Part shown: piece by piece, positions 1 through 64,000 of the stretch
Position numbering within the stretch: position 1 is the stretch's first letter
Layout: every line of letters begins with the position of its first letter
From: Comamonas testosteroni
Lineage (GTDB): Bacteria; Pseudomonadota; Gammaproteobacteria; Burkholderiales; Burkholderiaceae_C
Assembly (NCBI RefSeq): GCF_014076415.1
Contig: NZ_CP043568.1
Location: forward strand, 1,798,001 to 1,862,000
Length of the DNA stretch: 64,000 bases
Direction of reading: 5' to 3'
Position numbers and translations under genes: made by a program
Notes under the pieces: model-generated
What the model was told of the DNA's origin: nothing
Databases searched by the model: none
Seen by the model: only the letters and a program-made list of their open reading frames with translations

Positions 1-1
1 G

Positions 2-106
2 GAAGCCGTGCTGGACATCCTGCCGCAGCCTCAACAGGCCGCCTTCTCCAAGGAGGACGGCGAAGCCGTTATTGACTCGAAAGGAAACCGAATTGGCAAG
101 CTCTGA
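2..106 (+). CDS. arsC: arsenate reductase ArsC, C-terminal end only
   Basis: The window opens inside a reading frame that ends at the TGA at 104-106. The last 34 residues include [25 protein letters not shown] sequence around a central FSKEDGE, which matches the end of the glutaredoxin-coupled ArsC family. Those enzymes reduce arsenate to arsenite in the cytoplasm for export. The catalytic cysteine lies upstream of the window and cannot be checked. The 3' end overlaps the start of arsH, as expected of an ars operon. The identification rests on a short tail plus context. Confidence 0.75.
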
Positions 107-809
107 TCTACCGAACCTCGACGAACAAGCCTTTGAAAAACCCATCCTGGAAGGCCTGTTGCCTGCACAGCGTGCGACGCACGCGCCGCGCATTCTGCTG
201 CTGTATGGCTCGGTTCGCGACCGCTCCTATAGCCGGCTGCTGACCGAAGAGGCGGCGCGACTGCTGCGCAAGATGGGGGCAGAGACCAGGATTTTCGATC
301 CGCGTGGCCTGCCGCAACCCGATGGTGCCCCTGACGATCACCCGAAGGTCAGGGAGCTGCGCGAGCTGGCCCAGTGGGCGGAGGGTATGGTGTGGACCTC
401 TCCGGAGCGTCACGGTGCCATGACCAGCGTTCTCAAAGCGCAGATTGACTGGATTCCTTTGTCTGTCGGAGCTGTGCGGCCGACACAAGGCAAGACACTC
501 GCAGTGATGCAAGTCTCGGGGGGCTCGCAGTCCTTCAATGCGGTCAACCAGATGCGCGTACTGGGCCGCTGGATGCGCATGATCACCATCCCCAATCAGT
601 CGTCCGTTGCCAAGGCATTTGCCGAGTTCGACGAGGCTGGCCGGATGAAGCCATCTTCGTATTACGAGAGGGTGGTGGACGTGATGGAAGAGCTGGTCAA
701 GTTCACGCTGCTGACGCGAGACTGTTCGGACTACCTGGTGGATCGCTACAGCGAGCGCCGTGAAAGCGCCGAAGAACTGTCCAAACGGGTCAATCAACGC
801 AGCATTTAA
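93..809 (+). CDS. arsH: organoarsenical-oxidizing flavoprotein ArsH
   Basis: ArsH proteins are NADPH-dependent FMN reductases that oxidise trivalent organoarsenicals and confer resistance to them. The sequence shows the flavodoxin-like [14 protein letters not shown] phosphate-binding loop, [28 protein letters not shown] and a C-terminal KRVNQRSI tail, all characteristic of the family, at the usual length of about 235-245 residues. I place the start at the TTG at 93, which follows AAGGA at 80-84. An in-frame TTG at 72 would add seven residues. Either start overlaps the end of arsC, so the two genes are translationally coupled. arsO follows 65 bp downstream. Confidence 0.92.
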
Positions 810-874
810 GCGATCCACAAAGCACTTATTGCTAGTGCAGGGGCTGCGGAAGTGGCGGTGATAGGAAGTAATCC

Positions 875-1927
875 ATGTCTTTCCATGACGTCATCATTGT
901 TGGAGCGGGTCAGGCAGGCCTATCGGTGGCGTATTTCCTGCGCCGAACCAATCTGTCTGTGTTAGTGCTGGATGCCGAGGACGCTGGTGGTGGAGCCTGG
1001 CAGCATGGATGGGATTCGCTGAGGCTTTTTTCTCCCGCCTCGTGGAGTTCCATCGCGGGATGGCCGATGCCTGCCTCAGGTGAGCAGTATCCAGGTCGTG
1101 ACCATGTGGTCGACTATCTTCGCAAGTACGAAAAACGCTATGAACTCAAGATCGAGAGGCCGGTTCGTGTTACGGGTATTGAAACCACTGAGCAAGGTTT
1201 CCAGGTCAATGCTCGAGCGAGAACCTGGCATTCGCGTGCAGTTGTATTGGCCACGGGAACATGGCGAAATCCCTTTGTCCCCAACGCTGAGGATTTGACG
1301 TCCTTCAAGGGACAACAGTTGCACTCGGCTCAGTACGTGTCTCCTGAACCGTTCAAAGGCAAGAGGGTGATGGTGGTCGGTGGAGGAAACTCCGGCGCTC
1401 AGATCCTGGCGGAGGTCTCGCATGTCGCGGAGTCCACGACCTGGGTCACGTTGGAGCCACCGGCCTTTCTACCGGATGAGGTCGATGGGCGAGTGCTTTT
1501 CGAGAGGGCCACCGCACGCTGGCAGGCCCTGCAGGAGGGTAAAGATCCAGAGAACCTGCCAGGTGGCTTTGGCGATATCGTGATGGTCCCCCCTGTCCTT
1601 GATGCACGCCAGCGCGGCGTGCTGCATTCTGTCGGCTCATTTGAGAAGCTCACGGCGGACGGGGCTCAATGGGGCGACGGAAGTACCAAGTCCTTCGACG
1701 CGATCATTTGGTGTACAGGCTTCAGGCCAGCGTTGCAGCCTCTGGAGACTCTTGGCGTTGTCAACGAATTCAGAGTCGCGGTAGATGGCACACAGGTGCG
1801 TGGAGTCCCTGGTTTATGGCTGGTAGGCTATGGAGAGTGGACGGGGCCAGCGTCTGCGACGCTCATTGGAGTCATGCGCACAGCTCGTAGCACAGCAAGC
1901 GAAATTGCTCAGTACCTATCCGATTGA
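875..1927 (+). CDS. arsO: ArsO-type flavin-dependent monooxygenase
   Basis: A 350-residue FAD/NAD(P)H-binding monooxygenase. An N-terminal GAGQAG Rossmann motif (about residues 10-15) binds FAD, a second VVGGGNSG motif near residue 170 binds NAD(P)H, and a late WCTGFRP segment closes the FAD site. The sequence reads like the ArsO proteins that sit in arsenic operons. Their substrate is not well established, and the arsenic role comes from context. It lies directly after arsH on the same strand, so it is probably cotranscribed. The ATG at 875 is preceded by TAGGAAG at 862-868. A general Baeyer-Villiger or thioredoxin-reductase-like oxidoreductase is the alternative. Confidence 0.82.
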
Positions 1928-1997
1928 ATGACCGCTGTCCCTGGATCTAAAGGTCTGCTGAGGGTCTACAGGGACTTAGATTTTGCCGAGGCTCGCG

Positions 1998-2515
1998 TCA
2001 AGCTTTACGCCAATCCCATGGCGCGATGGGTTCGGGATCTCGCCAAAGTCCAGCTTTTCGAGCCTTGGCCTCTTACTCTGCAAACTCATAGTGCCCGCGC
2101 TCCTGTGGTGACTGCTCTCGGGTGTAGGCGCGATACCACCAGGCCATCCCTTGCCTGATCATCGCCAAGCCGGCATCGAGCGTGTGCGGCCCGCTGGGGG
2201 CCGATGCAGGCGTCACCCAGACAGAGCACACCTGTCGCTGGTACCTGTCTGTCTTGGTGCAGCGCAGCCCAGCCTCTTTCTGGAAGGTTGGCTCGGCCAG
2301 CATTTGCCGGGCGCGATCCCGAACGGCTGCTTGCGCTCAGGGGCGTCGATGCCCTGCAGTCTCACCTTGACCTGTTCGTATTTCCCTGGCTCGCCGCATC
2401 GGGCTGTCAGGGCGTCACCGTCGAAGATGCCGACAACCAGGCAGATGAGGGCTGAGGCGAGCATGAGGCAAAGGTGGAGAGGGTTGTTATCCAGTGCATA
2501 ATACCGACCGGTCAT
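1998..2515 (-). pseudogene. thermonuclease (SNase)-like protein, frameshifted and interrupted
   Basis: Two minus-strand frames together spell one staphylococcal-nuclease-like protein. The first half carries VVGIFDGDALTAR and VRLQGIDAPERKQPFG, matching the substrate loop and catalytic core. The second half continues in another frame with KTDRYQRQV, GMAWWYRAYTREQSPQERG and, after a stop, KAGLWRDPEPIAPWDWRK. Joining the halves requires restoring one base in the CCC run at 2318-2320. The in-frame TAA at 2073-2075 sits where a Gln codon (one base different) would fit. Two disabling changes argue for decay rather than one sequencing error. The start at 2515 is uncertain, and a Met further in would make a better signal peptide. 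Confidence 0.82.
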
Positions 2516-2535
2516 ATCGAACGAGGAATGGCCGA

Positions 2536-2551
2536 TGCGGAGCGCTCCGCA
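2536..2551. repeat. 16-bp perfect palindrome upstream of tRNA-Arg
   Basis: TGCGGAGCGCTCCGCA reads the same on both strands. It lies between the decayed nuclease gene and the tRNA, about 47 bp before the tRNA. No T-run follows, so it is not an obvious terminator. Its function is unknown; it could be a protein-binding site or a chance palindrome. Confidence 0.5.
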
Positions 2552-2597
2552 AATCTAGGTTGTGGCTATACCGAAAAAACCTAGTGAAATCAATCAT

Positions 2598-2674
2598 CTG
2601 CCCGTAGCTCAGTTGGATAGAGCAACAGCCTTCTAAGCTGTGGGTCACAGGTTCGATCCCTGTCGGGCAGGCCA
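2598..2674 (+). tRNA. tRNA-Arg (anticodon UCU)
   Basis: A 77-nt cloverleaf with a 7-bp acceptor stem (CTGCCCG at 2598-2604 with CGGGCAG at 2664-2670), a D-arm region GCTCAGTTGGATAGAGC, an anticodon stem ACAGC/GCTGT around the loop CTTCTAA, a T-arm with GTTCGATCC and an encoded CCA. The anticodon TCT at 2632-2634 reads AGA, a rare arginine codon in a G+C-rich genome. Confidence 0.97.
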
Positions 2675-2683
2675 AGCGAAGAA

Positions 2684-2720
2684 AAAAGCCCATTCGTGCA
2701 ATTGCATGAATGGGCTTTTT
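2684..2720. terminator. bidirectional rho-independent terminator
   Basis: The inverted repeat AAAAAGCCCATTC / GAATGGGCTTTTT encloses a small inner TGCA...TGCA pairing. It has T-runs on both strands, so it can stop the tRNA-Arg transcript and the convergent minus-strand gene that ends at 2784. Confidence 0.88.
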
Positions 2721-2783
2721 GTTTCTGCATCAACAGTGTGCCGCAGAGTGCATTTAAGGCTCTGCGATCTTGCCTCTATATTT

Positions 2784-4520
2784 TCAATCCATCTCTTCTT
2801 CAAAAACGACCGATGGTGCGGCGACGACGCGTGCAATGTCCGTAGGGGCAGTAATCAGGCTTTTGCTTACATAGCTGAAGGGTGTGTCAGGCTCAAGGGC
2901 TGCAGTCGCCAAATGCGCTTTTGCCTGGTTGAGGGTGATGTAGTAGCTGCCCATCGGCGCTTCAATGGCGCCACGCGTCAGCACAGGGGTGTTGCTGCCG
3001 GTACGGGATGGGGTGTAGTTTTCTGCCAGCATCTGACCAGATTCTGCAATCTGCATGACTTGCACTCCCTGCAGGCGCAAACGGTCGACGGCTCGCCCGG
3101 AGTCAGCCGACAGCCAGTAACCGCATGGGCGGGGGCGGCTTTGTTCGGGCTTTATGTTCAGCGATGAGTTCCAGTCTACACGGGCTTCGATTTCCTGTCC
3201 GGATTCGGCCTGCAGCATGCGGATGGTGCGCTGCTCAGGTGTTTGTTTGGCCTGGATGGTCAGGGTGTTGCGGCAAGCGAGCGCGGAAATGTCGCGTGAC
3301 ACAAAGGATTCGACCTGCTTCAGGTTTTTTGATTTCTCGGCCGTGGCTCGCAGTGCTGCCGTTGCCGCAGTGACCAGGCTGTGCACGCGGCGCTGAATGT
3401 GCAGGCGCCCCAGATCGGAGCCGCGGCTGGCTATCAGCAGAGCGACAGAGTTTTTGAGGCTGCTGGTGTTGGCCAGAGTGTCGGCAGCCAAACCGGCCAT
3501 GGACATTGATTTGTCCTCAGGCTGAGCACTGGGCTGGAAAAACCATTCATTGCTGAGCTCTGCCTGCTTGAGCGCATTGCGTATGGGTTGACTGAACCAC
3601 TCTCGCGCTGCCTTGTTGACAAATTCGTGTGCATTGGCCGTGGCAGCGGGTTGCATTAGCACGTCGTAGCGCTGCACGGCCTGAAATTTCAGCAGCAACG
3701 TGCCAGCTGCTGCAAATTCACGTAGATCAATCACAGCTGCAGGCCGGTAGTTACGGGTCAGGCGGGCGAGGGCCTGTGCTTCCGGAGTGCTCAACAGCAG
3801 ATGATCGTGAACGAGGTCTGTGCCGTCTGCTGTGACGTGGCTGGCCGTGCCTGCCGCATCAGGATTGGCCCGGGGTACGATGATGATATTGGTCTGCTGC
3901 AGCAAGGGCGCCAGCAGGCCGCCCTGGCTCAGTTCACGAGCGACGACCAACAGGGCCTCAGTGCTGGCAGGTTCGTCGCCACGTTGGCCGCCGACCAAGA
4001 GCACGGTGGGTTTGCCGCTGCTGTTGATGGTTGTTGCCTGGGTGTTCTGGCCCTGAGTCGCAATAAGCGCTTGAATCGGCAGTCCTCTTTGAGAGGTGCC
4101 GATAGTAATGATGGACAGTTGCGAGCCGTTACCGGCCTTGCTGCTCACTGATTGCAACCACGTAGAAATTTCTGTCTGCGTGCTGAAATGCTGTCGCCCA
4201 TTGCCCAGACCTGGAGTGTCATAAAGAGTGGTGGGGTCGGTAAAGCGAGACTCGATGGCCGGGTTATAGGGCAGGGCCGTCAGCTGTGGCGTAGGGTCAA
4301 CCGCCTGGCTGATCACCGAAGGGGCAGCAGGAGAGCTTGCTGCGGAGGGGGCTGGGGCCGTTGCAGGGCCTGACATGCCAGCCCAGGGCGGCAGTTGCAC
4401 ATTTGCACAGGCCGTCAACAGCACTGCCGAGCCCACTGTCGTCAGCTTGAGCATGCTTTGGGTCCAGACGGACTGCGTGCGCTTGGCATGAGAGAAAACA
4501 GGCTTGGTAAGAAATGTCAT
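2784..4520 (-). CDS. M14 carboxypeptidase-like lipoprotein, predicted catalytically inactive
   Basis: The fold signature of zinc carboxypeptidases is visible: PTVLLVGGQRGDEPAS, IVPRANPDAAGT, YRPAAVIDLREF and SVALLIASRGSDLGR. Family members normally have His in the first motif (HGxE), His in the D-x-H-E segment and Glu in the late LLIExRG segment. Here those positions are Arg180, Arg267 and Ala364 (numbered from the ATG at 4520), while Glu183 is kept. The zinc site and the general base therefore appear lost. A lipobox-like LLTAC at Cys38 suggests anchoring in an envelope membrane. The start at 4520 has no clear ribosome binding site, and an ATG at 4454 gives a shorter, more typical lipoprotein signal. 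It probably binds peptide or peptidoglycan, or is a scaffold; this is inference. Confidence 0.75.
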   Translation of the reverse strand: MTFLTKPVFSHAKRTQSVWTQSMLKLTTVGSAVLLTACANVQLPPWAGMSGPATAPAPSAASSPAAPSVISQAVDPTPQLTALPYNPAIESRFTDPTTLYDTPGLGNGRQHFSTQTEISTWLQSVSSKAGNGSQLSIITIGTSQRGLPIQALIATQGQNTQATTINSSGKPTVLLVGGQRGDEPASTEALLVVARELSQGGLLAPLLQQTNIIIVPRANPDAAGTASHVTADGTDLVHDHLLLSTPEAQALARLTRNYRPAAVIDLREFAAAGTLLLKFQAVQRYDVLMQPAATANAHEFVNKAAREWFSQPIRNALKQAELSNEWFFQPSAQPEDKSMSMAGLAADTLANTSSLKNSVALLIASRGSDLGRLHIQRRVHSLVTAATAALRATAEKSKNLKQVESFVSRDISALACRNTLTIQAKQTPEQRTIRMLQAESGQEIEARVDWNSSLNIKPEQSRPRPCGYWLSADSGRAVDRLRLQGVQVMQIAESGQMLAENYTPSRTGSNTPVLTRGAIEAPMGSYYITLNQAKAHLATAALEPDTPFSYVSKSLITAPTDIARVVAAPSVVFEEEMD

Positions 4521-4733
4521 AAGTTCAACGCAGATAAAAAGAACATGCCAAGAGCGAAAGCCCAAGCTTCGCACATCTGGAACCCATATTAGGTCGGCTG
4601 GCTTGCGGTCGGCTGTCAGCGCGCAGCGATGCTGCAGCTGGAAAAAACAGAAGGGCTGCAATATTGGAGATTGCAGCCCTTCAGGAGTTTGGGTTGAAGG
4701 TGATTTCACACCTTCAACCATAGACGCAGCGGA

Positions 4734-6572
4734 TTAACGGCCGTAACCGCCGCCAAAGCCTCCACGGTTGCCGCCGCGATTGCCTCCGCCAAAGCCACCA
4801 CGACCGCCGCCAAAGCCACCACGGCGGCCACGGTCAGCCATGCTGTCCACGCTGGTGCGCATGGGGTCGGGCTGGCCACCACCGTTGCTGCCGCGCGCGC
4901 CGTTGTGGCGGGCGTGGCCTTGCTGTGTACCCAGGTGCGCATCGGCACGGGGGGGTTGATCGTCGTAGCGATTGCCGCGCTCGCGATCACCGAACTGGCG
5001 GGCACCGCCGCGCTTGGGGGCTCGCTGTTGATCGCTATTGCCTTGCGGGCGTGGAGCGCGGTCGCTTTGGCCGAACGAGTTACTGCGCTCGCCTTGGCGC
5101 TCGGTGCTGCGATCGGGGTTGCGTTCGCTACGTTCCACCGCTTGCTGGCCCTGGCCGCGCTGGCTGTTGACGCGGCTGTTGCTGCGGGGCTTGTGCTGGC
5201 GTGCGGGGCGTTGCTGTGCTTCACCTTCTGCTTCGCCTTGCTGGGCATCTGCAGCAGGACGGCGACCACCGCGGCCGCCATTGGGCGTCTTGTTGGAGCG
5301 GATACGCTCCATCATTTCCTGGCGGGCCGCCTTGGCAGCTGCCTGCATCACATCGCGGCTGGGGGGCTTGCCAGCGCCACCCCACAGCGTCTGTCGGCCC
5401 ATGGCGATGGGCTCGGCGATTTCGCCTTCCTCAGGACCAAAGCCTTCGATGGGCTGCACCGGAATCTCCTGCTTGGTAAAGCGTTCGATATCCATCATGA
5501 AGCCTTCTTCGTCCATGCAGACCAGGCTGACTGCGTTGCCTTCGCGGCCGGCGCGGCCGGTTCGGCCGATACGGTGCACATAGTCTTCCGAGATATTGGG
5601 GATCTCGTAGTTCACCACGTTGGGCAGCTCGTCAATGTCGATGCCGCGTGCCGCGATATCTGTTGCCACCAGCGCGCGCAGCTCGCCCGTTTTGAAGCCT
5701 TCCAGGGCTTGGGTACGGGCGCTCTGGCTCTTGTTGCCGTGCAAAGCCATGGCGGAAACGCCGTTCTTGGTCAGGTACTCGGCCACATTGTTGGCACCAA
5801 ACTTGGTGCGGGTGAACACCAGCACCTGACTCCAGTTGTTTTCCTGGATGATGTGCAGCAGCACCTGCTTTTTCTTGCCACGCCCCACGGGGTGGATGAC
5901 CTGCTTGATACGCTGGACGGTGGTGTTGCGCGGTGTGACCTGGATGGATTGGGGGTTGCGCAGCAGGCCATTGGCCAGCTCGCGAATTTCATCGCTGAAG
6001 GTGGCAGAGAACAGCAGGCTTTGCTTGTCCTTGGGCACCAGAGCCAGAACCTTCTTGACGTCATGGATGAAGCCCATGTCCAGCATGCGGTCGGCCTCGT
6101 CCAGGATCAGCATCTCGACGGTGGACAGGTCCATGAAGCCTTGACCGGCCAGGTCCAGCAGACGACCGGGCGTGGCAACCAGGACGTCGACGCCCTTCTC
6201 GATGCGGGCGATCTGTGGCTTCATACCGACACCGCCAAAAATCACGGTGGAGGTAATGTCCAGATATTTGGCATAGCTGCGCAGGTTTTCTTCCACCTGG
6301 GCCGCCAGTTCGCGGGTAGGGGTCAGCACCAGCGTGCGGATGCCCTTGCCGCCAAACTTGTTCTTGGGTGCTGTGCCGCTTGCCAGGCGCTGCAGCATGG
6401 GCAGCGTGAAGGCGGCTGTCTTGCCGGTGCCGGTCTGAGCGCCAGCCAGCAGGTCGTGCCCGGCAAGAACCAGAGGAATTGCCTGTGCCTGAATGGGAGT
6501 CGGGCTTTCATAACCCTGTTCTTTTACGGCCTTCAGAATGGCGGGTGCCAGATTCAGTTCTTCAAATGTCAT
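4734..6572 (-). CDS. rhlE: DEAD-box RNA helicase RhlE
   Basis: An ATP-dependent RNA helicase of about 612 residues. All core motifs are present in order: Q motif region (YESPTPIQAQAIP), AQTGTGKT, PTRELAAQ, DEADRMLDMG, SATFS, ARGIDI and HRIGRTGRAG. The N-terminus MTFEELNLAP and the core order fit RhlE. The last 200 or so residues are low-complexity and rich in Arg, Gly, Gln and Asn, ending in repeated GGFGGG and GGNRGG units; such tails bind RNA. RhlE-type helicases act in ribosome assembly and RNA turnover, often in the cold. I chose the ATG at 6572 over the upstream TTG at 6590 because the family starts at MTFEEL. Confidence 0.93.
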   Translation of the reverse strand: MTFEELNLAPAILKAVKEQGYESPTPIQAQAIPLVLAGHDLLAGAQTGTGKTAAFTLPMLQRLASGTAPKNKFGGKGIRTLVLTPTRELAAQVEENLRSYAKYLDITSTVIFGGVGMKPQIARIEKGVDVLVATPGRLLDLAGQGFMDLSTVEMLILDEADRMLDMGFIHDVKKVLALVPKDKQSLLFSATFSDEIRELANGLLRNPQSIQVTPRNTTVQRIKQVIHPVGRGKKKQVLLHIIQENNWSQVLVFTRTKFGANNVAEYLTKNGVSAMALHGNKSQSARTQALEGFKTGELRALVATDIAARGIDIDELPNVVNYEIPNISEDYVHRIGRTGRAGREGNAVSLVCMDEEGFMMDIERFTKQEIPVQPIEGFGPEEGEIAEPIAMGRQTLWGGAGKPPSRDVMQAAAKAARQEMMERIRSNKTPNGGRGGRRPAADAQQGEAEGEAQQRPARQHKPRSNSRVNSQRGQGQQAVERSERNPDRSTERQGERSNSFGQSDRAPRPQGNSDQQRAPKRGGARQFGDRERGNRYDDQPPRADAHLGTQQGHARHNGARGSNGGGQPDPMRTSVDSMADRGRRGGFGGGRGGFGGGNRGGNRGGFGGGYGR

Positions 6573-6836
6573 TGTGATCAATTGCGCCAATCCTGGGCGC
6601 GGGGTATCAGCCTGTCATGGCACCCGTGGGGTGCCTGGCCAGTTGTAGGCAGATATAGTTTGCGTGTTGGGAGCTTGGAAACGCTTCCTTTGTCCCCAGC
6701 TGAAGTGCTGCTGCAGCAGGCAACTGGACGCCTGTTGCGAGGGGTATTGTCGCATGCACCGATAATCATGGTTTGATTGCCGTGTAAAGCGGCACACTTT
6801 TTTGCATAAATCCAAGTAACTCAAAGCAATTCGGAC

Positions 6837-8498
6837 ATGGCTCAATACGTTTTTTCGATGAATCAGCTGACCAAGACGGTGCCGCCCAAGCGCCAGATCT
6901 TGAAAGGCATTTCCCTGAGTTTCTTCCCCGGCGCCAAGATCGGCGTGCTGGGTCTGAACGGCTCGGGCAAGTCTTCGCTGTTGAAGATCATGGCCGGTGT
7001 GGACAAGGAGTATGAGGGCGAAGCCATCCCAATGCAGGGCCTGTCCATCGGCTACCTGCCCCAGGAGCCTCAGCTCAATCCCGAGCACACCGTGCGCCAG
7101 GCTGTGGAAGAAGCCATGGCCGAGGTGAACAATGCCAAGGCCCGCCTGGAAGAGGTTTACGCAGCTTACGCAGAAGAGGATGCGGACTTTGACGCCCTGG
7201 CTGCCGAGCAAGGTGAGCTGGAGGCCATCATCGCTGCTGCGGGTACGGACTCCGAGCATCAGCTGGAAATCGCTGCGGATGCGCTGCGCCTGCCGGCATG
7301 GGACGCTATCGTGGGTCAGCTCTCCGGTGGTGAGAAGCGCCGCGTTGCCCTGTGCAAGCTGCTGCTGTCCAAGCCTGACATGCTGCTGCTGGACGAGCCG
7401 ACCAACCACTTGGACGCCGAGTCCGTGGACTGGCTGGAGCAGTTCCTGCACCGCTTCAGCGGCACCGTGGTGGCCATTACCCACGATCGCTACTTCCTGG
7501 ACAATGCTGCGGAATGGATTCTGGAACTGGACCGTGGCCATGGCATCCCCTACAAGGGCAACTACTCCGACTGGCTGATCCAGAAGGGTAACCGCCTGGA
7601 AGCCGAGCAAAAGGGCGAAGAAGCCCGTGCCAAGGCCTTGAAGAAGGAACTGGAGTGGGTGCGCCAGAATGCCAAGGGTCGTCAGGCCAAGTCCAAGGCC
7701 CGTATTGCGCGCTTTGAAGAGCTGAGCGACTACGAATACCAGCAGCGCAATGAAACACAGGAAATCTTCATTCCTGTGGCCGAGCGACTGGGCTCCAAGG
7801 TCATCGAGTTCACCAATGTCTCCAAGTCCTTTGGCGACCGCATGCTGATCGACAACCTTTCGATGAACATTCCCGCTGGTGCCATCGTCGGCATCATCGG
7901 ACCGAATGGTGCAGGTAAGTCGACTCTGTTCAAGCTGATCGCGGGTAAGGAGCAGCCTGATTCAGGTACGGTGGACATCGGCCAGACTGTGAAGATGGCC
8001 TTTGTGGACCAGCACCGTGATGAACTGGCCAATGAAAAGACCGTGTGGGAAGACATCTCCGGCGGTTTGGACATGATCACCGTGGGCAAGTTCACGATGG
8101 CGTCGCGCGCTTACGCGGGCCGCTTCAACTTCAACGGCCAAGACCAGCAAAAGAAGGTCGGCAACCTCTCCGGTGGTGAGCGCGGTCGCCTGCACCTGGC
8201 CAAGACGCTGATTCAAGGCGGCAACGTGCTGCTGTTGGACGAGCCCTCCAATGACTTGGACGTGGAAACCCTGCGTGCGCTGGAAGACGCGCTGCTGGAA
8301 TATGCCGGTACCGTGATGGTCATCTCGCATGACCGCTGGTTCCTGGACCGTATTGCCACGCATATCCTGGCCGCCGAAGGCGATTCCCAGTGGGTATTCT
8401 TTGATGGCAACTACCAGGAGTACGAAGCCGATAAGAAGAAACGACTGGGTGAAGAAGGTGCTGCGCCCAAGCGTATGCGTTACAAGGCGTTGAAGTAA
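6837..8498 (+). CDS. ettA: energy-dependent translational throttle protein EttA (ABC-F)
   Basis: A 553-residue cytoplasmic ABC-F ATPase with two nucleotide-binding domains and no membrane segments. Walker A motifs are GLNGSGKSS (near residue 40) and GPNGAGKST (near residue 355). Signature motifs LSGGEKRR and LSGGERGR are each followed by LLLDEP. A charged linker between the domains (around residues 245-300) contacts the ribosomal P site in this family. EttA gates the first elongation steps according to ATP/ADP balance. The start MAQYVFSMNQLTKTVPPKR is the typical N-terminus. It stands alone, divergent from rhlE across about 260 bp. Confidence 0.95.
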   Translation: MAQYVFSMNQLTKTVPPKRQILKGISLSFFPGAKIGVLGLNGSGKSSLLKIMAGVDKEYEGEAIPMQGLSIGYLPQEPQLNPEHTVRQAVEEAMAEVNNAKARLEEVYAAYAEEDADFDALAAEQGELEAIIAAAGTDSEHQLEIAADALRLPAWDAIVGQLSGGEKRRVALCKLLLSKPDMLLLDEPTNHLDAESVDWLEQFLHRFSGTVVAITHDRYFLDNAAEWILELDRGHGIPYKGNYSDWLIQKGNRLEAEQKGEEARAKALKKELEWVRQNAKGRQAKSKARIARFEELSDYEYQQRNETQEIFIPVAERLGSKVIEFTNVSKSFGDRMLIDNLSMNIPAGAIVGIIGPNGAGKSTLFKLIAGKEQPDSGTVDIGQTVKMAFVDQHRDELANEKTVWEDISGGLDMITVGKFTMASRAYAGRFNFNGQDQQKKVGNLSGGERGRLHLAKTLIQGGNVLLLDEPSNDLDVETLRALEDALLEYAGTVMVISHDRWFLDRIATHILAAEGDSQWVFFDGNYQEYEADKKKRLGEEGAAPKRMRYKALK

Positions 8499-8546
8499 GC
8501 ATCAAAATGTCTCCGGCATTAGCTGGAGCGGGTATTCTTAGGGGCT

Positions 8547-10847
8547 ATGAGCCTCGCACATGCATCCGTTTCCGTGCTGCGCACCTGCCTTGTCCAGGTG
8601 GTGCGTGGCGCTGATGCATTCGCGCTGCGATTGTTGCAGCGCACCGAATATGCGTTGGAGCAATCGCTCTCGACGGGTTTCCACTCTGCAAGGCGCGATG
8701 TGCTCGGCGCTGCGCTGCATAACCTGCAGCAGCACCGGGCTTCGGTGATCAGCAGCTTCCCGCAGAACTTGCTGGAGGCGCTGGTACTGTCAGCGCGCCA
8801 ACCTTTTTCCTTTTCTGCACAGACGCTGGATACCGTCACTGGCCGGCTTTTGCCATTGGCGGCCATGGCCGAGTCGGCCAGCCGTCAGCTCAAGGCCGAG
8901 CACAAGATGGTGCAGATGGTCGAGCCCCAGGTCGAGCTGGCGCTGGCCGATCTGGATGCGTTGATGAGCGGCGCTCAGGGACTTGAATCCGCTCGGCCAG
9001 AGTGCAATCCGCTGCGGCTGGAGAACTATGTACGCGCTTTGAGCCAGTCGTTGACGGCTGTTCAGCCCGCCACGGAAGTGGCCGATTGCTGGCATGAATT
9101 CATGTCGCAGCAGCTGGGCTCGATTCTGGCTTCTGAATATTCCCGTGCTGCCAATTTGCTGCGCCAGCATGGCGTGCAGCCTGCCCGCTATGGTGCGGAC
9201 GGCGACACCCGGCCTCAATGCCTGTTGACTTTGCGGTTATTGCAGGAGTTGGCCTCAGATCTGCGCTGGATTGATGATTCGCGCTGCACCGTGCCCCAGT
9301 CGCTGACGGACTCCATGCTGGCGGGTTGGCCGGCGACAGAGCCGGCCTCTATCGCGCCTGTGCAAGATTCTGGGCTGGAGCCGGGCTGGACTTCCTATTC
9401 GGCCAATGCGCTGCACACTTCGCAGCAACCCTGGGGACCCGGTGCTCTGAGGGGGTTGCAAGCGCCACAGCCCAGCCAGGCGCCCAGTGCTCTGATTCAG
9501 ATCCGCACGCTGCAGCGCATGATGAGCCATATGACCAGCGACGGCCGCCTGCTGCCGCCGGTGCAGCGGGTCTTGTTGCGGCTTGAACCCATGTTGAGCC
9601 AGTTGGTGGCGCAAGACGGTGTTTTCTTTGAAGATCGCTTGCACCCCGCACGGCAGTTGCTGGACGAGCTGACGGCTCGTAGCCTCTGGTTTGCTAGCGA
9701 ATCTGCTCTGGGATTTGCCCACTTCATCACAGTGGCAGAGGCTGCGGCAAACCAGTTGGCCAGTGCTGGGCAGGCAAATGCCAATGTATTTGCCCGAGTA
9801 CTGCAATTTGTGCGCGAGCAGTGGCCGCCGGAAGGTCGTATGAGCCGCATTGCGGCTCTGAGTCCGCATACCGAAGTCGAGCATTCCACGCGGCAAGGGC
9901 TGATGAGCTCGGCGCTGGGGCTGGTCGATCATCGGATTGCGGGCGCCATCGAGCAGATCAAGCCCGATGCCCTGCAACTGGCGCAGATGATTCGCAGTTT
10001 GCCCAGTGCCAAGGGTGTGCCTGAAGATATTCTGGATTTTGTGACCGGCCCTTGGGCGGGTGTGATTGCCCAGGCACAGCAGCGGGCTGAACCAGGGCAG
10101 GAGCGCGACCCGGGTGGCTATCTGGCGCTGGTGCCCAGCCTGCTGTGGAGCGTGTCGCCTCAAGCCGCTCAGGATGTGACGCGGCTGGTGGCCATGGCAC
10201 CCAAGTTGCAGCGCCGTCTGGCGCGAGGCTTGCGCAGCGTGGGCCGCACGGATGTCGAAATCGCCGCACTGGCGGCCCGGTTGGGAAGCCTTCAGCAGCG
10301 GGTACTGGATGCGGCCGAGGCTGCGGGACAGTCTGGTTCCGACGAGTTTGCCAGGGCGGATGTGCTCGGTGAGCTGCCCAGCGTGCTGACGGGTCTGGAT
10401 GGTGCCTCAGAAACCGTGCGCGCAGGGCTGGATATCACCTTGCCGGTACTGACCGACAGAGTCGAAGATGTGCCTGTGGTGACGGTTGCGCGAGAAACGC
10501 AAACCCAGGCGGCACACCATTCTTGTGGATCTGTCTTCAAGACAAAGCAGCAGAAGACGGTCGATGCCGCTGTGCTCGAGCCTGAAGCCGTGGCTTCCAG
10601 CCCGATGCCCGTGCAAGTCGCCATGGGCCAGGGCAGACCTGTGGATGCTGTCGAATGGCCTTTGGGTACCTGGGTGGAGCTGTGCAACGAGCGCCAGCAA
10701 CTGCGAACCAAGCTGACCTGGGTCAGTCCGCAACAAAGCCTGTTTCTGTTTACCGCCGAAGACGGAAGCACCCAGTCCATGACGCGCCGCATGCGCGACA
10801 AATTGCTGACGCAGGGGCAGTTGCGGCGACTTGAGGCGATGGCCTAG
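8547..10847 (+). CDS. DUF1631 family protein
   Basis: A 766-residue cytoplasmic protein without signal peptide or membrane segments. It is mostly helical, with many Leu/Gln/Ala-rich stretches. The C-terminus (GTWVELCNERQQLRTKLTWVS, then LFLFTAEDGSTQSMTRR) is the hallmark of DUF1631 proteins, which are common in Betaproteobacteria and have no established function. That C-terminal block resembles a small beta-barrel of PilZ type, which would fit a nucleotide-responsive role, but this is inference. It begins 48 bp after ettA and may be cotranscribed. Its last four bases overlap the convergent peptidase gene. Confidence 0.85.
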   Translation: MSLAHASVSVLRTCLVQVVRGADAFALRLLQRTEYALEQSLSTGFHSARRDVLGAALHNLQQHRASVISSFPQNLLEALVLSARQPFSFSAQTLDTVTGRLLPLAAMAESASRQLKAEHKMVQMVEPQVELALADLDALMSGAQGLESARPECNPLRLENYVRALSQSLTAVQPATEVADCWHEFMSQQLGSILASEYSRAANLLRQHGVQPARYGADGDTRPQCLLTLRLLQELASDLRWIDDSRCTVPQSLTDSMLAGWPATEPASIAPVQDSGLEPGWTSYSANALHTSQQPWGPGALRGLQAPQPSQAPSALIQIRTLQRMMSHMTSDGRLLPPVQRVLLRLEPMLSQLVAQDGVFFEDRLHPARQLLDELTARSLWFASESALGFAHFITVAEAAANQLASAGQANANVFARVLQFVREQWPPEGRMSRIAALSPHTEVEHSTRQGLMSSALGLVDHRIAGAIEQIKPDALQLAQMIRSLPSAKGVPEDILDFVTGPWAGVIAQAQQRAEPGQERDPGGYLALVPSLLWSVSPQAAQDVTRLVAMAPKLQRRLARGLRSVGRTDVEIAALAARLGSLQQRVLDAAEAAGQSGSDEFARADVLGELPSVLTGLDGASETVRAGLDITLPVLTDRVEDVPVVTVARETQTQAAHHSCGSVFKTKQQKTVDAAVLEPEAVASSPMPVQVAMGQGRPVDAVEWPLGTWVELCNERQQLRTKLTWVSPQQSLFLFTAEDGSTQSMTRRMRDKLLTQGQLRRLEAMA

Positions 10848-11881
10848 CTGCTTGCGCGCAAATCCTGATGGCTGGGCAGCGTCATCTGGCCATCGATGCG
10901 TACCGATTGGGCGAGCAAGACGGCGCGCGCAGTAGCTATGGCCACGGCTTCGGCCGCCAAGGTGCTCAGCGTCATCATTCCCGGCGATTTGCCGCTGCGG
11001 CCCGTGCCCAGGGCAAACAGGCTGTCGCCATCGCTCATGGTATGCACGGGGTTGATGGCACGTGCCAGGCCATCATGGGCCACCACGGCCAGGCGATGAG
11101 CCTGGGCCTTGGTGATGACGGCGTCGGTCGCTACGACGCCTATCGTGGTGTTGCTGCCGGCCAGAACCGGCTTGGGCTCCTCGCCCGCCAGCAAGGCATC
11201 GCGGGTGCCGCGCAATTGCAGGCCGTCTGCCGTGCGTGCCCCGGCCAGCAACTCGCCATTGAAGGGGTTGAATACATCACCTAGCGCATTGCAGGCAATG
11301 ATCGCTCCTACGGTGACGCCATCGATGGTGAAGCTGGCCGTGCCTATGCCGCCCTTCATCGCGCGCTCATGGCCGAAGACCTTGCCCACCACGGCGCCGG
11401 TGCCAGCGCCCACGCTGCCCTCGGCGGGTCGCCCCGTGCCTGAGTCCAGCCCCGCATTCCGGCAGGCGGCATAGCCGGCCGCAGCATCGGGGCGTATGCG
11501 CATATCGCCCATCATCACGTCGAAGAGCACAGCTGCCGGCACCAGCGGAATGCGGCCCACACCTATATTCAGGCCCGCGCCTTGTTCTTCCAGCCAGCGC
11601 ACGGCCCCTGTGGCAGCGTCCAGCCCCCAGGCGCTGCCACCGGCCAGCAGGATGCCGTGGACCTCCTGCACCAGATTGCTGGGGTGCAGCAAGTCGGTCT
11701 CGCGCGTGCCAGGGGCTGCGCCGCGCACATCCACTCCACCCACGGCACCCAGAGGGCAAATCACGGCGGTGCAGCCTGTGGGGCGGCGCGAGTCGCTGAA
11801 ATGGCCGACGGAGATGCCTTGCACACGGCCGATATGGCCTTCGTGTGCGAGCAGATCCTCAATGGCTGAAAAAGCGCTCAT
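10844..11881 (-). CDS. P1 (S58) family self-processing aminopeptidase/amidase, NylC/DmpA-like
   Basis: N-terminal-nucleophile hydrolase of 345 residues. Family features include TAVICPLGAVGGVDVRG, GGSAWGLDAATG, the GTGAVVGK loop and the processing site AGSNTTIGVVATDA. In NylC-type enzymes the chain cleaves itself between Asn and Thr and the freed Thr is the nucleophile; here that is Asn244-Thr245. DmpA-type members use Gly-Ser instead, so this protein is closer to the NylC side. Likely substrates are small peptides with unusual N-termini or cyclic/oligomeric amides; the actual substrate cannot be read from sequence. It is convergent with the DUF1631 gene (4-bp overlap). Confidence 0.87.
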   Translation of the reverse strand: MSAFSAIEDLLAHEGHIGRVQGISVGHFSDSRRPTGCTAVICPLGAVGGVDVRGAAPGTRETDLLHPSNLVQEVHGILLAGGSAWGLDAATGAVRWLEEQGAGLNIGVGRIPLVPAAVLFDVMMGDMRIRPDAAAGYAACRNAGLDSGTGRPAEGSVGAGTGAVVGKVFGHERAMKGGIGTASFTIDGVTVGAIIACNALGDVFNPFNGELLAGARTADGLQLRGTRDALLAGEEPKPVLAGSNTTIGVVATDAVITKAQAHRLAVVAHDGLARAINPVHTMSDGDSLFALGTGRSGKSPGMMTLSTLAAEAVAIATARAVLLAQSVRIDGQMTLPSHQDLRASS

Positions 11882-12043
11882 GTCAGTACTCCTTGCATTC
11901 TTTATATGTTTTTCTGGATAAACAGATGGTTTTTTATTCTTTAGGGTTTGCCCGTGTAAGGTTCATACTTGCTCACATTGTTGCAGCACGGTAAACAAAT
12001 GAGCGCCGTGCCGCTCACGCGCATCAAATTCAAGGAGTGATCC

Positions 12044-12880
12044 ATGCCTGCCCATTTTTCCTTTGCCGCCAGCCGCCGTGCCGTTCTGGCCACTGCCGCA
12101 GTCGCATTGCTGGCGACTGCCGGTGTACCTGCTCTGGCGCAGGATCCTGCCAAGAAGAATCTGCTGATCGGTGCCACCGCTGGCTCTAACTATGACCTGC
12201 TGCAAAAAGGCATAGTGCCTCAGCTGCAGAAAAAGGGCTACCAGATCAAGCTGGTCGAGTTCAATGACTATGTTCAGCCCAATCTGGCGCTGTCCGACGG
12301 TTCGCTGGATGCCAATTTCTTCCAGCACCGTGCCTATTTCGATCAGTTCACTACGGATCGCAAGCTGGCGCTGACTGCGATTGCTCAGGGCCCGGTGGCA
12401 CCCATGGGCGTGTACAGCAAAAAGCACAAGTCTCTGGCCGATATCAAGAGCGGTGCCAAAGTGGCTCTGCCCAATGACCCCAGCAACCTGGCCCGTGCAT
12501 TGCTGGTGTTGCAGCAGGCCGGCCTCGTCAAGGTCAAGGAAGGGGTGAATCCGGCCCGTATCTCCGAGCTGGATCTGGCCGCCAATCCCCACAAGCTCAA
12601 GTTTGTGGCGCTGGAGGCAGCCCAGTTGCCCCGCGTGCTGGAAGATGCTGACTATGTGGTCGTCAACGGCAACTTTGCCGTCTCTTCGGGCCTGAAGCTG
12701 AGCGAAGCCGTGGTGCTGGAAAAGACTCCCGATCTGTACCTGAACGTGGTGGCCGTGAAGACCGGCAACGAAAACAGCCAGTGGGCCAAGGATCTGTCCG
12801 CAGCCTACCGCTCGCCAGAGTTCAAGGCCGTGGTGGACAGCCTGTTCCCCGGCTACTCCAAGCCTGCTTTCCTGAAGTGA
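12044..12880 (+). CDS. MetQ/NlpA-family periplasmic binding protein (copy 1)
   Basis: A 278-residue solute-binding protein of the NlpA family, which delivers D/L-methionine or related ligands to MetNI-type importers. Conserved family segments are present: GATAGSNYDLL, VEFNDYVQPNLAL, GSLDANFFQH, APMGVYSKK, ALPNDPSNLARAL and VVNGNFA. Most NlpA proteins are lipoproteins; this one has a cleavable signal (VPALAQ) and no Cys near it, so it should be soluble in the periplasm. A close paralogue follows at 13087, and no MetI permease or MetN ATPase is present nearby. The start ATG at 12044 follows AAGGAGTG. Confidence 0.9.
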   Translation: MPAHFSFAASRRAVLATAAVALLATAGVPALAQDPAKKNLLIGATAGSNYDLLQKGIVPQLQKKGYQIKLVEFNDYVQPNLALSDGSLDANFFQHRAYFDQFTTDRKLALTAIAQGPVAPMGVYSKKHKSLADIKSGAKVALPNDPSNLARALLVLQQAGLVKVKEGVNPARISELDLAANPHKLKFVALEAAQLPRVLEDADYVVVNGNFAVSSGLKLSEAVVLEKTPDLYLNVVAVKTGNENSQWAKDLSAAYRSPEFKAVVDSLFPGYSKPAFLK

Positions 12881-12903
12881 TCGGGCTGGACTGAAGGCGC
12901 CAA

Positions 12904-12925
12904 GGGCCGCGATGCGGCCCTTTTT
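12904..12925 (+). terminator. rho-independent terminator after first MetQ-like gene
   Basis: A perfect 7-bp G+C stem GGGCCGC / GCGGCCC with a GAT loop is followed directly by TTTTT. It lies 24 bp past the stop of the first binding-protein gene, so the two paralogues are probably separate transcripts. Confidence 0.9.
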
Positions 12926-13086
12926 CATGCCCGTGGATTGGCTGGTTTTAGATGAAAAGCAAATAAGAGCATGGGTTTTTATTGGTTGGAATTTGCTCTC
13001 CCGGTCTGGATACTGCAAAGGCCTCTGCCTGGATGCAGAGTCAGACCTTTGGTATCAAAACACAGTACATCAACGAGGAGCAAAGC

Positions 13087-13929
13087 ATGACCACTCATTT
13101 TTCTGTAGCGCACCGCCGCCGCCGTCTTCTGGCCACAACCCTGCTGGCGGGAGCCGCCCTGGCCATGGGCGCCCTGCAGGCCACGGCCCAGGAGGCCGGC
13201 AAGAAGCAACTGGTCATCGGCGGCACGGCCGGCTCCAACATCGACCAGCTGCAGTACGGCATCGTTCCCATTCTGCAGAAGAAGGGCTACAAGGTTCGCC
13301 TGGTGGAGTTCAACGACTATGTCCAGCCCAACCTGGCTTTGGCCGACGGTTCGCTCGATGCCAACTTCTTCCAGCACGAGGTGTATTTCAATCAGTTCAA
13401 GGGTGACCGCAAGCTGGATCTGACGGCCCTGGTGCAGGGGCCGATTGCGCCCATGGGCGTCTACAGCAAGCAGCGCAAAAGCCTGGCCGACCTGAAGGAG
13501 GGGGATCGCATTGCCCTGCCCAACGACGCCAGCAATCTGGCTCGGGGCATTCTGCTGCTGCAGCAGGCGGGGCTGGTCAAGCTCAAGGAAGGCGTGAACC
13601 CGCTGCGCGTCTCCGAGCTGGATCTGGCCTCCAATCCCAAGAAGATCAAGCTCGTGCCCCTGGATGCGGCTCATCTGCCGCGTGCGCTCGATGATGCGCA
13701 GTACGCCATCATCAACGGCAACTTTGCGATTTCCTCAGGCATGAAGCTCTCGGATTCGGTGCTGCTGGAAAAGACGCCCGAGCATTATCTGAACATCGTG
13801 GCCGTCAAGACCAAGGACAAGGATGCGCAATGGGCCAAGGACTTGGCTGCGGCCTACAAGTCCGCCGAGTTCAAGAGCGTGGTGGACAGCAAGTTTGCGG
13901 GCTATGCCAAGCCCGCATTCTTGCAGTAG
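13087..13929 (+). CDS. MetQ/NlpA-family periplasmic binding protein (copy 2)
   Basis: A 280-residue paralogue of the preceding gene, colinear along its whole length, with the same landmarks (GGTAGSNIDQL, VEFNDYVQPNLAL, DANFFQHEVYF, APMGVYSKQ, INGNFAISSG). Its signal peptide has an RRRR run before the hydrophobic core and ends at ATAQ, again without a lipobox Cys. I use the ATG at 13087 because GAGGAG at 13073-13078 precedes it; an upstream in-frame start would place non-signal sequence in front. A terminator separates it from copy 1, so it likely has its own promoter in the 160 bp between. Ligand and transporter partner are unknown. Confidence 0.9.
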   Translation: MTTHFSVAHRRRRLLATTLLAGAALAMGALQATAQEAGKKQLVIGGTAGSNIDQLQYGIVPILQKKGYKVRLVEFNDYVQPNLALADGSLDANFFQHEVYFNQFKGDRKLDLTALVQGPIAPMGVYSKQRKSLADLKEGDRIALPNDASNLARGILLLQQAGLVKLKEGVNPLRVSELDLASNPKKIKLVPLDAAHLPRALDDAQYAIINGNFAISSGMKLSDSVLLEKTPEHYLNIVAVKTKDKDAQWAKDLAAAYKSAEFKSVVDSKFAGYAKPAFLQ

Positions 13930-13932
13930 GAC

Positions 13933-15135
13933 TCAGCCGACATGGGTCTGAACTTCATGCTCCAGATGGCGCAGCGCACGCAGTTCAATCTGCTGCAGCT
14001 GCGCTTTCTGCATTTCTGGCAGGCCCTGCAAAAGCGCAGCGGCACCAAAGTCGCTGAGCACGGCGTGCCCGGTCTGCAGGTTGCACAGGATATTGTGGGC
14101 ATACAGATCACCATGCAGCAGACCGAGGCCGTGCAGATGGGTGATGGCAGAGCGTATGCCTTGCAGCAATTGGCGGGCTGCGCCTGTTTGCAGACGTAGT
14201 TTGGGGTCATAGACATCACGTGTGCAGCTGTCGAAGCTTGGCGGCCCGGCCAGCGGCTGCATGGCTGAGTCCAGCAGAGGCAGGGTCGTGGCCATTTGTC
14301 CGTCAGGAGCGCCCCAAACCTGCGCCAGTGGCGTCAGCAGATGAGGGTGCTGTCCTGCCGCAATGCCGGCTGCCAGCTCGGATTGCGGCGTGCCGTCGCT
14401 GGTCTGGGCGGCCTTGAAAACCTTGAGTGCCAGTTCCTGTCCGTTGAGGCTGGCGCGGTAGATATGGCCGCTGGCGCCTTCGCCCAGCTTGCCGGTGATT
14501 TGCAAACTTTGATAGAAAATGGGCTCAATCCCATGCCCTGAAAGCGTATCCAGCTCCTGTTTCTGAGTCATTGGATTACCTGCCAGCGCCAGCCATGCCA
14601 GGCGTGGCAGCCGGAAGATGACTTCGGGAGCATCTTCGAAACGGTTGCTTGCAATACGCAGCAACTCCAGAGCCTGGCAATGTTCCAGGCTCTGGGGCAA
14701 CTGCCTCAGCCGGTTGCACGACAGCATGAGCTTTTGCAGGCGCGCGCATTGGCCGATGGACTCGGGCAGCCGCTGCACCTGGTTGTCCGTGAGAATCAGC
14801 CAGCGCAAGCGCGGCGGCAGGCTGTCCTCGGGCACATGCGCGATACGGCAGGCCTTGAAGCCCACCATGTCGAGTTGCGGCATATGGCCCAGCACGCGGG
14901 GCAGTTCGGTGAACGGATTGTTCGAGGCAAACAGAATGCGCAGCCGCGCAAAGCGCGTCAGCGCATCTGGCAAGGTGGTGAGCTGGTTGCCGGACAGATC
15001 GAGGATCTCCAGCGTATCGGCCAGCTGATAAAGCGCGTCGGGGAACTCGGTCAGCCCATCGCAGAGCCTGATATGGTGTGCGCGGGTCAGTGAGCCATTG
15101 GCCAGCCCGGAGTGAAACTGCTCTAGCGTCAACAT
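13933..15135 (-). CDS. leucine-rich-repeat protein kinase
   Basis: The first 190 or so residues are leucine-rich repeats of the LxxLxLSGNxLxxLP type (for example LEILDLSGNQLTTLP and LRWLILTDNQVQRLP). Residues 210-400 form a eukaryotic-like kinase domain with GEGASGHIY as the nucleotide loop, Lys238 in LALKVF, the catalytic segment LLHGDLYAHNIL (Asp343, Asn348) and SDFG at 361-364. All core catalytic residues are present, but only about 36 residues follow DFG, so the C-lobe is short. No signal or membrane segment is seen, so it should be cytoplasmic. Substrate is unknown. It is divergent from the SUKH-like gene across 65 bp. Confidence 0.85.
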   Translation of the reverse strand: MLTLEQFHSGLANGSLTRAHHIRLCDGLTEFPDALYQLADTLEILDLSGNQLTTLPDALTRFARLRILFASNNPFTELPRVLGHMPQLDMVGFKACRIAHVPEDSLPPRLRWLILTDNQVQRLPESIGQCARLQKLMLSCNRLRQLPQSLEHCQALELLRIASNRFEDAPEVIFRLPRLAWLALAGNPMTQKQELDTLSGHGIEPIFYQSLQITGKLGEGASGHIYRASLNGQELALKVFKAAQTSDGTPQSELAAGIAAGQHPHLLTPLAQVWGAPDGQMATTLPLLDSAMQPLAGPPSFDSCTRDVYDPKLRLQTGAARQLLQGIRSAITHLHGLGLLHGDLYAHNILCNLQTGHAVLSDFGAAALLQGLPEMQKAQLQQIELRALRHLEHEVQTHVG

Positions 15136-15200
15136 AGGACGCGCAGTCTAAGCCCTGCGCACCCCATGCACCCAAAACACACAATGCACGGAATGCCTGC

Positions 15201-16178
15201 ATGAAAATCTTCAAAGACCTGCCTACGCTGGTGCAGGTATTGCCTGAACTGACGGTGAGCGGCTGGGTGGATCTGCCCGCCGATGCCGTTGCCCAGCTCG
15301 ATGCGCCACATCGGCCCCCGCCTGCAGATCTGCTGGCTCGGCCTGCTTTGCGCTTTGTGGTGCGCGATGCAAATGAGGTACCGCGCATGGGCCATAGGCC
15401 CTGGATGCCGGTGGAGGTGCTCGCTCAGATGCACTGGCCTTCACCATCGGACGCGGTGGCATGGTCTCGTTTTCTGCAGGCCGAGTTCGAGCGCAGCCAG
15501 CGCTTTGTAGAAAACCATGATGTGTGGGATGAGGCCGAGGTGCCGGAGCCGTATTGGCCGCCCGCCGATGCTTCGTTCGATCAGCGGCTGGCCTATTGGC
15601 ATCAAGGCTTGCAAGCCCATGCCTGGATGGACGAGGAGCCTGCTCAAGCCAAGCCCTTCGGCCGGGCCGAGCTGCGCCTGTGCGAATGGCGCCTGGGTTG
15701 CAATCTGCCCGAGCCCTTGCGTGACTATCTTTTGCAGCTGGGTGTGCTGGACTGGGCCGAGCGTTTGCTAAGTCCGCGCTTTGATCTACTGGCGCCGGAT
15801 GCAGACATGGATGCCATCGGTCCGGTGCAAGTCGTGTTCCCGGGCATCGTCGATATTGTGGAAATGAGTACGCCGCAACAGGCTCAGGCTTTGAAGGCGC
15901 AGTTGAATGAGCTGGTGGTGTTCGGGGACTACCTGGGCAATGGCAATCTCTGGTGCTTTGACCGCCGCGATGGCTCGGTCTGGTATCTGGACCATGACAG
16001 CAGTCCCTTGCTGACCCGCATGTTCGACGATGTGGGCGACTATCTGGACGCGCTGGCCTTGATGTCGCTATGCCGCAGTCACGCCGTGGCCCAGGGGCGG
16101 GGTGATGGTGATGAACAGGCCGAGGTGTTGCTGGGCGAGCGCTTTGGGCGGGCGCTGATCAGGAAATGGATGTACTGA
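15201..16178 (+). CDS. SMI1/KNR4 (SUKH)-like protein
   Basis: A 325-residue soluble protein. The C-terminal half resembles the SUKH/SMI1-KNR4 fold: LPEPLRDYLLQLGVLDW, then VVFGDYLGNGNLWCFD, GSVWYLDHDSSPLL and DDVGDYLDALALM. SUKH proteins include many immunity proteins of contact-dependent and polymorphic toxin systems, and also have unrelated scaffold roles. The N-terminal half is Pro- and Trp-rich and unrecognised. The next gene starts one base after its stop and encodes an ankyrin protein, another class often found among immunity genes. No toxin gene is visible nearby. The family call is by pattern only. Confidence 0.6.
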   Translation: MKIFKDLPTLVQVLPELTVSGWVDLPADAVAQLDAPHRPPPADLLARPALRFVVRDANEVPRMGHRPWMPVEVLAQMHWPSPSDAVAWSRFLQAEFERSQRFVENHDVWDEAEVPEPYWPPADASFDQRLAYWHQGLQAHAWMDEEPAQAKPFGRAELRLCEWRLGCNLPEPLRDYLLQLGVLDWAERLLSPRFDLLAPDADMDAIGPVQVVFPGIVDIVEMSTPQQAQALKAQLNELVVFGDYLGNGNLWCFDRRDGSVWYLDHDSSPLLTRMFDDVGDYLDALALMSLCRSHAVAQGRGDGDEQAEVLLGERFGRALIRKWMY

Positions 16179-16179
16179 G

Positions 16180-16689
16180 ATGAGCATGAAACTGCTCAAG
16201 GCCGCTGAAAAAGGCGATATTGCTGCGCTGGAGCTGCGCCTGCAGGACGGTGATGATATTGCCTATGTGCAAAAGAGCACAGGCCTCAATGCGCTGATCA
16301 CGGCCCTCAATTGCGGTAACGATGCTGCGGCCCAATGGCTGGTGGAGCGAGGCAGCCCGCTGGATCAGGTGAGCCTGACAACCGGCATGAGCGCCACCGC
16401 CTGGGCGGCCTTCAACGGGCGTATAGAGATGCTGCAAGTGCTGCGGCAAGCGGGGGCCGATCTCGACAAGACCGGGGATGACAAAGGCCGCACGCCGTAT
16501 CTTTTGGCCGTGGACCATGGCGCGTGGGCGGCGGTGCGCTGGTTCTGGTCGGCCGGGGTCGACCTCCAGCGAAGAGACGCCCAGGGTCGCAATGCCTTTG
16601 ACCTGCTGGTGCAGAGCGGTCGTGATGTACCCGGGGATCTGCTGGAGCGTGTGGCTGGTCATGTGGCCGTACCGCCCACGGGGCGGTGA
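16180..16689 (+). CDS. ankyrin-repeat protein
   Basis: A 169-residue protein made of ankyrin-type repeats, for example TGLNALITALNCGNDAAAQW, TGMSATAWAAFNGRIEMLQV and KGRTPYLLAVDHGAWAAVRW, each a helix pair with the usual G and A positions. No signal or membrane segment. Ankyrin proteins bind other proteins and the target is unknown. The start codon lies one base after the stop of the SUKH-like gene, so the two are translationally coupled and probably act together. A second ATG two codons later (16186) is an alternative start. Confidence 0.8.
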   Translation: MSMKLLKAAEKGDIAALELRLQDGDDIAYVQKSTGLNALITALNCGNDAAAQWLVERGSPLDQVSLTTGMSATAWAAFNGRIEMLQVLRQAGADLDKTGDDKGRTPYLLAVDHGAWAAVRWFWSAGVDLQRRDAQGRNAFDLLVQSGRDVPGDLLERVAGHVAVPPTGR

Positions 16690-16692
16690 CGG

Positions 16693-16726
16693 GATGACGA
16701 CGCCATGCCTGCATGGCATCGTCATC
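16693..16726. terminator. long hairpin between convergent genes
   Basis: GATGACGACGCCATGC and GCATGGCATCGTCATC form a 16-bp stem with one mismatch and a 2-nt loop. It lies between the ankyrin gene and the convergent copper-binding protein gene. It lacks a T-run, so termination is inferred from its position and stability. Confidence 0.55.
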
Positions 16727-16746
16727 GCCTCAACGGCGAGACTGCA

Positions 16747-17118
16747 TCAGGACGCTGGCTGGATGCGGGTGATGATCAGCGAGCCATCCTTGTCCTCGGC
16801 ATGGAACAGCACCTTGTCACCGGCCTTGAAAGAGGCCGACTGTGCAGAGCCTGACAGCGCAAACACCATGGTCATGGGAGGCATGTCCAGGTTCTTGATC
16901 TCTTCATGGCGAATCGTGAGCTTGCCTGTACGGGTGTCCACACGGGTGATTTCACCGGCGGTCAGCACATCGGCCTGGCCGGTCGATGTGGTTGCCGAAG
17001 CATCGGCCATCGCACCATGGCCTGCGTGCGCCGAGTGATCCTGTGCTGAAGCCGGAGCAGTCAGTGCAATGCCAAGGCTCAGGGCCGCCAAAGTGGTGTG
17101 AAAGAGGTTTTTCATCAT
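16747..17118 (-). CDS. periplasmic CusF-like copper-binding protein
   Basis: A 123-residue secreted protein with a signal peptide ending at PASAQ, then a His-rich stretch (DHSAHAGHGAM) and a small OB-fold domain. The segment LDMPPMTMVFAL matches the Met-rich metal site of CusF-type Cu(I)/Ag(I) chaperones. In this family Met residues bind Cu(I) in the periplasm and hand it to an exporter. It is the last gene of the minus-strand metal-resistance cluster, 21 bp after the DUF411 gene. No CusA/CusB pump is in the window, so its partner is unclear. Confidence 0.85.
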   Translation of the reverse strand: MMKNLFHTTLAALSLGIALTAPASAQDHSAHAGHGAMADASATTSTGQADVLTAGEITRVDTRTGKLTIRHEEIKNLDMPPMTMVFALSGSAQSASFKAGDKVLFHAEDKDGSLIITRIQPAS

Positions 17119-17139
17119 GTTTTCCTGAGTTAAGGGTCG

Positions 17140-17628
17140 TCAGCCGCGATAGCTGGTGAAGACGGAAGTGCTGACATCGCTGCGCATCAGGCTTTGGGTG
17201 ACCAGCAGCACGTCGTAGGGGTCTTTGCGACCGCCGTACTCGGGGCCGTCCATGCCGGGGCTGCCAATGGGCATGCCCGGCACGGCGATGCCCAGCGCCT
17301 TGGGTTTTTGCTTCAGCAGCTTGTGCACATCGGCGGCAGGCACATGGCCTTCGACCAGATAACCGCCCACCAGGGCGGTATGGCAGGAACCCAGGCGGCC
17401 AGGCAGGCCCAGTTTGGCGCGTACGGCGCTGTTGCCCACGTCGTGCACCTTGACGGCGAAGCCAGCCTGCTCCATCAGGGCAATCCAGTCCTTGCAGCAG
17501 CCGCAGTTCGGGTCTTTCCAGACCTCCATGGCAATCTTGGCGGGAGCAGCCGCCATTGCTGGCAGCGCAGCCATGCCGGCAGCGGCGGCCAGCAGATGGA
17601 GAACGTGGCGGCGGTTGGTGCTTGTCAT
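17140..17628 (-). CDS. DUF411 metal-binding protein
   Basis: A 162-residue protein of the DUF411 family, which is frequent in copper-resistance clusters. The N-terminus is a signal peptide with paired Arg (NRRHVLHLL), ending at AMAA. Family motifs are WKDPNCGCCKDW, with three clustered Cys, then GSCHTALVGGYLVEGHVP and GIAVPGMPIGSPGM. The Cys cluster and the CHT motif are likely metal ligands in the periplasm. It lies between the CusF-like and cupredoxin genes with short gaps. Biochemical function is not established for the family. Confidence 0.87.
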   Translation of the reverse strand: MTSTNRRHVLHLLAAAAGMAALPAMAAAPAKIAMEVWKDPNCGCCKDWIALMEQAGFAVKVHDVGNSAVRAKLGLPGRLGSCHTALVGGYLVEGHVPAADVHKLLKQKPKALGIAVPGMPIGSPGMDGPEYGGRKDPYDVLLVTQSLMRSDVSTSVFTSYRG

Positions 17629-17647
17629 CGGGAATTCCTTTCTTGCG

Positions 17648-18130
17648 TTATTCGGTGACGGTGAAACGCCCCGTCATGCCGGCCTGGTAGTGGCCGGCGA
17701 TCAGGCAGGCGAAGTCGAATTCACCTGCGCGGTTGAAGCTCCACACCATGTCTTCGGTCTGGCCTGTGGCCACATGGGCCATATAGGGTTCGGCATGCTC
17801 CATGCCAGGGTACTTGAGCATCATCTGCGCGTGCTCATCGAGCGATGCCCGGGTGCCCAGCACCATCTCGTGCATGAGAAGGCCTTTGTTGGCTACGCGC
17901 AGGCGCAGGGTTTCGCCCTTTTTCACGCTGAAATGACTGGGGCTGAAGCGCATGTCGTCCGTCATCTCGATGGTGATGGTGCGCTGGGCCTCCCTGGCCT
18001 CGGCCGCAATGCCCCAGGGCTTTTGCTCCTTGATTACGGGAGCGCTGGCATGGCTGTTGTTTCCATGCGCAAAACTTGTAGTGACGCTTGCTGCCAAGGC
18101 GCAGGCAGCTATGAAATGAATCGTTTTCAT
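17648..18130 (-). CDS. periplasmic cupredoxin (plastocyanin/azurin-like)
   Basis: A 160-residue blue-copper-type protein. The signal peptide ends at SFA-HG. The type 1 copper ligands are visible as His in LLMHEMVLG and as Cys, His and Met in FACLIAGHYQAGM. The chain between is beta-rich. Such proteins carry electrons or bind periplasmic copper, and the neighbouring multicopper oxidase is a natural partner. It begins 15 bp after the oxidase stop codon, in the same operon. Confidence 0.88.
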   Translation of the reverse strand: MKTIHFIAACALAASVTTSFAHGNNSHASAPVIKEQKPWGIAAEAREAQRTITIEMTDDMRFSPSHFSVKKGETLRLRVANKGLLMHEMVLGTRASLDEHAQMMLKYPGMEHAEPYMAHVATGQTEDMVWSFNRAGEFDFACLIAGHYQAGMTGRFTVTE

Positions 18131-18145
18131 GGGAGTCTCCTTGCG

Positions 18146-19552
18146 TCAGTGCTGGGGGTGAGCACCCGTGGCGGGGCCGGCTTCGGGTTTGCGTACGGTG
18201 GCGGCACCGGGCGCGGTGCCGGGTGTGCTTTGACGGGGGGCATTGGCATCGAAAGGTGCGCCTTGCCATTCATAGGCGCGGGTGCCCTTGGGCTGCTGGT
18301 ACCAGCCGGGATCGCCATAGTCGTTGGCACCCAGGTTTTTGCGCACCTTGAAGCTGGTGAACATCCCGCCCATTTCGATGGGGCCGTAGGGGCCCTGGCC
18401 GGTCATCATGGGGAAGGTGTTATCGGGCAGAGGCATTTCCATGGCGCCCATATCGCCCATGCCGCGCTCGCCCATCAGCATGTAGTCGGGCACGATCTTC
18501 TGGATCTTGCCTACCAGGCCGCGGTGGTCCACGCCGATCATGGTGGGTACGTCGTGACCCATGGCGCCCATGGTGTGGTGGCTCTTGTGGCAGTGGAAAG
18601 CCCAGTCGCCGGGTTCGTCGGCAATGAATTCCACCTGGCGCATCTGGCCCACGGCCACATCCGTTGTCACTTCGGGCCAGCGGGCGGTCTTTGGCACGGG
18701 GCCGCCATCGGTGCCCGTGACCTCGAACTCATGGCCGTGGATATGGATGGGGTGGTTGGTCATGGTCAGATTGCCCACGCGGATGCGCACCTTGTCACCC
18801 TGACGAGCCACCAGCGGGCTGATGGCGGGGAAAGCGCGGCTGTTGAAAGTCCAGATATTGAAATCCGTCATCTCGTTGATACGCGGTGTCATGGTGCCGG
18901 GCTCGACCGCATAGGCGCTGAGCAGGAAGGCATAGTCGCGCTGCACCTTGTCGATCAGTGGGTGGGCTGTCTTGGGGTGGGTGATCCACAAGCCCATCAT
19001 GCCCATGGCCATCTGCACCATCTCATCCGAATGCGGGTGGTACATGAAGGTGCCAGGGCGGCGTGCCTCGAACTCGTAGACGAAGGTCTTGCCCGGCGGG
19101 ATATGGGGTTGGTTCAGGCCGCCCACACCGTCCATGCCATTGGGCAGACGCTGGCCATGCCAGTGGATGGTGGTGCTCTCGGGCAGGCGGTTGGTGACGA
19201 AGATGCGCACCTTGTCGCCTTCCACCACCTCGATCGTGGGGCCCGGCGACTGGCCGTTGTAGCCCCACATATTGACGAAAAAGCCGGGCGCCACCTCGCG
19301 CACCACGGGCTCGGCCACGAGGTGGAACTCCTTGACGCCCGCATTCATGCGCCAGGGCGTGGTCCAGCCGTTGAGCGTGACCACGCCCTGGTAGGGGCGA
19401 CCGTTGGGCGGCGTCAAAGGCGCAGCCGTCTCGGCGCTGCCTTGCATGACGGGCTCGGGCAGGGCAGCCATGGCAACCCGGCTGACGGCCATTGAAGTTG
19501 TGGCGGCTGCCACTGCAGTGGCAGCGCCAGTGAAAAAGGATCGGCGTTGCAT
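18146..19552 (-). CDS. multicopper oxidase (CopA/CueO-like)
   Basis: A 468-residue periplasmic laccase-like oxidase that probably oxidises Cu(I) to the less toxic Cu(II). A Tat signal is evident (QRRSFFTG). Copper ligand motifs appear in order: HWHG at 130-133, HPH at 172-174, HPIHIHGH near 290 and HCHKSHHTM near 340. The C-terminal third has many Met residues (MGERGMGDMGAMEM), which fits a Cu(I)-binding region, and the chain ends in HPQH. It starts one base after the TolC-type gene, so the two are coupled. It is closer in length to compact CueO/CumA-like enzymes than to the full 600-residue PcoA. Confidence 0.92.
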   Translation of the reverse strand: MQRRSFFTGAATAVAAATTSMAVSRVAMAALPEPVMQGSAETAAPLTPPNGRPYQGVVTLNGWTTPWRMNAGVKEFHLVAEPVVREVAPGFFVNMWGYNGQSPGPTIEVVEGDKVRIFVTNRLPESTTIHWHGQRLPNGMDGVGGLNQPHIPPGKTFVYEFEARRPGTFMYHPHSDEMVQMAMGMMGLWITHPKTAHPLIDKVQRDYAFLLSAYAVEPGTMTPRINEMTDFNIWTFNSRAFPAISPLVARQGDKVRIRVGNLTMTNHPIHIHGHEFEVTGTDGGPVPKTARWPEVTTDVAVGQMRQVEFIADEPGDWAFHCHKSHHTMGAMGHDVPTMIGVDHRGLVGKIQKIVPDYMLMGERGMGDMGAMEMPLPDNTFPMMTGQGPYGPIEMGGMFTSFKVRKNLGANDYGDPGWYQQPKGTRAYEWQGAPFDANAPRQSTPGTAPGAATVRKPEAGPATGAHPQH

Positions 19553-19553
19553 A

Positions 19554-20987
19554 TCAGTGACCTGCTTCGTTGTTGGCAGCGGGCGCTGCGCTGGTGTTGA
19601 CGGTGGGTGAGGTTCCTGGCGATGTGCCGGTCAGGGCCAGGCGCAGATCGGTCTCGGCCAGCCAGAAGTCGCGCTGGGCCTCGGTGGCGGTCACCACGGC
19701 CTGGGTGGTGCTGCGGGCCTGGGCCAGCAGCTGCCACACACTCATGAACATGCCGTTGTAGCGGTAGACGGTTTCTTCCTGCATCAGCTTGGCCAGGGGC
19801 AGGACCTCTGCCTGCTGCTGCTGGGCCAGGTCGTAAGCCGTGCGGTAGGCCAGCCAGTTGCTGCGGGCCTCGCTGCGCGCGCGTATGGCGTTGTCGCGCA
19901 GCAGCGATGCGCTGCGCAGCACCTGGTTGCGTGCCATGCCGCGCGCGGCAAAGCCCCAGTCAAACAGCGGCAGCGGGACGTCAAACTCCCAGCCCTGGGT
20001 CTTGTCGCTGTGGCCGGTGGCTCTGTCCGTGCTGGTGTTGTTGCTGTAGCTGGCGCCGATATCGCCAAAGATGGTGCCCACCGTGGCCCAGCCTTGGCGG
20101 CCGGCGGTCACATCCAGGTCGCGGCGCAGCGCGCCCAGATCCAGCCGCTGGCGCAGCGCCGTGGCCTCGGCGTCATCACCGCTGCGCAATTCGGCTGCTT
20201 TCGGCAGGGCGGGCAGCTGGGCGGGCAGCTTGTAGGCCAGTTGCTGTCCCCACAGACCCATGCGGCGGGCCAGCTGCTCGCGTTCCAGTTGGGCGTTGAG
20301 ACGCGCGCGTGCCAGCTGGGCGGCGGCCTGTTGCTGCTGGGCCAGTTCTCTGGCCTGGTCCATCTTGCTGAAGTTGCCGACCTGGGCCATGCGGCGGGCC
20401 AGCTCGCCGCCCAGGGCCGCAGCCTCGTGCATGCGTTCGTTGGCGGCCAGGGCTTGCTCGGCGGCCACGGCGCGCAGCCATGCGCGGCGCGTGTCTGAGG
20501 CCAGCAGCAGCACCTGCTGGGCGGCCGTCAGAGTGGCCTGCTCCATCTGCCAGCCCTGCCAGCGGCTGCGCCAGGGCAGGGTGATGAGCTGCACCAGGCC
20601 AAAGCTGAGCTGACGCTCGATCTCGCGCTCGTGGCCGTTGCGAAAGCGGCCGAAGGTAAAGCTGGGGTTGGGCAAGGTCAGGACCTGCACGCGCTGCGCG
20701 TCGGCAATGCCGAGCTGCGCCAGCTGGGCCTGCAGACCAGGGTTGTTGAGCAGGGCGATGCGCACGGCGGTGTCGGCATCGACAGGGGTTTTGAGCCAGT
20801 CGGCAATCTGGGTCTGCGCATCCTGCAGGGCTTGCGCGTCCGGCGACGGCAGTTGCGCGCCCGCAGGCAGTCTGCCTTCGGTATGTCTGGCCACGTCGCT
20901 GCGCAGTCCGTCGGGCGAGATGCTGGCGCAGCCAGCCAGCGCCAGTGCGACGAGCAATGGCGCGGCTTTGAATGCAAGGCGCTTCAT
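19554..20987 (-). CDS. TolC-family outer-membrane channel lipoprotein
   Basis: An outer-membrane efflux protein of about 477 residues. MKRLAFKAAPLLVALALAGC has a lipobox, so it should be acylated. The body has the two long coiled-coil halves of TolC/CusC proteins (Gln/Ala/Leu-rich helices around 170-250 and 380-440). I start at the ATG at 20987 because GGAGG lies just upstream and the ATG overlaps the stop of the preceding small gene (ATGA). No membrane-fusion or RND protein is present in the cluster, so this channel must use a pump encoded elsewhere or have a different role. Confidence 0.87.
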   Translation of the reverse strand: MKRLAFKAAPLLVALALAGCASISPDGLRSDVARHTEGRLPAGAQLPSPDAQALQDAQTQIADWLKTPVDADTAVRIALLNNPGLQAQLAQLGIADAQRVQVLTLPNPSFTFGRFRNGHEREIERQLSFGLVQLITLPWRSRWQGWQMEQATLTAAQQVLLLASDTRRAWLRAVAAEQALAANERMHEAAALGGELARRMAQVGNFSKMDQARELAQQQQAAAQLARARLNAQLEREQLARRMGLWGQQLAYKLPAQLPALPKAAELRSGDDAEATALRQRLDLGALRRDLDVTAGRQGWATVGTIFGDIGASYSNNTSTDRATGHSDKTQGWEFDVPLPLFDWGFAARGMARNQVLRSASLLRDNAIRARSEARSNWLAYRTAYDLAQQQQAEVLPLAKLMQEETVYRYNGMFMSVWQLLAQARSTTQAVVTATEAQRDFWLAETDLRLALTGTSPGTSPTVNTSAAPAANNEAGH

Positions 20988-21343
20988 GGCTGGCCTCCGT
21001 GATGGTGCTGATGTGCGGAAGCAGCGCTGTCCGGGGCTGATCCGGAGGCATTGCCCTGGGATTTCTCCCACCTGAGCAGATCGCCATGGCCGCGCGTGAA
21101 CTCGCCCACGGCAGCATTGGCGGCCCTCCAGTCTCCGGGCTGGGCGACGATGGCGGCGCTGGCGGCAAGCGGCTGGTGCTGAAGCGCCAGCGTGGGAGCG
21201 GCGGGGTTGAAAACGCTGTGACTGCTGGCCGGGGACTGGGCCACCGGGAGAGTCTGCTCGGACGGCTGGGCCAGGAGCGGCGGGCTGACGCCGGCCATGA
21301 GCAAAACCATGGCTGTCAAAGAAAGAGGATGCGCTTGGCGCAT
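20984..21343 (-). CDS. small periplasmic protein of the metal cluster, unknown function
   Basis: A 119-residue secreted protein. The first 26 residues are a signal peptide ending at PLLAQ. The mature part has a GDWRAANAAVGEFTRGH segment followed by a His-rich end (HQHHHGG), suited to metal binding. I do not recognise a named family, though similar short proteins occur beside TolC-type genes in copper/silver clusters. Its stop overlaps the TolC start by four bases, which supports a shared function and translation coupling. Confidence 0.72.
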   Translation of the reverse strand: MRQAHPLSLTAMVLLMAGVSPPLLAQPSEQTLPVAQSPASSHSVFNPAAPTLALQHQPLAASAAIVAQPGDWRAANAAVGEFTRGHGDLLRWEKSQGNASGSAPDSAASAHQHHHGGQP

Positions 21344-21410
21344 AGGGGATTCCTGTCGTCTAAAACCGGGAGAAAGTCCGCAGTTTTGAGCGTTTTACGG
21401 CTCAAACCTA

Positions 21411-21440
21411 GATAGCAAAAGCGATGGCTGCTATCAAAAT
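21411..21440. repeat. dispersed GATAGC-type repeat, copy 1
   Basis: Read on the minus strand it is TTTTGATAGCAGCCATCGCT followed by TTTGCTATC. It resembles the elements at 21976 and 39793. It lies between two minus-strand genes of the metal cluster. I associate this pattern with the Comamonadaceae; function is unknown. Confidence 0.45.
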
Positions 21441-21458
21441 GCGGACGCACCTAGGGCG

Positions 21459-21920
21459 TCAGAGCGCAGAAATCGGTGGTTTGACGAGTTCGGCAGGCGC
21501 GGCGCTGGCAAAGCGCGCTGCACCATGGGCCGGCTGGGCGGCCAGGGGGAGACTGGAGTGAAGCGTCAGCAACTCGGGATTGGCCAGCGTCGAGTGGCAG
21601 ATGCCGCAGGCCGTGCAATGGCCTTCATGCTGGTGGCAGTCGCTGTCGGCAGCATTGGCGCTGCAGCTGACGGCCCCTGCAGGGCCTGCCTTGTGGGACG
21701 CGGCCATGTCGTGATGCGGCTGTGCGTCGGCCACGAGGCTTGCATGCGCGTGGTGCAAAGCGGCTGCCATGGAGGCCACTTCGTCCAGGCTTTGCGTCTG
21801 CACCAGCCCATGTCCCATGTGATGGGCCTGGTCGGTGTTCTGCTCCATGGCCATGGCATCGCCTGCCAGACCACGCAGGGCCAGCAGCAAAACCATGAAC
21901 AGAGAGAAAAAGCGACGCAT
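21459..21920 (-). CDS. His/Cys-rich secreted protein of the metal cluster
   Basis: From the ATG at 21920 the protein has 153 residues, beginning MRRFFSLFMVLLLALRGLAG, a typical signal peptide. The mature part has many His (HHMGHG, HHAHASL, QPHHDM) and a Cys/His knot in the order DCHQHEGHCTACGICHS. It resembles small copper-responsive proteins of the DUF2946 sort, but I cannot fix the family. It lies between cadA and the TolC operon on the same strand. The longer frame from 22007 would put non-signal sequence in front, so I prefer the shorter form. Confidence 0.7.
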   Translation of the reverse strand: MRRFFSLFMVLLLALRGLAGDAMAMEQNTDQAHHMGHGLVQTQSLDEVASMAAALHHAHASLVADAQPHHDMAASHKAGPAGAVSCSANAADSDCHQHEGHCTACGICHSTLANPELLTLHSSLPLAAQPAHGAARFASAAPAELVKPPISAL

Positions 21921-21975
21921 GAGGTGAATGATAGCGAAGGGCGGGGTTAGTTCCCCGCCTGGTGCAGAAAATCGC

Positions 21976-22014
21976 AAATTAGATAGCTGCTTGCGCTTGC
22001 CTATCAAGATCTAA
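21976..22014. repeat. dispersed GATAGC-type repeat, copy 2
   Basis: AAATTAGATAGCTGCTTGCG continues with CTTGCCTATCAAGATC. It shares the GATAGC...GCGCTT core with the other two copies and sits 10 bp before the 3' end of cadA. Confidence 0.45.
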
Positions 22015-22023
22015 GGTCGAATT

Positions 22024-24171
22024 TCATGCGTTTTCAGGCCTGTTCCCCCAATGACGCAGGCGCAGGCCATTGGCGACCACCAGCAGGCTCACGCCCATGT
22101 CGGCCAGCACTGCCAGCCACATGCTGGCATTGCCGCTGACGGCCAGAATGAAGAAGGCCAGCTTGATGCCCAGGGCCAGGCTGATGTTCTGCCAGAGCAC
22201 GCTGTGCGCGCGCTGCGAGAGATCAACCACCTCGGGAATGCGGCGCAGGTCGTCGTTCATGAGCACCACATCGGCGGTCTCCATGGCCATGTCGGTGGCG
22301 TGCATGCCGCCCATGGCAAAGCCTATGTCGGCCTGGGCCAGCGCCGGTGCGTCGTTGATGCCGTCGCCTGTCATGGCCGTGGGGCCGATGTCGCGCTGCA
22401 ACTCGCTCAGAGTCTTGAGCTTGTCCTCGGGCAGCATATTGCCGCGCGCGTCGCTGATGCCTGCTTCCGCGGCTACCGTGCGCACGGTGGCACTGTTGTC
22501 GCCGCTGAGGACAATGGGCTTGACGCCCAGTGCCTGCAACTGGGTCACAGCCGCCTTGGCCTGCGGACGCAGCGGGTCGGCCACGGCAAACAGCGCCTGC
22601 ACGCCCTGCTCATTGGCCAGCAGGGTGACGGTGCGGCCTTGTTGCTCCTGCAGCATCAGCGCGGCCTGGAGTTCGGCACTGTCCCAGCCTTGCTCGCCCA
22701 CCCAGCGCAGATTGGCCAGCGTCCAGCGTTCACCGCCGATCTGGGCCTGCACGCCGCGGCCGGGCAGGGCCTGCAATTGCTGAGTCGAGGCCTGAGCTTC
22801 GGCAAGCTCCTTGCCTGTCTGCTCCTCCAGCCCTTGGGCAATCGCGCGCGATACCGGGTGGTCGGAGCGCGATGCCAGCGCATAGGCACGGGCAGCGGCG
22901 TCATCGCTGCTCGCCGCATTCCAGCTCTGCCAGTCCACCAGCCTGGGCGAGCCCGTGGTCAGCGTTCCGGTCTTGTCGAGTGCAATCGCCTTGAGCTGGC
23001 GGGCCGACTCCAGCGCGCTGCCACCCTTGATGAGAATGCCGCGCTTGGCCGCAGCCGTGAGCGCGCTGACCACGGTGACGGGGGTGGACAGCACCAGGGC
23101 GCAGGGGCAGGCGATGACCAGCAGGGCCAGGGCCTGGTAAGCGGCCTGGTGCCAGCTCCAGTCCAGCAGCCAGGGGGCGAGCAGGCCCAGGGCAATCGCC
23201 AGCACGAGAACGATGGGGGTGTAGATCTCGGCGAAGCGGTCGACAAAGCGCTGGGTGGGGGCCTTGGAGGACTGTGCCTGCTCCACGGCATGGACGATGC
23301 GTGCAATCAGGCTGTCGCTGGCCGGCGCGGTTACACGCAGGTGCAACTCGCCGTCCTGGTTGATGGAGCCTGCATACAGCTCGTCGCCCGGGCCTTTGTG
23401 CGCTAGCGCGCTCTCGCCGGTGATGGGGGCCTGGTTGACCGAGCTTTCGCCCTCGGTGACCAGTCCGTCCAGCGGCACGCGAGCGCCTGGCGTCACGCGC
23501 AGCACGGCGCCCAGGGGCACCTCGCTGGCGGCCATGCGCAGGGTGGTACCGTCGGGTTGCAGCACATCGGCAGTTTCGGGCGCGAGTTGCAGCAGGTTGC
23601 GGATGGCCAGGCGGGCCTTGTCCATGGCCTGGTCTTCGATGCGCTCGGCAGCCGCATAAAGGGCCATGACCATGGCGGCTTCGGGCCACTGGCCGATGAT
23701 GAAGGCACCGGTGACGGCCACGGCCATCAGTGCATGAATCCCGAGCCTGAAGCGCAGCAGATCCTTGAGACCGGCCTTGTAGACGCCCAGACCCGACAGC
23801 GCTATACCCAGAACGGCCAGTGCCATGCCAAGGTATTGAAGCGTCGAGTTGGCGCCGTCGCCGCCAAACCAGTGGCAGGCCTCGGCCGCCAGCGCCGCCG
23901 CCAGAGCGGCGTAGATGCGCGGCCAGCCGGGCAGCACGCCATGGTCGTGAGCATGGTCGTGACCGTCACCCTCATCGTGAGCCTGGCTCTTGGCTGGCTC
24001 GCTGATGGAAAACGGTGCGCAGCAGCCGGTTCCGCAGGCCGATGTGGCTGTGGCGGCAATGGGTTTCGAAGTGGCGGGCACATGTTCATGCGGATGTGCA
24101 TGATCGTGATCATGTGAATGACCATTGTGGCCGCCGCCATGGGCGTGGGTGGACAGGCTTTCTTGCTTCAT
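22024..24171 (-). CDS. cadA: Cd/Zn/Pb-exporting P-type ATPase CadA
   Basis: A 715-residue P1B-type ATPase that pumps divalent soft metals out of the cytoplasm. The N-terminus is metal-binding, with 15 His in the first 77 residues and a CGTGCC cluster at 46-51. It has TGES at 251-254 (actuator), CPC at 355-357 in the membrane ion site, DKTGT at 399-403 (phosphorylated Asp400), a GDGINDAPALAQAD hinge and a terminal helix MGVSLLVVANGLRL. The CPC motif alone does not separate Cd/Zn from Cu pumps; the divergent CadR/PbrR regulator points to Cd, Zn or Pb. The ATG sits where transcription should begin, so the mRNA may be leaderless. Confidence 0.92.
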   Translation of the reverse strand: MKQESLSTHAHGGGHNGHSHDHDHAHPHEHVPATSKPIAATATSACGTGCCAPFSISEPAKSQAHDEGDGHDHAHDHGVLPGWPRIYAALAAALAAEACHWFGGDGANSTLQYLGMALAVLGIALSGLGVYKAGLKDLLRFRLGIHALMAVAVTGAFIIGQWPEAAMVMALYAAAERIEDQAMDKARLAIRNLLQLAPETADVLQPDGTTLRMAASEVPLGAVLRVTPGARVPLDGLVTEGESSVNQAPITGESALAHKGPGDELYAGSINQDGELHLRVTAPASDSLIARIVHAVEQAQSSKAPTQRFVDRFAEIYTPIVLVLAIALGLLAPWLLDWSWHQAAYQALALLVIACPCALVLSTPVTVVSALTAAAKRGILIKGGSALESARQLKAIALDKTGTLTTGSPRLVDWQSWNAASSDDAAARAYALASRSDHPVSRAIAQGLEEQTGKELAEAQASTQQLQALPGRGVQAQIGGERWTLANLRWVGEQGWDSAELQAALMLQEQQGRTVTLLANEQGVQALFAVADPLRPQAKAAVTQLQALGVKPIVLSGDNSATVRTVAAEAGISDARGNMLPEDKLKTLSELQRDIGPTAMTGDGINDAPALAQADIGFAMGGMHATDMAMETADVVLMNDDLRRIPEVVDLSQRAHSVLWQNISLALGIKLAFFILAVSGNASMWLAVLADMGVSLLVVANGLRLRHWGNRPENA

Positions 24172-24177
24172 GGCAGT

Positions 24178-24208
24178 ATTGAAAACAATAAAGTCACTTC
24201 AAGGTCAA
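24178..24208 (-). promoter_or_regulatory. MerR-type cadA promoter/operator with 19-bp spacer
   Basis: On the minus strand, TTGACC (24203-24208) and TTCAAT (24178-24183) are separated by 19 bp, the overlong spacing that MerR-family activators correct by twisting DNA. A near-palindrome TAAAGT-C-ACTTCA (24189-24201, one mismatch) lies within the spacer, as expected for the regulator site. The whole site fits in the 39-bp gap between the cadA and cadR start codons. Confidence 0.72.
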
Positions 24209-24210
24209 GC

Positions 24211-24684
24211 ATGTCACTCAATTCGCACGATATTCCGCGCTGGCGCATTGGCGAGGCCGCGAAGCGTTCCGGCATTGCTGCAGCCAATATCCGCTACTAC
24301 GAGAAGGAGCAATTGCTCTCGCCCGGCATGCGCGAGGACAACCAGTACCGGCTCTATACCGATGGAGATGTTCACAGGCTGCGTTTTATTCGGCTGTGCC
24401 GGGCCATGGATATGTCGCTCGACGAAGTGCGCACCCTGCTGGCGCTCGATGGTGCGCGCAAGGCCGATTGCGTGGCTGCCAACAAAACCCTGGACGCCCA
24501 TCTGGGCCATGTGCGCGAGCGGCTGGCCGAGCTGCAGGCTCTGGAGCATGAGCTGATGCAGCTGCGCAGCCAGTGCGACGGCTCGGACAGCTTTTGCCAC
24601 ATCATCGAGGCCCTGCATGCACAGGCCGATGAGCCCCTGCCCGAGGGCCTGCAGGGCAGTGCTGCGGCAAAGCGCCATGTCTGA
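24211..24684 (+). CDS. cadR: MerR-family metal-responsive regulator CadR/PbrR type
   Basis: A 157-residue regulator. The MerR winged helix is at the N-terminus (RIGEAAKRSGIAAANIRYYE), followed by a dimerisation helix and a metal-binding end. Cys87, Cys122 and Cys129 are spaced 35 and 7 apart, the same spacing as the Cys77/112/119 triad of CadR and PbrR, which coordinates Cd(II) or Pb(II). The tail lacks the His-rich end of Pseudomonas CadR. I chose the ATG at 24211 since the longer frame would run back through the promoter. It activates cadA from the shared gap. Confidence 0.9.
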   Translation: MSLNSHDIPRWRIGEAAKRSGIAAANIRYYEKEQLLSPGMREDNQYRLYTDGDVHRLRFIRLCRAMDMSLDEVRTLLALDGARKADCVAANKTLDAHLGHVRERLAELQALEHELMQLRSQCDGSDSFCHIIEALHAQADEPLPEGLQGSAAAKRHV

Positions 24685-24741
24685 CAGGCGGCAACTATGG
24701 CGGCTGCGCCCCTGTCCTGCAGTGGACGCTATCATTCCTGC

Positions 24742-25545
24742 ATGAGCTGGAGTGAAACCACCATCAAGCTGCCGGGGCGGATCTGGGCCGCGCTGGGCGC
24801 GCAGGCCCTGGCGTGGTGGCGCAGCATTTATCTGACCGCCGTGCTGCTCGTGCTGGTGACGTCGCCGTCCAGCTACCACAGGCGCGGGCGGGCCATGCTG
24901 GCCCAGCAGATGTATGCGCAGACCGCTCCCATACTCACGGGCTTCACCGCGCTGGCAGCCCTGCTGTGTGCGGTGATTGCGCGCATCGTCATTGTCACCG
25001 CACAGAGTTACGGCCTGTCACGCTATGCGCTGGATCTGGTGGTGCGGGTGATGGTGATCGAGCTGATACCGCTGACGGCTGCACTGTTTGTAGCCATGCG
25101 CTGCACCATTCCAGCCGGCGTGCAGGTGGTGCAGATGCGTATGCAGGGCCAGCTCGCGAAGTGGAAGACGCAAGGCATTGACCCTGTCCGTGCGGCGCTG
25201 GTGCCGCGTGCGGCGGCGGGCGTGTTTGCGGCCATCACACTGGCCGCACTCAGCTGCATCGTGGCCTTGGTCACTGTGTACTTGAGCGTCTACGGCTTCA
25301 GCCTGGCCGGGTTTGGTGCGTACACGCGCATCTTTGGCCAGATCTTCACACCGTCGCTGACGCTGGTGTTCGTGCTCAAGACCTGGTTTTTCAGCCTCAC
25401 GGTAGCCGTCATGCCGCTGGCCTCTGCCATGTATACGCCGGTTGCGCGACATAGGCAGGGCGGGGCGGAGCTGGGAGGCTTTGCACGCATGTTTGCCGTG
25501 TTGCTTCTGATCGAGGTGATCTCGCTCATGGGCAACTATTACTGA
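24742..25545 (+). CDS. MlaE-family ABC permease
   Basis: A 267-residue inner-membrane protein with about five hydrophobic segments and the MlaE/Ttg2B-like core (VVRVMVIELIPLTAALFVAMR). MlaE proteins are the permeases of lipid-moving MCE transporters in the cell envelope. The ATG at 24742 is preferred over the upstream frame start because the sequence in between is not family-like. The next gene is an MCE-domain protein 13 bp downstream, so this is a lipid transport operon. The usual MlaF ATPase gene is missing here. Confidence 0.85.
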   Translation: MSWSETTIKLPGRIWAALGAQALAWWRSIYLTAVLLVLVTSPSSYHRRGRAMLAQQMYAQTAPILTGFTALAALLCAVIARIVIVTAQSYGLSRYALDLVVRVMVIELIPLTAALFVAMRCTIPAGVQVVQMRMQGQLAKWKTQGIDPVRAALVPRAAAGVFAAITLAALSCIVALVTVYLSVYGFSLAGFGAYTRIFGQIFTPSLTLVFVLKTWFFSLTVAVMPLASAMYTPVARHRQGGAELGGFARMFAVLLLIEVISLMGNYY

Positions 25546-25558
25546 AAAGGATGGAGCC

Positions 25559-26548
25559 ATGAGCGAAACGCGTATGGCCGAGGAGCAGCTGATCGACGAG
25601 GAGTTGCTCAGCCTCAAACCCGTCGCGCATCTGCGCGCCAAGGCAGCCGCGCTGCTGGCGCTGACCCTGGTATTGATTCTGAGTGCGGCCGCTTATCTGC
25701 TCTACGCGCGCGGAGTGTTCGAGCCCACGCAGCGTCTGGTGCTGACGGCCGATGACTCCGAGGGCGTGATCGTGGGCATGGACATGACTTTCTCGGGCTT
25801 TCCCATAGGCCGTGTGCGCAAGATTGAGCTGGCCGAGGACGGCTCGGTTCGCATACTGGTCGATGTGACCGAGAAGGATGCCCACTGGCTGCGCCAGTCC
25901 AGCGTGTTCACGCTGGTCAAGGGCTTGGTGGGCGGCACCACCATCAAGGCCTATACCGGCATGCTGGGCGATGCGCCGCTGCCACCGGATTCCGTGCGGC
26001 CCGTGCTCAGTGGCGACGCCACGGCAGAGCTGCCACAGATCATCAATTCCGCCAAAGAGGTGCTGGCCAATGTGGCGGCACTGACCGCCACGGATTCGGC
26101 ATTGGGCGGATCGTTGGCCGAAGTACGCAAGCTGGCCGAGCGCATGCAGGGGCAAGGCGGCGTTCTGGGGGCGGTGCTGGGCAGCGACGAGGAAGCGAAG
26201 AAGGTCGGCCAGATGCTGGAGCGTGCCAACTCCCTGCTCGGGCGCATGGACCGAATGGTGGCGCGCGCCGACAGCCAGGTCTTTGACGCGAATGGCGTCA
26301 TGCCCCAGGTCAAGACCACTATGGAGCAGCTCAATGGCTTGCTGGCCGATACGCGCAAAAGCATGGCCAAGGTCGATGCAGTACTGGCCGATATGCAGGT
26401 GGTGGGCAGCAATGCCCGCGAGGCCTCGACCGACCTGGGCGCGCTGCGTGCCGAGGTGGAAAGCAATCTGCTGAGACTGGAGTCCGTGCTCAACGATCTG
26501 CAGCGCAAATGGCCGTTTTCCCACAAGCCGGAGTTGAAGCTGCCATGA
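25559..26548 (+). CDS. MlaD-like MCE-domain protein
   Basis: A 329-residue protein anchored in the inner membrane by one helix (about residues 31-50, LLALTLVLILSAAAYLLY) with a periplasmic MCE domain following (FEPTQRLVLTADDSEGVIVG through FPIGRVRKIEL and GLVGGTTIKAY). The last 150 residues are a predicted long helix or coiled coil (repeated LLADTRKSMAKVDAVLADMQ-type sequence), as in tunnel-forming MCE proteins. It acts with the permease upstream. Preceded by AAGGATGGAG. Its stop overlaps the start of the lipoprotein gene (ATGA). Confidence 0.87.
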   Translation: MSETRMAEEQLIDEELLSLKPVAHLRAKAAALLALTLVLILSAAAYLLYARGVFEPTQRLVLTADDSEGVIVGMDMTFSGFPIGRVRKIELAEDGSVRILVDVTEKDAHWLRQSSVFTLVKGLVGGTTIKAYTGMLGDAPLPPDSVRPVLSGDATAELPQIINSAKEVLANVAALTATDSALGGSLAEVRKLAERMQGQGGVLGAVLGSDEEAKKVGQMLERANSLLGRMDRMVARADSQVFDANGVMPQVKTTMEQLNGLLADTRKSMAKVDAVLADMQVVGSNAREASTDLGALRAEVESNLLRLESVLNDLQRKWPFSHKPELKLP

Positions 26549-27249
26549 AGCAAAAAACCAAGCAAAAGCAGACTCCAGGCAAATACGGGAGGGCGATGGC
26601 TGCTATATCCGTCATAGCGCTGTCAGCCTGTGGCAACCAAGCACCGGCACCGGATTGGGCATTGAGCGCCGAAGCTGCGGCGCAAAAAGCCGCCCAGGCC
26701 TATTTGCAGGGGCATCAGCGTGTGGAGGCGCTGCAGTGGCAGAAGGCGCGTGATGCCGTGGCCAGCACCGGCCAACCCGCACAGGCCGCCAAGCTGGAGC
26801 TGATGCGCTGCGCGGCGCAGGTGGCCAGCCTGGACTGGAGCAGTTGTCCGGCCTATGAGGCGCTGGCGCAGGATGCGGGCAAGCAAGAGCAGGCCTATGC
26901 CCGCTATCTGCGGGCCAGTCCGCAAGCCGGTGATATCGAGCTTTTGCCTGAGGCGCAGCGCGGCGTGGCGCGGCAGCTGCTCGGCGGCGGCGCAGGTGGT
27001 ACTGCCCTGACCGAGATCAAGGATCCGCTATCGAGACTGGTGGCTGCGGGTGTGCTGCTGCGTGGCGGCGCGGCCGACCCCGCCCTGCTGCAGCAAGGCG
27101 TCGATACCGCTTCGGAGCAAGGCTGGCGCAGGCCTTTGATGGCCTGGCTGCTGCTGCAGCTCAAGGCAGCGCAGCAGGGCGGTGATGTGCAGCAACAGGC
27201 GCAACTGCAGCGTAGGCTGAAGCTGCTGGAGACATCTGCACCCAAGTGA
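26545..27249 (+). CDS. lipoprotein of the MCE transport operon
   Basis: A 234-residue lipoprotein. Lys-rich N-terminus, hydrophobic core and LSAC lipobox (Cys29) give envelope anchoring. The mature part is Ala/Gln/Leu-rich and helical, with repeat-like QQGVDTASEQGWRR and QLKAAQQGGDVQQQAQLQ segments; it may be a TPR-like auxiliary component. I do not recognise a named family. The ATG at 26545 overlaps the MlaD-like stop, so it belongs to that operon. A terminator follows at 27275. Confidence 0.75.
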   Translation: MKQKTKQKQTPGKYGRAMAAISVIALSACGNQAPAPDWALSAEAAAQKAAQAYLQGHQRVEALQWQKARDAVASTGQPAQAAKLELMRCAAQVASLDWSSCPAYEALAQDAGKQEQAYARYLRASPQAGDIELLPEAQRGVARQLLGGGAGGTALTEIKDPLSRLVAAGVLLRGGAADPALLQQGVDTASEQGWRRPLMAWLLLQLKAAQQGGDVQQQAQLQRRLKLLETSAPK

Positions 27250-27274
27250 ACCGGTCGCTCACCGGACTGGAAAT

Positions 27275-27303
27275 AAAAAAGCGAGGCTAAGACCTCGCTT
27301 TTT
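27275..27303. terminator. bidirectional rho-independent terminator
   Basis: AAAAAAGCGAGG and CCTCGCTTTTT flank a CTAAGA loop. It lies between the convergent MCE operon and the porin gene, and has T-runs in both directions. Confidence 0.9.
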
Positions 27304-27339
27304 CGGATGGCGAGCCATAGGCCCGCTCTAATCCAGTGC

Positions 27340-28377
27340 TCAGAAGCGGTGACGGATACCGGCGATCAGGCTGGTGCCGGTCTTGGGGTTGGCATCGGTC
27401 ACGCGGTCGTACATCAGAGCGGTGTAGACGTCGGTGCGCTTGGACAGGAAGTGGTCGTAGCCCAGGGTCGCTGTGGTGCGGGTGGCATCGGTGGCTGCTT
27501 CGTACTTGGTGCGGGCCACGGCTGCCTTGACGGTGCCGGGTGTGCCGGAGACCGGAATGTCCAGACCCAGCGAGTAGGTCTTGCTCTTGCTGTCCAGATC
27601 CTTGACCTTGGCCTGGCCGTAGGTAGCGTAGAGCTTCACAACATTGAAGTTGTAGCTGCCGCCGACCATCCAGTCGCTCTTGGTGGGCATGACCGTGCCG
27701 CTGCCGGGGTTGGTGATCTGGTCGCGCTCGTAGAAGGCCGTCAGGCTCAGAGGACCGCTGGAGTACAGAGCGTTCACGCCGACGTTCTTCTTGCTCTTGT
27801 TGCCAGGAGTCGATTGCTCGCCGAACTGGTAGTAGACATTGGCAGTCAGGCCGCCGAAGTTAGGCGTCGTGTAGACCAGCATATTGCTCCAGCCGGTGTC
27901 GGCGGGCGTGGTCAGGCGGGCACCGCCCCAGGCTGCGGTGGGGGTGTTCGCGTGCAGCACCAGAGGCGAGATGGTGAACGAATCGCCGAAGGGGTTGGTC
28001 AGAATGGTGGGTAGGAAGTTGGGCGCCTTGTCGCGGCCCAGGCCGATGCGGCCGAAATTGCCGTTCAGGCCGATGTTGGCATCGCGCGAGAAAAAGGTGT
28101 CGCCGGGGAAGCGGCCTGTTTCACCGGTGTCCATGCGCATGAAGGCGGTGATGTTGAAATCGACCTTCAGGCCGCCGCCCAGGTCTTCCGTGCCCTTCAG
28201 GCCCCACCAGGAAGTGGTCATGCCGCCGGAGCCAACAACGCCCTTGCGGTCCTGGCCGGCCATCTTGACGGAGCCGGCATACATATCGGCGAGGCCCGTC
28301 AGTTGCACATTGCTCTGCGCAAAAGCGGCGCCGGAGCAGGCCAGGGCAGCAGCCATGGCGATAAAAGCGGTCTTCAT
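27340..28377 (-). CDS. Omp32-type general porin
   Basis: A 345-residue outer-membrane 16-strand porin typical of Comamonadaceae. Signal peptide ends at AAFAQ. The strand pattern and turns are characteristic (SSVQLTGLADMY-like start, SWWGLKGTEDLGGGLK, FGRIGLGRDKAPN) and the chain ends in IRHRF, the C-terminal Phe needed for barrel assembly. It allows passive diffusion of small, mostly anionic solutes. AGAGGA precedes the start codon. It stands alone with a 577-bp leader region upstream. Confidence 0.92.
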   Translation of the reverse strand: MKTAFIAMAAALACSGAAFAQSNVQLTGLADMYAGSVKMAGQDRKGVVGSGGMTTSWWGLKGTEDLGGGLKVDFNITAFMRMDTGETGRFPGDTFFSRDANIGLNGNFGRIGLGRDKAPNFLPTILTNPFGDSFTISPLVLHANTPTAAWGGARLTTPADTGWSNMLVYTTPNFGGLTANVYYQFGEQSTPGNKSKKNVGVNALYSSGPLSLTAFYERDQITNPGSGTVMPTKSDWMVGGSYNFNVVKLYATYGQAKVKDLDSKSKTYSLGLDIPVSGTPGTVKAAVARTKYEAATDATRTTATLGYDHFLSKRTDVYTALMYDRVTDANPKTGTSLIAGIRHRF

Positions 28378-28954
28378 GAGTGTCCTCTCGAGTTAGATAT
28401 TGGATTTACGTTTTGAAATATAGCGGGGGTTTGTATACAGCTTGCTCTGCAGTTCCGCGGATGCCGATGAAATCATCTTTTCGGCGATATGACAGTGGTT
28501 TTTTTACATCAAGGACTAAGGGAAATCTCTTGTGTGCACCGTGTTGGTGCTATCGATATTGCCGTGCAAAGCGGCTGGGTGAAGCCAGCCGAGCGAGAGT
28601 GAGTACTGTGGGTTTCGTGATCAAGGAATAACAGTCATTCCTGGTGGGCCAGGTCTGATCAAGAGGTTTGGCGATGACAGCGTCAGCGGATGGAACAAGA
28701 GTGGCTTGGCGATGGATGCCTGCTTGGAATCGCTGAAGCGCCCACTCTTGTCGTTCCCTTGGGCAGTCTTGGTCAGGCCCTGCGCAGGGATCGCGATTGG
28801 CCGGAGTGTGCTGTGCGTGCTGAGCGCTTATGCGGCCGGGCGTGCGTTGATATCAGGCCTGCAGCCTTCAGCACCAGTGCGATACTTTTTTGAAAAAAGT
28901 GCGCGTTTTCCCCGGGGAGGGTGTTTTTCCTCCCTATAATTCATCCTATCGACA
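28378..28954. other. 577-bp gap between porin and tRNA-Pro, no gene seen
   Basis: I see no coding sequence with a credible family match. The short open frames here lack ribosome binding sites and recognisable products. The left part should contain the porin promoter and 5' leader. The right end has an AT-rich stretch and the TATAAT before the tRNA. I found no clear hairpin-plus-T-run in it. Confidence 0.5.
28935..28940 (+). promoter_or_regulatory. -10 element of tRNA-Pro promoter
   Basis: A perfect TATAAT lies 14 bp before the tRNA 5' end. The region 17 bp upstream (CCGGGG) does not match a -35 consensus, so the promoter is only half supported. The second tRNA copy has TACAAT at 29182-29187, 13 bp before its start. 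Confidence 0.45.
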
Positions 28955-29031
28955 CGGAATGTAGCGCAGCCTGGTAGCGCACTTGCATGGGGTGCAAGGG
29001 GTCGCGAGTTCGAATCCCGCCATTCCGACCA
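28955..29031 (+). tRNA. tRNA-Pro (anticodon GGG), copy 1
   Basis: A 77-nt cloverleaf with acceptor CGGAATG / CATTCCG, D-arm GCGCAGCCTGGTAGCGC, anticodon stem CTTGC/GCAAG with loop ATGGGGT (anticodon GGG, reads CCC) and an encoded CCA. Identical to the copy at 29201, including a few bases before it. Confidence 0.96.
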
Positions 29032-29036
29032 AATTG

Positions 29037-29069
29037 AAAAGGCCTGTGATGAAAATCACAGGCCTTTTT
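29037..29069 (+). terminator. terminator after tRNA-Pro copy 1
   Basis: AAAA-GGCCTGTGAT / ATCACAGGCC-TTTTT with a GAAA loop. The 10-bp stem is perfect and the T-run immediate. Transcription of copy 1 should stop here, so copy 2 needs its own promoter. Confidence 0.9.
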
Positions 29070-29200
29070 CAATGCCGCTGCGAGGTTCGCTATGAAACCT
29101 GCAGCGTCAGATGACCGTCGTGGCTGATAACCGAGCAACTGCTCAAGTTGCTGCCTTCCCAAAAGATGGTCGAAAATCGGTTACAATAGCGTCATCGACA

Positions 29201-29277
29201 CGGAATGTAGCGCAGCCTGGTAGCGCACTTGCATGGGGTGCAAGGGGTCGCGAGTTCGAATCCCGCCATTCCGACCA
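29201..29277 (+). tRNA. tRNA-Pro (anticodon GGG), copy 2
   Basis: Sequence identical to the 28955 copy. It is separated from it by 169 bp that contain a terminator and otherwise unrelated sequence, so the pair arose by duplication of the tRNA and a few leading bases (ATCGACA). Confidence 0.96.
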
Positions 29278-29281
29278 ATCT

Positions 29282-29319
29282 AAAAAAGGCTTCTAACTGT
29301 AAAGTTAGGAGCCTTTTTT
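29282..29319 (+). terminator. terminator after tRNA-Pro copy 2
   Basis: AAAAAAGGCTTCTAACT and AGTTAGGAGCCTTTTTT pair around a GTAA loop, with one bulge. It closes the tRNA unit before the minus-strand fep genes. Confidence 0.88.
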
Positions 29320-29408
29320 CTATCCAGATCGCATGATGTCGTACGACTCTTCAGGGTGATGACTCGAAGAGAGATAGAAGTGCTGTCTCAACTTCTGCTG
29401 TCACACTC

Positions 29409-30449
29409 CTAGCCCTTGTGCGTGCGAAACAGCAGCCACAGCAGATACACCCCGCCCAGCAGCCCCGTTACCAGCCCGATGGGCAGATGGAGGCGCACCG
29501 GCGCCCACTGGCTGAGCATGTCGGCCGCCAGCAGCAGAACGGCGCCCACGGCTGCCGCCGTGAACAGAGGCACGTCGGGCGACAGGCCCAGACGCCTGGC
29601 CACCTGCGGCGCGGCCAGCGCGATGAACGCGACGGGCCCGGCCGCCGCGGTGGCAGTGGCTGTCAGGGCGATGGCGCACATCACCATGATCAGTCGGGTA
29701 CGCGGTACGTTGACGCCGAGTTGGGTGGCGGCGTCATCGCCCAGTTCCAGCAGGTCGATCCGGCGGGCGCACAACAGCACGACCGGCACGATGGCGAAGA
29801 AGCTGAATGCGGCCGGCACGACATGCGCCCAGGTCCGCGCACTGAGCGAGCCAGCCAGCCAGCGCTGTGCGGAGACGGCCCGCTCCAGATCGCCCATGAC
29901 CAGCAGGATGGTGTTCAGGCCCGAGAGCGTGGTCCCCACGCCTATGCCCACCAGCACCAGCCGGTAGCCCCCTGCGACGCGCCGGCCGCTGGACAGCGCG
30001 AGCACGACCGCCGCCGTGGCCATGCCCGACAGCACGGCGGCCAGCGATATCCACAGCGGCCCGGCGTCACCCAGCACGATGAGCGCAATCGCCCCGCTGG
30101 CCGCGCCGGTGGTGAAGCCGATCACGTCCGGCGAGCCCAGCGCGTTGCGGGAGATGGACTGGAAGATGGCACCCGCCATGCCAAGCGACGCGCCCACGAA
30201 GACGGCCGTGAGGACACGCGGCAGCCGCACCCGCTGCACGATGCGCTCTGCTGCGGGGTTGGAGCCCGTGCCCAGCAGGCTGTCGAGCACTTCGGCGGGG
30301 CTGAGGGACAGGGTTCCCGTGCCCAGCAGCAGCACACCCAGCACCAGGGCCAGCACGACCAGCGCCATGCCCACGGCCAGCGGCCTGGGCCGCCAGCGGA
30401 GCGAATATGGGCCCCAGCGCAGTATCGAGGTCTTCACGGACGCCTTCAT
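29409..30449 (-). CDS. fepG: ferric-chelate ABC permease FepG-like
   Basis: A 346-residue inner-membrane permease of the FecCD family with eight to ten hydrophobic segments. The pattern RLPRVLTAVFVGASLGMAGA, then SRNALGSPDVIGF, LLELGDDAATQLGVNV and AGPVAFIALAAPQVARR matches FepG of the enterobactin system closely. It pairs with FepD to move ferric siderophore into the cytoplasm. The true start is the ATG at 30449, which overlaps the FepD stop (ATGA); the upstream extension of the frame is antisense-like sequence. Last gene of the fepBDG operon. Confidence 0.9.
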   Translation of the reverse strand: MKASVKTSILRWGPYSLRWRPRPLAVGMALVVLALVLGVLLLGTGTLSLSPAEVLDSLLGTGSNPAAERIVQRVRLPRVLTAVFVGASLGMAGAIFQSISRNALGSPDVIGFTTGAASGAIALIVLGDAGPLWISLAAVLSGMATAAVVLALSSGRRVAGGYRLVLVGIGVGTTLSGLNTILLVMGDLERAVSAQRWLAGSLSARTWAHVVPAAFSFFAIVPVVLLCARRIDLLELGDDAATQLGVNVPRTRLIMVMCAIALTATATAAAGPVAFIALAAPQVARRLGLSPDVPLFTAAAVGAVLLLAADMLSQWAPVRLHLPIGLVTGLLGGVYLLWLLFRTHKG

Positions 30450-31507
30450 AGTCTGCTCAACCGGTATCTGCACGCCACCCAGACAAAGAACGGCCCGCCG
30501 ATCAGGCAGGCGACGATGCCCGCAGCCACTTCGGCAGGCGCCGCGACGACGCGGCCCAGCACATCGGCACCCAGCAGCAGCACCGCCGCGTAGAGCGCGG
30601 ACAGCGGCAGTATCCAGCGGTAGTCCGGCCCGCACGAGAGGCGTGCAAGATGCGGCGCCACCAGGCCGACGAAGGCGATGGGGCCCACGGCCGCCGTGGC
30701 GGCCCCGGCCAGCATCATGACCGCCAGGCAGGCCAGTTGAGCGGTGGCGCGCACATTGACGCCCAGCGCCAGGCCCACATCATGCCCCAGCGCCATGGCG
30801 TTGAGCTGGCCGACGATGGCCCAGGCCGCCGCCAGTCCCGCCGCCACGGCGGCCGCCAGCACGGCGGCGCTGGCATAGCCGCTGCCCTCCAGGGAGCCGG
30901 CCGCCCAGCGGCGGAAGCCGTCGAAGACTTCCGGGGGGGCGTTGAGCAGGATGATGCCGGCGCTGGAGGTGAGCATGACCGACAGGCCGGCCCCGGCCAG
31001 GACCAGGCGCACCGGGTGCGCGCTCGCGCCCCGGGACTGGCCGAACGCGAAGACGGCGGCACCCGCCAGCCCCGCGCCGGCAAAGGCGCACCAGACGTAC
31101 TGGAGCACGGACGTCAGGCCGAAGGCCGTCATGCCGATGAGCACGGCCAGCGCCGCTCCCGCGTTGACGCCCAGCAGGCCCGGCTCCGCCAGGGGATTGC
31201 GGGTGACGGCCTGCATGAGCGCGCCGGCCACGCCCAGCGCCATGCCGGCCAGGATGGCCACCACGGTGCGGGGCATGCGCAGCAGGCTGACGATCAGGTG
31301 CTGGTCATCACGCAGGTCCGGAGCCCGCAGCGCGCTGAGGATGTCGGCCAGCGCAATGTCGCGCGAGCCGACGGTGATGCCGAGCACGGCGATGATGGCC
31401 AGCGCCAGCAGCCCGCCTGCAAGGCCCAGCCAACGTCTGCGGCGCAGGGGAGCGCGCGGAGCGCGCGAGGCAGGCCGCGCCACCGCGCCTTGAAGCCGTG
31501 CACGCAT
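30446..31507 (-). CDS. fepD: ferric-chelate ABC permease FepD-like
   Basis: A 353-residue FecCD-type permease. Family landmarks are LRMPRTVVAILAGMALGVAG, NPLAEPGLLGVNAGAA, GHDVGLALGVNV and GPIAFVGLVAPHLARL. The Arg-rich first 25 residues are the cytoplasmic leader. It forms a heterodimer with FepG, with which it overlaps by four bases, and is preceded by fepB with a 3-bp gap. All three should be one transcript. The ATPase is the divergent fepC. Confidence 0.9.
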   Translation of the reverse strand: MRARLQGAVARPASRAPRAPLRRRRWLGLAGGLLALAIIAVLGITVGSRDIALADILSALRAPDLRDDQHLIVSLLRMPRTVVAILAGMALGVAGALMQAVTRNPLAEPGLLGVNAGAALAVLIGMTAFGLTSVLQYVWCAFAGAGLAGAAVFAFGQSRGASAHPVRLVLAGAGLSVMLTSSAGIILLNAPPEVFDGFRRWAAGSLEGSGYASAAVLAAAVAAGLAAAWAIVGQLNAMALGHDVGLALGVNVRATAQLACLAVMMLAGAATAAVGPIAFVGLVAPHLARLSCGPDYRWILPLSALYAAVLLLGADVLGRVVAAPAEVAAGIVACLIGGPFFVWVACRYRLSRL

Positions 31508-31510
31508 GGC

Positions 31511-32449
31511 TCAGCGGAAATGGCTGGCCACGGCGTCGACCATCTGCTGCCCCGAGTAGTAGTCGATGCGAAACGAGGTCGGGCCCAGCGCATAGACGCG
31601 CCGGCCGGCCACGGCCGGCAGGTTGGCCAGCAGCGGATCGTCCAGGAAGGCCTGGACATCGCCCTGCGAAGCGCCGAGCAGGAAGACGGAATCGCCGGTG
31701 ATGGCGGCCGAGAGGTTTTCGCGGGAGATGAATTCGAAGTCGGACGAGCGTGTCACCTGTGCGGCCAGCGGGGGCGGCAGGCCCTCCACCTTGAAACCCA
31801 GTGCAGCCAGCAGCCGCGCATGCGGGCTGGCGGCGCGGCCTATGGAGTAGCTGCCGGCCAGGTTGTAGGCGACGATGCTGACGGGCTGGGCCGGTGGCGT
31901 GATGGAGGCGGCGGTTTGCGCCACATGGGCATCGAAGCGGGCAATGGCTGCGGCGGCCTGCTTCGCATGGCCCGTGATGCGGCCCAGCTCGGTGGCGATG
32001 TCCTGCCAGGACTGGCTGGAGTAATCGACCACGACCATTGGCACGCCCTGCGCCTGCAGTTCGGTGCGGTGCTGGGCCACGCTGTCGGCGCCGGTGGCAG
32101 AGGCCACCAGCAGATCAGGGGTGGCGCCCAGGACGGCCTCGATGTCGAACTGCAGGTTGCGGTAGAGCACCTGTACGCCACGCTCGTCGGCAACGTGGGC
32201 CCATTGCGAGAAAAAGCCCTTGTCATCAGTCAAGCGGCTGGGCGTGGTGGCTGCGGTTGCCGCCACGGGGGCATCGATGGCCAACAGGATGCCCGTCACG
32301 CTGGGCGAGGTGGACACGATGCGCTGCGGTAGAGAGGCCTGCTGTGTGGCGCCGGCCTCGTGGACGGCGTTGCGCTGCATGAGCGCGATACCGGCCAGCA
32401 CGGACAGTGCCGCAGCCGCAACCAGGGCGGTGAATTTTAGTCTGTTCAT
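31511..32449 (-). CDS. fepB: ferric-siderophore periplasmic binding protein FepB-like
   Basis: A 312-residue binding protein with an N-terminal hydrophobic signal or anchor. It parallels FepB along its length: QRIVSTSPSVTGILLAIDAP, TPDLLVASATGADS, DYSSQSWQDIATELGRITGH, ENLSAAITGDSVFLLGA and VYALGPTSFRIDYYS. FepB delivers catecholate ferric siderophores to FepDG, so the ligand here is probably a catecholate-type or similar chelate. No lipobox Cys. It starts an operon with fepD and fepG, divergent from fepC. Confidence 0.9.
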   Translation of the reverse strand: MNRLKFTALVAAAALSVLAGIALMQRNAVHEAGATQQASLPQRIVSTSPSVTGILLAIDAPVAATAATTPSRLTDDKGFFSQWAHVADERGVQVLYRNLQFDIEAVLGATPDLLVASATGADSVAQHRTELQAQGVPMVVVDYSSQSWQDIATELGRITGHAKQAAAAIARFDAHVAQTAASITPPAQPVSIVAYNLAGSYSIGRAASPHARLLAALGFKVEGLPPPLAAQVTRSSDFEFISRENLSAAITGDSVFLLGASQGDVQAFLDDPLLANLPAVAGRRVYALGPTSFRIDYYSGQQMVDAVASHFR

Positions 32450-32507
32450 ATCGATCTGACCGTGACAGGGCCGAGTACATCAAGGTTCTTTAGGGTATTC
32501 CTCATTG

Positions 32508-32520
32508 TAGAATGCATTCC
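32508..32520. promoter_or_regulatory. candidate regulator site in fepB/fepC intergenic region
   Basis: TAGAATGCATTCC contains the palindrome GAATGCATTC. The same core, GAATGNATTCC, recurs at 34337-34347 before the receptor and regulator genes. It is centred about 54 bp upstream of fepC and 65 bp upstream of fepB. A shared operator is inferred. Confidence 0.5.
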
Positions 32521-32567
32521 GAATTTGTAATGCCTAAGGACCTATTGCTTGTGGGGCATGACCGGCC

Positions 32568-33371
32568 ATGACATATCGACTGAGTGCTGATGCAGTGACG
32601 CTGCGCTACGGCGAGCGCACCATTTCGCAGGGCCTGTCCCTTGCTGTTCCCGATGGCTCCTTTGCCGTCATCGTGGGGCCGAACGCCTGCGGCAAGTCCA
32701 CCCTGCTGCGCGCGCTGTCGCGCCTGCTGGCACCGACCGTAGGGAGGGTCATCCTGGATGGCAGGCATATCGCGCAATGGCCTGCCAAGGAGGTCGCACG
32801 GCGCCTGGGCTTGCTGCCGCAAAGCGCGGTCGCGCCCGAGGGCATCACGGTGGAAGACCTGGTGGCGCGTGGGCGCTACCCCCATCAGTCCTTCCTGAAG
32901 CAGTGGACGGATGCCGACGAGCAGGCGGTGGCCGAGGCCATGAAGGCCACTGATGTGATGGCCCTTTCGGACCGGCTTCTGGACGAGTTGTCAGGCGGGC
33001 AGCGCCAACGTGTGTGGATTGCGATGGTGCTGGCGCAGCAGACGCCCATCCTGTTGCTGGATGAGCCCACGACGTTTCTGGACATTGCACACCAGATCGA
33101 GTTGCTGGAGCTGCTGGCGGACCTCAACCGGGCCGGCCGCACCGTGATTGCGGTGCTGCACGATCTCAACCACGCCTGCCGCTACGCCTCACACCTGATC
33201 GCCATGCGCGACGGGCGCATCGCCGCACAGGGCAATCCCGGGGCGATCTTTACCGAGCAATTGGTTGAGGAAGTGTTCGGCCTGTCATCGGTGGTCATTC
33301 CTGACCCTGTGACCGGGACTCCCCTGGTGGTGCCAAGAGGGCGCAAGGCAGTGCATGCCATGGAAGGCTGA
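32568..33371 (+). CDS. fepC: ferric-siderophore ABC ATPase FepC-like
   Basis: A 267-residue cytoplasmic ATPase. Walker A GPNACGKST is at 37-45, the signature LSGGQRQRVWIAM follows near 140, Walker B is LLLDEPTTFLD and the switch His sits in VLHDLNHACRYA. The GPNACGKS form is typical of FepC-type enzymes. It powers the FepDG permease encoded on the other strand. The ATG at 32568 has no strong ribosome binding site. Whether the IclR-type gene shares its regulation is inferred from the shared palindrome. Confidence 0.92.
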   Translation: MTYRLSADAVTLRYGERTISQGLSLAVPDGSFAVIVGPNACGKSTLLRALSRLLAPTVGRVILDGRHIAQWPAKEVARRLGLLPQSAVAPEGITVEDLVARGRYPHQSFLKQWTDADEQAVAEAMKATDVMALSDRLLDELSGGQRQRVWIAMVLAQQTPILLLDEPTTFLDIAHQIELLELLADLNRAGRTVIAVLHDLNHACRYASHLIAMRDGRIAAQGNPGAIFTEQLVEEVFGLSSVVIPDPVTGTPLVVPRGRKAVHAMEG

Positions 33372-33401
33372 AGCACCTGGGTATCTTCCTGCGCGTCGCT
33401 T

Positions 33402-34304
33402 CTAGTGAGAGTCTGAGCCAAAGGCTCGTCCGCCTGTGGCCTGGTTGATCAGGCTGGCTTCGCGCAGCAGCGCATGCCTGTCGTCGGGCGACTTGAGCTG
33501 GCCCAGGTCAGAGACAGTGGTGACCGCGCAGGCGATCTCATGCTGTGCGTCGAACACCGGTGCTGCCTGGCCCGTGACGTTGGACAGAAGGTGGCTGGTC
33601 AATTCGGACCAGCAGCGCTCGCGCACTTCATCGAGCACGGCCTTGGTCGGTGGCTTGCCGCGGAAATGGGCAGGTTGCTGGCGGCGCGCAGCGTCGATGG
33701 TGGCCTTGGGCAGGAAGGCCTGGAACACCAGACCGCAGGCGGTGTTGTCTATGGGCAGGATGTCGCCAAGCGCCAGCGGATTGATGGAGAAGTAGGCGCT
33801 TCGGTACCAGCGCACCAGGGTCGGCCCGCGGTCGGTCCAGATGGCCACACCGCCACTGAGCGCGTGTTGGTGTGTCAGCGACTTCATATGCTGCGCCGCA
33901 ATTTCCACCGCATCCACGCGCTTGAGCGCGCCAATGCCGATGCTCAGTGCCGCGCTGCCCAGGTCGTAGAGGCCGCTGGCCGGGTCCTGCTTGGCCAGGC
34001 CTTCCTTGACGAGACTTTGCAGGTAGCGGTGGGCCGTGGAGCCCCCCGTTCCCGTTCGCCGGGCCACCTCGCCCAGCGCCAGTTCGCTTTCGGCATTGGC
34101 CAGGATCATGAGGAAGCGTGCGGCGATCGAGACCGACTGGATGGTGCCGGAGCGTTTCTCGCCGGCGGCTGTCTGAGGTGTTGTTGTTTTCAAAGGCTCG
34201 GCTTCCTTGCCTGTACTTGGAGCATCGCAGGTGGGCGCCCGGGCGCCGCTGGTCTCGATGATACCGGCTCCTTTCGGGTGGAAGGCAACCCGGCACGCAT
34301 GCAT
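33402..34304 (-). CDS. IclR-family transcriptional regulator
   Basis: A 300-residue regulator. An N-terminal winged helix (IQSVSIAARFLMILANAESE, then ALGEVARRTGTGGSTAHRYL) is followed by the IclR effector domain (CGLVFQAFLPKA, LLSNVTGQAAPVFDAQHEI, CAVTTVSDLGQ). IclR proteins sense small aromatic or organic acids and control catabolic genes, so an IclR regulator inside an iron module suggests it senses the chelator or a breakdown product. The first 40 residues are not family-like, so the start at 34304 may be too far upstream; a TTG at about residue 38 (before KTTTPQ) is an alternative. Divergent from the receptor gene. Confidence 0.87.
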   Translation of the reverse strand: MHACRVAFHPKGAGIIETSGARAPTCDAPSTGKEAEPLKTTTPQTAAGEKRSGTIQSVSIAARFLMILANAESELALGEVARRTGTGGSTAHRYLQSLVKEGLAKQDPASGLYDLGSAALSIGIGALKRVDAVEIAAQHMKSLTHQHALSGGVAIWTDRGPTLVRWYRSAYFSINPLALGDILPIDNTACGLVFQAFLPKATIDAARRQQPAHFRGKPPTKAVLDEVRERCWSELTSHLLSNVTGQAAPVFDAQHEIACAVTTVSDLGQLKSPDDRHALLREASLINQATGGRAFGSDSH

Positions 34305-34333
34305 CTTTTCAGTGTTGTTCTTTTTTCCTCAGA

Positions 34334-34349
34334 TAGGAATGAATTCCTA
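34334..34349. promoter_or_regulatory. palindromic IclR-type operator candidate
   Basis: TAGGAATGAATTCCTA, with arms TAGGAAT and ATTCCTA, lies 30 bp before the IclR gene and 67 bp before the receptor gene. The arms resemble known IclR sites of the TGGAAAT-N-ATTTCCA type. A further GGAATTTC follows at 34355-34362. Binding is inferred. Confidence 0.55.
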
Positions 34350-34386
34350 ATGGTGGAATTTCTATGCGTCATGCTGTAACATAAAA

Positions 34387-34405
34387 CAAGAATCATTCTC
34401 ATTAA
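34387..34405. promoter_or_regulatory. Fur-box-like site before TonB-dependent receptor
   Basis: Read on the minus strand, AATGAGAATGATTCTTG resembles Fur boxes of the AATGATAATNATTATC type. It overlaps the 5' leader just before the ribosome binding site AAAGGAAG, so iron-replete Fur would block expression of the receptor and the monooxygenase gene behind it. Confidence 0.6.
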
Positions 34406-34416
34406 AGGAAGATGCC

Positions 34417-36501
34417 GTGAAACTGTGTTTCCATCGCAGGCTCCCGTCCAGGGCGGGCGCTGTCGCACTCTCTACCTTGATGGCGCCAGCCGGCGTCTTT
34501 GCACAGGGTGTGTCGGGCTCCGATGAGGAAACTGCCACGCTTGACGTGGTCGTGGTCAGCGGTGAAAAGGTCAGGCGAGAACTCAAGGACACGGCATCCT
34601 CCGTATCGGTCAAGTCTGGCAAGGACATCGAGAGGGAGGAGAGCGGCAATGCCTCGGTCCACGAGGTGCTGCATGACGTGCCCAACGTGGTCTACACCGA
34701 CACGGTGGGTGCGCCCATCATCCGCGGGCAGGACACGCAGGGCCCCAACAACGGGCAGAACGTCTTCTGGGGCGGCACGGTACCGCGCGCCACCATCAAT
34801 CTCGATGGCCATTACCTCAATTACAACGAGATGTTCTTCGGCGCGACCTCGGTATGGGATGTGGATAGCATCGAGGTGTTCCGAGGTCCCCAGACCACCT
34901 CGCAGGGTGCGAATGCGATAGCGGGCGCAATCATCGTCAATACCAAGGATCCGAGCTTCAAGCCCGAGACGGCCTACCAGCTGGAGGCCGGCAACTACAA
35001 CTCGCGCCGCGCCTCCATCGCCGTCTCCGGCCCCGTGGGCGAGGAGCTGGCCGCGCGGCTTGCCGTTGACTATGCAGGGCGCGACACTTTTATCGACTAC
35101 AACAATCCGCGGTTTCAGCAGGGCCAGGCCAACCAGGATTTCCGTGCGCTCAACGCACGCCTGAAACTCCTGTGGCTGCCAAACAGCATTCCCGGCCTGG
35201 AAGCCAAATTCACTTACTCGCACAACGACAGCAACCGCCCGACCCAGGAGGCCGCTTCAGCTCCGTTCGGCGCGCTCAAGCACTGGACGACGACCATGCC
35301 CAGCTGGAAGCAGAAGACCGACACCGGCATCCTCGACCTCCGCTACGAGCTGGGCAACGGCGTGCGGCTGGTCAACCAGTCCCAGTATTCGCGCTCGTCC
35401 GTGCAGCGCTACACCGGCATTTCCGGTGGGGGTGATGCTGATATCCGCCAGAACAATGTCTCCAACGAATTCCGCGCTCTCGTGGGCAACGAAAAAGATC
35501 GACTGAGCGGCTTCGGCGGCATCTATTACGCCCGTACCAGCACTGACGAAAGCCTGCTGCTGCGCGGCCTGTCCGCCTTCGACGACACGAAGAAGAACCT
35601 GGGCGTCTTCGGCGAGCTGAACTGGCGCCTGGCCGACCGCTGGACCCTGAGCAGCGGGCTGCGCTACCAGCAGGACGAGGTGGTGCGCAATGGCACCTCA
35701 GTGTTGGCACCCACCGCCCTTGACTACACGAAAACCTTCTCGGCGCTGCTGCCCAAGCTGTCCCTGGCCTATGCCGCCACGCCACGCTGGACGGTGGGTG
35801 CCTTGGTCAGCCGTGGCTACAACCCGGGCGGCGTCTCGCTGAACCTCACCAGCCGGCAATGGGCCTACTTCAAGAAGGAGTCGATCTGGAATTACGAGCT
35901 GTTCAGCCGCACCAGCCTGTTCAATGACAGGCTGATGCTCAACACCAACCTGTTCTACATGGACATGCGGGACGCGCAGTACAACATCCCGGTGGTCATC
36001 TCGCCGGGCGTGGCTCAGTCCTACACCATCAACGCCGAGAAGGCCCATGCCTACGGCTTCGAGCTGGGCGCCGACTACCGCGCGCTGGACAACCTGCGGA
36101 TCAAGGCCGGCGTGGGCGTGCTGCGCACCCGCATCGAGGAGATGGGCAGCAACCCCGGCTACGAGCACAACCGCTTCGCCCGCTCGCCCGGCTACAACCT
36201 GAGCGTGGGCGTGAGCTGGGACGCCAGCCCCCGGTTCAATGTCTCCGGCCAGGTGCGCCACCTGGACGGCTACTACTCAGATACCGCCAACACGCGCGCC
36301 TATGCGGTCGGCTCCAACACCATCGCCGACCTGCGCATGACCTATGCCTACAACGCACGCGTGCAGTTGTACGGCTATATCAAGAACGTGTTCGACACGC
36401 GCGCACCGACGTACCTGCAGCAAAACCGCGGCATCGGCGGCATCGAGGCCAGCATGACCGCGCCGCGCATGATCGGCGTGGGCGTGCGCGGAACGTTCTG
36501 A
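34417..36501 (+). CDS. TonB-dependent ferric-chelate receptor
   Basis: A 694-residue outer-membrane receptor. A signal peptide (ending about Ala29-Gln30), a TonB box TLDVVVVSG at 41-49, a plug domain (VSVKSGKDIEREES to VEVFRGPQ-like IEVFRGPQTTSQGANA) and a 22-strand barrel ending RMIGVGVRGTF are visible. It reads closest to the iron/xenosiderophore branch of the family (FyuA/PupB-like), but the ligand cannot be told. The start codon is GTG with AAAGGAAG upstream. The monooxygenase gene starts one base after its stop, so chelate uptake and ligand oxidation are linked. Confidence 0.9.
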   Translation: MKLCFHRRLPSRAGAVALSTLMAPAGVFAQGVSGSDEETATLDVVVVSGEKVRRELKDTASSVSVKSGKDIEREESGNASVHEVLHDVPNVVYTDTVGAPIIRGQDTQGPNNGQNVFWGGTVPRATINLDGHYLNYNEMFFGATSVWDVDSIEVFRGPQTTSQGANAIAGAIIVNTKDPSFKPETAYQLEAGNYNSRRASIAVSGPVGEELAARLAVDYAGRDTFIDYNNPRFQQGQANQDFRALNARLKLLWLPNSIPGLEAKFTYSHNDSNRPTQEAASAPFGALKHWTTTMPSWKQKTDTGILDLRYELGNGVRLVNQSQYSRSSVQRYTGISGGGDADIRQNNVSNEFRALVGNEKDRLSGFGGIYYARTSTDESLLLRGLSAFDDTKKNLGVFGELNWRLADRWTLSSGLRYQQDEVVRNGTSVLAPTALDYTKTFSALLPKLSLAYAATPRWTVGALVSRGYNPGGVSLNLTSRQWAYFKKESIWNYELFSRTSLFNDRLMLNTNLFYMDMRDAQYNIPVVISPGVAQSYTINAEKAHAYGFELGADYRALDNLRIKAGVGVLRTRIEEMGSNPGYEHNRFARSPGYNLSVGVSWDASPRFNVSGQVRHLDGYYSDTANTRAYAVGSNTIADLRMTYAYNARVQLYGYIKNVFDTRAPTYLQQNRGIGGIEASMTAPRMIGVGVRGTF

Positions 36502-36502
36502 G

Positions 36503-37873
36503 ATGGGAATGACAGCAGACATGACAACCCGCAAACCCCTGCACATTGGCCTTTCGCTGGCCCCCACCTGGCTGAGTGGCGACGCCTGGCGGCGGCCCGG
36601 CAGCAATATCGAAGGGCTTTACTCCAGCGACTTCGCCCTAGACCTGGCCCGGCGCGCCGAGGCTGCGCACCTGGACTTCGTCTTCCGCCCCGACGTGAGC
36701 TTTCTGCCCATGGAGGTGCTGGAGACGGGCGCTGGCTTCGCCAGCCTGGACCCCACGGTGCTGATGGCCGCGCTGGCGCGCGAGACCTCGCGCATCGGCC
36801 TGGTGTCCACGGTATCGACCACGTTTTTCCCGCCCTATGCGGTGGCTCGCCAGCTGCAGTCGCTGCACTGGATCAGCAACGGCCGCGCCGGGTGGAACAT
36901 CGTCACGGCCCTGCAGGGCCACGAGAACTTCGGGTTGCAGGCCATGCCCGATGCCGATGAACGCTATGCGCGGGCCGCAGAATTCACCGACGTGGTGCGC
37001 CGGCTGTGGGCCAGCTTCCCCAACGAGGCCTTGAAGATCGATCGGGACAGCGGCCGCTACGCCGATGCCTCACTGGTCCACCCCATAGACCACGAGGGAA
37101 CGCACCTGAAGGTGCGCGGCCCGCTGAACCTGCCGGAGTTCGGCGGCCCGCGCATTCCGCTGGTGCAGGCGGGCGCGTCCAGCACAGGGCGCGACTTTGC
37201 CGCATCGGTGGCAGACATCGTCTTCGCGCCCACGCCGGACCTGGACGCGGCGCTGGAGCTGCGCCGGGACCTGTCTCGGTGCGCCCAGCGTCATGGCCGC
37301 CAGGCGCAGGATGTGCGCCTGCTGCCCGGCCTGAGCCTGTACCTGGCCGACACCCGCGAGCAGGCCCGGGAGATGTTCCAGCAGACGCACGGCCGGGTGG
37401 ACAGGGGCCGCAAGCTGGCATCGATCAAGGCCATGACCGGCCTGGACCTGAAGGACTGGCCCACAGACCGGCCGATCACCGCTGCAGACCTTCCGCCGCC
37501 CGTGGCAATCCCGTCCAGCCGCACGCATGCGGGCCTGCTCAGGCGCCTGATGGAGCGCGAGTCATTGCGCATCGACGAACTGCTGCTGCGGCCGGAAATT
37601 CTCTCCGCCGCGCACTGGCAGGTGGTCGGCACGGTGGACGATGCCGTGGCGCAGATCACCCAGTGGAGTGCCGCCGGCGCCATCGACGGCTTTCTGGCCG
37701 CGCCCGGCGGTTCCGTCGACTCCCTGCATTGCGTGCTGGAGCAGTTGGTGCCCCGGCTAGTGGAGGCTGGCCTGTTCCGCTCTCGCTACACAGGCACCAC
37801 GTTCATGGAGCACCTTGAAGAGTCGCGTCAGGAACGTGTTCATGCTGCAGCCCAACCATCTGCTCGCTCGTAA
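36503..37873 (+). CDS. NtaA/SnaA/DszA-family FMN-dependent monooxygenase
   Basis: A 456-residue luciferase-like (LLM class) monooxygenase of the group including nitrilotriacetate monooxygenase NtaA and EDTA monooxygenase EmoA, and the sulfur-compound enzymes SnaA and DszA. Landmarks: HIGLSLAPTWLSGDAWRRP, LVSTVSTTFFPPYAVARQ, SNGRAGWNIVTA, YARAAEFTDVVRRLW and VQAGASSTGRDFAAS. They need reduced FMN from a separate reductase, which is not encoded here. Tight linkage to the receptor (1-bp gap) suggests it acts on the imported chelate or its ligand; substrate is inference. An ATG six codons later is an alternative start. Confidence 0.87.
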   Translation: MGMTADMTTRKPLHIGLSLAPTWLSGDAWRRPGSNIEGLYSSDFALDLARRAEAAHLDFVFRPDVSFLPMEVLETGAGFASLDPTVLMAALARETSRIGLVSTVSTTFFPPYAVARQLQSLHWISNGRAGWNIVTALQGHENFGLQAMPDADERYARAAEFTDVVRRLWASFPNEALKIDRDSGRYADASLVHPIDHEGTHLKVRGPLNLPEFGGPRIPLVQAGASSTGRDFAASVADIVFAPTPDLDAALELRRDLSRCAQRHGRQAQDVRLLPGLSLYLADTREQAREMFQQTHGRVDRGRKLASIKAMTGLDLKDWPTDRPITAADLPPPVAIPSSRTHAGLLRRLMERESLRIDELLLRPEILSAAHWQVVGTVDDAVAQITQWSAAGAIDGFLAAPGGSVDSLHCVLEQLVPRLVEAGLFRSRYTGTTFMEHLEESRQERVHAAAQPSARS

Positions 37874-37982
37874 CGGCGATCCCGTAGCTTGGCTGCCACA
37901 GTCGCGTCCGTCATTGGCAGTAATACTTGTTGGCGGCAGCAACTGTCTGCGCACGCTTCGCGGAGCGGTGCTGTGAGCTGCT

Positions 37983-38417
37983 CTAAACCTGCGGCTCCGG
38001 CCTGAGCCACAGCCAGAGCAATACGCAGGCCATGATGCTCAGCGTCATGGCCGTGAGCCACGGCTTGTACGAGAAATACAGAATCAGCAGACTGCTGGCG
38101 CCCATGCTGACGGTTGCCGTCCATTTGGCGCGGCGGCTGACCTTGCCGCCAGTGTCCCAGTTGTGCAGCAGCGGGCCGAACACACGGTGCGCATAGAGCC
38201 AGCGGTGCAGCCTGGGCGAGCTGCGCACCGCCGCCCAGGCGGCCATCAGTATGAATACCGTGGTGGGCATGCCGGGAACCACGGCGCCTATCAGCCCCAA
38301 TATCACGCAAACCAGCGCAAAAGCAATGAGCAGATAACGCAGCGGCACGGAAAGCTGCTTGGACTCCAGGTGCGGTTCTTCGCGAGGGGTTTCGGGCGGT
38401 GGTGGCAGATCGTTCAT
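37983..38417 (-). CDS. DUF454 (YbaN-like) inner-membrane protein
   Basis: A 144-residue protein with an acidic/Pro-rich cytoplasmic N-terminus and three to four hydrophobic segments. The core LGLIGAVVPGMPTTVFILMA followed by SPRLHRWLYAHRVFGPLLHNW is diagnostic of the DUF454/YbaN family, which has no settled function. It marks the end of the iron module on its right side, as it is a common housekeeping-type gene. Confidence 0.9.
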   Translation of the reverse strand: MNDLPPPPETPREEPHLESKQLSVPLRYLLIAFALVCVILGLIGAVVPGMPTTVFILMAAWAAVRSSPRLHRWLYAHRVFGPLLHNWDTGGKVSRRAKWTATVSMGASSLLILYFSYKPWLTAMTLSIMACVLLWLWLRPEPQV

Positions 38418-38634
38418 GAGGCAGAAGGTGGGCCGCAGAAACTGGTGAAGCTGCAGCCAGGCACGGCTCCCATATTAGTCAGCATTGCAGACCGTTCGGG
38501 CTTTGTGGCTGCAGATGCTGGCGGTATTTGTCACGTCCTTGTCCCTGCTTGCGCGGAGTGCAACCGCATAATCGGTGCGCATGGCCTGGCGACCGATTGG
38601 CGACCAGCATGGAATTGATTCAAGGAGCAAGACA

Positions 38635-39738
38635 ATGACCCCCACCCCGAGCGCCGATATGTCCGATGTGATTGCCGAAGTCCGTGGCAAGCTGGGCATG
38701 ATTACGCTCAACCGTCCGAAGGCGCTCAACGCGCTGTCTCTGGGCATGGTGCGCGATCTGCTGGGCACTTTGCTGGCCTGGCAAAAAGACGACTCGATTC
38801 TGGGCGTGGCCATTCGTGGCAGCAACAAGGAAGGGGTGTTCGGGGCGTTTTGCGCCGGTGGTGACATCCGCTTTCTGCATGCGGCCGGCAGCAGTGGCAA
38901 TCCGCAGCTCGAAGATTTCTTCACCGAGGAATATGCGCTCAACCATCTGATCCACAGCTTTGGCAAGCCCTATATCGCTTTCATGGATGGCATCGTCATG
39001 GGCGGCGGCATGGGTATCAGCCAGGGCGGCTCGCTGCGCATCGTGACCGAGCGCACCAAGATGGCCATGCCCGAGACGGCCATTGGCCTGTTCCCCGATG
39101 TGGGGGGAGGCTATTTCCTCTCGCGCTGCCCCGGTGCCGTGGGCGAATGGCTGGCCTTGACCGGCGACACCATCGGCGCGGGCGATGCCCTGACTTTTGG
39201 TCTGGCCGATGGCTGCATTCCCTCCGAACAGCAGGCAGAGCTGTGGGAGACCCTGGCGACCACGGATTTTGCCAATGTGGAAGCGCTCAATGCCGTGGTG
39301 CGCTCCCGCTTTGTGAGCGCCGAACCAAAGACGGCAGCTCACCGCGCGGAAATCGATGCCTGTTTTTCTCAGTCCACGCTGGCCGCGGTTGTGCAGGCCT
39401 TGCAGGCTGGCAGCGACTGGGCCCAATCCGAAGCTGCCACGCTGCGCAAGCGCTCACCGTTGATGCTGCATGTGGTGCTGGAGCAAATCCGCCGTGCACG
39501 CCATATGGATCTAGCCGAAGATCTGCGCATGGAGCGCGATATGGTGCGCCACTGCTTTTATCTGCGACCGGGTCGCAGCGAAACCGTGGAAGGCATCCGG
39601 GCACTGGCGGTGGACAAGGACCACAGCCCGCGCTGGAATCCTGCCAGCATCGAAGAGGTGAGCGATGCCGAGTGGCAAGCGTTCTTTGATAGCCCCTGGC
39701 CTGCGCATTCGCACCCGCTGGCGGCGCTGAAGGACTGA
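38635..39738 (+). CDS. 3-hydroxyisobutyryl-CoA hydrolase-like crotonase
   Basis: A 367-residue crotonase-fold protein. GAFCAGGDIRFLH forms part of the oxyanion hole, and the family motif MDGIVMGGGMGISQGG and the ETAIGLFPDVGGGYFLSRCPG segment (Glu and Asp catalytic) match 3-hydroxyisobutyryl-CoA hydrolases of valine breakdown. The late part ERDMVRHCFYLRPGRSETVEG fits as well. I start at the ATG at 38635, preceded by AAGGAG, rather than the longer frame. It stands alone and ends at a hairpin terminator. Another enoyl-CoA hydratase activity cannot be excluded. Confidence 0.85.
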   Translation: MTPTPSADMSDVIAEVRGKLGMITLNRPKALNALSLGMVRDLLGTLLAWQKDDSILGVAIRGSNKEGVFGAFCAGGDIRFLHAAGSSGNPQLEDFFTEEYALNHLIHSFGKPYIAFMDGIVMGGGMGISQGGSLRIVTERTKMAMPETAIGLFPDVGGGYFLSRCPGAVGEWLALTGDTIGAGDALTFGLADGCIPSEQQAELWETLATTDFANVEALNAVVRSRFVSAEPKTAAHRAEIDACFSQSTLAAVVQALQAGSDWAQSEAATLRKRSPLMLHVVLEQIRRARHMDLAEDLRMERDMVRHCFYLRPGRSETVEGIRALAVDKDHSPRWNPASIEEVSDAEWQAFFDSPWPAHSHPLAALKD

Positions 39739-39755
39739 TTGAAGTCCTGATCCAG

Positions 39756-39792
39756 AAAGCCCGGCAGGTTTATGAGCTTTCGGGCTTTGTTC
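39756..39792 (+). terminator. rho-independent terminator after crotonase gene
   Basis: AAAGCCCG and CGGGCTTT pair across a 17-nt loop and are followed by a weak T-run (TTTGTTCTT). It overlaps the start of a dispersed repeat at 39793. Confidence 0.7.
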
Positions 39793-39823
39793 TTGATAGC
39801 CATCAGCGCTTTAAAAGTAAGCG
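39793..39823. repeat. dispersed GATAGC-type repeat, copy 3
   Basis: TTGATAGCCATCAGCGCTTT then AAAAGTAAGCG. It has the same GATAGC...GCGCTT core as the elements at 21411 and 21976. It follows directly on the terminator. Confidence 0.45.
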
Positions 39824-39846
39824 TTTGAGGGGATTCAAGTATTAAT

Positions 39847-40965
39847 TCAGGATGATGTCCGAGGATGCTTGCCAGGGCCTGAGTCTGAAAGGCTCGCAAG
39901 CGCCTGCGCCAGCAGTGCTATTGAACGGGGGGCGCATCCCTCGGCATCGTTGCTGATGGTCACAAAAGCGGGTTGACCGGCACCGGTGATGCCAGCAATC
40001 GTGCGGGCCAGCCGCTCCCGGGTATGCCGATCTTCGCTGAGGATCTCGTTGAACGGCTGGTGCTTCTTCTGGGCATCGGCATAGCCATAGGCGCCAAAGA
40101 TGCGATTCAGATTCCAGCGGCACACCAGCGGCCCGGGCCACAAGGCGCGCAGCGTGGGCAACTGCTCTTCGATGGGAGGCATTTTGCCGTGCAGCCCCAG
40201 GCAGTAGGTCGCGCCATGGAGCTTGAGTGTCTGGGCCAGTGCCGAGGTCAGCAGTTCGGGGTCTCTGACCTCGACGGCAACGACGACCTGCGGATGTTTT
40301 TGCAGCGCCTGTTTCACAGCGGACAGCAGAAGGCCCAGCCTTTCCATCAGCTGGCCGGGGCGGCTGAGCAGACTCCAGGGCAGGGGACTGAGTTGAAAGA
40401 CGAGAACGCCCAGCTTGCTGCCCAGCCCTTCGAGAGTAGGCTCCACAAAATGCTCTATGGCCAGGCCAGGGTCCAGAAACGCGGGGTTGGTCTCGCGCGG
40501 CTTGCCTTCCTCGCTGCGTACCTGGGCATCGGTGATGCCGGCCGGGCATTTGACGACAAAGCGAAAGTCGGCATCGACCTGAGCGGCAAAGGCTGCATAT
40601 TGGCTGGCCGTCAGCGGCCTCCAGAAGGTGCGGTCGACGCAGACGGTGCGCAGCAACGGGTGCTGGTGATAGGCCGTCAGCCCTTTTTTGGCCAGCACGC
40701 TGCTGTCATAGGCTCCGTCCCAGACCAAGCCCTCCCAGCCCGGATAGGACCAGGTCGAGACGCCCATGCGCAGCAGGGGGGGCAGTTGTGCGGCCAGCTC
40801 CCTGTACTGCGCAGCTGCAGGGGTCAGGGAAATAGCACCGCGCCTGGGCTTGCGTTCAGCTGTGTCATCGGCCTGCGGCGCTTCTTCAGTCCGAGCCTTG
40901 CCGGTACCGTCTCCGGGCGGAGGCAGCTCATCGGCAAAAAAATCGTCCTGGAAGGTATCGGGCAT
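39847..40965 (-). CDS. DUF72 (YecE-like) protein
   Basis: A 372-residue soluble protein of the DUF72 TIM-barrel family. Landmarks: RMGVSTWSYPGWEGLVW, the TVCVDRTFWRPLTASQY segment, FRFVVKCPAGITDA and VVAVEVRDPELLTS. The function of the family is not known. The first 45 residues are low-complexity and acidic. It is convergent with the crotonase gene and divergent from tex. Confidence 0.87.
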   Translation of the reverse strand: MPDTFQDDFFADELPPPGDGTGKARTEEAPQADDTAERKPRRGAISLTPAAAQYRELAAQLPPLLRMGVSTWSYPGWEGLVWDGAYDSSVLAKKGLTAYHQHPLLRTVCVDRTFWRPLTASQYAAFAAQVDADFRFVVKCPAGITDAQVRSEEGKPRETNPAFLDPGLAIEHFVEPTLEGLGSKLGVLVFQLSPLPWSLLSRPGQLMERLGLLLSAVKQALQKHPQVVVAVEVRDPELLTSALAQTLKLHGATYCLGLHGKMPPIEEQLPTLRALWPGPLVCRWNLNRIFGAYGYADAQKKHQPFNEILSEDRHTRERLARTIAGITGAGQPAFVTISNDAEGCAPRSIALLAQALASLSDSGPGKHPRTSS

Positions 40966-41143
40966 GTCGCAATAATTCTAATGAAATTGGCCTTTCACGC
41001 TTTCTCATCAATGGAAAGCAGCTATGGAAAGCATAGTTTTTAAGGTTTGCTTGCACTTATGCCGGATATCGAGTGCCGTGTGGCGGCATGCCTATGGCAA
41101 ACTCATTGGCTTCCTGTATTGAACGCCGTGGGGCGAATATCGA

Positions 41144-43525
41144 ATGCAAAAAATCATTGGTCAGATTGCTCAAGAACTGAATGTCAAGCCGCAGCAGGTG
41201 AGCGCGGCAGTGGAGTTGCTCGATGGCGGCGCCACGGTTCCGTTTGTGGCCCGCTACCGCAAGGAGGCCACGGGCGGTCTGGACGATACGCAACTGCGCA
41301 CGCTGGACGAGCGCCTGACCTATCTGCGCGAGTTGGACGACCGCCGCGAGACGGTGCTCAAGGCCATTGACGAGCAGGGCAAGCTGACCGATGCGCTGCG
41401 CCTGGCGATTGCCAGTGCGCCGACCAAGCAGGAGCTGGAGGACATTTACCTGCCCTTCAAGCAAAAGCGCCGTACCAAGGGCCAGATTGCCAAGGAATTC
41501 GGCATCGAGCCGCTGGCCGACAAGCTGTTTGCCGACCCCACGCTGGATCCGCACAAGGAAGCCGAGGCTTTCTGCAAGCCTGCGACGACCCTGGACGACG
41601 GCAAGCCCGGCCCCGACTTCAGCACCACCTTTGCCGTGCTGGACGGCGTACGCGACATCCTGTCCGAGCGCTGGGCCGAAGACCCGGCACTGGTTCAGAA
41701 GCTGCGCGAATGGCTGTGGGATGAAGGCCTGCTCAAGTCCAAGAAGGTCGAGAGCAAGAACGAGAATGACCCCGAAGTCGCCAAGTTTCGCGACTACTTC
41801 GAGTACGACGAGCCCATTGGCCGCGTGCCCTCGCACCGGGCCCTGGCCGTGTTCCGCGGCCGTGCGCTGGAGGTTCTCGAAGCCAAGCTGGTGCAACCGG
41901 TCGAGCCTGAACCGGGCCAACCCAGCCTTGCCGAAGGCAAGATTGCGCTGCACCTGGGCTGGAGCCATGCCAAGCGCGCTGCTGACGATCTGATTCGCAA
42001 ATGCGTCGCCTGGACATGGCGCGTGAAGCTGAGCCTGTCCACTGAGCGCGATCTGTTCAGCCGCCTGCGCGAAGACGCCGAGAAGGTGGCCATCAAGGTG
42101 TTTGGTGACAATCTGCGTGACCTGCTGCTGGCTGCGCCGGCCGGGCAGCGGGCCGTGATCGGTCTGGACCCCGGCATTCGCACCGGCGTCAAGGTGGCCG
42201 TGGTGGACAGTACGGGCAAGCTGGTGGACACCACTACCATCTACCCGCATGAGCCGCGCCGCGACTGGGATGGCTCACTGGCCGTGCTCGCCCGTCTGGT
42301 GGAAAAGCACGATATCAATCTGATTGCCATCGGCAACGGCACAGCCAGCCGCGAAACCGACAAGCTGGCGGCGGATCTAATCAAGATCGCCTCCAAGGCC
42401 GACAAGAAGATTGACAAGGTGGTGGTGAGCGAGGCCGGGGCTTCGGTCTATTCGGCCAGCGAGTTTGCGGCGCAGGAAATGCCGGATATCGACGTGAGCC
42501 TGCGTGGTGCGGCATCGATTGCCCGCCGCCTGCAGGATCCGCTGGCCGAGCTGGTCAAGATCGATCCCAAGAGCATTGGCGTGGGCCAGTACCAGCACGA
42601 TGTGAACCAGAGCGAGCTGGCCCGCCAGCTGGATGCCGTGGTCGAGGATTGCGTGAACTCCGTGGGTGTGGACTTGAACACCGCTTCGGCTCCGCTGCTG
42701 ACGCGCGTCTCAGGCCTGTCGGGTTCGGTCGCCAAGTCGGTCGTGCGCTGGCGCGATGCCAATGGCTCGTTCAAGAACCGCAAGCAACTGATGGAAGTGG
42801 CTGGCCTGGGGGCCAAGACTTTCGAGCAGGCCGCAGGCTTTCTGCGCATTCGCGGTGGCGACAATCCACTCGATATGACAGGGGTTCACCCCGAAACCTA
42901 TCCTGTGGTGGAGCAGATCATTGTCTCTACCGGCAAGCCTGTGGACCAGATCATGGGTCGTGGCGAGGTACTCAAGTCTTTGAAGCCTGAACAGTTTGCC
43001 AATGACAAATTTGGTGCTGTGACCATCAAGGACATTCTTGGCGAGCTGGAGAAGCCCGGTCGTGACCCGCGTCCTGACTTTGTCGTCGCCCGTTTCAATG
43101 ACGGTGTGGAAGACATCAAGGACCTGAAGGAAGGCATGACGCTGGAAGGCACGGTCAGCAACGTGGCCCAGTTCGGCGCGTTCGTGGATCTGGGCGTGCA
43201 CCAGGATGGTCTGGTGCACGTGAGCCAGATGAGCCACAAGTTCATCGAGGATGCTCGTGAGGTGGTCAAGACCGGGCAGATCGTCAAGGTCAAGGTGCTG
43301 GAAGTCGATGTGGACCGCAAGCGCATCAGCCTGACCATGAAGCTCGATGCGGCGCCTGCGCGCCGGGACGGCCCGCGCGACAACCGCTTTGAAGGCGCTG
43401 GTCGTGGCAACAGCTACGGCGGTGGCAACCGTGGTGGCTATGCCCAACCCCAGCGTGGCAACCAGCCGACAGAGCAAAATGCCATGGCGTCAGCCTTTGC
43501 GAAGTTGCAGGGATTAAAGAAATAA
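41144..43525 (+). CDS. tex: transcription accessory protein Tex
   Basis: A 793-residue cytoplasmic RNA-binding protein. Domain order fits Tex: an N-terminal helical region (ATVPFVARYRKEATGGLDD), a YqgF-like RNase H fold (VIGLDPGIRTGVKVAVVD), helix-hairpin-helix motifs (LTRVSGLSGSVAKSVV) and a C-terminal S1 domain (GTVSNVAQFGAFVDLGVHQD, about 660-730). A Gly/Arg-rich tail follows. Tex binds single-stranded RNA and affects transcription and stress tolerance. It is followed by a terminator at 43536. Confidence 0.95.
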   Translation: MQKIIGQIAQELNVKPQQVSAAVELLDGGATVPFVARYRKEATGGLDDTQLRTLDERLTYLRELDDRRETVLKAIDEQGKLTDALRLAIASAPTKQELEDIYLPFKQKRRTKGQIAKEFGIEPLADKLFADPTLDPHKEAEAFCKPATTLDDGKPGPDFSTTFAVLDGVRDILSERWAEDPALVQKLREWLWDEGLLKSKKVESKNENDPEVAKFRDYFEYDEPIGRVPSHRALAVFRGRALEVLEAKLVQPVEPEPGQPSLAEGKIALHLGWSHAKRAADDLIRKCVAWTWRVKLSLSTERDLFSRLREDAEKVAIKVFGDNLRDLLLAAPAGQRAVIGLDPGIRTGVKVAVVDSTGKLVDTTTIYPHEPRRDWDGSLAVLARLVEKHDINLIAIGNGTASRETDKLAADLIKIASKADKKIDKVVVSEAGASVYSASEFAAQEMPDIDVSLRGAASIARRLQDPLAELVKIDPKSIGVGQYQHDVNQSELARQLDAVVEDCVNSVGVDLNTASAPLLTRVSGLSGSVAKSVVRWRDANGSFKNRKQLMEVAGLGAKTFEQAAGFLRIRGGDNPLDMTGVHPETYPVVEQIIVSTGKPVDQIMGRGEVLKSLKPEQFANDKFGAVTIKDILGELEKPGRDPRPDFVVARFNDGVEDIKDLKEGMTLEGTVSNVAQFGAFVDLGVHQDGLVHVSQMSHKFIEDAREVVKTGQIVKVKVLEVDVDRKRISLTMKLDAAPARRDGPRDNRFEGAGRGNSYGGGNRGGYAQPQRGNQPTEQNAMASAFAKLQGLKK

Positions 43526-43535
43526 TCTCCTACCG

Positions 43536-43572
43536 GGCCGCCACTCAATTCATATTACAGGCGGCCTTTTTT
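43536..43572 (+). terminator. rho-independent terminator after tex
   Basis: GGCCGCC and GGCGGCC pair over a 17-nt loop and run into TTTTTT. It separates tex from the hydrolase gene. Confidence 0.85.
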
Positions 43573-43586
43573 GTGGGAGCACATCA

Positions 43587-44834
43587 ATGCGCAAAGCGAG
43601 GGGGCGGGTGATACTGCCGGCCATAGGGGTGGCAATCTTGGTGGTCTTTATCGGCGCCAAGATGGCATCGCGCGGCTGGATATCGTTGGACAAAGTCAAA
43701 AACAAGGCCCATGCCCAGCAGGCAGCAGCCTTGGTCTGGCCACCAGCCCTGGCGCCAGAGAACGATGACTTTTGCCATACCGTCAAGCTCAATCTAGCCC
43801 AAGTTGACAAAGCCCAGGAAGAGGGCATCAACATAGATCAGCAGCGGCGCTGCATCACGCGTGCTGCGATGGCAGAGCATGAAATGGCCAAAGTGCGTCA
43901 CGCTGCCGCGCGCAAGCAGCACGAGAGCCAGCGCGCGGAGCAGGTGCAGATCGAGCAGGTGGTTGAGCAACAGATCGCTTCTGGCGAAATCGCTCTGCAG
44001 AATCTGATGCAGGCTCGTGCCGGCAAGACAACACAGATTGCGACAGCCTTGTTGCCGGCGGCCCACAAGCCTATCCAGCCGATGCCGACACCGCCTTCTC
44101 AGCTGTTTGTTTCAATGAGCTATCAGAGCGGGGATCTGAAACTCAATGCCTTTGTCACTCCGGATCCCAGGGATGGGAAGAAGCTGCCTTTGATGGTCTG
44201 GCTGACGGGGGGAGATACCAATAGCCTGGACGATTTCTGGAGCGAAGGGCCAGCTGCCAATGACCAAAGCGCCGGTGCTTTTCGCAAGGCTGGCATGGCG
44301 ATGCTGTTTCCCACATTGCGTGGCGGCAATGACAATCCCGGCCAGCGTGAGTATTTCTGGGGGGAGGTGCAGGATGTGGCTGCAGCCATCCTGCAGGCCG
44401 CACAGCTGCCTTATGTCGACCCGGCACGCATCTATCTCGGTGGGCACAGCACCGGAGCCACGCTGGCTTTGCTGACGGCGACGGCAGGGCTGCCCGTTCA
44501 GGGGGTGTTCGCGTTTGGTCCGGTGGACGAGGTCGGCGGCTATGGCTGGCCCGTGAAATGGGGTTTGATCTCGGCGGATGAAAGGCGCTTGCGTTCGCCC
44601 GTCTACTGGCTGCATGCCATAAAGAGCCCGACGTGGATCATCGAGGGCAGCAAGAGCCCCGGCAATATCAACAGTCTTGACAATATGTGCGCCGCACGAA
44701 AATCGAATCAGCTGCACTGTGTCTCGGTTCAGGGGGCGGATCACTTTTCCGTGTTACAACCCCTGACACGCAAGCTTGCCAGCCAGCTGGTCATGGGCCA
44801 GCCAGTGCAATTGAATAGAGATGAAAAGCTCTGA
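43587..44834 (+). CDS. membrane-anchored alpha/beta hydrolase, prolyl-oligopeptidase-like
   Basis: A 415-residue protein with one N-terminal membrane helix (VILPAIGVAILVVFIGA) and a Gln/Glu/Ala-rich, probably coiled-coil segment (about 80-140) before a hydrolase domain. The nucleophile elbow is GGHSTGATLAL; a His in GADHFSV and an acidic residue before it complete a likely triad. SYQSGDLKLNAFVTPDPRDG and LPLMVWLTGGD resemble S9-type peptidase or esterase domains. Substrate is unknown. It begins 15 bp past the tex terminator. Confidence 0.75.
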   Translation: MRKARGRVILPAIGVAILVVFIGAKMASRGWISLDKVKNKAHAQQAAALVWPPALAPENDDFCHTVKLNLAQVDKAQEEGINIDQQRRCITRAAMAEHEMAKVRHAAARKQHESQRAEQVQIEQVVEQQIASGEIALQNLMQARAGKTTQIATALLPAAHKPIQPMPTPPSQLFVSMSYQSGDLKLNAFVTPDPRDGKKLPLMVWLTGGDTNSLDDFWSEGPAANDQSAGAFRKAGMAMLFPTLRGGNDNPGQREYFWGEVQDVAAAILQAAQLPYVDPARIYLGGHSTGATLALLTATAGLPVQGVFAFGPVDEVGGYGWPVKWGLISADERRLRSPVYWLHAIKSPTWIIEGSKSPGNINSLDNMCAARKSNQLHCVSVQGADHFSVLQPLTRKLASQLVMGQPVQLNRDEKL

Positions 44835-44900
44835 CCTTCCTATGTGCGCTCTCGTGTTCATTTCGTGGTGGCGACAGCCTTGCCACTGCCTTTGATCCAG

Positions 44901-45743
44901 ATGAGCCGCGTCAAACCATTGAGTCTGTCAACCTTGCTTGAGCAGCATGTATTGCTGCCAAGCCAGCCGCGCGTCGTTGCACTGCTGTCGAGTGAACTGC
45001 GCAAGCCAGAGCCCGGCATGCGCAGTCTGGTGCAATTGTTTTCCAGCGATCCGGTCTTGACCGCTCGTCTGCTGGCTGCCGCCAATGGGCCAGCGCATCT
45101 GCTGGGGCAGCGCGTACACAGCATTCCCGAAGCACTGGTGCTGCTGGCGCCGGTTCAGTTGCGGCAACTGGTGCTGAAGGCGGCTCCAGTCAGTGCATCT
45201 CATGTTTCGGCAGGCTGGAGTCTCGCGAATTTCTGGCGCTACAGCCTGGACACGGCACGCATGGCGCGCGCGCTTGCAGTGTCGGTTCAGGCCAACGCCT
45301 CGCAGGCATATACGTTGGGACTGCTGCATGGCCTGGGAGAGCTGTTGCTGCAGGCCGCCGACCCGGACACTTTCTTCAGACTTTCTGAGCTGTTGGAGCC
45401 CATGCATCCCAAGCGCCCCCAGGTGGAAATGCAGCTGATGGGCTATTGCTCTGGGCAGATTACGGCCCATTTGGCGCGGCAGTGGAATTTTCCGGAGCTG
45501 ATCAGCGATGCCTTTCAGTTCATGCATGCGCCGCTGGAGCAGCCTGTGTTCGAGCCTTTGACGGGGGTGCTGCATCTGGCCGTCTGGCGAGCATCGACCC
45601 GGGCGCTCAATTGGGATGAGCGCCAGCTGGCAGTGACATTCCCCGCAGAAACTGGACTGGCGCTGGGCATGGACATCGACATGGTGCTGCGTCAGGCATC
45701 CATCGACTGGCACGTGGCAGGCTCTCTGGATGTTCAGTTTTAG
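44901..45743 (+). CDS. HDOD-domain protein
   Basis: A 280-residue protein of the HDOD family, a degenerate HD fold used in signalling. Visible pattern: LVQLFSSDPVLTARLLAAAN, QRVHSIPEALVLLAPVQLRQ, LGLLHGLGELLLQAADP and AHLARQWNFPELISDAF. The HD metal ligands are only partly retained, as usual. The ATG at 44901 fits the family; a GTG at 44844 in frame would add 19 residues. It is not obviously tied to the response regulator after it. Confidence 0.85.
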   Translation: MSRVKPLSLSTLLEQHVLLPSQPRVVALLSSELRKPEPGMRSLVQLFSSDPVLTARLLAAANGPAHLLGQRVHSIPEALVLLAPVQLRQLVLKAAPVSASHVSAGWSLANFWRYSLDTARMARALAVSVQANASQAYTLGLLHGLGELLLQAADPDTFFRLSELLEPMHPKRPQVEMQLMGYCSGQITAHLARQWNFPELISDAFQFMHAPLEQPVFEPLTGVLHLAVWRASTRALNWDERQLAVTFPAETGLALGMDIDMVLRQASIDWHVAGSLDVQF

Positions 45744-45951
45744 GGTACCTGGGCGACTGTGATGAGGAATTGGCGGTTTTGAATAGGTGTCGTCAGAAAA
45801 CCGTGATTACTCAAATTGCATTTTTTCTTACGCTGAGTTGCAGTTTTAATTGCTAAAAACTATCTAATGACGCGCTGGGGAGTTTTTTTCTATATGGTGT
45901 CTTGAGCACCATCCTGAGTCCCCGGCAAGCAACTCTGGCCAGGAGAGAGAA

Positions 45952-46713
45952 ATGGACCCGAACGGCGCAAACAACTCTGGTGATGCCTTGATGCTCCGAC
46001 CCATGGCTGTGGAGTTGGGGAGTCCTTCCATGTGGCCCGATCACATGGTGGGGCAGCCCGACAAGCCTGTCAGAGTGCTGTTGGTGGACGATGATGTGCA
46101 TCTACGCATGGTGATCGCACAGGAAATCATGAATGATCGGCGCACCATGGTGGTCGCGCAGGCGGACAACCTCAAGGATGCAAGAAAAGCCATTCGTCAA
46201 CATGAGTTTGATGTCATGTTGCTGGATCTGAAGCTGGGGGCTGACGATGGTCTCGAGTTGATTGAGGTGGTGAAAAGCCAGCGCCCGCAGGCCGAGGTCA
46301 TTGTGGTTTCGGTGGTGGAGACGGAAGAGCAGGTGTTGCATGCTTTTGAATTGGGTGCAACCGGCTATCTGGTCAAGAACTCCTGGTTTGGCAACTATCC
46401 GCAAGCGGTGCTGCAGGTTGTCAATGGCGGGGCATCTATCACTCCCAGTCTCGCCAGGCGGCTCTTGCAGCGGTATGACAAGCGGCCGGCCACCGGAGCC
46501 GTTCCGGGCTCCGATATGTCCGACAGGCTCTCCAGCCGCGAATGCGAGGTCTTGCGTATGGTTGCCAGCGGCAATACCAGTGCAGAGATCGGCACGCAGT
46601 TGGAGATCAGCACCATGACGGTCAACACGCACATCAAGAACATCTATCGCAAGCTCCAGGTGCGCACTCGAGCACAAGCCGTGCGTTTCGCCTACTTGCG
46701 TGGCTGGTTCTAA
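45952..46713 (+). CDS. NarL/LuxR-family response regulator
   Basis: A 253-residue regulator: an unusual 38-residue N-terminal extension, a receiver domain (VRVLLVDDDVH; phospho-acceptor Asp92 in LLDLKLG; Lys in YLVKNSW) and a LuxR-type HTH (LSSRECEVLRMVASGNTSAE to HIKNIYRKLQVRTRAQAV). The kinase gene starts six bases after its stop, so the two form a pair. Targets are unknown. About 200 bp of non-coding sequence upstream holds its promoter. Confidence 0.92.
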   Translation: MDPNGANNSGDALMLRPMAVELGSPSMWPDHMVGQPDKPVRVLLVDDDVHLRMVIAQEIMNDRRTMVVAQADNLKDARKAIRQHEFDVMLLDLKLGADDGLELIEVVKSQRPQAEVIVVSVVETEEQVLHAFELGATGYLVKNSWFGNYPQAVLQVVNGGASITPSLARRLLQRYDKRPATGAVPGSDMSDRLSSRECEVLRMVASGNTSAEIGTQLEISTMTVNTHIKNIYRKLQVRTRAQAVRFAYLRGWF

Positions 46714-46719
46714 GCGCCA

Positions 46720-47586
46720 GTGTCTGCGAACGCATTCACCATGTCCTACGTCTGGCAGCTGCTTCTGTGGGGTGTTCAGCTGCTGCTGTGGCTGCCATGG
46801 CTTTTGCAGACTGGAGTGGTGTTCAATTCAGTTCCCTGGTGGACTGCGGCGCTAGGTGCGGGGGGCAGCATGGCGGCTGTCGCCTGGCTGTTGCCTCTTG
46901 CATATCGCAGCGTGCTGTGGCGCAGACGTAAAAGCGTACGTCCATCGAGAGAGGTACAGCTGGAGCGTAGGCGCATAGCGGAGGCATTGCATGACGATGT
47001 CGGCAGCCAACTGGTGCAACTGATCAGCCTGACCGATCTCGGCACGGACCCGGCGATTCGCAGCAACGCAGAACAATGCCTGCTCGATCTACGGCTGATT
47101 GTTGATTCCATGGACAGCCGAGATGAACCCTTGGGTGTCCTTCTGGCACGTTTCAGGCACAGGCTGCAACCCGTGCTGGATCATCGAGGCATGAGTCTGC
47201 ACTGGGATGTTTGGGTCCCGGAGATGTCTGGCGATACCGGCAGCCTGCCATGCGGCGCCATGGCCGAGGAAATCATGTCAGTGGTGAAGGAGGCCGTAAG
47301 CAATGTGCTGCAGCACACTGACGCGCTTGAACTCTGGATTACGCTGTCTGCCGACGAACAGTGGAAAAGTGCTTCAAATGTTTCAGATGCCTCCTTTGTG
47401 CATGCTCGCCTGAGCATTGAGGATACGGGGCCCGTCAGACCGGCTGACGACGGGAAAATCCCGGACCTGGCATCTGCTGCTGGCATGGGGTGGGTCAATA
47501 TGCGCCGCAGAGCGCTTGTCATGGGAGCCAAACTGAGCATCTCCGCCAGACCCGGTGGCGGTACATCGGTTACGCTCAACTGGTGA
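46720..47586 (+). CDS. NarX-type sensor histidine kinase with short membrane part
   Basis: A 288-residue HisKA_3 kinase. Two hydrophobic helices at about 10-65 (QLLLWGVQLLLWLPWLL; TAALGAGGSMAAVAWLLPL) leave almost no periplasmic domain, so sensing is in the membrane or through a partner. The phospho-His is in EALHDDVGSQL, the ATPase N-box in VVKEAVSNVLQH and the G-box in GMGWVNMRRRA. The start codon is GTG at 46720, or ATG at 46741. Partner of the upstream response regulator. Confidence 0.88.
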   Translation: MSANAFTMSYVWQLLLWGVQLLLWLPWLLQTGVVFNSVPWWTAALGAGGSMAAVAWLLPLAYRSVLWRRRKSVRPSREVQLERRRIAEALHDDVGSQLVQLISLTDLGTDPAIRSNAEQCLLDLRLIVDSMDSRDEPLGVLLARFRHRLQPVLDHRGMSLHWDVWVPEMSGDTGSLPCGAMAEEIMSVVKEAVSNVLQHTDALELWITLSADEQWKSASNVSDASFVHARLSIEDTGPVRPADDGKIPDLASAAGMGWVNMRRRALVMGAKLSISARPGGGTSVTLNW

Positions 47587-47635
47587 AGTCACTGAGCCGA
47601 TCGCAAGCAACGGGGCTTGAAAGCACAATGCCTAC

Positions 47636-48745
47636 ATGACGTCATCCACAAGAGCATTGCGAATCTATGCCGGTCTCAAGGCGCGGCAGTCTATAGAGCG
47701 TCGGGGCTTGCAGCCGGATATGGTCAGAGTCATACCGGCGGCCGCAGGCGGTCCCAAGGGCTTGATTCTCGGACCTCTGGATCGTTTCATCTTTGGGCAG
47801 TGGTTGCAGGCCAGCGCGCAGCCTGTGGATCTGATTGGAGCCTCCATCGGTGCCTGGCGCATGGCGACGGCTTGCCTGGACGCACCAGTGGAAGCCTTTG
47901 AGCGACTGGAGCGTGACTATATTGCACAGCGCTTCGATCCCCCCGAAGGGCAAAGGCGCACGCCGTCGTCGCTGGTCAGTGAACGGTTTGCGCAGTCTCT
48001 ACAGGACTTTTACGGGGGGCGTGTGAGTGAGGTTCTGGCGAATCCGCGCTATAGGCTGCATGTGATTGCCGCCCGCGGGCGTGGCCTGCTGTCACGTGCA
48101 TCCCCGTGGCGCACTCCATTGGGCTATGCGGCCGCGTTTGCCGGCAATGCATTGCATCGGTCGGCATTGGGCTGCTTGCTGGAGCGTGTGATCTTTTCCT
48201 CTTCTTCTTCTTTAAGCGATGCCGTGCATGCTCTTCCCTTTGGTGTTGCGGACATTCGGTCTGCGCAGACCCGGTTGACGGAGAGTAATTTCATGGATGC
48301 CTTGCGAGCCAGTTGCTCCATCCCTTTCGTGCTGGATGCCGTGCAAGACATTTCAGATGCTCCCAAGGGTGCCTATTGGGATGGTGGCATTACCGACTAT
48401 CACATGCATCTGGACTATCTGGCCTCTCGTAGCGGCGATGGGGTGGTGCTATATCCTCATTTCCAGAAAGCGGTGATTCCTGGCTGGTTGGACAAGGGGC
48501 TGAAATGGCGTCATGGACCGAGTTCGTATCTGGACTCGATGATTGTGCTGGCTCCTGATCCCGCCTGGGTGACCTGCCTGCCTAACGCCAAGTTGCCGGA
48601 TCGGCACGATTTTCTGAGCTATGGCACAGACCATGATGCGCGCGCCAAGGCCTGGAATGCCGCGACGGCGGCCAGTCGGCAGCTGGCCGATGAGTTTGCG
48701 CAGTGGCTACATGCGCCTGATCCGGGTCGAGTCGAGGCTCTATAG
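47636..48745 (+). CDS. patatin-like phospholipase
   Basis: A 369-residue patatin-family lipid acyl hydrolase. The oxyanion loop AAGGPKG (about residue 37), the nucleophile motif GASIG (Ser in LIGASIGAWR) and the catalytic Asp in YWDGGITDYH are all present, forming a Ser-Asp dyad. No signal peptide. The context gives no substrate. It starts 49 bp after the kinase gene on the same strand, and may be cotranscribed. Confidence 0.85.
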   Translation: MTSSTRALRIYAGLKARQSIERRGLQPDMVRVIPAAAGGPKGLILGPLDRFIFGQWLQASAQPVDLIGASIGAWRMATACLDAPVEAFERLERDYIAQRFDPPEGQRRTPSSLVSERFAQSLQDFYGGRVSEVLANPRYRLHVIAARGRGLLSRASPWRTPLGYAAAFAGNALHRSALGCLLERVIFSSSSSLSDAVHALPFGVADIRSAQTRLTESNFMDALRASCSIPFVLDAVQDISDAPKGAYWDGGITDYHMHLDYLASRSGDGVVLYPHFQKAVIPGWLDKGLKWRHGPSSYLDSMIVLAPDPAWVTCLPNAKLPDRHDFLSYGTDHDARAKAWNAATAASRQLADEFAQWLHAPDPGRVEAL

Positions 48746-48862
48746 CGCTTTTTTGCAAATTACGACAAAGCCTGACAGCAGAGGAGGGCAGAGCCAGTTG
48801 GAATTCTGGATGAGCGCACTTTGTCTCAGAAAATCATAGACAACAGTCCATCAAGGATGCCA

Positions 48863-51472
48863 ATGTCAGAGAACCGAAACGAGAAGTCTCCGTACGATGA
48901 GTCGTCTGCAATCCCCGAGGTCAACTTTGGCGCGGTTGCGCCAGCCAAACCTTATGCGGGGGCGCCGGTCGAAATCGAGACTCTCTCGCGAGAGACGGGT
49001 TCGGCCAGAGAGGGCCGGCAGCCTGCTCCCGGTTTGTGGGAGGGCATGGACAGACGAGCCAGAGGCAATGTGGCTCCCGGGCTTGTGCATCTGGCAGAAA
49101 TGCTGCCGGCACTGCGCTTGCTCATCGGATTGATGATTGCTTCCATCGTGATCCTTGCTCTGTACTTCGGGCGGGACATGTTGATTCCTTTGGCCCTGGC
49201 AATGCTGTTCGGCTTTTTGCTCGACCCGGCTGTCAGCCGGCTCAAGCGCTGGGGGCTGCCGCGAATGGCTTCGGCCATTGTGGTCGTGGCTTTTGCCCTG
49301 GCAGCGCTCGGAGGGCTGGGCATGTATCTGGGGAGTCAGGTGCAGCAACTCAGTGCCGATCTGCCGACCTATCAATCGACGATTCGGGACAAATTGCGCA
49401 GCCTGCGCAAGAGCGCAAACATGCCCAGCGCCTGGGATGGCGTTTTCAAGACCTACAACACCGTTGAGAAGGAGATCGCCAGCGTGGATAGCGCCAGGGC
49501 GCGGGTGCAGAAAGTGGAGGTTCAGCCTCCCGATTCCAAGCCCACCACGCGGATGCTGCAGTGGCTGGGGCGTATTGCCGAGCCGGTGACGACCGCAGGC
49601 ATCGTGTTGCTGTTTGTCATATTGATTCTGCTTGACAGGGACGAGCTGAGGGATCGGTTGCTTAGGCTGGTGGGGGGCAACCTCAATGTGGCCACCGATG
49701 CGCTGGATGAGGCCTCGCAGCGCATTGGCAAATATCTGCGCATGCAGTTCATCGTCAATGTCAGCTATGGCGTGCCACTCGCCATGGGCTTGTTGCTCAT
49801 TGGTGTGCCGGGGGCGATTCTCTGGGGCGTGCTGGGCGCCATCATGCGATTTGTGCCCTATGTGGGTCCGATGATGTCTGCGGTATTTCCGCTGGCGCTG
49901 GCCTTTGCGGTCGATCCCAGCTGGGATATGTTTTTGATGACTCTGGGCCTGATTTTGCTGCTGGAGCTGATCAGCAACAATGTGATCGAGCCGTGGCTAT
50001 ATGGCTCAAGTACAGGTTTGTCGACCTTGTCAATCATTGTCGCCGCAACCTTCTGGACAGCGCTTTGGGGGCCGATCGGCCTGATTCTTTCCACACCATT
50101 GACGGTGTGCCTGCTGGTGCTGGGGCGCTACATTCCCTCGCTCAAATTCATGGAGGTCTTGCTGGGCAGCGAGCCTGTTCTCGGGCCGCAGCAACGGCTG
50201 TATCAGCGTCTGCTGGCCGATGACGCTGATGATGCCATCAGCATGGCCGTACAGTCCGTGGAGGAGCGCCTGCTCTCGAAGCACAGCCAGGATGACAGGG
50301 CCAGTGCCGTCAGCGGGTTTTATGATGAGGTTGCCATTCCTGCTCTGCGTATTGCAACCCAGCAGCATCTGGAGTCGGCGACGGCCGAACATCGCTTGCG
50401 GCTGTCCAATGGCATGGCAGCCTTGCTTGAGGAGCTGCAGGACCAATATGCATTCAGAAGCTGTGGCGAGCATGGCCGGGCGGCTCCCGGTGAAGGTGAT
50501 CAGCGTCAATGCCTGCGCATTCATTGCGCGGGTGTGCGCTGGGAGGTGGATGCCCTGGGCGCAGCCATGGTGGCCCATGCAGAGAGTTTGCATGGTCATG
50601 AGGTTAGCTGCTCCGGATGGGCACTTGCCCCGGACTCGAAGTCCTTGCAGTTTGATGCCAATGGCTTGTTGGCGGATCGCGAGTGGGTTCAGGCCGTGAA
50701 GCAATCGGATCTATTGGTGCTGTCGATTTTCAATCACCAGCCACAAAGCATGGCGAGACGCATTGTGCGGCGCATTCGCCGCCATTGGCCGGGTGCACGA
50801 GTGGTGCTGTGCCTGTGGAATGCTCCAGCCGTGGCCGCTGACCCCGAGTTTGCCCGGCAGACAGGAGCGCAGGCCTGCGTGACCAGTCTGCGGGAGTTGC
50901 ATCTGTGGGTAGAGGCCATGCAGGTTGGAGATCCCGGCGAGTGTGTGATTGCAGCTCCGATTCCCGATGACGATGTGCAGCGCGTCAAAATGCTGCATGA
51001 AAGCGGAGTGCTGGCACCGGCATTGACAGCGCTGTATCGCGATACGGCCAAGAAGGCCGTGAACGCTTTCAACACCAAGTGGGCTCAAGTTTCCTGGGTG
51101 GATGCTGAACGTGTCTTTGCGCCGGGCAGTCTGCTGCCGCTGTCAGCGCAAGAGGGCGCTCAACAAGGCTTCCCTCGTGATGGCACGGTGTGCTCGTATG
51201 TCGTGTATGAAGAAGAGGCCATTGTGGTCGGAGACTTGGCGCGAGACCCCCGATTTGCAAGCGACTCGTTGGTGCATAGCCTCAAGCTGCGCTTTTATGC
51301 GGGTGTGCCTTTGTTGGACAAAAAAGGCAATGTGCTGGGCTGTCTTTCCATACTTGATGACGAGCCTCGAAACATGTCCGACGATGAGCTCGAGGTGCTC
51401 AGCAGCATGGCGAGGCAATTGATGGAAGATGTGCGCGAAGCGCTCAAGCAGGGCCCTGTCGTTGAGGCTTGA
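48863..51472 (+). CDS. PerM/AI-2E-type permease fused to C-terminal GAF domain
   Basis: A 869-residue protein in three parts. First, a PerM-type permease with about eight membrane segments (about 75-420; LIGLMIASIVILALYF, GVPGAILWGVLGAIMRFVPY, ELISNNVIEPWLYG). Second, a soluble region (about 490-700) with a Rossmann-like stretch (SDLLVLSIFNHQPQSMARRI) reminiscent of cobalamin-binding folds. Third, a GAF domain (FNTKWAQVSWVDAE through FYAGVPLLDKKGNVLGCLSI). The last part may sense a small molecule and gate transport. The ATG at 48863 has AAGGA upstream; a TTG at 48821 is the longer alternative. Confidence 0.82.
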   Translation: MSENRNEKSPYDESSAIPEVNFGAVAPAKPYAGAPVEIETLSRETGSAREGRQPAPGLWEGMDRRARGNVAPGLVHLAEMLPALRLLIGLMIASIVILALYFGRDMLIPLALAMLFGFLLDPAVSRLKRWGLPRMASAIVVVAFALAALGGLGMYLGSQVQQLSADLPTYQSTIRDKLRSLRKSANMPSAWDGVFKTYNTVEKEIASVDSARARVQKVEVQPPDSKPTTRMLQWLGRIAEPVTTAGIVLLFVILILLDRDELRDRLLRLVGGNLNVATDALDEASQRIGKYLRMQFIVNVSYGVPLAMGLLLIGVPGAILWGVLGAIMRFVPYVGPMMSAVFPLALAFAVDPSWDMFLMTLGLILLLELISNNVIEPWLYGSSTGLSTLSIIVAATFWTALWGPIGLILSTPLTVCLLVLGRYIPSLKFMEVLLGSEPVLGPQQRLYQRLLADDADDAISMAVQSVEERLLSKHSQDDRASAVSGFYDEVAIPALRIATQQHLESATAEHRLRLSNGMAALLEELQDQYAFRSCGEHGRAAPGEGDQRQCLRIHCAGVRWEVDALGAAMVAHAESLHGHEVSCSGWALAPDSKSLQFDANGLLADREWVQAVKQSDLLVLSIFNHQPQSMARRIVRRIRRHWPGARVVLCLWNAPAVAADPEFARQTGAQACVTSLRELHLWVEAMQVGDPGECVIAAPIPDDDVQRVKMLHESGVLAPALTALYRDTAKKAVNAFNTKWAQVSWVDAERVFAPGSLLPLSAQEGAQQGFPRDGTVCSYVVYEEEAIVVGDLARDPRFASDSLVHSLKLRFYAGVPLLDKKGNVLGCLSILDDEPRNMSDDELEVLSSMARQLMEDVREALKQGPVVEA

Positions 51473-51490
51473 GCGCCTGTGTGCAGTCTG

Positions 51491-52627
51491 TCAGAGCGAG
51501 GTGCTGAGAATCTGCTCATAGTCCTGTGCGGATGCCAGCCGTGGATTGGTGGCGTGGCAGTGGTCCTTGAGCGCACCGCTGATGATGGCATCAAACTGCG
51601 CGCGCTCCACGCCCATGGCAGCCAGACCCGATGGCAGGTTCAGGCGGGCATTCATATCTCGGATCGCGTCGGGGATATCGCTTCCGCTGCTAAGACCCAT
51701 GGCATGTGCCATGCGGTTGAGGCGGTCCTCGCGCTGAACACTTTCGGCTTCGGCATTGAAACGCACGACTGCGGGCAGGAACATGGCGTTGAGCGTGCCG
51801 TGGTGCAGGCGCGGGTTGATTCCGCCCAGGCTGTGACTGAGGCTATGCACGCAGCCCAGACCTTTCTGAAAAGCCATGGCCCCTTGCATGCTTGCGCTCA
51901 TCAATTGGCGGCGGGCTTCCGCGTCGTTGCCATTGAGCATGGCCCTCTCGATATGCGCCCAGCCCCGGGTCAGCCCGTCCAGGCCGATACCGTCGGCTGG
52001 TGGATTGAAGGCCGAGGCCATAAAGGTTTCCATGCAATGGGCTATGGCATCCATGCCGGTTGCTGCCGTCAGCATGGGGGGGAGGCCGAAGGTGAGCTCG
52101 GGGTCGCAGATGGCAGCCTTGGGCACCAGATGCCAGCTGTGAAAACCCAGCTTTCGATGGTCGTCCACGATGATGATGGCACCACGCGCTACCTCGCTAC
52201 CCGTGCCGCTGGTGGTGGGTACGGCAATCAACGGAGCAACTCGCTCCGTAATACGAGGCGAGCCGCCTTCAATCGTCGCGTAGTGCGAGAGCGGGCCTTC
52301 ATGCGTAGCCGCAATTGCCACGCCTTTGGCACAGTCAATGGCACTGCCACCGCCCACAGCGATTAATCCATCGCAGTTCTGGGATTTGTAGATTTCAGCC
52401 GCAGCGCACACAGCCGCTTCAGTGGGGTTGGAAGGAGTCTGGTCAAATACTGCATGGGGCAGGCCGCCCAGTGCATTTATGGATTTTTGCAAGATTCCTG
52501 CAGCCTTGACGCCGGGGTCGGTCACGATCAGCGGCTTGCTGATACCCACACGCTCGCATTCCTGGCGCAGCATTTGCACGGCGCCAAAGTCAAACTGGAT
52601 CTGAGTCACGTAATTGATGAAGGCCAT
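51491..52627 (-). CDS. iron-containing alcohol dehydrogenase
   Basis: A 378-residue group III alcohol dehydrogenase. The NAD-binding motif is GGGSAIDCAKG, with the metal-site region TTSGTGSEVARGA following. Metal ligands Asp and three His lie in GMDAIAHCMETF, LGCVHSLSHSLGG and LHHGTLNAMFL. Substrate could be a primary alcohol, lactaldehyde or a 4-hydroxybutyrate-like compound; not resolvable here. The start is the ATG at 52627 (MAFINYV), not the longer TTG frame. Convergent with the permease gene 18 bp away. Confidence 0.92.
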   Translation of the reverse strand: MAFINYVTQIQFDFGAVQMLRQECERVGISKPLIVTDPGVKAAGILQKSINALGGLPHAVFDQTPSNPTEAAVCAAAEIYKSQNCDGLIAVGGGSAIDCAKGVAIAATHEGPLSHYATIEGGSPRITERVAPLIAVPTTSGTGSEVARGAIIIVDDHRKLGFHSWHLVPKAAICDPELTFGLPPMLTAATGMDAIAHCMETFMASAFNPPADGIGLDGLTRGWAHIERAMLNGNDAEARRQLMSASMQGAMAFQKGLGCVHSLSHSLGGINPRLHHGTLNAMFLPAVVRFNAEAESVQREDRLNRMAHAMGLSSGSDIPDAIRDMNARLNLPSGLAAMGVERAQFDAIISGALKDHCHATNPRLASAQDYEQILSTSL

Positions 52628-52805
52628 GTTCTGCTTGCTCAGTAGAAAGAGGAGTCTTGGCAATCTAGAAGCCTAGAAGCTGAATGCCGCCACGCAAAGA
52701 AAGCAAACCCTAGGAGGTGGGAAAAATCGTCTCCCAGGGGACAGGAGACAGCGGGCTGGGTAGAGACGATAACGCCATCCCCTTCGATGCCAACCTGAAG
52801 CACTG

Positions 52806-53141
52806 ATGCTTCATGCCTTCGTGGCAAGACAATCCGTTAACAAAGATCTGTGGCGATGGCTGCAGCCCTCCAGCCTTCGCACCTTTGCCAAAGGCGGCGT
52901 ACGTAAGCTCTCTGTGAGCGATGAAGCAGCTCTCGACGGCATCCTGTTTGTGCAGCAAGCAGGCATTCCTTTGGAGGATATCCTCCAAGTCCTGGGCTAT
53001 GGCAGGAGTATGACTTGCGAGCGGTGTCTGGCAGAAACTGCAGCTGGCGATGCTGGTGTGCGGGAGTTATGCAAAGGTTTCCTAGGCGAGCCACATGCGT
53101 GGCACCAACGCAAGCAGTCGCTGAGTCGCAATTCAAGTTGA
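52806..53141 (+). pseudogene. IS5-family transposase remnant (N-terminal part)
   Basis: A 111-codon frame. VNKDLWRWLQP resembles the start of IS5-type transposases, and ALDGILFVQQAGIPLEDILQVLGYG resembles the conserved region that follows, normally ALTGILFVLKTGIPWEMLPQ-like. The next part departs from the family (MTCERCLAETAAGDAGV, where MTCWRRLRDWQ is usual) and the rest of the transposase with the DDE residues is absent. I see no flanking inverted repeats. A decayed insertion fragment between the alcohol dehydrogenase and the GlxA-type gene. Confidence 0.62.
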
Positions 53142-53221
53142 GCGTCAGTGGTCGAGCTCAGTCGGTCATAGCCAGCAGAAGCAGACTGGTCGGCCGTGCC
53201 CAGTTCAATCGGAGCGGACAT

Positions 53222-54202
53222 TCAGGCATGGACCGTACGATACGCCACAGGCGTCATGCCGGTAGCTTGTCTGAAGGCCCGTATGAGGCTCGCCTCGCTG
53301 GCGAAGCCAAGTTCATCGACAATGCGTTTGAGCGGCTGTTGGGTTTCACATAGCGCTTCGGCCACTTGGCGCAGTTTGATGCGTCGCATCCACTGAGCTG
53401 CAGCCAGACCCGTGTGCTCATGCACTCGCCGAGCCAATGTTCGTGGAGAGATATGCAATTGGGCAGCAAGCGCCGGCAAGCGCAACTCGCCTGAGGGGCT
53501 GCGTTGCACAATCATCTGCGCATGACGTAGAGACTCATCAGTCAGAGTAATGAGTTCCAGTCTGGCAAATGCGGCATGCAACACCGCCGGGCGTGGCAGC
53601 ATTAGTAGATTTTGTAGATCGCGAAGCTCAGTGGGGTCTAGCCTCTTGGTCAACATGTGCTGCACGAGTGGCAGATATCCGTGAGCGCCGGCAGCCGTCC
53701 ACGAGCCTTCGCCGATGATCATTGGCTCATCAAAGCTCCATTCAACGCGTGGAAAGCTGGTTTGCAATGACTCCCGCAGCCACCACGTTGCCGTTGCACG
53801 TTGCCCATGCAATCTCCCGCTCGCAGCAACTGGCAGAACTCCTGCGCAATAGCTCCACACCTTGGTTTCCTTGGGTAATTCCCGCAATGCTCGGATCACC
53901 GGAGCCAGTTTCTGCAATGGGGCTCGCAGGTCACTTGCAGACGATAGCCACAGACCTGGTACCACCACTGCGTCCGCGCGCACGGTATGTAGGCAGGTCT
54001 TCGGAGCTATCGATGGCCCTTGCCAGGTTGTGACTGGCGTTGTATCTACTCCTGCCCAGATCACGTCGCACACCATCCGCCTGGCGCGCAGGTTGGCGGC
54101 TCGCACCATGTCCGCTACAGAAAATAGGCCGGCCGGCATGCATTCGGGATACAGCAACAATGCGAGGCGGAATGGTTCCATTCGAAATGTGGAGTCTGGC
54201 AT
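53222..54202 (-). CDS. GlxA-type AraC-family regulator
   Basis: A 326-residue regulator with an N-terminal DJ-1/PfpI-like domain (FRLALLLYPECMPAGLFSVAD; YCAGVLPVAASGRL) and a C-terminal AraC HTH (ALAAQLHISPRTLARRVHEH, then IVDELGFASEASLIRAFRQ). The amidotransferase-like domain has Cys in SYCAG, but it usually serves as a ligand sensor in this group. It may control the divergent metallo-beta-lactamase-fold gene 88 bp away. Target and ligand are unknown. Confidence 0.9.
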   Translation of the reverse strand: MPDSTFRMEPFRLALLLYPECMPAGLFSVADMVRAANLRARRMVCDVIWAGVDTTPVTTWQGPSIAPKTCLHTVRADAVVVPGLWLSSASDLRAPLQKLAPVIRALRELPKETKVWSYCAGVLPVAASGRLHGQRATATWWLRESLQTSFPRVEWSFDEPMIIGEGSWTAAGAHGYLPLVQHMLTKRLDPTELRDLQNLLMLPRPAVLHAAFARLELITLTDESLRHAQMIVQRSPSGELRLPALAAQLHISPRTLARRVHEHTGLAAAQWMRRIKLRQVAEALCETQQPLKRIVDELGFASEASLIRAFRQATGMTPVAYRTVHA

Positions 54203-54290
54203 GAATTGGTAATTAACTGACTAGTCTTGCCATTTTCCATGCAGAGGCATATCGGAAGAATGAGGCATTTCCTCCACCTCCAAGTCCTTC

Positions 54291-55100
54291 ATGCAGATCA
54301 CCCAGCTACGCAATGCCACTATCGTTCTAGAGTTTGAGGCCCAAGGCAGGGCCATTGGTCTGCTTGTCGACCCAATGCTCGCCCCTCGCGGAAGTCTGCC
54401 TGGGTTGCGTTATCTGGGACGCGGGCGCCAGCGCAATCCAATCGTCGAACTTCATGAGAATTCAGAGGCCGTGCTTGAACGAGTTACGCATGCGCTTATT
54501 ACCCATTGCCAGCGCGGACACTTCGATCACCTGGATCGCATCGGTAAGCGCTTTCTACGTGAGAGAAGGGTCCCTGTGTTCTGCATGCCGCGTGACGCGG
54601 AGTACCTTTGCCAGCGGGGCCTCAATGCAGAGTCGTTGAGCGCTCAGGAGCGTCAGTTGTGGAGTCTCGGTGGCCACATTACTCCAATCCTCTGTGTACA
54701 TGGGAAAGGGTGGGTCGGGCGATTCATGGAGCATGGTCACGGCTACCTGCTGGAATTGCCTGGCGAACCCAGTGTCTATGTGGCCGGCGACACTTTGCTG
54801 ACTCCAGCAGTACGTGACTGCCTGCATAGGCTGAGACCCGATATCGCCATCCTGCCTGCAGGCGGAGCACGCTTCGATCTGGGAGGAGAAATCCTTATGG
54901 ATGCCAAAGATGTAATGGACGCTGCGAGTTGCTGGCCTGGCGAGCTAGTGGTGAATCATCTTGAAGCTCTGGATCATTGTCCAGTTACGCGAGAGGAAGT
55001 GCGAGCTCTCGCTCAAGATGGGGGTGTCGCTGATCGAGTATGGGTGCCTGAAGATGGGCAGTGTCGGCGCTACAAAGTCAGTCTTGCCGCCATCGGCTAG
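54291..55100 (+). CDS. metallo-beta-lactamase-fold hydrolase
   Basis: A 269-residue soluble protein. The first metal motif reads LITHCQRGHFDHLD, in which HxHxDH has been altered: the first His is an Arg, though another His is five residues earlier. Later landmarks VYVAGDT and VVNHLEALDHC give Asp and His ligands. It is of the UlaG/YhfI-like subgroup, whose substrates are diverse. Adjacent to a divergent GlxA-type regulator, which may sense its substrate. Confidence 0.8.
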   Translation: MQITQLRNATIVLEFEAQGRAIGLLVDPMLAPRGSLPGLRYLGRGRQRNPIVELHENSEAVLERVTHALITHCQRGHFDHLDRIGKRFLRERRVPVFCMPRDAEYLCQRGLNAESLSAQERQLWSLGGHITPILCVHGKGWVGRFMEHGHGYLLELPGEPSVYVAGDTLLTPAVRDCLHRLRPDIAILPAGGARFDLGGEILMDAKDVMDAASCWPGELVVNHLEALDHCPVTREEVRALAQDGGVADRVWVPEDGQCRRYKVSLAAIG

Positions 55101-55249
55101 CAAGGGCATCTCCTGAGAGTGGGTGTCACGCGCGTGTGACGTGAGAAGTTCGATGTATGGCCGCTTGGAACTGTGCAGGACAGACCGTCTCCAGGGCCAT
55201 AGAGCAGGCTTCGGGTACACCCGCTTCCTGGAAGTCCGACACGCAGCTT

Positions 55250-57574
55250 TCATGAAGAATCGCTGTTCAAACTCCGCAATGGAGCGGTGCGTGCAATATT
55301 GCTGATTTGCTCAAAATCCAATTCATCCAGCGCATGCCTGAGCGCACTGACCAGGCCTTGGTAGTCTGTGCCGTTGTCCATGGCATCAATCCATGCATGC
55401 AAATCGCTCCAGTTCCCCCGCCTTGCAAGCTGCTCCAATTCGTACTTCTGCTCCTCTTGAAGAGCCTCCAGTTTCTGCATGGTCTTGTGCCCACTGTGTT
55501 CATCAGATGTGGGCAGAGGCATCAAAGCTTGGAAGACAGGACTATCCGATACCTGTTTGACCATTAGAAAAAAAACTGCATTGGTACCGCGCCCTAGATG
55601 GCTATCAATAGATAGATGGCCGGTCATCTTCTCAATGATGCGTTGTGCGATCAGTAGCCCCAGTCCTCGTTTTGCATGAGTGCGACTGGCCGTCAGCGAT
55701 TTTTGAATTCTGGCGAGTACTTCCGGCTCCATGCCGGAACCACTGTCGCTAACCTCAAAGCGAAGATGCCATTTGTCTCGGCCAACGTACTTACCTTGCA
55801 GCTTCAGGTCAATGCTTCCGTCGAATGTAAATTTCGCGGCGTTGGACAAGAGATTGAGTACAGCCTGTTGCAGGCGCTTGCCGTCCAAGTAGACATGTAC
55901 GGGCAGCATGCTCTGTATTTTCAGTGAGAACTTATTGCGTTGACGATGGGCCAGCGCATGGGCGTACTTGGTGAGTTCATCCAGCAGAGAGCTTAGATCT
56001 ACCAACTGCTCATTCAATGCCAAAGGAGGCTGCAACTCATCTTTGGCATAGTCCACCAGTTCGTCGATCAATGCCAATTGATAAGTAGCGCTTCTTTCAA
56101 CTGCGGCCAGTTTATCTATGTCAACTTTGTTCGGGGACAGGTGCATCAGTTGTAGATAGGCAATGATCGCGGAGACTGGCGCTCGCAAATCATGACTGAC
56201 ATAGGCGAGTAGCTCTTTTTGCTCCAACGAACGTTGCTCAGCTTGTTCTAGAGCCTCTTTAAGAGCGCGAGTTTTGTACTTGACCTCATGTTCAAGGCGT
56301 TCTTGCTGCTGGCTTTGCCATTGGAGCAAGGTGCGCTGTGCCTGGTGACGTTGGTGGGAATGCTGATAGGCCCAGCTGGTGATGACGAACAGACCGACCG
56401 TCAAGGCGGGCAGTACAAGCGCATATTGCTCGAAGAGCTGAACCAGCGCGATGTTTGGTATCAAGAGAGCAACGGCGCGCAGCAATGCACAACATGCCAA
56501 GACAGATACGAGCAGCAAAGCTGTCACGCTGCCAGGCCCTCCACTACGATGGTAGATGTATGTGCAAGCCAGAATTGCTACCAGACTCAGTGGGGCAACG
56601 ATGATGCCAGTAGGGGCAAACCAGTCATAAGGCCCAAATAAAGCGCCGATGAGAACAATGCTTTCTAAGAGGGCAACGACCTTGAGCAGAATTACTCCTG
56701 CCGAGGGTAGATATTTCTGGGTTTTTTCCAATCGCGCACGCAGATATAGCAATATGCTCAGCACGATGCCTGCAACCAAAACGTGATGAGCTCGGTAGCC
56801 CCATTCTGTACTGCTGGGCCAAAGTATTATTTGCGCATAGCCACGATAGGTAGCTTCATAAAGTGCAGTCAGCAACAGCCCCAGTGTTTGCCATCCCATC
56901 AAGGGAGATCGCAGAATTCTCCAGAGAGCCGCAGAATAGACTGCGAACACCAGTATGCAGCCAATCAGAAGTCCGCTGAACAACGCATAGTCACGCTCCA
57001 CCCTGTGCCATTGATCTACTGTATGCAGCGTGACTTTCAACGTACTTGATGCGTGACTATTGACGTGAACAAGTACACGTACCTTCTCTCCTGGCGCTAG
57101 ATTTATGGCGATCTGAGGTACTCGATTGAGCGACTCGTTAGGGTCACTGATTCCTGTCAAGGTTCGACTTGCACGAACTTGACCTTCCTGCATGCGTACA
57201 ACATAAAAAGTCACGTGTTGCAGCCAACTCACCCCCAAAGCCAGTTGCACTGATTGAGGGGTATTTAGATCGTTGTGCAGTGCCAGCCTGAGCCACAGAT
57301 GTGTCATATCGAATCGCCCTTCAAGCGCCTTGGCTGTAACGGTCTGGAATCCGTCAATCTCATTGCTAGGAAGGGCTGCCACCTGTAGTGGTGTTTCGTT
57401 TGCCATACCGCGCTCCCAGACCTCGACCGTGTTGTCCAGGACCTGGAGGCCGAGAGCTACATCGCTGATCTGAATTCGGGGGGGCGCAGACGCTTCAAGT
57501 GCGCTTGCATTGATTGTCCAACATAGGAATATGCTGCAGAGCAGACGAACATAGCTCGATGTGCATTGCCTCAT
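55250..57574 (-). CDS. 7TMR-DISM sensor histidine kinase
   Basis: A 774-residue membrane kinase. Signal peptide, then a periplasmic 7TMR-DISM extracellular domain (about 35-190), seven membrane helices (about 195-400), a coiled linker, and a HisKA/HATPase_c core with His461 in LAYVSHDLRAPVS, the N-box NLLSNAAKF and G-boxes SDSGSGMEPEV and GLGLLIAQRI. The last 90 residues form an extra helical tail. DISM domains often bind carbohydrate. The start at 57574 overlaps the regulator stop (ATGA), so kinase and regulator are one operon, facing away from the adhesin. Confidence 0.9.
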   Translation of the reverse strand: MRQCTSSYVRLLCSIFLCWTINASALEASAPPRIQISDVALGLQVLDNTVEVWERGMANETPLQVAALPSNEIDGFQTVTAKALEGRFDMTHLWLRLALHNDLNTPQSVQLALGVSWLQHVTFYVVRMQEGQVRASRTLTGISDPNESLNRVPQIAINLAPGEKVRVLVHVNSHASSTLKVTLHTVDQWHRVERDYALFSGLLIGCILVFAVYSAALWRILRSPLMGWQTLGLLLTALYEATYRGYAQIILWPSSTEWGYRAHHVLVAGIVLSILLYLRARLEKTQKYLPSAGVILLKVVALLESIVLIGALFGPYDWFAPTGIIVAPLSLVAILACTYIYHRSGGPGSVTALLLVSVLACCALLRAVALLIPNIALVQLFEQYALVLPALTVGLFVITSWAYQHSHQRHQAQRTLLQWQSQQQERLEHEVKYKTRALKEALEQAEQRSLEQKELLAYVSHDLRAPVSAIIAYLQLMHLSPNKVDIDKLAAVERSATYQLALIDELVDYAKDELQPPLALNEQLVDLSSLLDELTKYAHALAHRQRNKFSLKIQSMLPVHVYLDGKRLQQAVLNLLSNAAKFTFDGSIDLKLQGKYVGRDKWHLRFEVSDSGSGMEPEVLARIQKSLTASRTHAKRGLGLLIAQRIIEKMTGHLSIDSHLGRGTNAVFFLMVKQVSDSPVFQALMPLPTSDEHSGHKTMQKLEALQEEQKYELEQLARRGNWSDLHAWIDAMDNGTDYQGLVSALRHALDELDFEQISNIARTAPLRSLNSDSS

Positions 57575-58401
57575 GGTTTTGGACTCATGTATGAGCGCCG
57601 AAAAGATGACGGGGTACACCCAAAATGGGAATGAAAGGCTGACGAGAAATTAGCAGCGCTGGAGAATCCTACCGCTGCCGCAACTTCCTCTATATGCATG
57701 GCGGAGCTAGCAAGCATGCGTTGAGCTTCGTGAAGGCGAGTCTCCCGGATGAACTTGTAAACCGTGCTCCCCGTGTGAACCTGGAAGACGCGTGTTAGAC
57801 GCTTTTCATTGGTGCCTAATTTGGCAGCTAATTCAGGCAGAGTAGGAACCTTGGACAAATCGGAAAGCACCAACTGCTGGGCTGCTCGCAGCAACGTCAA
57901 ATTGTGATCAGTGCTCAGTGTTTCCGTTACTCGCCCAATAGCAGGGACTGACGGTGGCGGCTCTGGTGAAGCGCGAACGTCCTGGTATGGAATTCCTTGG
58001 CGTTTCGCCAAAGCCAAGTGGATTTCCACACGCGCTAAAACTTCATTGATGTCGAACGGCTTTGGAATGTAGTCCACAGCACCTAACTGCAACCCCATCA
58101 GACGCTCTTTGGGGGAGGCACAAGAAGTCACAAAGATAACGGGAATGCCAGCTGTGGATGGATCTGCCTTCAATAGCCTGCAGGCGGCAAATCCATCTAC
58201 GCTGCCCATATTTACGTCCAATAGGATTAGTTCGAATTGCTGAGTAGTGGCACGGCGATAGCCCTGCATGGCATCCATTGCGACGGAAAGACGATAGCCA
58301 TTACTTCGAAGCAGTTCCAGCAGGATTTTCAGTTCAGTCACGTTGTCGTCGATGACGAGGATTCGTTCACTCGAAGGGCCTGCAGGTGACCAGTAAGACA
58401 C
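57571..58401 (-). CDS. response regulator with AraC-type HTH
   Basis: A 276-residue regulator. The receiver domain has RILVIDDN, phospho-acceptor Asp62 in LLDVNMG and Lys in YIPKPFD. A short linker leads to an AraC HTH (ELAAKLGTNEKRLTRVFQVH and VAAAVGFSSAANFSSAFHSH). It is the first gene of the operon with the DISM kinase. The adhesin gene starts 363 bp away on the other strand and is the obvious candidate target; this is inferred from position. Confidence 0.9.
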   Translation of the reverse strand: MSYWSPAGPSSERILVIDDNVTELKILLELLRSNGYRLSVAMDAMQGYRRATTQQFELILLDVNMGSVDGFAACRLLKADPSTAGIPVIFVTSCASPKERLMGLQLGAVDYIPKPFDINEVLARVEIHLALAKRQGIPYQDVRASPEPPPSVPAIGRVTETLSTDHNLTLLRAAQQLVLSDLSKVPTLPELAAKLGTNEKRLTRVFQVHTGSTVYKFIRETRLHEAQRMLASSAMHIEEVAAAVGFSSAANFSSAFHSHFGCTPSSFRRSYMSPKP

Positions 58402-58764
58402 GGCAACAATCCGAAGTTAGATGGTTATTTTGAAAAACTATGGATTGTGAAGATGATTTTTAACGACGTGTTACGTTTTGGAGCTGAGGCTGACGTAGAT
58501 GCGCTGAATCTGACGTTTGTTTACAAGTTTTTCTGAAATTCAAAAGCAAATTCCTGTTTTTAAACATAGGTGTGATGGAGCAAATGTCTGCCGAGAGTGA
58601 AATTGACATTTGTTTTGAATCGTTGTCTGGTAGGCAGATGGAATATTCGCTTTTTCAAAAGCGCTCCAGATCGCTAACTCCTAGCATTCGCGAGCATTTG
58701 GCATTGAGCACCCCAAGGTAGAGGGTTCAGAACTTTGCCAAGGTTAGGAATCAAGGAGAAGTTC
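58402..58764. other. 363-bp divergent regulatory region before adhesin gene
   Basis: An AT-rich non-coding stretch between the response regulator and the adhesin. It contains TTGACA at 58603-58608 on the plus strand, but no good -10 element at the right distance. AAGGAG at 58753-58758 is the ribosome binding site of the adhesin. I see no coding sequence in it. It must hold the promoters of both operons. Confidence 0.5.
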
Positions 58765-61700
58765 ATGGAAGCCGTATACAAGTCTGGTGGAAAAGTCGCC
58801 TCTACAGAGCAAGGCCTGGTTTTAGATAAGCCTTCTGCAGTCATCCTCAAAGTTGCACCCGAACAGATCGCCAAATCGACTCGTGTCGGTAATGACCTGG
58901 TACTGACCTTGGTCGATGGAAAACAAATCCATGTGAGCGGTTTTTTCGCGGTATATCCAGAGGAAGGGCGCAACGATCTGGTCTTGGAAGATCAGCAGGG
59001 CGTGCTTTGGTGGGGCCAATATGGTGGTGCCTGGGAAGGCTTCGAGTTCACTGAGATCGAATCGAATGAGTCTGTTGCTGCGTGGCTGCCTTGGCTTGTG
59101 GGGTTGGGTCTGGGGGGGCTGGCTGTGTCGAGTGGTGGGAGCGGTGGAAGTGGCAAGAATGCCAACAACCCTCCAGAGCCTGTCGATCCCAATGAAGGGC
59201 TGAGCCCTGGTGCCCTGGGTCACGTGCCTGGGCAGGAATTCAACAATGGCGGCTACAAAGTCACTGTGCGTGAAGACCAGCCTTTCAATGGAAAGGTTGT
59301 GGGCAAGGACTCAGATGGCGATTCGTTGACCTACGGATTGGGCACACCACCCGCTCATGGCACGGTGACCATCGACAAGGACACCGGCGAATATACCTAC
59401 ACGCCCAACAAGGACTGGAGCGGTCCGGGCACGGACCGCTTTGAAGTGATCGTGGACGACGGTAAGGGCGGCAAGACCACCACCACGGTGACGGTCAATG
59501 TGGGAGCGGAGCAGGATGCGTTCGACGACATCGAGGGCACCGGCTTTGGGAAGCCCGTCACCATCGACGTGCTGGCCAACGACGAGTTCGCAGGCGATAA
59601 CGTCAGGATCACGCAGGTCGATGGCAAGGCCATCACCGAAGGCGGTGCTGCGGTGGCCCTGACCGATGGTAGCGGTAGTGTCAAGCTGGTGGGCGGCAAG
59701 CTGGAGTTCACGCCCAAGGCCGGCTTTGTGGGTGACGCCCACTTCGAATACACGGCGCAGACCGATGGCGGAACGCCCGAGACGGCCAATGTCACCGTGA
59801 CCGTGGCAGCCAACCAGCTGCCTGAGCCGACCGACCCCAACATTGATCCGAACAACCCTGAGTTCCCTGGCCAGACGTTTACGCCAGGCCCCGATGGCGG
59901 CTACAAGATCACGGTGGACGAAGATCAGCCCTTCAACGGCAAGATCACCGGCACGGACAAGGACGGCGATACGCTGGAGTACACCCAGGGCACTGGCCCC
60001 AGCCACGGCACGGTGACCATCGACAAGGACACTGGCGAGTACACCTACACACCGGATCCGGACTACAACGGCCCTGATGAATTCACGGTGATCGTGGACG
60101 ACGGCAAGGGCGGCAAGACCACTAACACCGTGACGGTCGAGTTCACGCCCGAGCAGGACGTGACCGACGACACTGCGACGACCGGCTACGAGAAGTCCGT
60201 CACTATCAACGTGCTGGCCAACGACGAGTTCGAAGGTGCCAACCCAACCATCACCAAGGTAGACAACAAGGCCATTGTCGAAGGTGGAACCGTGACCGTG
60301 GCCAACGGCGAGGTCAGGCTGGTGGGCGGTAAGCTGGTGTTTACGCCAGCGGACGGCTTCCATGGCAACGCGGAGTTCAGCTACACGGCCAAGACCGACA
60401 AGGGCTCGGAAGAGACAGCCAATGTCACGGTGACCGTGGCGGCCAACCAGCTGCCCGAGCCGACCGACCCCAACGAAGGCCTGGACCCCAGCGACCCGGA
60501 CTACATCCCCGGCCAGACGTTCACGCCTGGCGGCGGCTACACCGTCACCGTGGGTGAAGACCAGCCGTTCAACGGCAAGATCACCGGCACGGACAAGGAC
60601 GGCGATACGCTGGAGTACACCCAGGGCACAGGCCCCAGCCACGGCACGGTGACCATCGACAAGGACACCGGCGAGTACACCTACACCCCCGATCCGGACT
60701 ACAACGGCCCTGATGAATTCACGGTGATCGTGGACGACGGCAAGGGTGGCAAGACCACTACCACCGTGACGGTCGAGTTCCAGTCTGAAGTGGACGTGAC
60801 CGCCGATACAGCGACGACCGGCTACGAGAAGTCCGTCACTATCAACGTGCTGGCCAACGACGAGTTCGAAGGTGCCAACCCAACCATCACCAAGGTAGAC
60901 AACAAGGCCATTGTCGAAGGTGGAGCCGTGACCGTGGCCAACGGCGAGGTCAGGCTGGTGGGCGGTAAGCTGGTGTTTACGCCAGCGGACGGCTTCCATG
61001 GCAACGCGGAGTTCAGCTACACGGCCAAGACCGACAAGGGCTCGGAAGAGACAGCCAATGTCACGGTGACCGTGGCGGCCAACCAGCTGCCCGAGCCGAC
61101 CGACCCCAACGAAGGCCTGGACCCCAGCGACCCGGACTACATCCCCGGCCAGACGTTCACGCCTGGCGGCGGCTACACCGTCACCGTGGGTGAAGACCAG
61201 CCGTTCAACGGCAAGATCACCGGCACGGACAAGGACGGCGATGCGCTGGAGTACACCCAGGGCACAGGCCCCAGCCACGGCACGGTGACCATCGACAAGG
61301 ACACCGGCGAGTACACCTACACACCGGATCCGGACTACAACGGCCCTGATGAATTCACGGTGATCGTGGACGATGGCAAGGGTGGCAAGACCACTACCAC
61401 CGTGACGGTCGAGTTCCAGTCTGAAGTGGACGTGACCGCCGATACAGCGACGACCGGCTACGAGAAGTCCGTCACTATCAACGTGCTGGCCAACGACGAG
61501 TTCGAAGGTGCCAACCCTACCATCACCAAGGTAGACAACAAGGCCATTGTCGAAGGTGGAGCCGTGACCGTGGCCAACGGCGAGGTCAGGCTGGTGGGCG
61601 GTAAGCTGGTGTTTACGCCAGCGGACGGCTTCCATGGCAACGCGGAGTTCAGCTACACGGCCAAGACCGACAAGGGCTCGGAAGAGACAGCCAATGTCAC

Positions 61701-64000
61701 GGTGACCGTGGCGGCCAACCAGCTGCCCGAGCCGACCGACCCCAATGAAGGCCTGGACCCCAGCGACCCGGACTACATCCCCGGCCAGACGTTCACGCCT
61801 GGCCCCGGCGGCGGCTACATCGTCACCGTGGGTGAAGACCAGCCCTTCAACGGCAAGGTCACCGGCACGGACAAGGACGGCGATACGCTGACCTACGAGC
61901 TGGGCGATCCGCCCGCTCACGGCACCGTGACCGTCACACTGAATGGCAAGTACACCTACACGCCCCACAAGGACTGGAGCGGCCCGGGCACGGACCGCTT
62001 TGAAGTGATCGTGGACGACGGCAAGGGTGGCAAGACCACCACCACGGTGACGGTCAACGTCACGCCCGAGCAGGACGTGACCGCCGATACAGCGACGACC
62101 GGCTACGAGAAGTCCGTCACTATCAACGTGCTGGCCAACGACGAGTTCGAAGGTGCCAACCCAACCATCACCAAGGTAGACAACAAGGCCATTGTCGAAG
62201 GTGGAACCGTGACCGTGGCCAACGGCGAGGTCAGGCTGGTGGGCGGTAAGCTGGTGTTTACGCCAGCGGACGGCTTCCATGGCAACGCGGAGTTCAGCTA
62301 CACGGCCAAGACCGACAAGGGCTCGGAAGAGACAGCCAATGTCACGGTGACCGTGGCGGCCAACCAGCTGCCCGAGCCGACCGACCCCAACGAAGGCCTG
62401 GACCCCAGCGACCCGGACTACATCCCCGGCCAGACGTTCACGCCTGGCGGCGGCTACACCGTCACCGTGGGTGAAGACCAGCCGTTCAACGGCAAGATCA
62501 CCGGCACGGACAAGGACGGCGATACGCTGGAGTACACCCAGGGCACAGGCCCCAGCCACGGCACGGTGACCATCGACAAGGACACCGGCGAGTACACCTA
62601 CACACCGGATCCGGACTACAACGGCCCTGATGAATTCACGGTGATCGTGGACGACGGCAAGGGTGGCAAGACCACTACCACCGTGACGGTCGAGTTCCAG
62701 TCTGAAGTGGACGTGACCGCCGATACAGCGACGACCGGCTACGAGAAGTCCGTCACTATCAACGTGCTGGCCAACGACGAGTTCGAAGGTGCCAACCCAA
62801 CCATCACCAAGGTAGACAACAAGGCCATTGTCGAAGGTGGAACCGTGACCGTGGCCAACGGCGAGGTCAGGCTGGTGGGCGGTAAGCTGGTGTTTACGCC
62901 AGCGGACGGCTTCCATGGCAACGCGGAGTTCAGCTACACGGCCAAGACCGACAAGGGCTCGGAAGAGACAGCCAATGTCACGGTGACCGTGGCGGCCAAC
63001 CAGCTGCCCGAGCCGACCGACCCCAACATTGATCCGAACAACCCTGAGTTCCCTGGCCAGACGTTTACGCCAGGCCCCGATGGCGGCTACAAGATCACGG
63101 TGGACGAAGATCAGCCCTTCAACGGCAAGATCACCGGCACGGACAAGGACGGCGATACGCTGGAGTACACCCAGGGCACTGGCCCCAGCCACGGCACGGT
63201 GACCATCGACAAGGACACTGGCGAGTACACCTACACACCGGATCCGGACTACAACGGCCCTGATGAATTCACGGTGATCGTGGACGACGGCAAGGGCGGC
63301 AAGACCACTACCACCGTGACGGTCGAGTTCACGCCCGAGCAGGACGTGACCGACGACACTGCGACGACCGGCTACGAGAAGTCCGTCACTATCAACGTGC
63401 TGGCCAACGACGAGTTCGAAGGTGCCAACCCAACCATCACCAAGGTAGACAACAAGGCCATTGTCGAAGGTGGAACCGTGACCGTGGCCAACGGCGAGGT
63501 CAGGCTGGTGGGCGGTAAGCTGGTGTTTACGCCAGCGGACGGCTTCCATGGCAACGCGGAGTTCAGCTACACGGCCAAGACCGACAAGGGCTCGGAAGAG
63601 ACAGCCAATGTCACGGTGACCGTGGCGGCCAACCAGCTGCCCGAGCCGACCGACCCCAACGAAGGCCTGGACCCCAGCGACCCGGACTACATCCCCGGCC
63701 AGACGTTCACGCCTGGCGGCGGCTACACCGTCACCGTGGGTGAAGACCAGCCGTTCAACGGCAAGATCACCGGCACGGACAAGGACGGCGATACGCTGGA
63801 GTACACCCAGGGCACAGGCCCCAGCCACGGCACGGTGACCATCGACAAGGACACCGGCGAGTACACCTACACCCCCGATCCGGACTACAACGGCCCTGAT
63901 GAATTCACGGTGATCGTGGACGATGGCAAGGGTGGCAAGACCACTACCACCGTGACGGTCGAGTTCCAGTCTGAAGTGGACGTGACCGCCGATACAGCGA
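58765..64000 (+). CDS. giant repetitive BapA/LapA-like adhesin, 3' end beyond window
   Basis: The frame stays open for 1745 codons to the window end. Residues 1-110 form a BapA-prefix-like domain (VILKVAPEQIAKSTRVGNDL, then VLTLVDGKQIHVSGFFAVY and LWWGQYGGAWEGF). A hydrophobic, Gly-rich segment follows (LPWLVGLGLGGLAVSSGG), and there is no classical signal peptide, as in type I-secreted adhesins. From residue 163 the chain is Ig/cadherin-like repeats of about 212 residues, each with DKDGDTL calcium-type loops, a GTVTIDKDTGEYTYTP strand pair and a VLANDEFEGANPTI domain. The protein should mediate surface attachment or biofilm; its C-terminal secretion signal is not visible. ATG at 58765 has AAGGAG upstream. 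Confidence 0.9.
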   Translation, partial: MEAVYKSGGKVASTEQGLVLDKPSAVILKVAPEQIAKSTRVGNDLVLTLVDGKQIHVSGFFAVYPEEGRNDLVLEDQQGVLWWGQYGGAWEGFEFTEIESNESVAAWLPWLVGLGLGGLAVSSGGSGGSGKNANNPPEPVDPNEGLSPGALGHVPGQEFNNGGYKVTVREDQPFNGKVVGKDSDGDSLTYGLGTPPAHGTVTIDKDTGEYTYTPNKDWSGPGTDRFEVIVDDGKGGKTTTTVTVNVGAEQDAFDDIEGTGFGKPVTIDVLANDEFAGDNVRITQVDGKAITEGGAAVALTDGSGSVKLVGGKLEFTPKAGFVGDAHFEYTAQTDGGTPETANVTVTVAANQLPEPTDPNIDPNNPEFPGQTFTPGPDGGYKITVDEDQPFNGKITGTDKDGDTLEYTQGTGPSHGTVTIDKDTGEYTYTPDPDYNGPDEFTVIVDDGKGGKTTNTVTVEFTPEQDVTDDTATTGYEKSVTINVLANDEFEGANPTITKVDNKAIVEGGTVTVANGEVRLVGGKLVFTPADGFHGNAEFSYTAKTDKGSEETANVTVTVAANQLPEPTDPNEGLDPSDPDYIPGQTFTPGGGYTVTVGEDQPFNGKITGTDKDGDTLEYTQGTGPSHGTVTIDKDTGEYTYTPDPDYNGPDEFTVIVDDGKGGKTTTTVTVEFQSEVDVTADTATTGYEKSVTINVLANDEFEGANPTITKVDNKAIVEGGAVTVANGEVRLVGGKLVFTPADGFHGNAEFSYTAKTDKGSEETANVTVTVAANQLPEPTDPNEGLDPSDPDYIPGQTFTPGGGYTVTVGEDQPFNGKITGTDKDGDALEYTQGTGPSHGTVTIDKDTGEYTYTPDPDYNGPDEFTVIVDDGKGGKTTTTVTVEFQSEVDVTADTATTGYEKSVTINVLANDEFEGANPTITKVDNKAIVEGGAVTVANGEVRLVGGKLVFTPADGFHGNAEFSYTAKTDKGSEETANVTVTVAANQLPEPTDPNEGLDPSDPDYIPGQTFTPGPGGGYIVTVGEDQPFNGKVTGTDKDGDTLTYELGDPPAHGTVTVTLNGKYTYTPHKDWSGPGTDRFEVIVDDGKGGKTTTTVTVNVTPEQDVTADTATTGYEKSVTINVLANDEFEGANPTITKVDNKAIVEGGTVTVANGEVRLVGGKLVFTPADGFHGNAEFSYTAKTDKGSEETANVTVTVAANQLPEPTDPNEGLDPSDPDYIPGQTFTPGGGYTVTVGEDQPFNGKITGTDKDGDTLEYTQGTGPSHGTVTIDKDTGEYTYTPDPDYNGPDEFTVIVDDGKGGKTTTTVTVEFQSEVDVTADTATTGYEKSVTINVLANDEFEGANPTITKVDNKAIVEGGTVTVANGEVRLVGGKLVFTPADGFHGNAEFSYTAKTDKGSEETANVTVTVAANQLPEPTDPNIDPNNPEFPGQTFTPGPDGGYKITVDEDQPFNGKITGTDKDGDTLEYTQGTGPSHGTVTIDKDTGEYTYTPDPDYNGPDEFTVIVDDGKGGKTTTTVTVEFTPEQDVTDDTATTGYEKSVTINVLANDEFEGANPTITKVDNKAIVEGGTVTVANGEVRLVGGKLVFTPADGFHGNAEFSYTAKTDKGSEETANVTVTVAANQLPEPTDPNEGLDPSDPDYIPGQTFTPGGGYTVTVGEDQPFNGKITGTDKDGDTLEYTQGTGPSHGTVTIDKDTGEYTYTPDPDYNGPDEFTVIVDDGKGGKTTTTVTVEFQSEVDVTADTA
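59251..64000 (+). repeat. tandem coding repeats of about 636 bp in the adhesin
   Basis: Units begin at GGCTAC at 59251, 59899, 60535, 61171, 61813, 62452, 63085 and 63721. Lengths are 648, 636, 636, 642, 639, 633 and 636 bp, with the eighth cut by the window. All lengths are multiples of three. Unit 1 is divergent, the others are nearly identical at the DNA level. Unit 5 carries a first half (KDWSGPGTDRFEVIVDD) otherwise seen in unit 1. The boundary sequence before units 2 and 7 is the same, giving a higher-order period of five units (3186 bp). Confidence 0.93.

Follow-up and report, generated by a model that had tools for sequence, protein, structure and literature searches.

A horizontally acquired iron-chelate uptake module of Comamonas testosteroni with a conserved LLM-family monooxygenase and a predicted spermidine-catecholate ligand

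Introduction

Siderophores of the agrobactin and parabactin type are joined by amides, and thus an esterase of the Fes type cannot open them. To our knowledge, the known trilactone esterases are unable to open any amide-joined siderophore, and processing of such compounds beyond reduction is little explored. We also know of no LLM monooxygenase or IclR regulator in the vib/viu system of Vibrio. Oxidative attack on an imported iron carrier is found in heme uptake loci with a built-in heme oxygenase, where the carrier enters through a FecCD-type importer and is then attacked by the oxygenase. Here, a 64,000-nucleotide stretch of the Comamonas testosteroni genome (the window) was analyzed computationally for a seven-gene module, its conservation, its operator candidates, its acquisition, and the linkage of related modules to 2,3-dihydroxybenzoate (DHB) nonribosomal peptide synthetase (NRPS) genes.

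The module and its acquisition

The module occupies a block of about 8.66 kb that holds fepB, fepD, fepG, fepC, an IclR regulator, a TonB-dependent receptor, and an LLM monooxygenase. All of these genes had been named in an earlier note on this DNA, and family models agree with the assignments. The block and its genes are as follows:

28955-29031 and 29201-29277: two tRNA-Pro(ggg) genes
29324..37982, no strand: inserted block, the whole module, replacing 62-69 bases between tRNA-Pro and DUF454
29409..30449, minus: FepG-like FecCD permease (Pfam FecCD 263 bits, model run on the longer frame 29409-30563)
30446..31507, minus: FepD-like FecCD permease (Pfam FecCD 283 bits)
31511..32449, minus: FepB-like catecholate-siderophore binding protein (NF008200)
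32568..33371, plus: FepC-like ATPase (ABC_tran match)
33402..34304, minus: IclR-type regulator (HTH_IclR 49.4 bits, cut-off 22; IclR_C 33.2 bits, cut-off 24)
34417..36501, plus: TonB-dependent siderophore receptor (Plug and TonB_dep_Rec)
36521..37873, plus: LLM/NtaA-DmoA-family FMN-dependent monooxygenase (conserved start 36521; first ATG 36503)
37983-38417, minus: DUF454 gene

The module was acquired horizontally, as one block. Both flanks described earlier, the two tRNA-Pro genes at the start and the DUF454 gene at the end, are present, and the suggestion that the block was inserted in one piece is borne out by an empty site in four of the six relatives fetched (L066-L069), in which no more than 62-69 bases separate the points matching window positions near 29323 and 37983. 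In addition, two Delftia loci (L003 and L004) share 90-94% DNA identity with the module over 29409-37825 and lack the window's flanks; the block sits elsewhere in Delftia. None of the seven module genes encodes an integrase, and no att sites were seen at the block borders, the longest word common to both being 7 bases.

Conservation across genomes

The link between receptor and monooxygenase is kept in alpha-, beta-, and gammaproteobacteria, with gene order shuffled, and only the seven module genes recur widely among the 19 loci compared. Fourteen genomes with the monooxygenase were surveyed (G445 being judged by locus L004): a TonB receptor lies within 10 kb in 13, a FecCD-type ABC transporter is also present in 12, and an IclR gene in 10. 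The exception is G888, in which a receptor of the same family (55%) is found on another contig beside a siderophore-interacting protein (SIP) reductase and a DHB-NRPS cluster. Two loci (L025 and L030) are module-like, with receptors just 27-28% identical and no IclR gene. The earlier note would have abandoned its proposal had the receptor-monooxygenase pair been confined to close relatives; the pair occurs well beyond them. The view of the locus as an iron-chelate uptake unit is supported, with the monooxygenase as a steady partner and the IclR regulator as a usual one.

Transporter and receptor

The binding protein scores 406 bits against the equivalog model for ferri-enterobactin binding protein (NF008200, cut-off 205), and its relatives in the PDB are FepB (220 bits) and the vibriobactin-binding protein (168 bits). 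The remaining transporter proteins fall below their NCBIfam equivalog cut-offs: 285.6 against 422 bits for the FepG-like permease, 267.2 against 428 for the FepD-like permease (NF007760), and 371.6 against 497 for the ATPase (FepC, NF007606). Longer open reading frames exist upstream of fepG, which probably starts at 30449 (346 aa), with a 4-base overlap with the fepD stop, as judged by the beginning of the FecCD family match.

The receptor contains both a Plug (50.8 bits) and a beta-barrel domain (139.4 bits) in Pfam searches. It stays under the TIGR01783 cut-off of 223.5 with 183.1 bits; the Paracoccus homologue passes at 235.3 and the Agrobacterium homologue just fails at 221.2. In the family-model search, the window receptor has no close match to FepA models, and the nearest PDB sequence is FyuA, a weak match of 67 bits. 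The window receptor and the Agrobacterium receptors fall in one well-supported clade of 16 rows.

The monooxygenase

With 354 bits, the monooxygenase exceeds the cut-off (279.7) of the NtaA/DmoA subfamily model TIGR03860. It had been described as starting one base past the receptor stop, which holds for the first ATG at 36503; the start used by homologues corresponds to the ATG of 36521, and the real gap between the two genes is thus probably 19 bases. Its closest solved enzymes are CmoJ/YtnJ and BdsA/DszA, which act on C-S bonds, and EmoA ranks lower (BdsA 211, YtnJ 196, EmoA 140 bits). The structural-genomics entry 3sdo (195 bits), deposited as 'nitrilotriacetate monooxygenase', is about as close as the nearest solved relatives. 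A gene for a flavin reductase was looked for and not seen among those of the module.

Siderophore-biosynthesis neighbors and ligand class

In some relatives, the module adjoins siderophore-biosynthesis genes. Nine Agrobacterium/Rhizobium loci carry the same receptor, IclR, and monooxygenase genes beside vibriobactin-like NRPS genes of the agrobactin type. At all nine Agrobacterium/R. rhizogenes loci (L007-L015; domains checked in L007), the module adjoins an SIP reductase, an x-PCP-C protein, and a free-standing C domain. DHB-AMP ligase, aryl carrier protein (ArCP), and condensation/adenylation parts follow in both loci that were extended (L080 and L082), and G1070 has the same biosynthetic set without an ArCP match. 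On a plasmid of Paracoccus sp. MA, receptor, transporter, and enzyme lie beside a DHB-AMP ligase, an NRPS, and a carrier protein, without an IclR gene. A DHB-AMP ligase was not found in the window genome, where the best match reaches 197 bits against a cut-off of 723.6. The ligand class is thus predicted, with fair support, to be spermidine-catecholate of the agrobactin/parabactin type.

Two other ligands have to be weighed. On the reading drawn from the earlier note, the ligand would be NTA/EDTA-like: the module would import the ferric chelate of a synthetic or small aminocarboxylate and oxidize it, perhaps as a nutrient. The lower rank of EmoA, the siderophore-type transporter, and the producers' receptor and enzyme adjoining a DHB-NRPS cluster all speak against this as the leading idea, and we regard it as very improbable. 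General uptake of sulfur compounds was set aside given the Fur/RirA-like sites and the FecCD transporter. A zinc-type reading, considered by analogy with PA2911-PA2914 of P. aeruginosa, was likewise dropped. A sulfur-bearing siderophore with thiazoline or thiazolidine rings, in which the enzyme would break C-S bonds as its BdsA and CmoJ relatives do, was retained as a rival. It would fit the nearest solved enzymes (CmoJ/YtnJ and BdsA) and FyuA as the nearest solved receptor sequence. The adenylation-domain code of the Agrobacterium NRPS, hand-read from one alignment, may point the same way: it ends in LIWK, an ending known from cysteine-activating domains, and is not the textbook Thr code. However, the FyuA similarity is weak, the binding protein is of the FepB type, and the same locus (L009) is carried by A. 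tumefaciens B6, a source of agrobactin, which has a threonine-derived oxazoline. A sulfur siderophore is therefore judged improbable.

Iron release by reductase or oxygenase

An SIP-type reductase accompanies the monooxygenase in 12 loci (L007-L015, L040, L075, and L078); genomes with such a reductase include those of the Agrobacterium loci, of G1070, of Rhizobium sp. ACO-34A, and of Paracoccus denitrificans. The window module (L092) has no dedicated SIP/ViuB-type reductase; two PF04954 matches, one with an internal stop, lie elsewhere in the window genome. Reduction could thus free the iron, by a reductase in the cluster or in trans, leaving the monooxygenase merely to detoxify or recycle the leftover apo-siderophore. 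Yet 18 loci including that of the window have the enzyme and no SIP match over 60 bits (the truncated L016 and L029, with the enzyme alone, being left out of the count), and the monooxygenase is the module's only enzyme in loci devoid of both SIP and NRPS genes. We consider release by reductase alone rather unlikely. Given the reductases in related loci, the monooxygenase is at most a possible iron-release step.

Regulation

Candidate regulatory sites lie at the two divergent promoters of the module:

32497..32525, minus: IclR operator candidate, fepB/fepC divergent promoter (PWM score 34.9, top of the 64-kb window)
34331..34359, plus: IclR operator candidate, iclR/receptor divergent promoter (PWM score 26.3, second in the 64-kb window)
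34388..34406, plus: Fur-box-like site before the receptor gene (13/19 match to the consensus GATAATGATAATCATTATC)

The operator matrix was built without window sites, and the maximum over 30 shuffled runs was 16.9. The candidate operator is tripartite and, in the window, was found only at these two promoters; that at 32497..32525 is the only site of the genome with at most three mismatches to the pattern. The regulator itself is best matched by the PcaR/PcaU/PobR subfamily model (55 bits, far under its cut-off). In L041 the IclR gene is present with only a weak operator, and in L076 the operators are present with no IclR gene found nearby. The idea that IclR also controls biosynthesis in Agrobacterium was considered and rejected, as no operator-like site over 8.1 occurs in L080-L082. 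The Fur-box-like site has the top score among 63,982 window positions, tied with two other places, and the match is at least 12/19 in 15 of the 20 receptor promoters tested (below 12/19 in five).

Proposed mechanism and significance

The exact ligand, the regulation, the enzyme reaction, and the choice between iron release and disposal after reduction are what we infer from these comparisons. On balance, the locus is probably a transferable xenosiderophore module for spermidine-catecholates of the agrobactin/parabactin type, in which the monooxygenase would oxidize the imported amide-linked ligand. The receptor and FepBDGC would import a ferric spermidine-catecholate of the agrobactin/parabactin (vibriobactin-like) type, which other bacteria produce and this soil bacterium does not. 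Expression would probably respond to iron shortage through the Fur-type site and to a ligand-derived signal sensed by IclR at its two operators. In the cytoplasm, the monooxygenase would act with FMNH2 supplied by a general flavin reductase, and the ligand, once opened by oxidation, would bind iron less tightly and be cleared, and might supply the aromatic signal for IclR. As a broader and more doubtful proposal, LLM flavin monooxygenases may form a third iron-freeing route besides esterases and reductases, with a breakdown product inducing IclR and the unit acting as a mobile piracy cassette.

With the conserved monooxygenase partner come an enzyme that can be named, a class of candidate ligands, and a putative ligand-responsive regulator. 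If the proposal is true, it would account for a possible use, by certain Comamonas, Delftia, and Pseudomonas strains, of the siderophores of Agrobacterium- or Paracoccus-like neighbors. It would also represent an unusual means of handling a siderophore resistant to esterases, and the automatic label 'nitrilotriacetate monooxygenase' would need correcting.

Comparison with known systems

The FepBCDG ferric-enterobactin transporter has the same subunit set as the window module, and the two agree at the level of the FepB equivalog. They differ in that FepC, FepD, and FepG of the window fall below equivalog cut-offs, the module has no esterase gene, and the receptor is no close match for FepA models. 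The chelator monooxygenases NtaA and EmoA belong to the same TIGR03860 subfamily and share the fold, whereas EmoA lies outside the closest relatives of the window enzyme and the window transporter is of the siderophore type. Heme uptake loci with heme oxygenase would be alike in working, with enzyme family and ligand unrelated. Agrobactin, parabactin, and vibriobactin systems (vib/viu of Vibrio) share with the Agrobacterium relatives the DHB-AMP ligase, the free-standing C domain, separate condensation/adenylation and x-PCP-C NRPS proteins, a FecCD transporter, a TonB receptor, and an SIP-type reductase. In contrast, the window module does without biosynthesis and reductase genes and adds the LLM monooxygenase and the IclR regulator.

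Module structure and insertion

The window (1798001-1862000 of contig C1 in a 5.9-Mb genome) holds seven module genes bounded by two tRNA-Pro genes and a DUF454 gene, arranged as follows:

fepB-fepD-fepG, first group of the module, leftward
fepC, after the fepB-fepD-fepG group, rightward
iclR, after fepC, leftward
TonB-dependent receptor and monooxygenase, after iclR, rightward

Family models confirmed every gene family named for this module in the earlier note. FepB scores above the cut-off of the enterobactin-binding equivalog model, and FepC, FepD, and FepG each fall below that of their own equivalog model; the receptor lies below the TIGR01783 cut-off and the monooxygenase above that of TIGR03860. 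The monooxygenase is single-copy, the sole other match in the genome being a 30% identical stretch (E 1.4e-6).

The module was inserted as a single piece. Among six fetched regions of relatives used for an empty-site comparison (L066-L071), four (L066-L069) contain both flanks separated by only 62-69 bases, where the window has 8.66 kb. Their flanks are 91-94% identical to those of the window across long pieces, with a piece of ~85% around the tRNAs in two. Within the stretch read, L070 matches the right flank only. Since L071 carries a different stretch of ~10.9 kb (2281-13161) between the same tRNA-Pro and DUF454 genes, the tRNA-Pro place may be an insertion hotspot. Two Delftia loci (L003 and L004) contain window positions 29409-37825 at 90-94% DNA identity and neither window flank. 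The G+C content is 66.4% in the module, 61.1% in the window, 64.1% in the left flank, and 60.1% in the right flank.

Distribution and gene exchange

The enzyme occurs in 4 of 299 genomes of the family sample (E <= 1e-100), in one of 229 in the class sample (the window's own), and, at E <= 1e-80, in 7/397 phylum-sample and 6/247 second-family genomes. Pooling the family, phylum, and second-family samples and removing overlaps gave 14 different genomes. Thirteen of these have a TonB receptor 10 kb or less from the enzyme, 12 also have a FecCD permease and ATPase, and 10 have an IclR gene. In genome G779, only a receptor and a binding protein accompany the enzyme, and the receptors of G522 and G779 are just 27-28% identical. 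In G888 the enzyme stands alone (locus L029), next to a gene with an apparently GntR-like start, and a separate contig (L101/L105) holds a receptor (55%), a siderophore-interacting (SIP) ferric reductase, and a 2,3-dihydroxybenzoate (DHB)-NRPS cluster. A receptor search (E <= 1e-150) in a sample of the Pseudomonas chlororaphis genus matched 6/199 genomes, two already known, and the enzyme adjoins the receptor in all six.

When 19 loci were compared all against all, the seven module genes recurred widely, the binding protein as two types with 9 and 5 partner loci. Once additional ABC-transporter genes and reading frames antisense to the module are set aside, no other match had more than three partner loci; this group includes SIP and x-PCP-C genes, in L007 and L040, that turned out to matter. 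Gene order is shuffled between loci, with the enzyme after the receptor, after fepC, between transporter and iclR, or divergent from the ATPase. There are two transporter types. FepBDGC occurs in Delftia, Pseudomonas, some alphaproteobacteria, and the window itself, whereas Agrobacterium and others use a different FecCD set that shares 29-41% identity with it. In trees the two types are intermixed, which indicates that transporters were swapped around a receptor-enzyme core that is itself more stable; the Agrobacterium and window receptors fall in one well-supported 16-row clade. In five loci (L031, L032, L074, L076, and L026), the monooxygenase belongs to a second clade 46-51% identical to that of the window, and the receptors show 50-68% identity, a pattern that would fit an exchange of the enzyme. 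The monooxygenase match in L042 (9019-10334) is split over two reading frames, which suggests a frameshift or sequencing error.

Candidate regulatory sites

A 29-base profile for candidate IclR operators was trained on ten receptor-promoter sites from other loci, none from the window. Across the 64 kb of the window, its two highest scores fall at the fepB/fepC (34.9) and iclR/receptor (26.3) promoters, against a maximum of 16.9 in 30 shuffled windows. A whole-genome pattern search returned a single site, that of the fepB/fepC promoter. Outside the training set, fepB/fepC promoters of L003, L005, L006, L049 (fepC promoter), L051, L039, L031, and L032 scored 18.7-32.1. Sites occur at the enzyme promoter in L028 (24.4) and, weakly, L041 (18.0); that of L042 (13.6) lies under the shuffled maximum. 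The scan, which left out L010-L015, gave 40.3 for L008. No site exceeded 13.1 in loci where no IclR was found (L025, L029, L030, L040, L072, and L073). The module on a Paracoccus albus plasmid (L076) has two good operator-like sites, with no IclR gene found within the stretch read.

Upstream of the window receptor lies a Fur-box-like site matching 13/19 consensus positions, with none higher in the window and two places tied. Consensus matches of at least 12/19 occur in 15 of 20 receptor promoters tested, the exceptions being L031, L032, L040, L041, and L042. A RirA-like TGA-N9-TCA consensus match is present at the receptor promoters of L007, L008, L028, and L039.

Siderophore biosynthesis and the predicted ligand

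All nine full Agrobacterium/R. rhizogenes loci (L007-L015), including A. tumefaciens B6 (L009), have the module adjoining a SIP-type ferric reductase, an x-PCP-C protein, and a free-standing condensation domain, with domains checked on L007. In the two extended loci (L080 and L082), these are followed by a condensation/adenylation NRPS part, a DHB-AMP ligase, and an ArCP. Genome G1070 (L040, L081) has a similar gene set, in which no ArCP was matched. In Paracoccus sp. MA, the genes for receptor, transporter, and enzyme lie with those for a DHB-AMP ligase, an NRPS, and C-domain and carrier proteins. On a Roseibium algicola plasmid, an x-PCP-C protein is encoded next to the enzyme and the transporter of the second type; a second Roseibium plasmid resembles it, judging from annotation. 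Within the stretches read, no such NRPS cluster was found near the module in G735, G1054, G1019, G372, G1046, G684, or G1122.

The DHB-AMP ligases of G1124 (866 bits) and G888 exceed the model cut-off of 723.6; that of Paracoccus sp. MA (648 bits) is below it and far above unrelated families. In P. chlororaphis G1122, a different contig contains a match of 699 bits. No convincing DHB-AMP ligase was found in the window genome, both Delftia-type genomes, G1046, G684, or P. putida (197-293 bits). From the producers' clusters elsewhere and this result for the window genome, we infer that the siderophore handled by the window module is most likely foreign to its host. A SIP-type ferric reductase gene lies elsewhere in the window genome (L103:4490-5236; G000:C1, about 5312489-5313235), near a weak TonB-receptor-like match (26%, 50 bits), and this reductase could act in trans on the imported siderophore. 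The earlier note's interpretation is partly supported: its reading of the block as an iron-chelate unit gained by transfer, with the monooxygenase linked to it, stands, and the NTA/EDTA-like class of chelate to which it pointed is most likely wrong; the biosynthesis gene set beside related modules is one that we take to be of the vibriobactin/agrobactin kind.
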